From IMG/VR virus record IMGVR_UViG_3300030101_003119, positions 1-27,492 of that record: a DNA stretch of 27,492 nucleotides; one strand, 5' to 3'. The notes beneath the pieces were generated by a model, which searched no databases, was not told where the DNA came from, and worked only from the letters and a program-made list of their open reading frames with translations. This DNA is from a virus. The position numbers were made by a program, and so were the translations under genes. Position 1 is the first letter of the stretch. Every line of letters begins with the position of its first letter. Of the stretch, positions 1 through 27,492 are shown piece by piece.

Positions 1-54
1 GATCCGCCCCCCGGTAATGATCCGCCTCCCGGTAATGATCCTCCACCTGGTGAT
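1..54 (+). repeat. 18-bp tandem repeat encoding DPPPGN
   Basis: There are three consecutive 18-base units, GATCCGCCCCCCGGTAAT, GATCCGCCTCCCGGTAAT and GATCCTCCACCTGGTGAT, each encoding Asp-Pro-Pro-Pro-Gly-Asn/Asp. Units differ only at a few positions, mostly third codon positions. The array runs off the left edge, so its true copy number is unknown. It is noticeably more GC-rich than its surroundings. In-frame 18-bp repeats of this sort can change copy number by slippage without breaking the frame. Confidence 0.85.
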
Positions 55-1002
55 GACCCTATTACCTTACCAAGTTCAACTGCTCAAGAAATTGCTAATG
101 CTTTAATAGAAAGAGGTCTAGGTAGCACTGCTGATTTTTTCTTACAAGGAAGTACAAATCTTGATGATATAATTGCAAGATATGGTGGTGATGAATCTTT
201 TATGGATTTAGTTAATCGTTATGATCCAACAACAATGCCTGAATTTACAGGTAATATTACCTACAATCCATACAATCAAGATTTTGGTGATGGAACTGGA
301 AGAAATCAAGTTGTTTACTTAGATCCTACAACAGGTAAGGCTGCTATGGGTCTTGCATCAGAGGTAAATGCTCTTTATCCAGGAATTGAAACATTTGCTG
401 GGATAGATGCATTTCGTGCTGCAAATCCTGACTCTACTTTATTTGATCCTATTGTTGATACAACTGTTGAAGAAACAGTTACACAACCAACAACAGATGC
501 AGGTGTTAACTATGAGCAACTTTACAATGATTTATTAGCTCAACAAAATCAACCTTCTAGTCAAACAGGTTCTGGAGATATGAGTGGGTTATTTGGCCTT
601 ATAAACTCAATGTTTAGACAACCTAGCTATAATTATGGCGGTGGTATGGGTTATGGTAATCCTTTCTTTAGTGGTATGGGTTATGGTTATGGTATGAATC
701 CTTATGCAGGTGGCATTGGTTCTTTCTACGGCAATATGGGTAGTGGTTTCTCACCTTCAATGTATGGTTCACCTTTCTTTGGGGGTTATGGAGGATCTAA
801 CTACAATCAATTGCCTTACAATCCTTATTCAACACTTTATAATCAATATACTTCACCTGGTTTTACTGGTGATATGTATACAACAGATTATCAAAATTAT
901 TTAAATACACCGTTTGAAGGTCAAAAATATTCACAAGATTATCAAGATTATTTAAGTACAAATAATCCTACTATGTATGATAATATTTTTGGAACAATGT
1001 AA
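1..1002 (+). CDS. DPPPGN-repeat, Gly/Tyr-rich virion-type protein (5' partial)
   Basis: The reading frame is open from the first base to the TAA at 1000-1002, so the gene begins left of the window; the ATG at 202 is internal. The first 18 codons are three copies of a DPPPGN/D hexapeptide, a flexible acidic-proline linker. Codons 19 to about 65 look like an ordinary helical or mixed segment. From about codon 200 the protein is rich in Gly, Tyr, Asn and Phe, with repeated GMGYG and NPFF/SPFF units, followed by a duplicated DYQNYLNT/DYQDYLST segment. It ends in IFGTM; the downstream protein at 1183 ends in IFGTLL. Low complexity, Tyr/Gly richness and position ahead of the connector genes suggest a virion decoration or scaffolding-type protein, but I do not recognise a family. 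Its stop overlaps the next start (TAATG). Confidence 0.8.
   Translation, partial: DPPPGNDPPPGNDPPPGDDPITLPSSTAQEIANALIERGLGSTADFFLQGSTNLDDIIARYGGDESFMDLVNRYDPTTMPEFTGNITYNPYNQDFGDGTGRNQVVYLDPTTGKAAMGLASEVNALYPGIETFAGIDAFRAANPDSTLFDPIVDTTVEETVTQPTTDAGVNYEQLYNDLLAQQNQPSSQTGSGDMSGLFGLINSMFRQPSYNYGGGMGYGNPFFSGMGYGYGMNPYAGGIGSFYGNMGSGFSPSMYGSPFFGGYGGSNYNQLPYNPYSTLYNQYTSPGFTGDMYTTDYQNYLNTPFEGQKYSQDYQDYLSTNNPTMYDNIFGTM
643..687 (+). repeat. Gly-Met-Gly-Tyr repeat within coding region
   Basis: The 15-base stretch GGTATGGGTTATGGT occurs at 643-657 and again at 673-687, 30 bases apart, inside the Gly/Tyr-rich C-terminal half of the first gene. The repeated protein unit is GMGYG(N/Y), followed nearby by NPFF/SPFF units. 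The repetition probably reflects a low-complexity structural segment and not a mobile or regulatory element. Confidence 0.6.
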
Positions 1003-1169
1003 TGCCAAAAGCTACGGTAGCAACGGTAGAACAAAAAATTGATTTACATGTTGATGCATGTAGTGAACGATACGATGCAATAGATAAAAGACTTTATAGA
1101 ATAGAGTTTATATTAATTGGTGCTTCAGCAAGTGTAATAGGGTTATTATTAAAGTTAGTAATGGTTTAA
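1002..1169 (+). CDS. XhlA/holin-like membrane miniprotein, 55 aa
   Basis: This small gene starts at the ATG sharing a base with the previous stop (TAATG at 1000-1004) and ends at TAA 1167-1169. Residues about 8-36 form a charged, heptad-like helix (VEQKIDLHVDACSERYDAI, then DKRLYRIE). Residues 37-55 are a hydrophobic membrane segment (FILIGASASVIGLLLKLVMV). An amphipathic helix followed by one C-terminal membrane helix is the layout of the haemolysin XhlA family and of small phage membrane proteins associated with holins. The assignment rests on layout only, since the protein is too short for a firm family call. The following gene has its own Shine-Dalgarno sequence. A lysis-accessory or virion-membrane contact role is possible. 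Confidence 0.65.
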   Translation: MPKATVATVEQKIDLHVDACSERYDAIDKRLYRIEFILIGASASVIGLLLKLVMV

Positions 1170-1170
1170 A

Positions 1171-1176
1171 AGGGAG
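1171..1176 (+). promoter_or_regulatory. Ribosome binding site of the 163-aa gene
   Basis: AGGGAG lies six bases before the ATG at 1183, in the 13-base gap after the XhlA-like gene. It supports that start over later ATGs. Confidence 0.7.
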
Positions 1177-1182
1177 ATAAAT

Positions 1183-1674
1183 ATGATAGGTCAATTAATT
1201 ACTCAAGGAATTCCAGCTGCTGCTAGTTATATTGGTAATAAATTTGGTTCTTTTTTTAACGATGCAGCTTCTGCTTATGCAAGATCAGGCATGACAACTC
1301 CATACGGCAAAGTACCTACTAATTATCAAATGTTTCCTACTAATTATCGAATGTATTCAGGATATGGTGGTTTAGGGTTACCTAGCAGAATGCCATCTTC
1401 TATTAGTGGTTTTGGTGATCCTGGTTATTTTATATCCGCGGGTAGGCCCGGTGATGCTGCTGATATAGAGGTATTAAGGCGAGTATTAAACGAAAAACAA
1501 TTTCAAGAACACATGTCAAACCTTCCAGAGTATAATCCTAATTCTGAATTTGACTTAGGGCGGTTTCAAAAATACATGTCACAGTTTCAAAATGAAGAAC
1601 CTAGATTTGCAAGTAGACAAGATTATGATCAGCCTCAAATAACTGATATAGATATTTTTGGAACTTTATTATAA
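1183..1674 (+). CDS. Hypothetical protein, 163 aa, Gly/Tyr/Pro-rich N-terminal half
   Basis: The ATG at 1183 has a good Shine-Dalgarno (AGGGAG). Residues 1-30 contain a mildly hydrophobic helix (QGIPAAASYIGNKFGSFF). Residues about 35-85 are rich in Tyr, Gly, Ser, Pro and Met with a duplicated PTNYQMF/PTNYRMY unit. The last 70 residues are polar and mixed-charge, and the protein closes with DIDIFGTLL. The terminal IFGT resembles the end of the protein two genes upstream (IFGTM), and in both cases the next gene starts at TAATG, so the two may be related or assembled together. I do not recognise a family. A minor virion protein is inferred from its place between the left-edge structural gene and the connector genes. 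Confidence 0.75.
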   Translation: MIGQLITQGIPAAASYIGNKFGSFFNDAASAYARSGMTTPYGKVPTNYQMFPTNYRMYSGYGGLGLPSRMPSSISGFGDPGYFISAGRPGDAADIEVLRRVLNEKQFQEHMSNLPEYNPNSEFDLGRFQKYMSQFQNEEPRFASRQDYDQPQITDIDIFGTLL

Positions 1675-1853
1675 TGACTATTTCAAGAGCTCAAATGAAT
1701 AAACAAATACAAAACTCAACCAAAATAAAAAAATTTAATATGGGTGGATTAGTAAGTTATAATGGTAAAACTATAAAACCAGGGTCAAGATCTGGAAATA
1801 TAGGTTGTGGTGCAATAGCTCCTGGTAAAAGAAAATTTACTAAAATAGGGTAA
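1674..1853 (+). CDS. Small basic protein, 59 aa
   Basis: The ATG at 1674 overlaps the preceding stop in TAATG and the frame closes at TAA 1851-1853, giving 59 residues. The product is strongly basic (many Lys and Arg, almost no acidic residues). It has an N-terminal helix-forming stretch SRAQMNKQIQNSTKIKKF, then MGGLVSYNGK and a glycine-rich basic tail. A second in-frame ATG lies at codon 8. Short Lys/Arg/Gly proteins of this type sit near head and connector genes in several marine phages and may bind DNA or line the head, but no family could be named. The connector gene starts four bases after this stop. Confidence 0.55.
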   Translation: MTISRAQMNKQIQNSTKIKKFNMGGLVSYNGKTIKPGSRSGNIGCGAIAPGKRKFTKIG

Positions 1854-1857
1854 TGAA

Positions 1858-2541
1858 ATGGCAGTTAGTAATAGCAAAGATTTTGAATTAGATGTTGCTG
1901 AATACGTTGAAGAAGCATTTGAAAGATGTGGTCTACAATTACGAACTGGCTATGATTTAAAAACAGCTCAAAGAAGTATAAATCTTATGTTAGCTGATTG
2001 GGCTAATAGAGGTCTAAATCAATGGACTGTAAAAGAAAAAGTTCAGACACTTACAAAAGGTCAAACAACTTATGATTTGCCAGAAGGTGCAATTGATGTT
2101 TTAGGAGTTGCTAGTCGTAAGGTTGTAAATGGTAAAGATACGGATACAATTATACAGTCAATTGGTCGTAAAGAGTATTTACAAATACCTGATAAAACAG
2201 ACGAAAGTACACCTAGTCAATATTTTGTAGATAAACAAATTTCTCCTCAAATAAAAATATGGCCAACATCAAACAATAATAACGATAAAATTGTTTATAA
2301 TTATTTAGAAAGAATTGATGATGCTGATTACGGTTCAAATACTATGCAAGTACCTTTTAGATTTTATCCTTGTTTAACTAGTGGTCTTGCTTATTATTTG
2401 TCTATGAAAAGAGCTCCTGAAAGAACACAACTACTAAAAGCTGTTTATGAAGAAGAGTTTAAAAGAGCAGCAGAGCAAGATGAAGTAAGAGAAAGCTATC
2501 AAATAAGACCTTCTATGCGTAGCTATAGGAGGCTTTCATGA
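1858..2541 (+). CDS. P22 gp4-like head-to-tail connector / DNA-stabilisation protein
   Basis: The 227-residue product has the typical organisation of P22 gp4-type tail accessory (packaged-DNA stabilisation) proteins, which form the first ring beneath the portal. An N-terminal helical region includes SINLMLADWANRGLNQWTV, and a beta segment follows with the family-like KGQTTYDLPEGAIDVLGV. A polar central part ends at IKIWPTSNNNN, and a C-terminal helical part rich in Arg, Glu and Tyr follows. The ANRGLNQWTVKE plus KGQ-x-x-Y signature is the main evidence. It is followed, with a 4-base overlap (ATGA), by a zinc-ribbon gene and then a second adaptor-like gene, so the head-completion block is contiguous. 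A gp4-type connector points to a podovirus-like particle. The family name is recalled from sequence pattern, not computed. Confidence 0.75.
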   Translation: MAVSNSKDFELDVAEYVEEAFERCGLQLRTGYDLKTAQRSINLMLADWANRGLNQWTVKEKVQTLTKGQTTYDLPEGAIDVLGVASRKVVNGKDTDTIIQSIGRKEYLQIPDKTDESTPSQYFVDKQISPQIKIWPTSNNNNDKIVYNYLERIDDADYGSNTMQVPFRFYPCLTSGLAYYLSMKRAPERTQLLKAVYEEEFKRAAEQDEVRESYQIRPSMRSYRRLS

Positions 2542-2873
2542 CTTATGCCACGGGTAAAAAAGCTTTTGGACAATGCGATAGATGTGGTCAAAGATACTAT
2601 TTAAAAGAATTGCATAAAGAATGGAATGGTTTAAAGACATGTCCAAGCTGTTGGGAACCAAAACAACCTCAGCTAGAATTAAGAGTTAATGTTGTTGATC
2701 CAGAGGCTTTATACGAACCTAGACCAGATAAAGACATATCTGCGGGTGAAGGTGTAGTAAAAACAAGCAAAGTAAACGCTTTTACAGATAAAACATTTGA
2801 TCCTATTGGTTTTGCATTTTCTGTATCAGCAATAGATGCAAATGTTGGTACAGTTACGGTGGTAATAACATGA
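2538..2873 (+). CDS. Zinc-ribbon structural protein with VGTVTVV C-terminus
   Basis: The start ATGA overlaps the connector gene's stop. Residues 13-16 (CDRC) and 35-38 (CPSC) form a CxxC-x18-CxxC zinc ribbon. Between them is the segment HKEWNGLKTC, which I recognise from phage proteins placed beside head-tail connector genes, as is the following EPKQPQLEL and PRPDKDI. The last ~24 residues are unlike the rest: hydrophobic beta residues DPIGFAFSVSAIDANVGTVT then VVIT. This tail resembles the ends of the proteins at 13325 and 9258 and looks like an appended interaction module. The protein is 111 residues with no signal peptide. A structural or assembly role at the head-tail joint is likely; nucleic-acid binding by the ribbon is possible. 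The stop overlaps the next start (ATGA). Confidence 0.75.
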   Translation: MTYATGKKAFGQCDRCGQRYYLKELHKEWNGLKTCPSCWEPKQPQLELRVNVVDPEALYEPRPDKDISAGEGVVKTSKVNAFTDKTFDPIGFAFSVSAIDANVGTVTVVIT

Positions 2874-3541
2874 CATTAGATGAATTAAAAACATTAGTAC
2901 AAAATTATACACAAAACGATGAAACTGTTTTTGTAAGCACAATAAACGATTTTATTAAAAATGCTGAAGAAAGATTGTTAGAGTTAGTTCAAATTAATGT
3001 TTTTAGAAAAACTGCTAATGGTACAAGCACTGCTGGTAATAGATTTTTAAAAGGACCAGAAGATTATTTAGCTTCTTTTTCTTTAGCTGCAATAGATGCA
3101 AATGGTGATTATCATTATCTTGATAAAAAACATCCATCATTTATTCAAGCATATGATTATGACCCAACACAAACAGATTTAAGGGGAAGACCAAAGTATT
3201 ATGCAGATTTTGATGCTGGCAGTAATACAGAAAATGAAGACAATACATTTTTACTTTCACCTACTCCAGATGTTGATTACACAATGGAATTAAATTATTT
3301 ATATAGACCACCAAGTTTGACTGTTAATACATCTGGTACTTTTTTATCAGAAAATTCTAGAAATGCTCTTTTGTACGGAACATTAATTGAAGCATATATT
3401 TTTATGAAGGGAGAACCTACCTTACAACAAGAATATGAAAAAAGGTTTGCAGAAGAAATATCAAGACAAAAAAACTTATTTGAAGGTAGAGATAGACGTG
3501 ACGAATATCGTTTTGATAGTTTAAGAATAGAGGTGACTTAA
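2870..3541 (+). CDS. SU10-type adaptor-like head-tail protein
   Basis: The 223-residue product resembles the adaptor family known from phage SU10 and many marine phages. It has an N-terminal helical part (MTLDELKTLVQNYTQNDE through NAEERLLELVQINVFRK) and then the beta-rich centre. There the segments GPEDYLASFSLA, HPSFIQAYDYD, GRPKYYADFD, TFLLSPTPDVDYTMELNYLY and RPPSL follow one another in the order expected for the family. A C-terminal helix contains EAYIFMKGEP and QEYEKRFAEEISRQ. Such proteins form a dodecameric ring between portal and tail nozzle. The gene overlaps both neighbours (ATGA upstream, TAATG downstream), placing it in a tightly coupled connector operon. The P22 gp4-like protein upstream is a distinct second adaptor. 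Confidence 0.78.
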   Translation: MTLDELKTLVQNYTQNDETVFVSTINDFIKNAEERLLELVQINVFRKTANGTSTAGNRFLKGPEDYLASFSLAAIDANGDYHYLDKKHPSFIQAYDYDPTQTDLRGRPKYYADFDAGSNTENEDNTFLLSPTPDVDYTMELNYLYRPPSLTVNTSGTFLSENSRNALLYGTLIEAYIFMKGEPTLQQEYEKRFAEEISRQKNLFEGRDRRDEYRFDSLRIEVT

Positions 3542-3831
3542 TGTTTACAGAAGAAATAGGAACACAAACTGGAACAGTTAATGTAATAACAACTAATAAT
3601 AAGGGGCTAGATATTGATCATTGGGCTAATAGAGCAACCAATCACATTATCTCAGTTTCCCAAGATGCTCCGCCTGCAATACGAGACCAGGCAGAAGCAT
3701 TTAAAGAAAATGTCCACAAAGTGTTGAGATATTATATGCAACAAGCTATATTGTCTGAACGTACGACTATTTGTGGTACATTGTCCCAAGAGGGACATGA
3801 TGACCTCGCTGAAATTATAAGGAGAATGTAA
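3541..3831 (+). CDS. Conserved phage structural-block protein, 96 aa
   Basis: The product has a polar N-terminus of about 20 residues, then a mostly helical body: DIDHWANRATNHIISVSQ, APPAIRDQAEAFKENVHKVL, RYYMQQAILSERTTICGTLS, and QEGHDDLAEIIRRM. The order 'WANRA, DAPPAIRDQA, AF, YYM, ERTT, GHDDLAEIIR' matches a small family I recall next to adaptor and tail genes in many phages, whose function is not known to me. It lacks a membrane segment or signal. Its ATG shares a base with the adaptor stop (TAATG), and the last codons contain the Shine-Dalgarno AAGGAG for the next gene. A role in tail completion or assembly is inferred from position only. Confidence 0.65.
   Translation: MFTEEIGTQTGTVNVITTNNKGLDIDHWANRATNHIISVSQDAPPAIRDQAEAFKENVHKVLRYYMQQAILSERTTICGTLSQEGHDDLAEIIRRM
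3819..3824 (+). promoter_or_regulatory. Ribosome binding site of the 149-aa structural gene
   Basis: AAGGAG, inside the last codons of the preceding gene, is eight bases before ATG 3833. It is one of the few canonical Shine-Dalgarno sequences in the window, consistent with high expression of the downstream structural protein. Confidence 0.65.
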
Positions 3832-3832
3832 T

Positions 3833-4282
3833 ATGGCCATAACTCAAGCAATGTGTACTAGCTTTAAAACTGAAATTTTACAAGGTGTGCACAATTTTAC
3901 AAACGGATCAGGAGGTGGATCAGCTGGAACAGGTGCAACATTTAAACTTGCATTGTATACTTCCTCAGCAACATTAGGTGCCGCAACTACTGCATATGCA
4001 ACAACTAATGAAACAACAGGAACAGGATACTCTGCTGGTGGTAATTCACTAACAAATGTAACACCAACCTCTTCAGGAACAACAGCTTTTACAGATTTTG
4101 CTGACACAACTTTTAGTACCTCTACAATTACAGCTAGAGGCGCTTTAATATATAATTCAACACAATCTGATAAAGCAGTAGCAGTTCTTGATTTTGGTTC
4201 TGATAAATCATCAAGTTCTGGAGATTTCACCATTCAATTTCCTACTGCCGACTCGAGTAACGCTATTATAAGAATAGCTTAA
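3833..4282 (+). CDS. Thr/Ser-rich phage structural protein, 149 aa
   Basis: The 149-residue product is strongly enriched in Thr, Ser, Ala and Gly. It follows a pattern I recognise from a widespread family of phage virion proteins: MAITQAMCTSFKTEILQGVH, then TFKLALYTSSATLGAATTAY, GTGYSAGGNSLTNVTPT, TAFTDFADTTFSTSTITARG, ALIYNSTQSDKAVAVLDFG and the end FTIQFPTADSSNAIIRIA. It is predicted to be all-beta and to lie in the particle, usually next to tail fibre genes. Exact position in the virion is not known to me. A strong Shine-Dalgarno precedes it and the giant fibre gene starts seven bases after its stop, so the two are probably co-expressed. No signal or membrane segment is seen. Confidence 0.75.
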   Translation: MAITQAMCTSFKTEILQGVHNFTNGSGGGSAGTGATFKLALYTSSATLGAATTAYATTNETTGTGYSAGGNSLTNVTPTSSGTTAFTDFADTTFSTSTITARGALIYNSTQSDKAVAVLDFGSDKSSSSGDFTIQFPTADSSNAIIRIA

Positions 4283-4288
4283 AGTTTA

Positions 4289-7200
4289 ATGGCAATAGTT
4301 GTTAAAGATAGGGTAAAGGTTTCAACCACTACCACTGGTACTGGAACAATTACGCTTGGTTCCGCAGATCCTGGTTTTCAAACATTTTCAGTTGTTGGTG
4401 ACGGAAATCAAACATACTATGCAATTACGTCTGGAAATAACTTTGAAGTTGGTATTGGTACTTATACACATAGTGGAACGACTTTAAGTAGAGATACAGT
4501 TTTAGAAAGCTCTAATTCAGGAGCAAAAATAACATTAGCAGGTACATCAACAGTCTTTACAACTTATCCTGCTGAAAAATCATCATTTAGAAATGTTGGT
4601 ATTGCCAGAGATTATACTGCAAGTGGTTCAATAACAGCAGGCAAGCCATTAATTCTAAACGCTGATAATACTGTTACACAAGTTGGTACAACAACTGTTG
4701 CTTCAGGATTAGGAACATTATCTACAAATACTGTTAGTAATGCAGAAGAAGGTCAAGTTGCAATGGGTGCAACTAATCAATTTGTAAATTTATATAGAGT
4801 AGCAAATACAACTAATATGTATTTAACACCTAATACAATTTCATCAACTGATTTAAAAACAATAACTAGAGGTACAACTGCTAATTTTGATGCTGGAAAA
4901 GAAAGAAATGCAGGTATAATTTATGAACCAAACCAAGATAAATATGTGGTGATTGCATTAAATAGCAGTGATTATCTAACTGCTACAACTGTTACTTTTA
5001 GTGGTACAGGTTCAAGTGCTACATTAACACTTGGTACACAAACTGTAATAGATTCTAATGTGTGGTCAGGAGGTGGCTTTACAAATGCTAATATAACTTA
5101 CGATACAACTGCACAAAAAATTGTAGTATCAGGAACAAAATCAGGAGCAAATAATGGAATTTGTATTGTAATTAATTTAGATGGTACAACTTTTACTCAA
5201 GGTAGTAGAACAACTATACCTTTAAGCTCAACAAGTTTATACGCATCTGATGGAGGTATTTTATGTTCTTATTCTTCAACAGCAAATAAAGTGGTATTTT
5301 TACATTGTGAAAACAGTCAAAGTGATAGCACAGCAATTAATTATACAAATGTAGGTACAGTATCAGGAACAAGTATTTCTTTTGGTTCAGCTCAAGCTGT
5401 AGGAAATCCAGTAGATACTGGTTACTCTAATATGTGTTTAGATACTACTTTAAGCGTAGATAATAACGGTGTAATTGTAATTACTTATTTATCTCAATCT
5501 TACGCTTTATACTCACAATCAGCTACATTAAGCGGCACTACTTTAACATGGGGAAATACATCACAAATATCTAATATAACTGTTTTAAATGGTGCTTTTG
5601 GAGAATGTGGAAGTGTTAAAATAGCAAGTGGCAAAACTATAATTGTAAGAGCAACTAAGTCTGACAGTCCATCAAATGCTAACAAAGGTATTTTTTGTGT
5701 AATTACAGTATCAGGCACAAGTGTTACGAATGGTTCAGTACAAGAATTTTCCTCATCAGCTACACGCTATCCAAATGTAAGTAGTAATTATTCTAAAACT
5801 CAAGCTTTAATTAATTTTGGTTCAGGTAGTGAAAATAATATTATATTTCAAGAATCTGCACAAACAGGTGAATCTAACCTAACTAATGATAATTACTTCG
5901 GTATTGCATCTTCATCAGCAAGTGATACGGCAGCAGTAGGAGTAAATAGGCCAGGATCTATAAACATAGATCAAACAGGATTAACAGCAGGTAAAGATTA
6001 TTACGCAAAAGATGATGGTACTATTATTGAAAGAACAACCACATCAACTACAACTAATACATTTGCGACTGCAACAATAGAATCTTTAACAACTGTAAAT
6101 CCTTCTGCAAGTCAAAAAATAGATATAATTTATGATACGCATAATGATAAAGTATGGGCTTATTCAAAGGATAGTGATAATTCTAATTATCCAACGGTTG
6201 TTGTAGGAGATATTTCATCAGGAACAAGTATTACATGGGGAACACCTGTAACTGTTACAAGTAATTCTTATGCTCCAACAGGCATTCAATCACAAAGAAA
6301 TTTAGCAAGTGATGGAGCAGGAAATATACTTGTTGCTTATAGAGATACATCTAACGATTATGCAAGGGTAAAAGTTGGTAATTATTCTGGTACTAACAGT
6401 GCAACTTTTGGAAATGAGTTACAACCAGATAATATTAGCGCATTACAGACAATAGACATTGGTTACTGCTCATCGGCTAATTTGTGGTATATGTTCCATG
6501 GCAATAGCACATCAACTAAATGGGTATTGATGAAACAGAATAGTGGTAATAAAAACTTTGATAGTTCTGATGTAGGAACATTACATACTGGTAATGCAAC
6601 TGGTATAAACAATGTTTATACTACTAATAATAAAATAATTGTTGGATTAGATGCGACAGGTAATGGCAAATTTTATGTTTGTAATACGAGTGCAGATGGA
6701 TCAACAAATACTGGTTATACTTTAAATATAGGAACAGTACAAAATATAACTATCACAAACAATAGTAGTGCAGATGGTCGATTAAAAATAATAACAGATA
6801 CAACTAATAATAATTATATTTTAATAGATAGCACTGGTTCAACTGGTATGAATTGTTCTGTTATTACAGAGAGTAGTGGATCATTAACACAGTCAACTCC
6901 ACAGGGTGTTGCTAGCAGTAGTGGTACAATGGCAGGTAATACAGCTTTCTATAATCCTAGCGATCAAAAATTTTATGGAGCATATCAAGTACACACAAGC
7001 CCTTATGCTTGTAAAAATTATTTACTAACTGTATCTGGTACAACTTTTACTTTTGTTGATGGTGTTGATATGCCAAATGCAGATGATCGAGGTCTATGGA
7101 CACAAGGTATTTATATTGCTGATATAACTAAGGGTGTTTTTGTAGGTCAAACTAATAATGGTTACGATTTGTTAACAGCAATAATGAATATTAACTCAAC

Positions 7201-8779
7201 AACTTCAACCACAATTAACGCATCTCAGTTTGTCGGTACAGCACGATCAGGAACAGATTTAGAATTAGCAGAACCACCAACAGAATTAGTTGGAATAGCG
7301 AATGGTTCTATTACTAAAGGTAATGCTGTAGTGGTTAGAAGCGATGGTGATTTTGAAACAATTAAACTTGTGACCTCTACTCCAGTTACAAACACAGGTA
7401 CAGCCTCGCAAGGTTCTTTAGGAAATATTGACCCTTATACGCAAGATATGTTTTGCATGGCAGTAGCTTCTGATGGGGTTACTTATTGCTTTACATATCA
7501 AAATTCAACAAACAACTATCAAGCTTGTAAAATTGGCACAAGGTCAGGCGAAACTATAACGTGGGGTAGTGAAATAACTTTATCTACAGATACAAGTTCT
7601 GATTCTCATTTCTGCTCTTATGATGCAAATGCAAATGTTTTTATAACATCTTATGCGACAGGTAATACAATTAAATCTACTGCTGTATCTTTTTCAGGTA
7701 ATGCAGGAACAAAAGGCACAGAAGTTACAATGATGGACTTAGGTAGTTCTTCAGGTAGTCCACAATATCATTATCAACATTGGTACGACTCAACCAATAA
7801 AGTTACTGTATGTTGGGCTAATGGTGGTGTAAGCGGTAATGACACAAATAGAAGTTCAGCAGTTACATTAAATTTATCAGGAACAACAATAAATTTAGGT
7901 ACTTTATATGAAAATTCATCAGCAGGTGGTGATTTTCAAAAAGGTTGTGATATTACAGGTGGCAAACACGTTTGCTATTGGAAAAATTCTAGTGGCTATG
8001 CAAGTGTAATGACAATGACTGTAGCTAGTGATTATTCTATTACTTGGGGAACACCATTAGTTATAAACAGTTCTAATGCAGGTTTTTGTAATCCTATATA
8101 TAACCCTAATTACGAAAATAAAGTTATACTTGCAGGAAAAATAAAAACTTCTAATAATTATTTTAGTTATGCAGGTTTAACCATTAGTGGAACATCAATA
8201 ACAGCTTCTAATTTTTCTGATGGAAACATTAATAACGCATCATCTTATGTAGAATCAGGCGGTAACGTAGGTGTTTATTCAAATTATAGTGGAAATTATT
8301 GTTTTGTTTATCAAACATATAGTCCATATTATTCAACATATAGGTTTGCCACAACAACTGATGGATTGTCATTAACAGTAGCAGCAGCAGTAACAACAAG
8401 CGGACATGGTAACAATCAATTTTATGCAGGAGCTGTTGCAAGTGATGTTGATGCTGTTGTTGTTGAAAATCATAGAGATGGCGCAAATACTCAAATGGTT
8501 TATTATTGTTTTAATCCAACTTTTTCTTTTACTACAACATCACAAGCAACAAATTTAACAACTAATAATTTCTTAGGTTTTGCTCAACAGACTGTCGCAA
8601 ATAGAGAAGATGTTAAAGTTGCAATAATAGGTCAAACTGATAATAACCAATCGTCATTATCAACAGCTACACAATATTATCTAAATAACACAACAGGAGC
8701 CTTACAATCTACAGCAGACAATATCTCAGTCGTAGGTGGTACTGCTTTATCTAGTACAAAAATTTTAATTAAATCATAA
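4289..8779 (+). CDS. Giant tail fibre with three tandem beta-propeller-like modules
   Basis: This 1496-residue product is the largest in the window. Residues 1-105 (AIVVKDRVKVSTTTTGTGTI, then FSVVGDGNQTYYAI and GTYTHSGTTLSRDTVLESS) match a virion-attachment domain I recall from the N-termini of many marine phage fibres. Three modules of about 445 residues follow, each made of short blades of the type SGTSITWG-x-x-V and ending in a similar cap: NYFGIA at 535, SQFVGTA at 979 and NNFLGFA at 1426, followed in the first and third by LTAGKDYYAKDDGT or TQYYLNNTTGAL. About five to six blade signatures can be counted per module, suggesting tandem propellers. The C-terminus GTALSSTKILIKS is typical for such fibres. 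It probably binds a host surface glycan or protein. The Shine-Dalgarno is weak; the start is fixed by the conserved N-terminus. Confidence 0.8.
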   Translation: MAIVVKDRVKVSTTTTGTGTITLGSADPGFQTFSVVGDGNQTYYAITSGNNFEVGIGTYTHSGTTLSRDTVLESSNSGAKITLAGTSTVFTTYPAEKSSFRNVGIARDYTASGSITAGKPLILNADNTVTQVGTTTVASGLGTLSTNTVSNAEEGQVAMGATNQFVNLYRVANTTNMYLTPNTISSTDLKTITRGTTANFDAGKERNAGIIYEPNQDKYVVIALNSSDYLTATTVTFSGTGSSATLTLGTQTVIDSNVWSGGGFTNANITYDTTAQKIVVSGTKSGANNGICIVINLDGTTFTQGSRTTIPLSSTSLYASDGGILCSYSSTANKVVFLHCENSQSDSTAINYTNVGTVSGTSISFGSAQAVGNPVDTGYSNMCLDTTLSVDNNGVIVITYLSQSYALYSQSATLSGTTLTWGNTSQISNITVLNGAFGECGSVKIASGKTIIVRATKSDSPSNANKGIFCVITVSGTSVTNGSVQEFSSSATRYPNVSSNYSKTQALINFGSGSENNIIFQESAQTGESNLTNDNYFGIASSSASDTAAVGVNRPGSINIDQTGLTAGKDYYAKDDGTIIERTTTSTTTNTFATATIESLTTVNPSASQKIDIIYDTHNDKVWAYSKDSDNSNYPTVVVGDISSGTSITWGTPVTVTSNSYAPTGIQSQRNLASDGAGNILVAYRDTSNDYARVKVGNYSGTNSATFGNELQPDNISALQTIDIGYCSSANLWYMFHGNSTSTKWVLMKQNSGNKNFDSSDVGTLHTGNATGINNVYTTNNKIIVGLDATGNGKFYVCNTSADGSTNTGYTLNIGTVQNITITNNSSADGRLKIITDTTNNNYILIDSTGSTGMNCSVITESSGSLTQSTPQGVASSSGTMAGNTAFYNPSDQKFYGAYQVHTSPYACKNYLLTVSGTTFTFVDGVDMPNADDRGLWTQGIYIADITKGVFVGQTNNGYDLLTAIMNINSTTSTTINASQFVGTARSGTDLELAEPPTELVGIANGSITKGNAVVVRSDGDFETIKLVTSTPVTNTGTASQGSLGNIDPYTQDMFCMAVASDGVTYCFTYQNSTNNYQACKIGTRSGETITWGSEITLSTDTSSDSHFCSYDANANVFITSYATGNTIKSTAVSFSGNAGTKGTEVTMMDLGSSSGSPQYHYQHWYDSTNKVTVCWANGGVSGNDTNRSSAVTLNLSGTTINLGTLYENSSAGGDFQKGCDITGGKHVCYWKNSSGYASVMTMTVASDYSITWGTPLVINSSNAGFCNPIYNPNYENKVILAGKIKTSNNYFSYAGLTISGTSITASNFSDGNINNASSYVESGGNVGVYSNYSGNYCFVYQTYSPYYSTYRFATTTDGLSLTVAAAVTTSGHGNNQFYAGAVASDVDAVVVENHRDGANTQMVYYCFNPTFSFTTTSQATNLTTNNFLGFAQQTVANREDVKVAIIGQTDNNQSSLSTATQYYLNNTTGALQSTADNISVVGGTALSSTKILIKS

Positions 8780-8783
8780 GGAG
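8778..8783 (+). promoter_or_regulatory. Ribosome binding site of the 151-aa fibre-associated gene
   Basis: AAGGAG overlaps the TAA of the giant fibre gene and sits six bases before ATG 8790. It fixes that start. Confidence 0.7.
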
Positions 8784-8789
8784 ACCAAA

Positions 8790-9245
8790 ATGCAAACAAT
8801 AGTAAGAAATGGAACAAACATTAGTCTTTATTATTATTCAGATAGTAAAACTATAGATATTGGTTCTGATTCAACAACAATAAGTGATAGCGGTACACCT
8901 GAATTAATTATTTCAGATTGTGATACAAGCAACGCAACATTACATCAAGGTGTAGATGCTAAATCAGATTATTGGGGTTGGAAATACAAACATGATGGTT
9001 CTTCATGGTCAACTAATGCAGATTTTAAAGGTAGTAATAACCTTTCATCTAATATTAATGACTCTGTAACAACTATTCCTGTTGGTAATTCAAATCCATT
9101 TACAGCGTCTGGTACTGTACAAATAGGTGATGAAAAAATTACTTATACTGGAGTAGACGGAACAAATCTTACAGGTTGCACTAGAGGAGCTGAATCAACA
9201 AGTGCTGCAAGTCATACCTCTAATGATATTGTAGAGCAAATATAA
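8790..9245 (+). CDS. Small tail-fibre-associated beta protein, 151 aa
   Basis: The start has a perfect AAGGAG. The N-terminal half (MQTIVRNGTNISLYYYSDSK, then ELIISDCDTSNATLHQGVD and DYWGWKYKHDGSSWS) resembles a small family found beside fibre genes in marine myo- and podoviruses. The C-terminal part carries a separate module, VTTIPVGNSNPF-TASGTVQIGDEKITYTGV-GCTRGAE, a beta motif repeated in many phage baseplate and fibre proteins. There is no signal peptide. The size suggests a fibre connector or accessory subunit of the giant fibre encoded just upstream; function beyond that is not visible. Twelve bases without a strong Shine-Dalgarno separate it from the next gene. Confidence 0.65.
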   Translation: MQTIVRNGTNISLYYYSDSKTIDIGSDSTTISDSGTPELIISDCDTSNATLHQGVDAKSDYWGWKYKHDGSSWSTNADFKGSNNLSSNINDSVTTIPVGNSNPFTASGTVQIGDEKITYTGVDGTNLTGCTRGAESTSAASHTSNDIVEQI

Positions 9246-9257
9246 AAAGAATAATAA

Positions 9258-10271
9258 ATGTCCTATGGATTTGCTACATATGCTCAAGATACTTTTTCTT
9301 CTCCAGGAGTAACAGATGTAAATGTATCTGTTACAGGATTTTCTTTAACATCTTCTTTAGGAACTGCTTCTGCTGGTGAATTTGTAACTGTATTGCCTAC
9401 AGGTGTTCAAGGACAAACACAACTCAATAGTGTAACTACTCTCTTTAGTAGAGTAGATGGTGTTTTTGGAGTACAAGCAGCTTTCCAAACAATAGGGCCT
9501 TATTCAGTTCAAGCTGTTGGAAATGAAACTGTATTTGTTACTGGTAATAGTATTGCTGCTACAGCATCTTTAGGTAATGAATCAATAATATTAGGTCCTA
9601 GTATATTTCCAAGTGGAATTGCAATGGCTTCAGCTCTTGGTGATGAGTCATTAAGTGTTGGAATAACTGCTAAACCAAGACAAAATGAAACATTTAAAGT
9701 AAAAGTTAGTGGTAATGAAGGTTTAGGAAACAAATATTACATTGATGGTAATTTTGCTACAAACTTTACTAATTTTAACATGCCAACAGCTTTTCATGTT
9801 GGTTTTACTTATGTGTTTGATCAAACGGATAATTCAAACAACAATCATCCGTTAAGATTATCTACAACTCCTAATGGAACATGGAATGGTGGCGTTGAGT
9901 ATACAGATGGTGTAGTTAAATCTGGTACACCTGGATCTACAGGATCAACACAAATAACTATAACAGAATCAACTCCTTCTACTCTTTATATATATTGTAC
10001 TCAGCATTCTGGTATGGGAATGGCTATATCTATTTTACCAAGTGTTAATTTAGGAATGACATCTTCACAAGGAAGTGTTAGTGTAAGCACTGGTGTTGGT
10101 GTATTCCCAACAGGGGTAAACACAACAGGAGATATTGGTTTCGTTCAAATGAACTTTGGTTCTGATATATTCCCAACAGGACTAAGTATGACAGGAAGTG
10201 TTGGCAATATATCTCTTTGGCAAGAGGTAGATACAAGTCAAACTCCAAATTGGACAAGGATTGCTGCATAA
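9258..10271 (+). CDS. Beta-repeat structural protein with inserted plastocyanin-like copper-site domain
   Basis: The 337-residue product has three parts. Residues about 20-150 and 260-337 are short beta repeats of the form FPTGLSMTGSVGNISL, typical of marine phage tail proteins, ending in WQEVDTSQTPNWTRIAA. Between them, residues about 154-260 form a different domain: KYYIDGNF, HVGFTYVFDQTDNSNNNHPL, then TLYIYCTQHSGMGM. His197, Cys247, His250 and Met255 have the ligand order His...Cys-x2-His-x4-Met, the same spacing as the type 1 copper site of plastocyanin (Cys84, His87, Met92). A cupredoxin-like fold is therefore likely; whether copper is bound is untested. The gene lies between two fibre genes and its stop overlaps the S74 fibre start (TAATG), so it is probably a virion protein. 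The Shine-Dalgarno is weak. Confidence 0.75.
   Translation: MSYGFATYAQDTFSSPGVTDVNVSVTGFSLTSSLGTASAGEFVTVLPTGVQGQTQLNSVTTLFSRVDGVFGVQAAFQTIGPYSVQAVGNETVFVTGNSIAATASLGNESIILGPSIFPSGIAMASALGDESLSVGITAKPRQNETFKVKVSGNEGLGNKYYIDGNFATNFTNFNMPTAFHVGFTYVFDQTDNSNNNHPLRLSTTPNGTWNGGVEYTDGVVKSGTPGSTGSTQITITESTPSTLYIYCTQHSGMGMAISILPSVNLGMTSSQGSVSVSTGVGVFPTGVNTTGDIGFVQMNFGSDIFPTGLSMTGSVGNISLWQEVDTSQTPNWTRIAA
9717..10037 (+). other. Cupredoxin-like domain (His-Cys-His-Met) within the tail protein
   Basis: This is the domain-encoding segment for residues about 154-260 of the 337-residue protein. Ligand codons are CAT 9846-9848 (His197), TGT 9996-9998 (Cys247), CAT 10005-10007 (His250) and ATG 10020-10022 (Met255). 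The C-terminal loop CTQHSGMGM matches the plastocyanin loop in spacing. Flanking sequence on both sides is the protein's ordinary short beta repeat, so the domain looks inserted. Confidence 0.65.
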
Positions 10272-11488
10272 TGGCTACATTTAGTAATTTAGGTATAAAA
10301 TTAATTGGCACTGGTGAAGAATCAGGTACTTGGGGTACAAGTACAAATACAAATATGGAATTATTAGACCAAGCAATATCTGGTTATGTTAGTCATGCAC
10401 TATCAGATGCTAATGCAACTTTAGCTATTTCTGATGGTTCAAGTTCAACTGCAAGAAATAAATATATTAATTTTACTGGAACTTTATCAGCAGAAAGAAC
10501 AATAACTTTAAGCCCAAATGATTTAGAAAAAACTTGGTATGTAAAAAATGCTACAACAGGCGGTTTTAGTTTAGTATTTAAACAAGGTTCATCTGGAACA
10601 ACAGTAACAGTACCAAATGGTATAACAGCTATGATTTTTTCTGATGGTCTTGGAGCAACAAACGGTAATATAAAAAATGGTATAGGAACTCTTTTAACAG
10701 AAGGCGTTATTCCAGATGCCGATAATACACGTGATTTAGGTTCTGCAACAAATGAATGGAAAGATTTATACATTGATGGCATTGCTTACTTAGATCAAGT
10801 TGATATTGATTCTGGAACTATAGATGGTGTAGATGTCGGTTCTAATGCACCTGCTACTAATTTAACAGTAGACAATGTTAATATTAATGGAAATGATATA
10901 CAATCTACAACAAATCAATTAGCTTTTGTTACAGGTGGTTCAGCTGAAAGAATACGAATAGATAGTTCAGGTAACATATTCTATGGTGGAAGAACAACAA
11001 CCAGTGCTACAACTAATGCAACATCTTTTTTAGATACAGATACAACATATAAATCTTTTCAAGGTAGTGGTACACCACACATGACATTTTTAAATGGTGC
11101 AACAACTGTAGGCACTATTACAAATAATGGTACAAATGCGTCTTACAATACAACTTCTGATTACAGAAAGAAAAATGAGCTTGGTTATATAGAAGACGCA
11201 TGTGAAAGATTAATGAGCCTTAGACCTATTTTATACGAGTTTAAAGGTATTATTAATCCTACAAAACAAGAAGGTTTTATAGCTCACGAAGTACAAGAAA
11301 TTGTACCTAGTGCAGTAACCGGTGACAAGGACGCTGTTGATCCAGTAACAGACGCACCAATTTTACAGCAATTAGATCAATCTAAGCTGGTTCCTTTACT
11401 TACTCAGGCATTAAAAGATGCCCTCTGGAAAATCGAAAAACTCGAAGAGAAAGTGGAAGAATTAGAAGATGCCGTTAGCAAAGTTTAA
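10271..11488 (+). CDS. Tail fibre/spike with C-terminal Peptidase_S74 intramolecular chaperone
   Basis: The start chosen is ATG 10271 (MATFSNLGIKLIGTGEESGT), which overlaps the previous stop in TAATG; the upstream in-frame ATG at 10217 lies deep inside the preceding gene. The 405-residue product has an N-terminal part typical of marine fibres, then DLGSATNEWKDLYIDG and AERIRIDSSGNIFYGG beta-repeat units. From Ser296 the C-terminus is an S74 chaperone: TSDYRKKNELG, then RLMSLRPILYEFKG, EGFIAHEVQEIVPSAVTGD and a closing coiled coil LWKIEKLEEKVEELEDAVSK. In this family the domain trimerises the fibre and then cuts itself off next to the conserved Ser-Asp of SDxRxK, leaving the mature fibre. The motif is intact here. 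The 3' end overlaps the next gene by 20 bases. Confidence 0.85.
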   Translation: MATFSNLGIKLIGTGEESGTWGTSTNTNMELLDQAISGYVSHALSDANATLAISDGSSSTARNKYINFTGTLSAERTITLSPNDLEKTWYVKNATTGGFSLVFKQGSSGTTVTVPNGITAMIFSDGLGATNGNIKNGIGTLLTEGVIPDADNTRDLGSATNEWKDLYIDGIAYLDQVDIDSGTIDGVDVGSNAPATNLTVDNVNINGNDIQSTTNQLAFVTGGSAERIRIDSSGNIFYGGRTTTSATTNATSFLDTDTTYKSFQGSGTPHMTFLNGATTVGTITNNGTNASYNTTSDYRKKNELGYIEDACERLMSLRPILYEFKGIINPTKQEGFIAHEVQEIVPSAVTGDKDAVDPVTDAPILQQLDQSKLVPLLTQALKDALWKIEKLEEKVEELEDAVSKV

Positions 11489-13325
11489 CTTTAGACCAGG
11501 AATAAACAAAGAAACAACAGATTACACAAATGAAGGCGGCTGGACTGATGGCAATCTTGTTCGTTTTCAAGCTGGTTTACCACAAAAAATAGGCGGATGG
11601 GAAAAATACTCTGACAATGAATTTGTTGGTAGTTGCAGAACTTTGTTTGAGTGGTCTGATTTTGATGGCAATCAGTATGTAGGTGTAGGAACTAATCGTA
11701 AATTTTATATTTTAAATGATGGTATTTATTATGATATTACGCCGTTAAGAGCTACACAAACTGTAAATAATCCTATGACAACAAACGGAACAACATCTGT
11801 AAGGTTTACAGTTCCTAGTCACGGTTGTGCAACTGGTGATTTTGTAACTATATCTGGCCTTTCCGGACCTGTTGATGGTATTCCAATAACAGAAATTAAT
11901 GCAAATCATACGGTAGCTGTTGTAGATTCTAATAATTTTGATATAACAGTAAGTACGACTGCTTCTGGTTCGACTTCCAATACTGGAGGCTCTCTAACAT
12001 TTAAATTTGAAATTCCTGTAGGAGAAGACCAACAATCCTTATTAGGTGGTTGGGGAGCTAGCACATGGAATGCTGGTGCTTGGGGTTATGGTACTCCTTC
12101 TGCTGAATTTAGGTTATGGAATCAGGATAACTACGGTGAGGATCTTATTATTAATAATAGGGGTGGAGCTATTTACAAATGGGATGAGTCTGGAGGGACG
12201 ACTTCCCGTGCCACCATCATTACGTCTGACGCAAGCGCAAATCTCGCACCAAACAAAGCCAATCAAATTATCGTATCTGAAAGAGATGGGCATGTAATAG
12301 CATTAGGTGTAGACCCTATATCAGGGTCTTCAAGGACAGGAACAATAGATCCTATGGTAATAGGAATATCTAATCAAAACAGTGCTGTAGATTGGGAAAT
12401 AAGAACAGATGGTACATCTACAGCTGATCAAATAGAATTAAATTTAGGCTCAGAAATTATTGGTGGTCTACAAACAAGACAAGAAATATTAGTTTGGACC
12501 GACATCGCACTGTTTTCATTGCGATTCGTAGGCGGACCCCTTCCCTTTACCACTTCTCTCCTCGCTAGGGGTCCGTCGATTTTAGGCCCTAATGCTTCTG
12601 TTAATGGAGCTGATGCAACATTTTGGATGGATAAATCTAATTTCTATGTATACACAGGTTCTGTCCAAACCTTGCCATGTTCTGTTAAAGAGTATGTTTT
12701 TGGTGATCTTAATTATGACGAACGATATAAAATATTTGGTTTTTCTAATCAAACATTTGACGAAATAGGATGGTTTTATCCGTCTGCTGGTTCTGCTGAA
12801 ATAGATAGATATGTTACTTATGATTATGTGCAAAGAACATGGTCTATAGGTAAATTAGAAAGAACGGCTTGGATTGATTATGGTATTTATCAAAAACCAA
12901 GAGCAGCTCAAGGATCTTCTAGTGGTTATATATATTCTCATGAAACTGGTTTTGATGATGATGGTTCTCCAATGGATGGTGTATTTATACAGTCTGGAGA
13001 TATAGACATACAAGACGGTGAGCAGTTTGCTTTTGTTAGTAGGGTTATACCAGATTTTAAGTTTATAGGTATAGATGGAGCAGGTCCACAAACTGTTGAT
13101 TTACTTGTAAGAATGCGTGATGCTCCAGGTGGATCATTAGTAACAGACGCTACTGTAGCTGTTGACTCATCAACACAAGTTAAAAATATTAGAGGACGCG
13201 GTAGACAAATTGCTTTAAAAGTATCTAGTCATAATGATAATTCTGTTAATACAGCAAATAGATTAGGTGTAGGATGGAGGCTAGGTTCTACACGATTAGA
13301 TGTTAAGCCAGATGGGAGACAATAG
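11469..13325 (+). CDS. Conserved 618-aa tail structural protein (beta-rich)
   Basis: The product begins MPLAKFNFRPGINKETTDYT and continues with NEGGWTDGNLVRF, KIGGWEKYS and YVGVGTNRKFYI, an N-terminal pattern I recognise from a family conserved in marine podovirus-like genomes and repeatedly found among tail genes. A Ser/Thr-rich insert (about residues 95-180; VRFTVPSHGCATGDFVTISG) looks like an immunoglobulin-like addition. The central conserved stretch RFVGGPLPF-TTSLLARGPSILGP is followed by GADATFWMDKSNFYVY and a C-terminal half with FIQSGDIDIQDGEQFAFVSR and RGRGRQIALKVSS. A beta-propeller-like tail hub or nozzle component is plausible but not shown. The gene overlaps its upstream neighbour by 20 bases and ends in TAGTG shared with the next start. 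Locally GC-rich patches and two hairpins lie inside it. Confidence 0.7.
   Translation: MPLAKFNFRPGINKETTDYTNEGGWTDGNLVRFQAGLPQKIGGWEKYSDNEFVGSCRTLFEWSDFDGNQYVGVGTNRKFYILNDGIYYDITPLRATQTVNNPMTTNGTTSVRFTVPSHGCATGDFVTISGLSGPVDGIPITEINANHTVAVVDSNNFDITVSTTASGSTSNTGGSLTFKFEIPVGEDQQSLLGGWGASTWNAGAWGYGTPSAEFRLWNQDNYGEDLIINNRGGAIYKWDESGGTTSRATIITSDASANLAPNKANQIIVSERDGHVIALGVDPISGSSRTGTIDPMVIGISNQNSAVDWEIRTDGTSTADQIELNLGSEIIGGLQTRQEILVWTDIALFSLRFVGGPLPFTTSLLARGPSILGPNASVNGADATFWMDKSNFYVYTGSVQTLPCSVKEYVFGDLNYDERYKIFGFSNQTFDEIGWFYPSAGSAEIDRYVTYDYVQRTWSIGKLERTAWIDYGIYQKPRAAQGSSSGYIYSHETGFDDDGSPMDGVFIQSGDIDIQDGEQFAFVSRVIPDFKFIGIDGAGPQTVDLLVRMRDAPGGSLVTDATVAVDSSTQVKNIRGRGRQIALKVSSHNDNSVNTANRLGVGWRLGSTRLDVKPDGRQ
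12311..12329 (+). other. 7-bp inverted repeat inside the 618-aa gene
   Basis: AGACCCT (12311-12317) and AGGGTCT (12323-12329) are perfect reverse complements around a 5-base loop. No U-run follows, so it is not a rho-independent terminator. It encodes the segment around VDPISGSS. Confidence 0.6.
12531..12577 (+). other. GC-rich 10-bp stem with pyrimidine-rich loop inside the 618-aa gene
   Basis: CGGACCCC (12533-12540) and GGGGTCCG (12568-12575) are perfect reverse complements. As RNA, two more pairs (one G-U) extend the stem to 12531-12577. The 27-base loop 12541-12567 is almost all C and T. The region encodes the conserved residues GGPLPFTTSLLARGPS and uses codons such as CTC and CCC that are scarce in the rest of the gene. 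No U-run follows. Confidence 0.6.
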
Positions 13326-13648
13326 TGCCAAGATTTGATATAAGACAAGCCTTTTCTTCTCTTCCTAGATTTAATCAAGAAGAGATAGATGCTAATACTT
13401 TAAACAGATTAGTTCGTACAATTGAACAAAATCTTTTTCAATTAGACTTAAACGTAGTACCGTCTTATACTACTGCACAAAGAAATAGTAGAAAATTTAG
13501 TCCAGGTGGGTTAATATTTAATACAACGGTGGAAGTACACCAAGCGTACGATGGCAGTGCTTGGAGAAATTTATATTTACCTGTGGTTTATCCGACAGGT
13601 TTAAGTTTAACAAGTTCCGTAGGAACAGTAACAGTGGTGACATCGTAA
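13325..13648 (+). CDS. Small structural protein ending in a VGTVTVV module, 107 aa
   Basis: Translation most likely begins at GTG 13325, which shares a base with the previous TAG (TAGTG). The N-terminal 60 residues are helical and polar (PRFDIRQAFSSLPRFNQEEI, then NTLNRLVRTIEQNLFQLDLN). A short beta region follows with SPGGLIFNTTVEVHQAYDGS and AWRNLYLPV, wording familiar from phage baseplate and fibre subunits that bind the next fibre part. The final residues YPTGLSLTSSVGTVTVVTS repeat the beta unit found in the 337-residue protein and at the end of the zinc-ribbon protein. It is probably a small tail structural subunit. No signal or membrane segment. Its stop overlaps the next ATG (TAATG). 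Confidence 0.65.
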   Translation: MPRFDIRQAFSSLPRFNQEEIDANTLNRLVRTIEQNLFQLDLNVVPSYTTAQRNSRKFSPGGLIFNTTVEVHQAYDGSAWRNLYLPVVYPTGLSLTSSVGTVTVVTS

Positions 13649-14565
13649 TGAATTTTTTTGAACAAGTAATTGGATCAGCAATAAGTCCTGTGACATCAGG
13701 CATTCAAAATTTAGTTAATCCTTCTAATTTAGGTAATCTTGGCAATATGTATATTCAAGGCAAAATTATGAGTGGATTAGGCATGGATCAACAAGCATCT
13801 ATGCAAGATAGAATGATGCGCAATTATATAGCAGATCAATTTTTAGGTGGTGGCATTGGTTCTTTGCAAGGAGCAAGCCCAATAGATGCAAGGACAGGTA
13901 GAACATTTCAAGCATTAGCAGGTAATCCAAACAAAGAGTCAATTAAAGCAGCTTATGGTTTTGCAGGTGTTGATGATGTTGAACTAATTAGAAAATATAA
14001 TAAACTTTATGATAAAGATGGAAGACTTAAAAGAAAAAAAGGATTTTTATCAGGTAAAGATAAAGGTCAAAAACGGTTAAAACCAGAAGACATAAATCTT
14101 ATGATGCTTATAGAAGCATTAAGAATGCCTGAAGATGTTGTAATTCAAGGTAAAAGTGATTATCAAAGAAGAGAAGATCAAGCAAGAGCAGATATTGCAA
14201 AACAATTTGGTGGTCGCTTTAAAACATATGATACAAGCTCTATGTATCCACAATATGCTCCACAAAGAGGTTACTCCGAAGGAGGTATAGCAAGCTATGC
14301 TAAAGGAGGCGAAAGTTTTCCAGATTTAAATAACGATGGTAAATTAACATATGCAGATATTTTAAAAGGTAGAGGTGTTGATTTAAGAGAAGGTGGAGAA
14401 GCTAGTGGTCCTGGCACAGGGACAAGTGATTCTATACCTGCAAGATTGTCAGACGGTGAATTTGTTATGACAGCTAAAGCTGTAAAAGCAGCTGGTGGTG
14501 GCGATAGAAAAAAAGGTGTTAGAGAAATGTATTCTTTAATGAATGATTTAGAGGCAATGGGATAA
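13648..14565 (+). CDS. Putative internal virion/tape-measure-like protein with EF-hand/dockerin loop
   Basis: The start chosen is ATG 13648 (MNFFEQVIGSAISPVTSGIQ), overlapping the previous stop in TAATG; the in-frame ATG at 13561 lies within the preceding gene. The 305-residue product has an amphipathic N-terminus and a helical, Lys/Arg-rich centre. Two motifs follow. Residues 226-237, DLNNDGKLTYAD, fit the 12-residue calcium loop of EF-hand/dockerin motifs (Asp1, Asn3, Asp5, Gly6, Asp12). Residues about 254-285, GPGTGTSDSIPARLSDGEF then VMTAKAVKAAGGG, are the conserved C-terminal motif I recall from many phage tape-measure and internal proteins. It opens a run of five genes for large helical proteins and is probably carried within the tail or head and delivered on infection. 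Exact role is uncertain. Confidence 0.65.
   Translation: MNFFEQVIGSAISPVTSGIQNLVNPSNLGNLGNMYIQGKIMSGLGMDQQASMQDRMMRNYIADQFLGGGIGSLQGASPIDARTGRTFQALAGNPNKESIKAAYGFAGVDDVELIRKYNKLYDKDGRLKRKKGFLSGKDKGQKRLKPEDINLMMLIEALRMPEDVVIQGKSDYQRREDQARADIAKQFGGRFKTYDTSSMYPQYAPQRGYSEGGIASYAKGGESFPDLNNDGKLTYADILKGRGVDLREGGEASGPGTGTSDSIPARLSDGEFVMTAKAVKAAGGGDRKKGVREMYSLMNDLEAMG
14323..14358 (+). other. Calcium-loop (EF-hand/dockerin-like) motif
   Basis: The motif covers codons 226-237 of the 305-residue protein, D-L-N-N-D-G-K-L-T-Y-A-D. Oxygen ligands sit at loop positions 1, 3, 5, 9 and 12, and Gly at 6, as in EF-hand loops. Only one copy is seen; dockerins normally carry two. Confidence 0.55.
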
Positions 14566-15761
14566 TGACAACAAATACAAGTGCAGTACCAGCAGGTCAA
14601 GTTATACAACAATTAGATGATCCGTATCTTAGGGCTTTAAGAGAATATATTTTTAATACTGCTATGGGTTTTTCAGGACAACCACTTCCTATAGAATCTT
14701 TAGTAACTCAAATAGCACCTTTTAATCCATTAGAACAAAGTGCAATTGACATTGCTGCTGGTGGTGTTGGTTCATATTTTCCGTATCTTAGAAGAGGTGC
14801 AGGAATGTTTGAAAGTGCTGCTGACTATTTTCCAGAATCAGCAGCGTTAATTAGAGAATCTGTTCCTTACTATAACGAAGCAGTAAGTGGTTATAGAGAC
14901 GCAGCCAATTTAGCAAGAAGTGGATTACAGCCAACTGAAAGAGGAATTTTTGAAGCAATTAATATGCTTAACGCTGGACTTGGTTCTTTTGATCAAAGAG
15001 CAGCTAACTTTTATATGAATCCATATGTAGATGCAGTTGTTCAAGATCAATTAAATGAAGTTGATAAATATTATGATCAACAAATAACAAATTTAGGAAC
15101 AAAATTAGCTGGTTCTGGGCTTAGAGGTTCTGCAAGAGGTGGTTTGTTAGAATTAGAACTTGCTAAAGAAAAAGAAAAAAGAAGAAATGAATTATTAAAC
15201 AGAGGTTTAGCTTCTGCTTATAATCAAGCACAACAACAATTTAATCTAGAACAAGGAGCTCTTCGAGCTGCTGCACCAGTTATGGCTAATTTAGGACAGG
15301 GTTTTGGAGCTGCTAGAAGTGGTCTTGCTGGATTATTAAATAATTTATCATCTAATGTTGGAAATGTTGGCGGTAACTTTTTAAGAACAGGAACAGCATT
15401 AATGGGAGTGCCAAGTGGCATTCAAAGTCTTGGTGGTGCAATGGTAAATCTTGGTGGTGCAGAGCAAGCGTTTAGAGGAAATGATATTGCAAATTTAACA
15501 AGCGCAGGTAGAACAGCTAGAGGTTATGAACAGGCTGTATTAGATACTCAAAGACAAAATGCTTTTGCGTTAGCTATGGAGCCTTATAATAGATTAAGTT
15601 ATCTATCTGAGTTTGCTAGTCCAAATTACATGGGATCTGGTCAGGTAATGAGAATACAACAAGATCAAGCTGCAATGCCAAGTCCTTTTCAAGCAACTTT
15701 AACTAATATTCCTCCAGGTAGCCCTATTGCTGGCGGAGGATTTTTTGATTTTTTTAATTAA
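14565..15761 (+). CDS. Putative DNA-ejection / internal virion protein, 398 aa
   Basis: The 398-residue product is mostly helical and rich in Ala, Gly, Gln and Asn. Residues about 149-200 carry YMNPYVDAVVQDQLNEVDKY then DQQITNLGTKLAGSGLRGSA and RGGLLELELAKEKEKR. This 'YMNPY...G-x-RGSARG-x-LLE' pattern is one I recall from internal or ejection proteins of marine podoviruses. A Gly/Asn/Leu-rich stretch (about 240-320) follows, then a polar C-terminus ending GGGFFDFFN. No signal peptide or clear membrane helix. Start ATG 14565 overlaps the previous stop (TAATG). The AAGGAG for the next gene overlaps its stop. Ejection function is inferred from family resemblance and from the run of four further large genes. 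Confidence 0.65.
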   Translation: MTTNTSAVPAGQVIQQLDDPYLRALREYIFNTAMGFSGQPLPIESLVTQIAPFNPLEQSAIDIAAGGVGSYFPYLRRGAGMFESAADYFPESAALIRESVPYYNEAVSGYRDAANLARSGLQPTERGIFEAINMLNAGLGSFDQRAANFYMNPYVDAVVQDQLNEVDKYYDQQITNLGTKLAGSGLRGSARGGLLELELAKEKEKRRNELLNRGLASAYNQAQQQFNLEQGALRAAAPVMANLGQGFGAARSGLAGLLNNLSSNVGNVGGNFLRTGTALMGVPSGIQSLGGAMVNLGGAEQAFRGNDIANLTSAGRTARGYEQAVLDTQRQNAFALAMEPYNRLSYLSEFASPNYMGSGQVMRIQQDQAAMPSPFQATLTNIPPGSPIAGGGFFDFFN

Positions 15762-15765
15762 GGAG
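15760..15765 (+). promoter_or_regulatory. Ribosome binding site deciding the GTG start of the 629-aa gene
   Basis: AAGGAG lies eight bases before GTG 15774. No ATG in that frame is close, so this site supports GTG initiation. Confidence 0.7.
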
Positions 15766-15773
15766 AATAATAA

Positions 15774-17663
15774 GTGAATAACCCACCTATTATAAAACCA
15801 AAAAATTCTATATTAAGAATGTTGCAAGGTTCTGGTCCTATTTTACCTACTCCTTCCAATATTGGTGCATTAGGATTGCTTGCACTAAATCAAAGTTTAA
15901 CAAGTGATAAAGTACAAAAAAATATAGCTAAAGGAACAGAAAAAGCTCGTGGTACAAAAAACCCTTTAGTTTATGATTTAATTGATGATCCTATATTACA
16001 ACCTAATAACATTCAAAAAGATTTAAATGCACTAACATCAGATTTAAAAAATGTAAAATCTCAACAACCAAAAAAAGAAGAATTAGTTAATGAAAAAGAA
16101 ACTAATGCTGTAGAGGATATAGATGATTTTAAATCATGGATAAAACAAAATACTAAATTTGATGATGAAACAGGTGAATTGTCTTATGAAACAATTCAAG
16201 GAGAAAAAGTTCCTTTAGAAGATTCTCCTGAAACTAATGTATTATTATATGAAATTTTTAAACAAGAAACTGGACGTGGTGGAGAAGCATTAGAAGCTAT
16301 TCAAAATTTAGATATTGAACAATTTCAACAAGCTCCAGCGAGTGCAAAATTTTCTGATAAAAATCCTTTTGATGATAAGTTTTCTAAAGATTTACAATCA
16401 ATAAGAAAGAATATGGGTGTACCAAAAAATGAAAAAGACATAAGAGAGCAAATCCAAAATTTAGAACTGCAAGCTGCTCGTGGAATGGCTACACCAAGAG
16501 ATGGTAGTTTCTTAACAGATGAATCAAGAAGAAACGCTGCTGTAATGGCAACAAGAGCAGAACAATTACGATCGCAATTGCCAGAATCAGATAAGCGAGA
16601 TTTTTATTCCTACAGAAGAAAAGATAAATCAATGTTTGGTTTTGGTGATAAAGGTCAAAATGAATTTGTATTAACTCCAACTGGATTAACTCAAAGAGAA
16701 GTTTATGAGTTAACAAAAAACGGTGATTATGAAATAGGCCCAGCTGAACTTGCAAGAGAAATAAGAGGCGATGATATAGATAGGGAAGAAGAGTTTATGA
16801 GAAAAGCTATTCTTGCCGGTCGAGTACCAATGCCTGGTACACAACAACAGGTAGCTGAATCTAAACCAGCACAAGAAAAAGTTTTAATAGAAACAGAAGA
16901 ACAAGTTCCTAATAACTTTAGGCATAAGGCTTTTGTTCCTGTAGAAATTAGTGGTCTTTATTCAAGAGGAAGTAAGGATAATTTAAAATTTAGAGTTAGA
17001 ATGTTAGAAGATAAAAACACAGGAGAAGTTAAATATGTTCCTGATGTTAATTTAGCTCCTATTATAACAGAAATATACCAAGCTGAAAATTATGCTCAAG
17101 AATCTAAAGATGAAATTGGCATGATAAAAGATTTAGTTAGTGCAGACAACATTGGTTTAGCTCAAAGAGTAAATGATTTATCAAGATCAATTGCAGCTAT
17201 TGCTGGTGTTGAAAGAATAGCTTTTGACGAAAATGGAAATCAAATAATGCCTACACCTGAAATTATTGCAAGGTGGGCAAAAAGATTTACGGCTCAAAAT
17301 ATTACAACTATTCTCGGAGAATCTAACAGAACAATATCCGACGCTGATAGAAAAAGAGCTGATGATATTGTAAATGTTTTAGGAACATTTACAGATGTAG
17401 CTGGAGCAAAATTAGCGTTAGAACAGTTAATAAATATTTTTGAAGCTCCTTCTAGAAATGCTAACTCTGCGTTACAAAGTTTATATGCTCAAGGAGAATC
17501 ATCAGGGTATCTTGAAGACATAAAAGATATAGAGCGTTCTGTTTTAAATCAATTACAAAAAGGTGGGGGAGCCTTTTCAATTCCAAAATCAAGTGCTTTA
17601 CAATTTGAAGAAACAGATGAAACTGAAAACATATATGAAAGTATTGATTTAACGCAAGGTTAA
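15774..17663 (+). CDS. Large acidic helical virion protein, 629 aa (GTG start)
   Basis: The start is GTG 15774, supported by AAGGAG at 15760-15765. The first ~60 residues contain a Pro-rich start and a mild hydrophobic stretch (NIGALGLLALNQSLTS). The rest is charged, with long predicted helices and a high content of Glu, Asp, Lys, Asn and Gln. Near the C-terminus, the segment RWAKRFTAQNITTILGESNR-TISDADRKRADDIVNVLGTF is a pattern I recall from marine phage internal proteins. No enzyme motif, signal peptide or clear transmembrane helix was seen. It lies between the ejection-like 398-residue and 1320-residue genes, with one base separating it from the latter, so an internal core or ejection role is the simplest reading. 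I cannot assign a biochemical activity. Confidence 0.6.
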   Translation: MNNPPIIKPKNSILRMLQGSGPILPTPSNIGALGLLALNQSLTSDKVQKNIAKGTEKARGTKNPLVYDLIDDPILQPNNIQKDLNALTSDLKNVKSQQPKKEELVNEKETNAVEDIDDFKSWIKQNTKFDDETGELSYETIQGEKVPLEDSPETNVLLYEIFKQETGRGGEALEAIQNLDIEQFQQAPASAKFSDKNPFDDKFSKDLQSIRKNMGVPKNEKDIREQIQNLELQAARGMATPRDGSFLTDESRRNAAVMATRAEQLRSQLPESDKRDFYSYRRKDKSMFGFGDKGQNEFVLTPTGLTQREVYELTKNGDYEIGPAELAREIRGDDIDREEEFMRKAILAGRVPMPGTQQQVAESKPAQEKVLIETEEQVPNNFRHKAFVPVEISGLYSRGSKDNLKFRVRMLEDKNTGEVKYVPDVNLAPIITEIYQAENYAQESKDEIGMIKDLVSADNIGLAQRVNDLSRSIAAIAGVERIAFDENGNQIMPTPEIIARWAKRFTAQNITTILGESNRTISDADRKRADDIVNVLGTFTDVAGAKLALEQLINIFEAPSRNANSALQSLYAQGESSGYLEDIKDIERSVLNQLQKGGGAFSIPKSSALQFEETDETENIYESIDLTQG

Positions 17664-17664
17664 A

Positions 17665-20600
17665 ATGGTAGTAAAATTTTATAAATCATTTGATGGCAAA
17701 ACTTTTCAAGTTAAACAAGCTGGTGAACAACTGACACCTGTTGAAGAAAGTGCATTAAGAAATAAAATTGGTGGTGATTTTATAGAGTCAACTAAACGTG
17801 CTAAAACTTTAAAAAAAGAAGCGGATCAACCTTTAAGTGTTTTTACAAGAACAGGTCGTTTTAGAGGAGCTGATTACAAAACAGGTGTGGGTAATACAGC
17901 AACTATCACAGAAGATCCAATAGGTTACATACAAGGAAAAAGATTAAGAACATTTTTTGGTCAAACAGATAATTTTGATGAAAAAGTAGCTTACTTAAAT
18001 AAAATGACAGGTGATAAAGGTTATGTTGTTGATAAGTTAGGTAATTTTTTATTAACTCCCGAAGGTCAAAAAAACTTAGGTATTACAGCTACAAATGATT
18101 TACTTGCAATAGATTCAGATAAATTTGAAGCTGAAGACTTTTTAGATTTTTTAGGTGAGTATGGTTATACTACTGGAGGTTCAATTGCTGGATTTGCCGG
18201 TGGTTTAGCTTTAGGAGCAGCTGGTATAGCTACGTTACCCGTCTCCGCTCCTATTGCTGGATTAGCTACTATAGGTTTAGCTGTAACAGGTTCTGGAGCT
18301 GGTGCTTATGTTGGTAATGCGTTAAATGAAACACAACAATGGATGAGAGGAATACAAAAAGAATCAGCATCTGAAGTAAATAGAAGAGGATTAAAAGAAG
18401 CAGCTTGGGCTGCTGGAGGCGATCTTGCAACTCTTGGTTTGTTAAAGGGTGTTGGAAGAATTTTAAAAGCTAGTCCCAAAAAACAAGCAAAAGTTATTTA
18501 TGGAGAAGATGCTTATAAAGATTGGTCTAAGGGAGTATCAAAAGGAATAGAACCAACTCCTGCCAAAGATAGTTACAAAGACTTTGTATCAAGAGGATAT
18601 AGACCAAATCCATACTCAGAACCTTTTTATAATAAAAATTTAAGAGCAAAAATGGGAAGAATTGCTGAACAAATTGCAGGTTTACAAACAAAAAGATCAG
18701 AAATAAATGCAAAAGCATTAAGAAAGGAATTTGAAGAAGCCTTAACGCCTGAAGAATTTTCAAAAATTACTGATAAAGACATAGTAGAAGCTATGCAAGA
18801 TGCTTTAGGTTTAAAAGCAAACGAACTTAGAGATGCAAGTAAAGGTTTTCGTCACAATGTTGTAACTAATGTAGCAGGTATATTAGATAATACTTTAAAG
18901 GGTTTAGAAAAAGGTACGATAAAACTTGATGAGGATGCTGGTGTTATATTTAAAACACTACAAGATAATGTAGCAATTGGTTCAACAGAAGCTATTACTG
19001 TCGGAGAAAGAGCAGCAAGAAAAGGTTTTGAAAAAATTATGCCTTTATTTGATGAAATAACTCCACAAGACTTACAAAATCAAGCTAGTAAATTTTTTGA
19101 TTTTGTTGGCCCTAATAAAATGCCAGTAATGAAAAGAGGTTTAACTCCAACAGATAAACTTCTTGCTACTTACTTAAATAACACATTTAAAAGCACCGCT
19201 AATGAAAACATAAATGTTATTTCAGCTCAAGTTGGAAAAAGAAAAGTTCCTGTTTTTGCAATGATGTTTGATGAAGAAAAAGGAATTAGATATATAGCAC
19301 CAGATAGTCTTTTAACAGAAATTCAAAAATTTAAAAAAACAACTCCATTAAAAAATGTAGGAGAAGGAACTTTTGCAAAACTTTACAACACTGAAGGTGA
19401 GTTTATAAATAATAAATTTATGGCAGATCAACAAATTCTTTTATCTCCATTACAAGTTAATGAAGTTATACAGGAAATGAGAAAAATAACATTAGCAGCT
19501 AATGATGGTATAAATTTTCCTGTAAAAAATTTATGGGACTCAGCTGTTCAAGATTTTGATGTAGCAAATGCTGCTTTAGCTTCTGCTGTTGATTTAGCTA
19601 AAAAAGGAAAAGTTATTACAAAAAAAGAACCTGATATTGTTACTCCAGGAACACCAGCATCATTAACTCGTGGAGGAAAAAGAATAGAAGCAGTACCTGC
19701 AAAAAGGAAAATAGGCAAAACATATAAACCTAAAGATTATATAGATGGTTTAAATCTTTTAGATGATTACGTTGCTAAAACTTTAGATATTACTATTGAT
19801 AATAGAAAAGCATTTGAAGCTTTTGAAGAGTTTGGTCTAGGAGTTGCTTCACAAAAAGTTGCCGAAGGTAAAATGCCAATTGAAAATTTGTTTAAATATG
19901 TTTTAACAGAACAAGCTGACAGTCCTCAAGTTGTTGAAAGTTTTATAGATTACACAGGAGATGTAATAAGAAGAAAAGATAGGTCAATGTTAAAAACATC
20001 TCCAGAAACAGCAGCTCTTGGACAAGATGAAATAATTAAAGATGTTATCGAACAACCTATTTCTTTAGCTAAAGGCCAACAAAAAATTGCTCAAGATGTA
20101 TTAGAAGAAACAGTTGATGCAAGTAAAACTGCTCAAACTGAAGTAACTAAAGGAAGAACTTCATTACGAAAGCAAGATGAAATATTGTTAAATAAATTAG
20201 CACAAGCAAATCCTAAAAAGTTAAAACAAGGTATAAAAGAGCAATTTGGTAAAGAAATAGTAAAAGAAATGGGTGTGGATCAAGGACAAACGACTATTCG
20301 TCAAGTTTCAGATGTTATTGCAAAATATGGTTACAATGGTCAAGGAACAGCTGATTCTACGTTACAAGTTATTTTTGGAAAAGACGGAGCAAAAGAATTA
20401 TTAGATTTAAAAGAATATCTTGACACTATAACAGATTCAGCAATGAGAGCTGGTGATTTTGAAGTAGGAACTGAACAAGCAATTAAAAGTTTATTTGATC
20501 AAAATCTTAAATTTTTAGCCGATCCTAATACTTTAGGAACTGCTAGTCTTAAAGAAGTAAGAGATAATGTTAAATTATTTAATAAAAACATGGAAAAACA

Positions 20601-21627
20601 GGTAGCTTTAACAAGTGATGCTTTTTTTAATAGAATTAAACAAAATGGATTTAAATTAGAAAAAGGTAATGTAGATATTGATGAATTTGTAACTCAATTT
20701 TTAAATCCAACAACGAGCACACAGAATGTAGAAAGAGTATTAAAAAAATTAACAAAAAATGACAAAGCAAATTTACAACAAAAAATTTTACAAAGAAGTC
20801 TAACAAGAGTTCTTGGAAAAAATGCAGATGAAGTTAACGAAATTATTAATAGTAGAGATTTAAACAATACTCTTTCTGGTGGATTTGTAAAACAATTTGG
20901 CGATGATCCAAAAAGATTTAACATGTTGTTTGGTGAGTCTAAATTTAAAAATCCATATAAAGTTATTCAAGGTTTAGGAAACACTTTTGATAAAGTAAGA
21001 AAATGGGAAATTGGAAATAGCGGAGCTTTAATAGCTCAAACTTTAGCCGCAGCTTTTGCTGCATTACCAGTAGGTATCTTAACAGGCAATATACCTTTAG
21101 CAGCTGGAGCTGGTTTGGCAACACAATATCAAACTATAAAGGCCTATGCTAACATGTTAAATTCAGAGTGGTTTTTAAAAGCATTAGCGGATCCAAGATG
21201 GGCAACTAAAACAAATCCGGTAGATTACTTTAATCCTAATAAAGCTAATTTATCTGAATTATTAACTATGTATAATGTAGGTTTAGCAAACACTGCTAGA
21301 AATATGATTAGAGAACAAGGTGATGAGCCAGAAGAATATAGTGCAATGTCTAATCAAAAAACAACAGATAGATTAAAAAGAATTGCAAAACCTAAATCTC
21401 TTTTTATACCTAGTCGTGAAAATATATCTGATCGTATCTCTGATTTAGGAGGAGTTTTATCAGAAACTATTACAGCTATACCTGGAGCTGTAAGAAGTTC
21501 AACACCTTTACCAAAAGTACAAGACTTTAGACAAGATGTTGATGTGTTTAGTGAATTAAACAGAAGAAAAGCTCTAGCTGGTAACAATCCAGACACACAA
21601 GCAATAGCAGAAAAAGGACAAAGATAA
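17665..21627 (+). CDS. Putative giant DNA-ejection protein (T7 gp16-like role), 1320 aa
   Basis: This 1320-residue product has a short beta N-terminus and then a Gly/Ala-rich hydrophobic stretch at about 168-218 (GGSIAGFAGGLALGAAGIAT, then PIAGLATIGLAV and GAGAYVGNAL). A long charged helical body follows. A second hydrophobic Ala-rich stretch lies at about 1120-1155 (ALIAQTLAAAFAALPVGILT, then NIPLAAGAGLA). Its polar C-terminus is about 165 residues. Two membrane-competent patches within a very long helical protein encoded in the late operon fit an ejection protein that crosses the host envelope, the role of T7 gp14-gp16. I saw no clear lysozyme or transglycosylase motif. A siphovirus tape measure would also be long and hydrophobic, but the connector types argue for a short tail. 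The next gene overlaps its stop (TAATG). Confidence 0.6.
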   Translation: MVVKFYKSFDGKTFQVKQAGEQLTPVEESALRNKIGGDFIESTKRAKTLKKEADQPLSVFTRTGRFRGADYKTGVGNTATITEDPIGYIQGKRLRTFFGQTDNFDEKVAYLNKMTGDKGYVVDKLGNFLLTPEGQKNLGITATNDLLAIDSDKFEAEDFLDFLGEYGYTTGGSIAGFAGGLALGAAGIATLPVSAPIAGLATIGLAVTGSGAGAYVGNALNETQQWMRGIQKESASEVNRRGLKEAAWAAGGDLATLGLLKGVGRILKASPKKQAKVIYGEDAYKDWSKGVSKGIEPTPAKDSYKDFVSRGYRPNPYSEPFYNKNLRAKMGRIAEQIAGLQTKRSEINAKALRKEFEEALTPEEFSKITDKDIVEAMQDALGLKANELRDASKGFRHNVVTNVAGILDNTLKGLEKGTIKLDEDAGVIFKTLQDNVAIGSTEAITVGERAARKGFEKIMPLFDEITPQDLQNQASKFFDFVGPNKMPVMKRGLTPTDKLLATYLNNTFKSTANENINVISAQVGKRKVPVFAMMFDEEKGIRYIAPDSLLTEIQKFKKTTPLKNVGEGTFAKLYNTEGEFINNKFMADQQILLSPLQVNEVIQEMRKITLAANDGINFPVKNLWDSAVQDFDVANAALASAVDLAKKGKVITKKEPDIVTPGTPASLTRGGKRIEAVPAKRKIGKTYKPKDYIDGLNLLDDYVAKTLDITIDNRKAFEAFEEFGLGVASQKVAEGKMPIENLFKYVLTEQADSPQVVESFIDYTGDVIRRKDRSMLKTSPETAALGQDEIIKDVIEQPISLAKGQQKIAQDVLEETVDASKTAQTEVTKGRTSLRKQDEILLNKLAQANPKKLKQGIKEQFGKEIVKEMGVDQGQTTIRQVSDVIAKYGYNGQGTADSTLQVIFGKDGAKELLDLKEYLDTITDSAMRAGDFEVGTEQAIKSLFDQNLKFLADPNTLGTASLKEVRDNVKLFNKNMEKQVALTSDAFFNRIKQNGFKLEKGNVDIDEFVTQFLNPTTSTQNVERVLKKLTKNDKANLQQKILQRSLTRVLGKNADEVNEIINSRDLNNTLSGGFVKQFGDDPKRFNMLFGESKFKNPYKVIQGLGNTFDKVRKWEIGNSGALIAQTLAAAFAALPVGILTGNIPLAAGAGLATQYQTIKAYANMLNSEWFLKALADPRWATKTNPVDYFNPNKANLSELLTMYNVGLANTARNMIREQGDEPEEYSAMSNQKTTDRLKRIAKPKSLFIPSRENISDRISDLGGVLSETITAIPGAVRSSTPLPKVQDFRQDVDVFSELNRRKALAGNNPDTQAIAEKGQR

Positions 21628-23174
21628 TGAATAGATTAATTGAACCACCAAGAGTAGGAAGAACTATAGGTGATTTTGGTTATAATTCTTCTTCTTTACC
21701 AAGATTTGGTGGAGGAAGTAGCCGTAGACTAAGAGGTATACCATCTTACGGTTACGATAAACCTATATCTAGCTATAAAGTTGGTAGCGGTCTTGTAAGA
21801 CCTAGTGCATTGCCTTCTTCATTAACACCGGCAGGAGGTATAGTTTTTGCTGGTGCTCCAGGTGCTGTTAGTGATTATACAATTGGACAAGAAACTTATG
21901 ATGTAGGTGGTGCTGCAAAAACACCTTCAACTGGAGCTATGCTTGGAGATGCTTTAAAACTTGCTGCTGTAAGCACTGGAATAGGAACTGGTTTAAATGC
22001 TTTAGGATTGCCAACTTTTGGAATGCCAGTAGTAAAAGATTTAGATAAAATAAAATTTGGAAGTTTATTTAATACGGGTAATAGTGCAAAAGGTTTAGGA
22101 TCAGCCTTTACATCTGGTATTGGAAGTTTAGGTAATCTTATTCAAAATACAATGTCTCAAGCAGGTCCAGCTGGAGTAATAAGTTTAAATTCAGCAGCAG
22201 GTATGAGTGCTCCTGGAATAGCTGGTACTGGTGTTCTTTATGATGCAAATATGAATCCAATACAACCAAGTTTTATTGATGGAGTTAAAAGTTTCTTTGG
22301 TTATGGCCCAGAAAATACAGCTAATGCTGCTGTTAAATTAAATCCAGCTTATGGACCACAAGATACTGGATTTTTGTCAAGTGTAGGAAACTTCTTTAAT
22401 GCACCTAGATCTTTTATTCCGGGTGTAAGTGGTACAGGAGCCTCAGCAACAGGTTTTGGTGGAGGTGGAGTACCAGGTCAAGGAATAACAAGCATTGGCA
22501 ATGTTCTTGGAACTGTCGGTGGTGTATTATCTTTAGCTGATTTTGTAAAAGATCCATCATTAGCATCAGGCCTTGGAACCTTAGCGGGAGCTGGAGCATC
22601 TGGTATTGGTGCTTTCTCAGGTCTTGCTACAGCAGCTCCTTATCTTGCCGCAGCAGCTTTAGTTGCTGGTTTATTAGGTATAGGTAACAAAAAACCATCT
22701 AATAAAACAGGCTATGCCAGTGTAGATTTTGATAATTTACAATCTCAAAGTTACAGCATTGGTGATTACAAAAGAAAAAAAATGAATAAAGAAAATGTAG
22801 AATTTACAAAAAAATTATTAGATCCAATTATACCTTATATAGAAGAAATAGAAAAAAAATATGGTTTTGATTTAAAAGGTGACTTGCAAATAAGTTATGG
22901 TGGTCGAGATGGTTTATTTTATAACATAGGAGATATAGATCAAGAAGGGTTATCTAGAAGAGACATGTTTTTAAATAGAGTAGATTACTATGATGGTAGA
23001 GATCAAAATGTTTATAAAAAAAGGTTTAATACAGATGAAGCAGGTTTAACTAAATTTTATGACTCCATATTAAAAGATTTAGAAAATATAGCTCAAAATA
23101 AAATAACTAATCTTAGACAATATAGAGGAATACAAAGACAGGTTCCTCAAGGTATATTTAGTTATGGTGTATAA
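21627..23174 (+). CDS. Gly/Ala-rich internal virion protein with C-terminal globular domain, 515 aa
   Basis: The product starts with a polar, Arg/Gly/Tyr-rich N-terminus (MNRLIEPPRVGRTIGDFGYN), followed by some 280 residues dominated by Gly, Ala, Ser, Pro and Asn with many short hydrophobic patches. A clear hydrophobic helix pair lies at about 332-353 (GLATAAPYLAAAALVAGLLG). Residues about 360-515 then form a compact charged domain: YASVDFDNLQSQSYSIGDYK, then LLDPIIPYIEEIEKKYGFDL, LQISYGGRDGLFYNIGD and QEGLSRRDMFLNRVDYYDGR. I do not recognise that domain by name. The membrane-prone segment plus globular tail resembles ejection proteins, and it is the last gene of that run. Start and stop both overlap neighbours (TAATG at each end). 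Confidence 0.6.
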   Translation: MNRLIEPPRVGRTIGDFGYNSSSLPRFGGGSSRRLRGIPSYGYDKPISSYKVGSGLVRPSALPSSLTPAGGIVFAGAPGAVSDYTIGQETYDVGGAAKTPSTGAMLGDALKLAAVSTGIGTGLNALGLPTFGMPVVKDLDKIKFGSLFNTGNSAKGLGSAFTSGIGSLGNLIQNTMSQAGPAGVISLNSAAGMSAPGIAGTGVLYDANMNPIQPSFIDGVKSFFGYGPENTANAAVKLNPAYGPQDTGFLSSVGNFFNAPRSFIPGVSGTGASATGFGGGGVPGQGITSIGNVLGTVGGVLSLADFVKDPSLASGLGTLAGAGASGIGAFSGLATAAPYLAAAALVAGLLGIGNKKPSNKTGYASVDFDNLQSQSYSIGDYKRKKMNKENVEFTKKLLDPIIPYIEEIEKKYGFDLKGDLQISYGGRDGLFYNIGDIDQEGLSRRDMFLNRVDYYDGRDQNVYKKRFNTDEAGLTKFYDSILKDLENIAQNKITNLRQYRGIQRQVPQGIFSYGV

Positions 23175-24106
23175 TGAAAAATACTTTACGTGACTTTCTA
23201 ATTATTTTTGTATCAGCAGCGGCTGTTAGTAGTTTGCTTTTAGCCGAGGACAGCAATATAACGAATACAACTACGACTACATCAACTGTCACTAGCAATA
23301 ACACCAACACAAACACTAATTATAATCAAAATACTAATGTTTCTAACAACACCAATACTAATAATACAACAATTAATTCAACGACTAATTCTACTGCAAC
23401 AAATACCAACAACAATACTTCTGTTGTAACAAGCACTGTTAATCAAACACAAAATGTTAACAACACTTCTTTGATAACTAACAACTCTACAAATCAAAAT
23501 AACAACACCAATGTTAACACTTCAACAACTTCTAATACCAATAATAACAACAATGTTTCGACATCAAGTTCTGACGTTACAACTAATAATCAAAATTTTA
23601 ATACAAATAACAATACTTCACAGAATGTAAATACAAACACATCAACAAGCAATAGTTCACAAAAGGTAACACAAAGGGTTAAATCTCCACCTCCGAGCGC
23701 CGTGGCTCCTTCCATAATGTCATATAGTCAAGACCTATGCACATCAGGAGCTAGTTCAGCAGTCCAAACTCAATTCTTTGGTGTATCAACAGGTAGAAGT
23801 GTGCGAGACGAAAACTGCGAAAGACTAAAGCTTAGTAAAGGCCTCTACGATATGGGAATGAAAGTTGCAGCTGTTGCATTACTTTGTGAGGACGCTCGCG
23901 TGTGGCGTTCGATGATGCAAGCCGGTAGTCCTTGTCCGTATAAAGGAAAGATAGGTGAAGAAGCTCGTATAGCATGGGAACAAAACCCAGAAGAAAGACC
24001 AGATTGGGAAGAAGTAAAAAAAGAATTAACTGGTTATGAAGTAAAAGCATACAAAAAGAAAGATTTCTGTAACAGGTATCCTAAGCACAAAATATGTTTA
24101 GGCTAA
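23174..24106 (+). CDS. Exported Asn/Thr-rich protein with six-cysteine C-terminal domain
   Basis: Residues 1-24 are a Sec-type signal peptide: basic MKNTLRD, hydrophobic FLIIFVSAAAVSSLLL, then A-E-D as a plausible cleavage region. Residues about 28-165 are almost entirely Asn and Thr with some Ser and Gln, a low-complexity extended tract with many NxT/S triplets. Residues 171-310 form a conserved-looking domain that I recall from marine phage genomes: SPPPSAVAPSIMSYSQDLCT, RDENCERLKLSKGLYDMGMK, VAAVALLCEDARVW, GSPCPYKGKIGEEARIAWEQ. It holds Cys189, 215, 238, 254, 299 and 308, an even number consistent with disulfides in the periplasm. Function is unknown. The start overlaps the previous stop (TAATG), and the next gene starts 13 bases before its end, suggesting an expressed pair. 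Confidence 0.7.
   Translation: MKNTLRDFLIIFVSAAAVSSLLLAEDSNITNTTTTTSTVTSNNTNTNTNYNQNTNVSNNTNTNNTTINSTTNSTATNTNNNTSVVTSTVNQTQNVNNTSLITNNSTNQNNNTNVNTSTTSNTNNNNNVSTSSSDVTTNNQNFNTNNNTSQNVNTNTSTSNSSQKVTQRVKSPPPSAVAPSIMSYSQDLCTSGASSAVQTQFFGVSTGRSVRDENCERLKLSKGLYDMGMKVAAVALLCEDARVWRSMMQAGSPCPYKGKIGEEARIAWEQNPEERPDWEEVKKELTGYEVKAYKKKDFCNRYPKHKICLG
23255..23668 (+). repeat. Low-complexity Asn/Thr-coding tract
   Basis: These codons (about residues 28-165 of the exported protein) are mainly AAT/AAC and ACT/ACA/ACC, with many short degenerate repeats such as AATACTAAT and AACAACACC. Codon mixing argues for selection on the protein composition and not a recent DNA repeat expansion. Confidence 0.7.
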
Positions 24107-26016
24107 TAACACTACTATTTTTAACAACATCTGCATGGGCAACAGACCCTACCTTTACTGTTGGTACAGAAAGCATAATAAACATACAAAACTCAGGCAC
24201 AGCTCTTAATCTTGGAGATGATTCGATGAGTGGTATGAAAGATATTGGTTTTGATTTTACTTTTTATGATCAAACATTTGACCAGGTAAATATATCTATG
24301 AACGGTTTCTTTACGTTTCAGTCAAACTTTAATGTATCAAGACAAAGAAACTATTTATCAGAAGCAATACCAGCTACTTCATTTAATTACAGTGTATTTC
24401 CAATGTGGACGGATTTAATTAACAGAAACGGTACTCAAAATCCTTATATTCAGACATTTGGTAATACATCTGACACAGATCAATATTTTGTTATTGGATG
24501 GTACAATGCAAAAGAATACAGCAATCAATTACAAAATACTTTTGAAGCTATTTTATACGAAGGCACAAATGCAATTGAATTTCGTTACGATAAAATACAA
24601 GTCCGCTCACATAATATAACCATAGGAGTTCAAGGCAATAACGAAGCAACAACTTATTTACGTTATTTAGATAACAACAATACAACATATATTGAGACAG
24701 ATGACTTTAGTCTTACTACAGCAGAAGTTGTAGACGAATCATTTAGTAATCTTTCTTCCCAGTGTTTAGTAGATTCTGCTTACTCAGAGCTTTGTAATGT
24801 CTATGATTTAACAAATGACTCTAACGATGATAACTTTCTTTATGGAATAGATGAGGATATAATATTTGGATATGATGAAGATGAAACAATATTTGGGTTT
24901 AGCACAGATGAAGACGAACAGTTATTTTCTTTTTCAGTGGGCTTTGAAGATGATAACGATTGGAACGATGATGGCAGCAACATTGATACTATTTTTATTC
25001 TTAGCGACACTGAACCTGATCAGGGATTTAATTTAGAAGATGACTCATTACTTATACATATTGATAGCGAGTACGATATTGAGTTTGTGGATGCTCTTCC
25101 GGATTTGGAAGAAGAGTTTTTAGAAATAGTAGATATAGAAACAGAAGAAGTAGTTCAATTCTTTGAAGAAGTTCAAGAAAGAGTTGAAGAAGACTTTCTT
25201 GTGTTTGTAGAAGAAGAAGTTATTGAAGAAGAAATTGCTGAAGTTATAGAAGAATTATTTGATGAAGAAGAAGCAATCGAGGAAGAAGAAGAATTACTTG
25301 ACGAATCAATTGATGAAATAAGTCCGGAAGAAATAGAAGAAGAAGTAGAAGAGAATCAATTTAGAAGAAGAAATATATCAACGACAAGGAATACTATCTC
25401 AAACCTTGTTACAAGCGTTGTAAGAGGAAGCTATGCGTCTTCAGGTAGTAGCAACTCAAATAACAATAACGGCTCTGTAAACGTCTCTGGTACAACAGTA
25501 GGGAATGTTAGTTCACCTACTGCTTCAAATCAAGTTGCTGCTGATCAAGTTCAAACTAATAATGTGTTACAATCTATTACAATTATGCCTATGCCTGGTA
25601 TTGATAATACACCTTCTGTTGCCATGGCCGAAGTTCAAATAACAACTATGGAGAATCAAATAGAAAGCGTTACATCTTCTGTTATGACTGCATCAGAAGC
25701 AGATCAAGTAGCAGATCAAATTGTAGCTCAAAATATACAAGATCAACAAGAAGCAAATGAAAGAAGTCAAAGTGAATCTGGTGAGTATAATGCGCAAGGA
25801 CAAGCTAACTTATTAGCATATATGGGTTACTCATCAGGTTTTAATGATTATCAAAGTTTAGACATACCTGATGGATCTAGTTGGTATGAACCTAAAGACA
25901 TATATGCAAATGTTACTTTGAGTGATAACGTAGATGTATATAATAATTTGGTAGGAACTAATTTAAATCAACAATCAAATTTAATACAAACACAAAACAT
26001 GGAGTTTTTTAGATAA
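24094..26016 (+). CDS. Exported nidogen-like / hyperacidic protein, 640 aa
   Basis: Residues 1-16 are a signal peptide (MFRLITLLFLTTSAWA, Ala-x-Ala cleavage). Residues about 45-195 form a beta domain resembling NIDO (nidogen-like) adhesion domains: IGFDFTFYDQTFDQVNISMN, VFPMWTDLIN, YFVIGWYNAKEY, NTFEAILYEGTNAIEFRY, HNITIGVQGNN. Cys224 and Cys234 are the only cysteines noticed. Residues about 246-421 are extremely acidic, first with repeated units such as YGIDEDI, FGYDEDET and FGFSTDEDE, then long Glu runs broken by Val, Ile and Phe. RRRN ends this part. The C-terminal ~200 residues are Ser/Asn/Gln-rich, then helical, ending NNLVGTNLNQQSN...MEFFR. It starts within the previous exported gene and ends in TAATG with the next. 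Envelope location is likely; the activity is unknown, and the NIDO call is tentative. Confidence 0.65.
   Translation: MFRLITLLFLTTSAWATDPTFTVGTESIINIQNSGTALNLGDDSMSGMKDIGFDFTFYDQTFDQVNISMNGFFTFQSNFNVSRQRNYLSEAIPATSFNYSVFPMWTDLINRNGTQNPYIQTFGNTSDTDQYFVIGWYNAKEYSNQLQNTFEAILYEGTNAIEFRYDKIQVRSHNITIGVQGNNEATTYLRYLDNNNTTYIETDDFSLTTAEVVDESFSNLSSQCLVDSAYSELCNVYDLTNDSNDDNFLYGIDEDIIFGYDEDETIFGFSTDEDEQLFSFSVGFEDDNDWNDDGSNIDTIFILSDTEPDQGFNLEDDSLLIHIDSEYDIEFVDALPDLEEEFLEIVDIETEEVVQFFEEVQERVEEDFLVFVEEEVIEEEIAEVIEELFDEEEAIEEEEELLDESIDEISPEEIEEEVEENQFRRRNISTTRNTISNLVTSVVRGSYASSGSSNSNNNNGSVNVSGTTVGNVSSPTASNQVAADQVQTNNVLQSITIMPMPGIDNTPSVAMAEVQITTMENQIESVTSSVMTASEADQVADQIVAQNIQDQQEANERSQSESGEYNAQGQANLLAYMGYSSGFNDYQSLDIPDGSSWYEPKDIYANVTLSDNVDVYNNLVGTNLNQQSNLIQTQNMEFFR
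24829..25356 (+). repeat. Hyperacidic coding tract (Asp/Glu-rich)
   Basis: This encodes residues about 246-421 of the 640-residue protein. The first part repeats (Y/F)G(I/Y/F)xxDE units. The second is mostly GAA codons, with runs of GAAGAAGAA. Hydrophobic residues recur between Glu clusters, so an amphipathic or beta-like acidic structure is as possible as disorder. Confidence 0.7.
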
Positions 26017-26255
26017 TGTCCGAAGAAGTTAAAATAGTAGAAGTAGAGAGAAAGTCTTGGTATAATAATCCGGAGGGTTTTGATAAGTGGAGAGTGTTTC
26101 CACGAATACTTATAACATTATATGGTGTTATGTTTTATAAAACTTGTGATTGGTTTATGTCATTATCCGACCCAACTAATGCTCAGTCAGCGTTTGTTTC
26201 TATAATAGTGGGCGCTGGAGCTGCTTGGTTTGGTTTATACATTGGTAAAAAATAG
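26016..26255 (+). CDS. Two-helix membrane protein, holin-like, 79 aa
   Basis: The product has a charged N-terminus containing KSWYNNPEGFDKWRVFPRI, then a first membrane helix (about 31-51, LITLYGVMFYKTCDWFMSL) and a second (about 58-76, SAFVSIIVGAGAAWFGLYIG), ending in KK. The 'NPEGFDKWRVFPR...FYxxxxWFM...AFVSxxxGAxAAxFGLY' layout is one I recall from small membrane proteins of marine phages. Its size and two helices fit a holin or pinholin, which would time lysis, but no endolysin gene is in the window to support this. The start overlaps the previous stop (TAATG), and the stop overlaps the next gene's Shine-Dalgarno. Confidence 0.65.
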   Translation: MSEEVKIVEVERKSWYNNPEGFDKWRVFPRILITLYGVMFYKTCDWFMSLSDPTNAQSAFVSIIVGAGAAWFGLYIGKK

Positions 26256-26259
26256 GAGA
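26254..26259 (+). promoter_or_regulatory. Ribosome binding site of the 88-aa membrane/coiled-coil gene
   Basis: AGGAGA overlaps the TAG of the holin-like gene and ends five bases before ATG 26265. It fixes that start. Confidence 0.65.
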
Positions 26260-26264
26260 TAGTT

Positions 26265-26531
26265 ATGAAAAATATATTACCTAAACTTCAACAGTACATA
26301 ACCATAGTGGGGGTAATCACGGCCATTGGCGGTGGCTTCTACACTTGGGGTCAGTTTAATTTGCGTCTTGATAATATAGAAAAGAAAAAAATTAAATCAG
26401 TAAATATTGTGCCGTTGCAAGAATCTATTGCTGAGTTAACAACAAAAGTTGATAGCTTAGAAAAAAGATTAGACAGAAATGAAGATAGGATTGATAAGCT
26501 TGGCAATAATGACAATCCTTTAGCTATGTAA
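26265..26531 (+). CDS. Membrane-anchored coiled-coil protein, 88 aa (possible spanin/holin partner)
   Basis: Residues about 10-29 are one hydrophobic helix (QYITIVGVITAIGGGFYTWG). From about residue 37 to 80 there is a charged coiled coil (LDNIEKKK and ESIAELTTKVDSLEKRLDRN). An N-terminal anchor followed by a coiled coil is the plan of inner-membrane spanins and of small holin-associated proteins; it is the reverse order of the helix-then-membrane miniprotein at 1002. No outer-membrane lipoprotein partner was recognised. It is the last plus-strand gene, and its TAA (26529-26531) overlaps the 3' end of the opposing ATPase gene. Confidence 0.6.
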   Translation: MKNILPKLQQYITIVGVITAIGGGFYTWGQFNLRLDNIEKKKIKSVNIVPLQESIAELTTKVDSLEKRLDRNEDRIDKLGNNDNPLAM

Positions 26532-27492
26532 CTTTACCTGCTTTTAACTCACCATAGCCTTGAGCAAATGGTCCTTCAGGAACGTCAAGATATTTTGCTT
26601 GACCCGTGTTCTCTTTAAGTCTTGAACGAACAATTTTTCTGTCGTCAATAAGTTCTGACACATATCTTCTAAAGGTGCTTTGAGATACACCTTTTAACTC
26701 AGGTGGCATTTCGCCTTCACGAGCTACAAAACCATCTTCGCCTGTAACTGTAAAAGGATTACCTTTTTGAGCTGCTAACTTAATTATTTGAACAAGGCTT
26801 CTAAGTCTTATAACTTTATCTTGTTCGTCTACAACAGATATATCTTGTGATGTACCTTCTAGTAGTCCCGACTCATCATTACGAACAAATATTCTAACCT
26901 CTCTGTTAACAGGGCCATTTGATTTAACAACGGCTCCGTATATAACTTTGTTTCTTTTAAATGTTTCTTCTACTTTTAAACATACTGTTTTAGCTTCTGA
27001 CTCAGGAGCAGGCCATAAAGCCATGGCAAATCTACTTCCGTCTACAAGAGCTGATGTACCTCTGATTAAATTACGAGCATGTTCCGGAGTGCGAACAGGA
27101 TACTTCATGTCTATCTTAGTCATGTGATGTACCATGAGAAACGTAGCATTTGTTCTTGTTGCTAGGCTTGCAAAGTATCCTGTTACAAATGCACCATGAG
27201 ATGGGTCTGCATTGATGTCTGCTAGAATAAAACTAGCAAGAGGATCAATAACAACGAGAGCCAAATTATCCATTTGCATAATCTGTCGCTCAATCTGTTT
27301 CCACTCATCCGTGATAACAGGGCGACCATTTTGGATTGCAACGATAGGTACAACGCCACCATGGTCTGGGAACGGGATAATATGTAAGTCACACCCTGTT
27401 TCCCTAAATCTATGCCCTTCAGTATCCAACTTTTCAATACGTCTATGTATTTCATCTTTTTCGTCCTCTGCTGTTAAGATAACGACATTGCC
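26524..27492 (-). CDS. RepA-like RecA-fold ATPase / helicase (5' partial)
   Basis: The minus-strand frame is open to the right edge, so the gene starts outside the window; 322 residues are visible and the stop is at 26524-26526. The first visible residues are NVVILTAEDEKDEIHRRIEK, the segment that follows the ATP-binding loop in RepA-like (AAA_25) proteins; the Walker A loop itself is off the edge. The Walker B strand is ALVVIDPLASF (Asp at visible residue 83), followed by FLMVHHMTK and the family segment RGTSALVDGSRFAMALWP. The C-terminal ~110 residues look like a winged-helix DNA-binding domain (GVSQSTFRRYVSELIDDRKI). It probably unwinds or remodels DNA in phage replication. It is the only gene seen on this strand and marks the opposing early/replication block. 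Confidence 0.8.
   Translation of the reverse strand, partial: GNVVILTAEDEKDEIHRRIEKLDTEGHRFRETGCDLHIIPFPDHGGVVPIVAIQNGRPVITDEWKQIERQIMQMDNLALVVIDPLASFILADINADPSHGAFVTGYFASLATRTNATFLMVHHMTKIDMKYPVRTPEHARNLIRGTSALVDGSRFAMALWPAPESEAKTVCLKVEETFKRNKVIYGAVVKSNGPVNREVRIFVRNDESGLLEGTSQDISVVDEQDKVIRLRSLVQIIKLAAQKGNPFTVTGEDGFVAREGEMPPELKGVSQSTFRRYVSELIDDRKIVRSRLKENTGQAKYLDVPEGPFAQGYGELKAGKVT

What the first reader, a model, noticed from the sequence alone, without database searches (positions are those of the whole stretch)
2799..2873. The same C-terminal beta unit ends or fills three different structural proteins
The zinc-ribbon protein ends PIGFAFSVSAIDANVGTVT-VVIT, the 107-residue protein (13325-13648) ends PTGLSLTSSVGTVTVVTS, and the 337-residue protein (9258-10271) carries several PTGLSMTGSVGNISL-like units. 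The protein motif is similar, but the codons differ between the first two, so it is not a recent DNA duplication. It may be a common docking strand that joins these parts in the particle.
Basis: partly seen in the sequence, partly recalled or inferred. Interest (0 to 1): 0.55.

Follow-up and report, generated by a model that had tools for sequence, protein, structure and literature searches.

The report
Shared tail strand in phage proteins
Two small, probably structural proteins of a probably marine virus of bacteria end in the same short, strongly kept strand, a piece of a 22-residue repeat that also fills a fibre-like protein; it looks like an assembly and extension element, but what it binds is unknown.

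Summary
The resemblance is real but uneven. The 107-residue tail and five stretches of the 337-residue protein belong to one ~22-residue repeat family that unit-only searches of Pfam, PHROGs and the PDB did not recognise. The zinc-ribbon tail has only the unit's second half and does not match the unit profile alone (3.5 bits). Its last nine residues, however, match the 107-family ends better than 1404 other C-termini. Units (8 bits or more) were absent from 279 ORFs of five control phages. In 344 loci all 68 units ending within four residues of a C-terminus lie in the zinc-ribbon (27) or 107 (41) families. Zinc-ribbon genes mostly sit between two adaptor-like genes; 107 genes follow a hub-like gene.

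A docking strand joining all three proteins is only partly supported. Close relatives keep the unit motif, then add a Pro/Ser linker and a cupredoxin-like domain; others hold two to six units there. So the unit looks like a fixed beta element whose far end can be extended, probably at the particle surface. Binding partner and oligomeric state are untested; AlphaFold gave no confident structure for tail or units.

The parts
2538..2873 (+). 111-residue zinc-ribbon protein; gene between two SU10_adaptor-like genes
   Evidence: ORF; CxxC pairs at residues 13-16 and 35-38; ribbon region predicted at pLDDT about 80, residues 70-111 under 50
2844..2870 (+). conserved C-terminal strand VGTVTVVIT (second half of the 22-residue unit)
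   Evidence: scores above all 1404 other closed C-termini; 7-mer mean pairwise identity 0.61 against 0.20 just upstream
13325..13648 (+). 107-residue fibre-like protein directly after the hub-like gene
   Evidence: PHROG tail-fibre match E 3e-7; follows the hub gene in 147 of 148 places, redundant loci counted
13583..13645 (+). one full C-terminal unit VVYPTGLSLTSSVGTVTVVTS
   Evidence: profile match 24.0 bits, family held out but for 1 of 222 training windows
9258..10271 (+). 337-residue protein with units on both sides of a cupredoxin-like domain
9321..9377 (+). unit in the 337-residue protein, residues 22-40, 20.6 bits
9531..9590 (+). weak unit, residues 92-111, 8.2 bits
9603..9656 (+). unit, residues 116-133, 12.4 bits
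10098..10157 (+). unit, residues 281-300, 15.6 bits
10167..10226 (+). unit, residues 304-323, 25.6 bits
9681..10037 (+). cupredoxin-like domain, residues 142-260
   Evidence: H..C-x2-H-x2-M in 28 of 28 non-redundant domains kept from 111 domain hits; moderate Foldseek and VIA-align matches to plastocyanins and copper nitrite reductases
1858..2541 (+). adaptor-like protein A, upstream neighbour
   Evidence: Pfam SU10_adaptor E 4.6e-12
2870..3541 (+). adaptor-like protein B, downstream neighbour
   Evidence: Pfam SU10_adaptor E 4.6e-23
11469..13325 (+). hub-like 618-residue protein upstream of the 107 gene
   Evidence: phmmer to 9nwi_Y (6 chains in the entry), E 4.2e-12; PHROG 3287 virion structural protein

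Best explanation
The shared element is one unit, or the second half of one, of a beta-strand repeat of about 22 residues (consensus v-t-v-t-p-T-G-v-s-a-T-s-s-v-G-t-v-t-v) found in a group of probably marine phages. In fibre-like proteins such as the 337-residue one it occurs in tandem. In two small proteins whose genes lie beside the adaptor and hub genes it closes the chain as a single strongly kept strand. Most likely this strand pairs with another beta edge in the particle, either a copy of itself in a neighbouring subunit or an adaptor or hub surface, and so fixes the C-terminal half of the protein. The far end of the strand then faces solvent, because relatives of the zinc-ribbon protein continue past it with a cupredoxin-like domain, in half of the cases after a proline-rich linker, or with more units. 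Shown: the repeat, its terminal position, its conservation, the gene neighbourhood and the extended forms. Inferred: that it is a strand in the virion, that it pairs, with what, and that its far end is exposed.
For: Profile match of the 107 tail and C-terminal specificity. 618 units in 187 of 3384 proteins with a modal spacing of 22 residues. The terminal 7-mer is better conserved than the ribbon body: 0.61 against 0.37 mean pairwise identity; 36 of 41 lineages have it. Fixed neighbourhood: 191 of 206 upstream and 187 of 206 downstream adaptor-like genes, and 147 of 148 hub genes before the 107 gene, redundant loci counted. Of 20 long zinc-ribbon proteins with a cupredoxin-like domain, 10 have a unit at 8 bits or more before it, 9 have the looser half-unit motif and 1 a variant; 10 of the 20 have a proline-rich linker. 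In near-identical contigs the 107 protein is 100% identical while the zinc-ribbon protein ends after the unit in one and continues past it in another. The tail has no confident structure alone.
Against: The zinc-ribbon tail of this window does not match the unit profile by itself. 13 of 102 short zinc-ribbon proteins have another end, and 16 of 41 long ones have no recognised unit. 10 of 60 closed 107-family proteins end differently, for example TNGDITLTL. The fetched regions of 023Pt_psg01 and ct2os315 carry a zinc-ribbon homologue and no unit. Low AlphaFold confidence is compatible with plain disorder. That these proteins are in the virion rests on gene position and PHROG matches, not on mass spectrometry.
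Confidence: 0.5

Rival explanations
1. A general modular stalk or decoration repeat, comparable in use to phage Ig-like domains: units are gained, lost and multiplied as spacers in exposed proteins, and the single terminal copies are just the shortest stalks, without a specific partner.
For: Unit number at the zinc-ribbon C-terminus varies among relatives: half a unit here, and at 5 bits or more 1 in DSL-LC04, 2 in L155 and 6 in CRP-902 (4 in CRP-902 at 8 bits or more). The 337 relatives L079 and L081 lack the middle domain but keep unit stretches. Other relatives have unrelated C-terminal sequence in place of the unit.
Against: The terminal heptapeptide is more conserved than the folded ribbon, and terminal units are confined to two families. 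A passive spacer should drift.
Confidence: 0.28
2. One reading: one common docking strand, bound by one acceptor type, joins all three proteins in the particle.
For: Same terminal 9-mer type in two families on the same contigs; tails match better within than between genomes by BLOSUM score (observed 286, permuted mean 253, p 0.0096, 10 lineages).
Against: By identity of the 7-mer the match is p 0.076 with 9 lineages; lineages are not independent and no phylogenetic correction was made. The 337-residue protein has internal tandem units and a different end. The strand can be internal in the zinc-ribbon protein.
Confidence: 0.15
3. Chance or low complexity: short runs of V, T, S and G look alike in beta-rich proteins.
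For: The zinc-ribbon tail alone is only 3.5 bits against the unit profile.
Against: 0 units in shuffles and 0 in 279 control ORFs; 0 of 1404 other C-termini reach the tail score; present in 36 of 41 lineages.
Confidence: 0.04

Closest known systems
Ig-like domains on phage structural proteins (Fraser et al. 2006; only its reference entry seen, in a passage of PMC13320782)
   Same: small beta modules attached to head, neck and tail proteins, swapped between proteins, often C-terminal (recalled)
   Different: here the unit is about 22 residues, too small for an Ig fold (recalled size), with no Pfam match, and in two families it is a single conserved terminal strand
Donor-strand or beta-augmentation tails in virions (recalled, no call)
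   Same: short C-terminal strand predicted unstructured on its own
   Different: no acceptor identified here; the strand may be followed by further domains
Cupredoxin (plastocyanin / copper nitrite reductase) fold, for the domain found after the unit
   Same: moderate fold match and complete H-C-H-M set
   Different: sits in phage structural proteins; sequence match to the family is weak
SU10_adaptor neck proteins (Pfam PF24175)
   Same: both neighbours of the zinc-ribbon gene belong here
   Different: the zinc-ribbon protein itself does not match it; it is a separate small protein between them

Membership tests
22-residue unit family (defined here) | profile match at 8 bits or more with the model trained without the zinc-ribbon and 107 families | tested here: met
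   107 protein 24.0 bits, held out but for 1 of 222 training windows; 337 protein five stretches, but its repeats seeded the model
22-residue unit family (defined here) | same threshold for the zinc-ribbon tail of the window | tested here: not met
   3.5 bits, E 7.4; only the second half is present; 38 of 146 zinc-ribbon family members do pass
C-terminal strand shared by zinc-ribbon and 107 families | terminal 9-mer scoring above unrelated C-termini | tested here: met
   20.8 against a maximum of 13.2 in 1404 others
Ig-like domain | Pfam Ig-type match | tested here: not met
   no Ig-type family at E up to 1 for the 337 and 107 proteins or for five unit-bearing relatives
Zinc ribbon | two CxxC pairs about 20 residues apart | tested here: met
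   C13-C16 and C35-C38 in the window; 91 of 146 family members
Zinc ribbon | match to a curated zinc-ribbon model above its cut-off | tested here: not met
   best Pfam 13.6 bits (cut-off 29.2), best NCBIfam 14.2 bits (cut-off 31.3)
Zinc ribbon | binds zinc | not testable with these tools
   -
Cupredoxin | type-1 copper ligand set H, C-x2-H-x2-M | tested here: met
   28 of 28 non-redundant domains; that this set is the copper site is recalled
Cupredoxin | fold | tested here: inconclusive
   no Foldseek match at E 0.001 or better; best E 4.6e-3 (2dv6 nitrite reductase), plastocyanins prob 0.87-0.96; titin and antibody chains also listed; VIA Z about 6 over 96 residues for plastocyanin, under the Z 8 guide, with a non-copper fold (3nji) at Z 6.7
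Cupredoxin | binds copper | not testable with these tools
   -
Docking strand | pairs with an acceptor sheet in the virion | not testable with these tools

The most novel reading that the evidence does not exclude
The terminal strand VG-x-VT-V/I is an assembly tag recognised by the adaptor or hub ring of a large group of probably marine short-tailed phages. The same tag brings two unrelated small proteins onto the tail, and its outward end serves as a socket onto which these phages graft exposed domains, including a copper-protein-like one.
Probability: 0.15. Interest if true: 0.65.

Novelty: new variant of a known kind. Interest (0 to 1): 0.42.

Why it matters
Named relatives that share the zinc-ribbon gene include phages of SAR11 and Roseobacter, and the small proteins of this structural block have no assigned role. 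A short conserved strand that marks two of them, and past which whole domains can be added, gives a concrete, testable handle on how such particles are assembled and decorated. The repeat was not recognised by Pfam, PHROGs or the PDB in unit-only searches, and the unit-bearing proteins of CRP-902, HTVC023P and HTVC027P found here are annotated as hypothetical.

Tried and rejected
Reversed sequences as a null: rejected, since the unit is nearly palindromic (146 units in reversed proteins). PDB by sequence for the zinc-ribbon, 107 and unit-only proteins: nothing significant. The plastocyanin hit of the 337 protein (E 0.31) did not recur with the 28-sequence profile. PHROG 693 (tail fibre) matches residues 12-250 of the 337 protein, which includes units, but the middle domain alone also matches it and unit-only proteins do not. 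Gene conversion between the two tails: identical residues share codons in 15 of 45 own and 95 of 321 cross comparisons, so no sign of it. Unit-rich queries by tblastn found only the source phages, their close relative or nothing; BLAST's low-complexity filter may hide repeats, so absence is not shown. A one-acceptor reading from tail covariation was downgraded after the second measure did not repeat the first.

Papers: search listings; passages by 'find' in PMC13320782, PMC9599517, PMC13299392, PMC10149686 and PMC13386823; none read whole. Cupredoxin + phage + tail fiber gave 0 papers; plastocyanin + phage + tail fiber gave 5, seen only as a listing; phage + neck + zinc ribbon + adaptor + virion gave 0. 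No wider claim of absence from print is made.

Selection and dropped rows: the 344 loci were fetched with the zinc-ribbon, 107 and 337 proteins and their relatives as queries, plus six phage-record regions, so unit frequencies are enriched; several loci are the same contig, so the place counts are redundant. The hold-out missed two distant 107 homologues, one of which gave 1 of 222 training windows. In some searches zinc-ribbon proteins over 130 residues were dropped, and also pairs without the tail pattern. The figure is inflated by anchoring on V/I/L-G-x-V/I-x-V/I; 36 of 41 lineages having that pattern is the cleaner result. IMG/VR contigs carry no habitat label here; 'marine' is inferred from named relatives, and DSL-LC04 is from a lake and ct2os315 from a spring.

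Full report
What was checked. The window is the head-neck-tail part of a 34.7 kb virus record. The zinc-ribbon gene lies between two genes with Pfam SU10_adaptor matches, E 4.6e-12 and 4.6e-23. The 107 gene directly follows a 618-residue protein whose best solved relative is 9nwi_Y, E 4.2e-12; a table in PMC13299392, seen as one passage, names that entry as a head-to-tail adapter of Pseudomonas phage Pa223.

Is the motif real? I trained a unit profile on proteins outside the zinc-ribbon and 107 families and then tested those families. The 107 tail of the window is a clear match (24.0 bits), while the zinc-ribbon tail is not (3.5 bits). A later check found that 1 of 222 training windows came from a distant 107 homologue, which I judge too little to make that match. 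The 337 protein has five stretches at 8 bits or more, but its repeats seeded the model. Shuffled proteins gave none; reversed ones gave 146, because the unit is nearly palindromic. In a separate test, the terminal 9-mer of the zinc-ribbon protein outscored all 1404 other closed C-termini against a matrix built from 107-family tails. The two best of those others are 100-residue proteins which, in loci L114 and L118, again directly follow a hub-like gene and align with the 107 family.

How specific is it? In 344 loci, 618 units (8 bits or more) occur in 187 of 3384 distinct proteins, most often 22 residues apart. The controls T7, lambda, T4 (75-115 kb), P-SSP7 and HTVC010P gave 0 units in 279 ORFs. 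Of 68 units ending within four residues of a C-terminus, 27 are in the zinc-ribbon family, 41 in the 107 family and none elsewhere. The loci were fetched with these proteins, so the frequency is enriched; the control result and the terminal confinement are the informative parts. Five unit-bearing relatives had no Pfam match beyond one at E 0.3, and they or their unit stretches had no PHROG match at E up to 0.1; two of them had no NCBIfam match better than E 0.12, and the one unit-only protein tried had no PDB match.

What do relatives show? Of 143 closed distinct zinc-ribbon family members, 89 are short and end in the strand, 13 are short with other ends, and 41 are long. Of the long ones, 20 carry a cupredoxin-like domain; before it, 10 of these have a unit at 8 bits or more, 9 a looser half-unit motif and 1 a variant, and 10 of the 20 have a proline-rich linker. 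Contigs L222, L305 and L306 on one side and L224, L297 and L299 on the other have identical 107 proteins and zinc-ribbon bodies 91-95% identical over residues 1-66. In the second group the protein ends after the unit; in the first it goes on through linker and domain. L318 and L320 show the same (bodies 98%, 107 proteins 100% identical). Other long members have different C-terminal sequence: 16 with no recognised unit and 3 with only a half-unit pattern. CRP-902 has six unit stretches at 5 bits or more there. The cysteine pairs of the ribbon are present in only 91 of 146 members. The terminal seven residues are better kept than the ribbon: mean pairwise identity 0.61 against 0.37 for residues 1-46 and 0.20 and 0.16 for the stretches just before the tail, with the anchoring caveat given under Tried and rejected.

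Structure. AlphaFold gives the ribbon (about residues 10-43) at pLDDT about 80 and nothing confident from residue 70 on. In the 337 protein only the middle domain is confident; the unit stretches lie at mean pLDDT 22-34. The middle domain matches copper nitrite reductase and plastocyanins moderately, along with some unrelated beta folds, and 28 of 28 non-redundant copies keep H..C-x2-H-x2-M. PHROG places this domain in tail fibre and baseplate families. I regard it as cupredoxin-like; copper binding is untested.

Do the two tails share a partner? 57 loci hold both genes (36 distinct pairs). Within a genome the tails resemble each other slightly more than across genomes by one measure (p 0.0096, 10 lineages), less by another (p 0.076, 9 lineages). 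Identical residues do not share codons clearly more often within genomes (15 of 45 against 95 of 321). So the likeness is maintained at protein level, without evidence of recent copying, and the evidence for a common acceptor is suggestive at most.

Conclusion. The most likely role is a beta-strand that fixes the end of these small proteins in the neck or tail region and can be extended outward. The idea that it joins the three proteins to each other or to one acceptor remains open and less likely.

Noticed in passing
window 9681-10037; also L003, L120, L126, L155, L222 and others: A cupredoxin-like domain with a complete H-C-H-M set occurs in fibre-like proteins and at the C-terminus of zinc-ribbon neck proteins of related phages; 101 proteins in the fetched set match it at E 1e-3.
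   Followed up: partly
zinc-ribbon family, e.g. L117, L118: The paired ribbon cysteines are incomplete (for example SDRS for CDRC) in 55 of 146 family members, so metal binding is probably not universal in this protein.
   Followed up: partly
window 11469-13325, residues 101-177: The hub-like protein has a region with a weak E1_FCCH match (E 0.027, under its cut-off); PHROG 28581, which matches the zinc-ribbon protein, also touches this region (E 0.54), hinting at another shared beta module.
   Followed up: no
window 10217-11488: Fibre protein ending in a Peptidase_S74 chaperone domain (Pfam E 3.8e-8).
   Followed up: no
window 4289-8779: 1496-residue Ser/Thr/Asn-rich protein with no Pfam match at E 0.01.
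   Followed up: no
window 23174-26016: Two adjacent proteins, one Asn/Thr-rich and one with a long acidic stretch, both starting with a hydrophobic segment; no Pfam match at E 0.01.
   Followed up: no
window 26524-27429: Reverse-strand AAA_25 ATPase gene where the GC skew changes sign, perhaps the start of an oppositely oriented replication module.
   Followed up: no

What the first reader, a model, noticed from the sequence alone, without database searches (positions are those of the whole stretch)
9717..10037. Plastocyanin-type copper-ligand spacing inside a phage tail protein
Seen: a domain inserted between short beta repeats has His197, then YCTQHSGMGM with Cys247, His250 and Met255. Known: type 1 copper proteins of the plastocyanin family use His...Cys-x2-His-x4-Met, the same order and spacing. 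Inference: a cupredoxin-fold domain, possibly copper-binding, is displayed on the virion next to the receptor-binding fibres. This would be unusual: it could be a copper-dependent structural lock, a redox or metal-sensing element, or a binding domain that reuses the fold. I recall similar HPLRFST...YYCxxHxGM segments in marine phage and bacterial proteins but cannot confirm their annotation.
Basis: partly seen in the sequence, partly recalled or inferred. Interest (0 to 1): 0.8.

Follow-up and report, generated by a model that had tools for sequence, protein, structure and literature searches.

The report
Copper-protein-like domain in phage tail protein
A tail protein of a marine phage carries a domain whose four best-conserved residues (His, Cys, His, Met) are those that hold copper in blue copper proteins; the same domain occurs on the tails of many marine phages and in bacterial electron-transfer gene clusters, so phages may display copper sites, although copper binding itself is untested.

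Summary
ORF 9258-10271 (337 aa) has His197, Cys247 and His250, and a Met at the named place.

The domain is a module of marine phage tail and baseplate proteins (87 isolate records; more than 590 IMG/VR stretches). All four ligands are intact in 254 of 257 distinct full-length domains; the three exceptions lose 4, 4 and 2 of them. Among viral and bacterial relatives down to 25% identity, the only invariant residues are the four ligands and three glycines.

A viral-plus-bacterial profile aligns to genuine Copper-bind (PF00127) proteins with His, Cys and His in register (score 32.6; 0 of 200 permuted controls reach it). The bacterial relatives sit between triheme cytochromes, in the gene order of the Uet extracellular electron-transfer cluster.

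Not shown: copper binding, and the cupredoxin fold itself. Foldseek found no convincing PDB match (TM 0.46 or less, antibodies on top); Pfam hits are below cut-off.

Verdict: probably a real type-1-like metal site on the virion (about 0.7); its role is unknown. No description was found in the open-access library.

The parts
9258..10271 (+). 337-aa tail protein: beta-repeat N-terminal part, cupredoxin-like domain, beta-repeat C-terminal part, conserved C-terminal motif
   Evidence: ORF; PHROGs tail fibre / baseplate wedge families match
9702..10049 (+). cupredoxin-like domain, residues 149-264
   Evidence: homology to viral and bacterial domains; profile-profile match of the family to PF00127 proteins
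9846..9848 (+). codon of His197, predicted metal ligand 1
   Evidence: invariant in viral plus cellular alignment A3; aligned to the cupredoxin first His
9996..9998 (+). codon of Cys247, predicted thiolate ligand, the only Cys of the protein
   Evidence: invariant in A3; last residue of the penultimate strand in the ortholog model; single Cys
10005..10007 (+). codon of His250, predicted ligand 3
   Evidence: invariant in A3
10014..10016 (+). codon of Met253, predicted axial ligand (C-x2-H-x2-M)
   Evidence: invariant in A3 and kept in 254 of 257 full-length domains as part of the full set
   Evidence: column is Gly in 110/149, Met in 8/149
10215..10268 (+). C-terminal motif LWQEVDTSQTPNWTRIAA, shared with other short tail proteins that bear the domain
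   Evidence: regex survey
10271..11488 (+). adjacent tail fibre with Peptidase_S74 intramolecular chaperone
   Evidence: PF13884 above cut-off; PHROGs tail fibre families
8790..9245 (+). upstream small tail-fibre-like protein
   Evidence: PHROGs tail fibre / baseplate matches

Best explanation
Residues 149-264 form a cupredoxin-like domain with a mononuclear, type-1-like metal site made by His197, Cys247, His250 and Met253 (amicyanin spacing). It sits as a module between beta repeats of a podovirus tail protein, beside an S74-type fibre. Most likely copper loads into the folded domain outside the cytoplasm, after lysis, and the metal holds the Cys-His-Met loop in a fixed surface shape that takes part in adsorption or tail stability. 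Shown here: the residues, their joint conservation and joint loss, the tail/baseplate setting, and homology to bacterial lipoproteins of a cytochrome cluster. Inferred: the fold, the identity of the metal, when it loads, and the role on the virion.
For: phmmer of the domain alone against the PDB returns four sequences, all plastocyanin or pseudoazurin (E 0.07-0.6). All four ligands are present in 142/149 distinct relatives and 254/257 full-length ones, including relatives found with a query that lacked the Cys-His-Met loop. Exceptions lose several together: NSNL in L151, KGTL in S-CAM22, YCQM in L104. In A3 the only invariant columns are G16, G34, H49, G59, C99, H102 and M105. hhalign of A3 against PF00127 proteins: Prob 73.6, score 32.6, His/Cys/His in register; permuted null mean 10.7, maximum 20.7, 0/200 as high. 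Copper-bind is the family hit by most members (8/32, best E 0.0097). A P-HM2 sister domain hits plastocyanin (E 0.0025), nitrite reductase and amicyanins. The ortholog model has Cys at the end of the penultimate strand and His and Met in the next loop. Multiheme ORFs flank 16/19 bacterial relatives against 2/30 control cupredoxin loci, with TIGR04257 triheme domains.
Against: Neither AF2 model matched a cupredoxin among the 50 listed PDB hits; the top hits are Ig-type domains with TM 0.46 or less. The window's own domain has no Pfam or NCBIfam hit, and no viral member scanned was shown to pass the Copper-bind cut-off. The viral-only profiles reach just 28-34% probability against PF00127. The residue after the first His is Pro, not the Asn common in plastocyanins. 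Many loci were found through the motif itself, which inflates its conservation. No metal has been measured.
Confidence: 0.65

Rival explanations
1. Metal site, but not type-1 copper: the Cys-His-His-Met pocket holds zinc or another structural metal and only stabilises the domain.
For: The four residues are conserved as a unit, which needs a metal but not copper; tail fibres are known to use structural metals (HxH iron sites, PMC11705849).
Against: A Met at an invariant ligand position is typical of copper sites and unusual for zinc (general knowledge); bacterial relatives lie in cytochrome clusters; the sequence links are to copper proteins.
Confidence: 0.17
2. A beta-sandwich binding module descended from cupredoxins that no longer binds metal on the virion; the motif is kept for packing.
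For: Sub-threshold family scores; some sister domains in the same proteins have lost the site, so the fold can persist without it.
Against: All-or-none retention of four chemically matched residues while the rest falls to 25% identity; isolated site losses would be expected if the residues only packed.
Confidence: 0.13
3. An Ig-like (V-set) domain; 'YYC' is the Ig strand-F cysteine and the rest is coincidence.
For: Foldseek top PDB hits are antibody V domains; P-HM2 PHM2_106 is annotated with PF07686; Ig-like domains are common on phages (general knowledge).
Against: TM 0.46 or less at 5-8 A rmsd; no second conserved Cys and no core Trp, one Cys in the whole protein; V-set is not among the six families hit at E up to 1 by the 32 members, while Copper-bind is hit by 8; does not explain the invariant His, His and Met.
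Confidence: 0.05

Closest known systems
Cupredoxins / plastocyanin-azurin family (PF00127), above all amicyanin (ligand loop C-x2-H-x2-M)
   Same: His ... Cys-x2-His-x2-Met order and spacing; Cys closes the penultimate strand and His and Met lie in the loop before the last strand; profile alignment in register
   Different: Family scores below the curated cut-offs; fold not confirmed; Pro instead of Asn after the first His; sits inside a phage tail protein rather than in a free electron carrier
Bacterial ~500-aa lipoproteins of cytochrome clusters (probable UetF of the undecaheme electron transfer cluster; assigned here by gene order)
   Same: Same domain by profile (A1 against A4: Prob 99.8, E 1e-29), same four ligands
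   Different: Lipoprotein in a porin/triheme-cytochrome/NHL cluster; 'HD' in place of 'HP' after the first ligand; about 25-35% identity to the window domain
Domain in T4-like cyanophage gp9-type connector, gp7/10-type baseplate wedge and tail fibre proteins (PHROGs 693, 677, 708, 30742, 27200)
   Same: Homologous module with the same ligands in virion proteins
   Different: Annotated only as tail fibre, baseplate or hypothetical; no metal site noted in the records read
HxH iron-binding phage tail fibres (T4 gp37, R22Y; PMC11705849)
   Same: Proposed metal site on a phage tail
   Different: HxH octahedral iron motif; the window protein has no HxH (His at 180, 197 and 250 only)
PF25489 At5g54830-like domain
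   Same: A bacterial relative passes its cut-off (28.4 against 27 bits)
   Different: The window domain itself does not match it

Membership tests
Cupredoxin / type 1 copper protein | Ligands in the order His ... Cys-x2-His-x(2 or 4)-Met, conserved in the family | tested here: met
   spacing x2 (Met253) rather than x4
Cupredoxin / type 1 copper protein | Eight-stranded Greek-key beta sandwich with the four ligands clustered | tested here: inconclusive
   All-beta AF2 models with pLDDT 82 and 88 and a fitting strand order, but no cupredoxin in the 50 PDB hits shown; coordinates not available for distances
Cupredoxin / type 1 copper protein | Score above the curated cut-off of Copper-bind (PF00127) or another cupredoxin model | tested here: not met
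   No hit for the window domain; best member E 0.0097; P-HM2 sister domain 20.1 against 21.2 bits
Cupredoxin / type 1 copper protein | Profile-level homology to known members | tested here: met
   A3 against PF00127 proteins: Prob 73.6, score 32.6, 0/200 permuted; viral sequences alone only 28-34%
Cupredoxin / type 1 copper protein | Binds one copper; intense S(Cys)-Cu(II) absorbance near 450-600 nm | not testable with these tools
   needs protein
Ig-like V-set domain | Two conserved Cys (strands B and F) and a core Trp | tested here: not met
   A1 and A3 show one conserved Cys and no invariant Trp
Ig-like V-set domain | Fold similarity above TM 0.5 to V domains | tested here: not met
   best listed TM 0.46, rmsd 5-8 A
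HxH iron-binding tail fibre | HxH motifs | tested here: not met
   His at 180, 197 and 250 only

The most novel reading that the evidence does not exclude
Marine phages display working type-1 copper redox centres on their tails, related to a protein of bacterial extracellular electron-transfer conduits, and use them during adsorption, for example by docking to or exchanging electrons or copper with host surface redox or copper-uptake proteins.
Probability: 0.2. Interest if true: 0.93.

Novelty: new variant of a known kind. Interest (0 to 1): 0.72.

Why it matters
If the site binds copper, a common structural module of ocean phages (those infecting Synechococcus, Prochlorococcus, SAR11 and Methylophilales hosts among isolates) is a metalloprotein that annotation has missed. 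That would extend the idea of tail-bound iron to copper, would add copper to the virion metal budget, and would make a direct test possible: do virions carry copper, and does copper affect adsorption? It also gives a name and ligand set to a domain now filed as 'tail fibre' or 'hypothetical', and suggests that the bacterial relative in cytochrome clusters is a copper protein.

Tried and rejected
Met255 as the conserved axial ligand (plastocyanin spacing): rejected for the family. Ig V-set: rejected on Cys/Trp pattern and poor superposition. HxH iron fibre: no motif. Foldseek of two AF2 models: led to antibodies at low TM, uninformative. hmmsearch of A1 and A5 profiles against the PDB: near-empty; A3 gave several plastocyanins and pseudoazurin mixed with antibodies. 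PF00127 search of the own genome: no hit. Genome-contig scan: one MAG only. The search for related loci with the cellular alignment A4: no conserved stretch. Literature searches for cupredoxin plus phage tail, and type 1 copper plus phage virion: nothing relevant. Origin of the viral domain from the tree: few columns, long branches, not interpreted beyond grouping.

Full report
Check of the observation. ORF 9258-10271 encodes 337 aa. The named residues are present: His197, Cys247, His250 and Met255. Met253 lies in the same loop. The protein has one Cys and three His. The record is a virus contig of 34,704 bases. Around the gene are two SU10-type adaptor proteins and an S74-chaperone fibre, and a virion protein whose relatives include pelagiphages HTVC023P and HTVC027P. 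A podovirus-like virion is inferred from this.

The domain is a common phage module. tblastn finds it in 87 isolate records, mostly Synechococcus and Prochlorococcus phages, with Methylophilales and Pelagibacter phages. PHROGs place it in tail fibre and baseplate families. BFVD models give 40 fold matches at E <= 1e-3, the named ones almost all from cyanophages, many of them tail or baseplate proteins. In T4-like cyanophages it forms the C-terminus of the gp9-type connector and lies inside the gp7/10-type wedge protein.

The four ligands. In 149 distinct relatives, His197, Cys247, His250 and Met253 are all present in 142; the Met255 column is Gly in 110 and Met in 8. So the conserved set is His ... 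Cys-x2-His-x2-Met. From general knowledge this is the amicyanin spacing; plastocyanin has x4 before Met. Retrieval bias was checked: a query without the Cys-His-Met loop still returned relatives that keep it, with L103 and L104 as exceptions. Eighty of 80 gp9-type domains keep both parts. Over all loci 254 of 257 full-length domains have the full set; the others read NSNL (L151), KGTL (S-CAM22) and YCQM (L104). Loss of several ligands at once is what is expected if they work as one site.

Bacterial relatives. A search of 274 genomes found 24 with the domain: a 180-aa lipoprotein-like protein (L227), a 377-aa one (L228), and lipoprotein-like proteins mostly of about 460-550 aa (L229-L245). In the joint alignment A3, identity to the window falls to 25%, and the only invariant columns are the four ligands and three glycines. 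Viral and bacterial sets match each other at Prob 99.8.

Link to copper proteins. The window domain alone returns only plastocyanins and pseudoazurin from the PDB, weakly. A3 aligned to 23 genuine PF00127 proteins from the same class of genomes gives Prob 73.6 with His, Cys and His in register; 200 column-permuted versions reach at most 20.7 against 32.6. Viral sequences alone give 28-34%, so the link leans on the bacterial ones. Pfam Copper-bind is the most frequent hit among 32 viral members but weak. A sister domain in P-HM2 is closer to classical cupredoxins.

Structure. The window model has pLDDT 82. The L084 ortholog (75% identical) with 76 sequences has pLDDT 88, with a strand ending on Cys92, then a loop with His95 and Met98, then the last strand. 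Its strand order, with a short helix after the first-His strand, resembles plastocyanin as I recall it. Foldseek against the PDB listed antibody-type domains at TM 0.46 or less; only 50 of nearly 2,000 hits are shown and coordinates are not given. The fold is therefore not proven either way.

Functional context. Multiheme ORFs flank 16 of 19 bacterial relatives and 2 of 30 control PF00127 loci. The neighbours carry TIGR04257 triheme domains and NHL repeats. In L326 and L330 the order is: large ORF of 591-613 aa, triheme, triheme, domain protein, triheme, then NHL-type proteins. The Uet cluster is described with triheme UetDEG, NHL UetHI, a porin UetC and a UetF (PMC10734462); by order the domain protein would be UetF. 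This is my inference; the paper passages read do not describe UetF. It puts the bacterial domain in an electron-transfer setting and makes a redox metal plausible.

Mechanism. I hold it most likely that the domain binds copper in a type-1-like site and serves as a metal-stiffened surface module of the tail. A redox or copper-docking role at the host surface is possible but rests on the bacterial context only.

Novelty. The kind (cupredoxin-like domain) is known; its use as a widespread tail module was not found in the held literature, which lacks most subscription journals.

Noticed in passing
window 10215-10268; L083, L084, L026, L111, L117 and others: A C-terminal motif W-x-x-[VI]-[DN]-x-x-Q-x-P-N-W-x-x-[IV]-A-A ends exactly at the C-terminus of many short tail proteins; of 23 distinct matches to the search pattern, 20 are in ORFs with the cupredoxin-like domain. 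Possibly a docking or assembly tag.
   Followed up: partly
L326, L327, L328, L330 (around L229, L231, L237, L236): Bacterial relatives lie among triheme c7 cytochromes and NHL proteins in the gene order of the Uet extracellular electron-transfer cluster, so the domain protein may be UetF, a probable copper protein.
   Followed up: partly
L194 (P-HM2 PHM2_106), residues about 705-784 of the ORF: A second, more classical cupredoxin-like domain in the same phage protein (plastocyanin hit E 0.0025, Copper-bind just below cut-off).
   Followed up: partly
L105, L106, L110: In these contigs the domain is interrupted between the first His and the Cys by inserted sequence.
   Followed up: no
L227 (G177): A lipoprotein-like protein of a 1.2-Mb bacterial genome carries the domain and groups among phage sequences in the tree (90/89 support), hinting at exchange between phage and host.
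   Followed up: no
window 4289-8779 and 15774-17663: Large virion-region ORFs (1496 and 629 aa) without any PHROGs match at E <= 1e-3.
   Followed up: no
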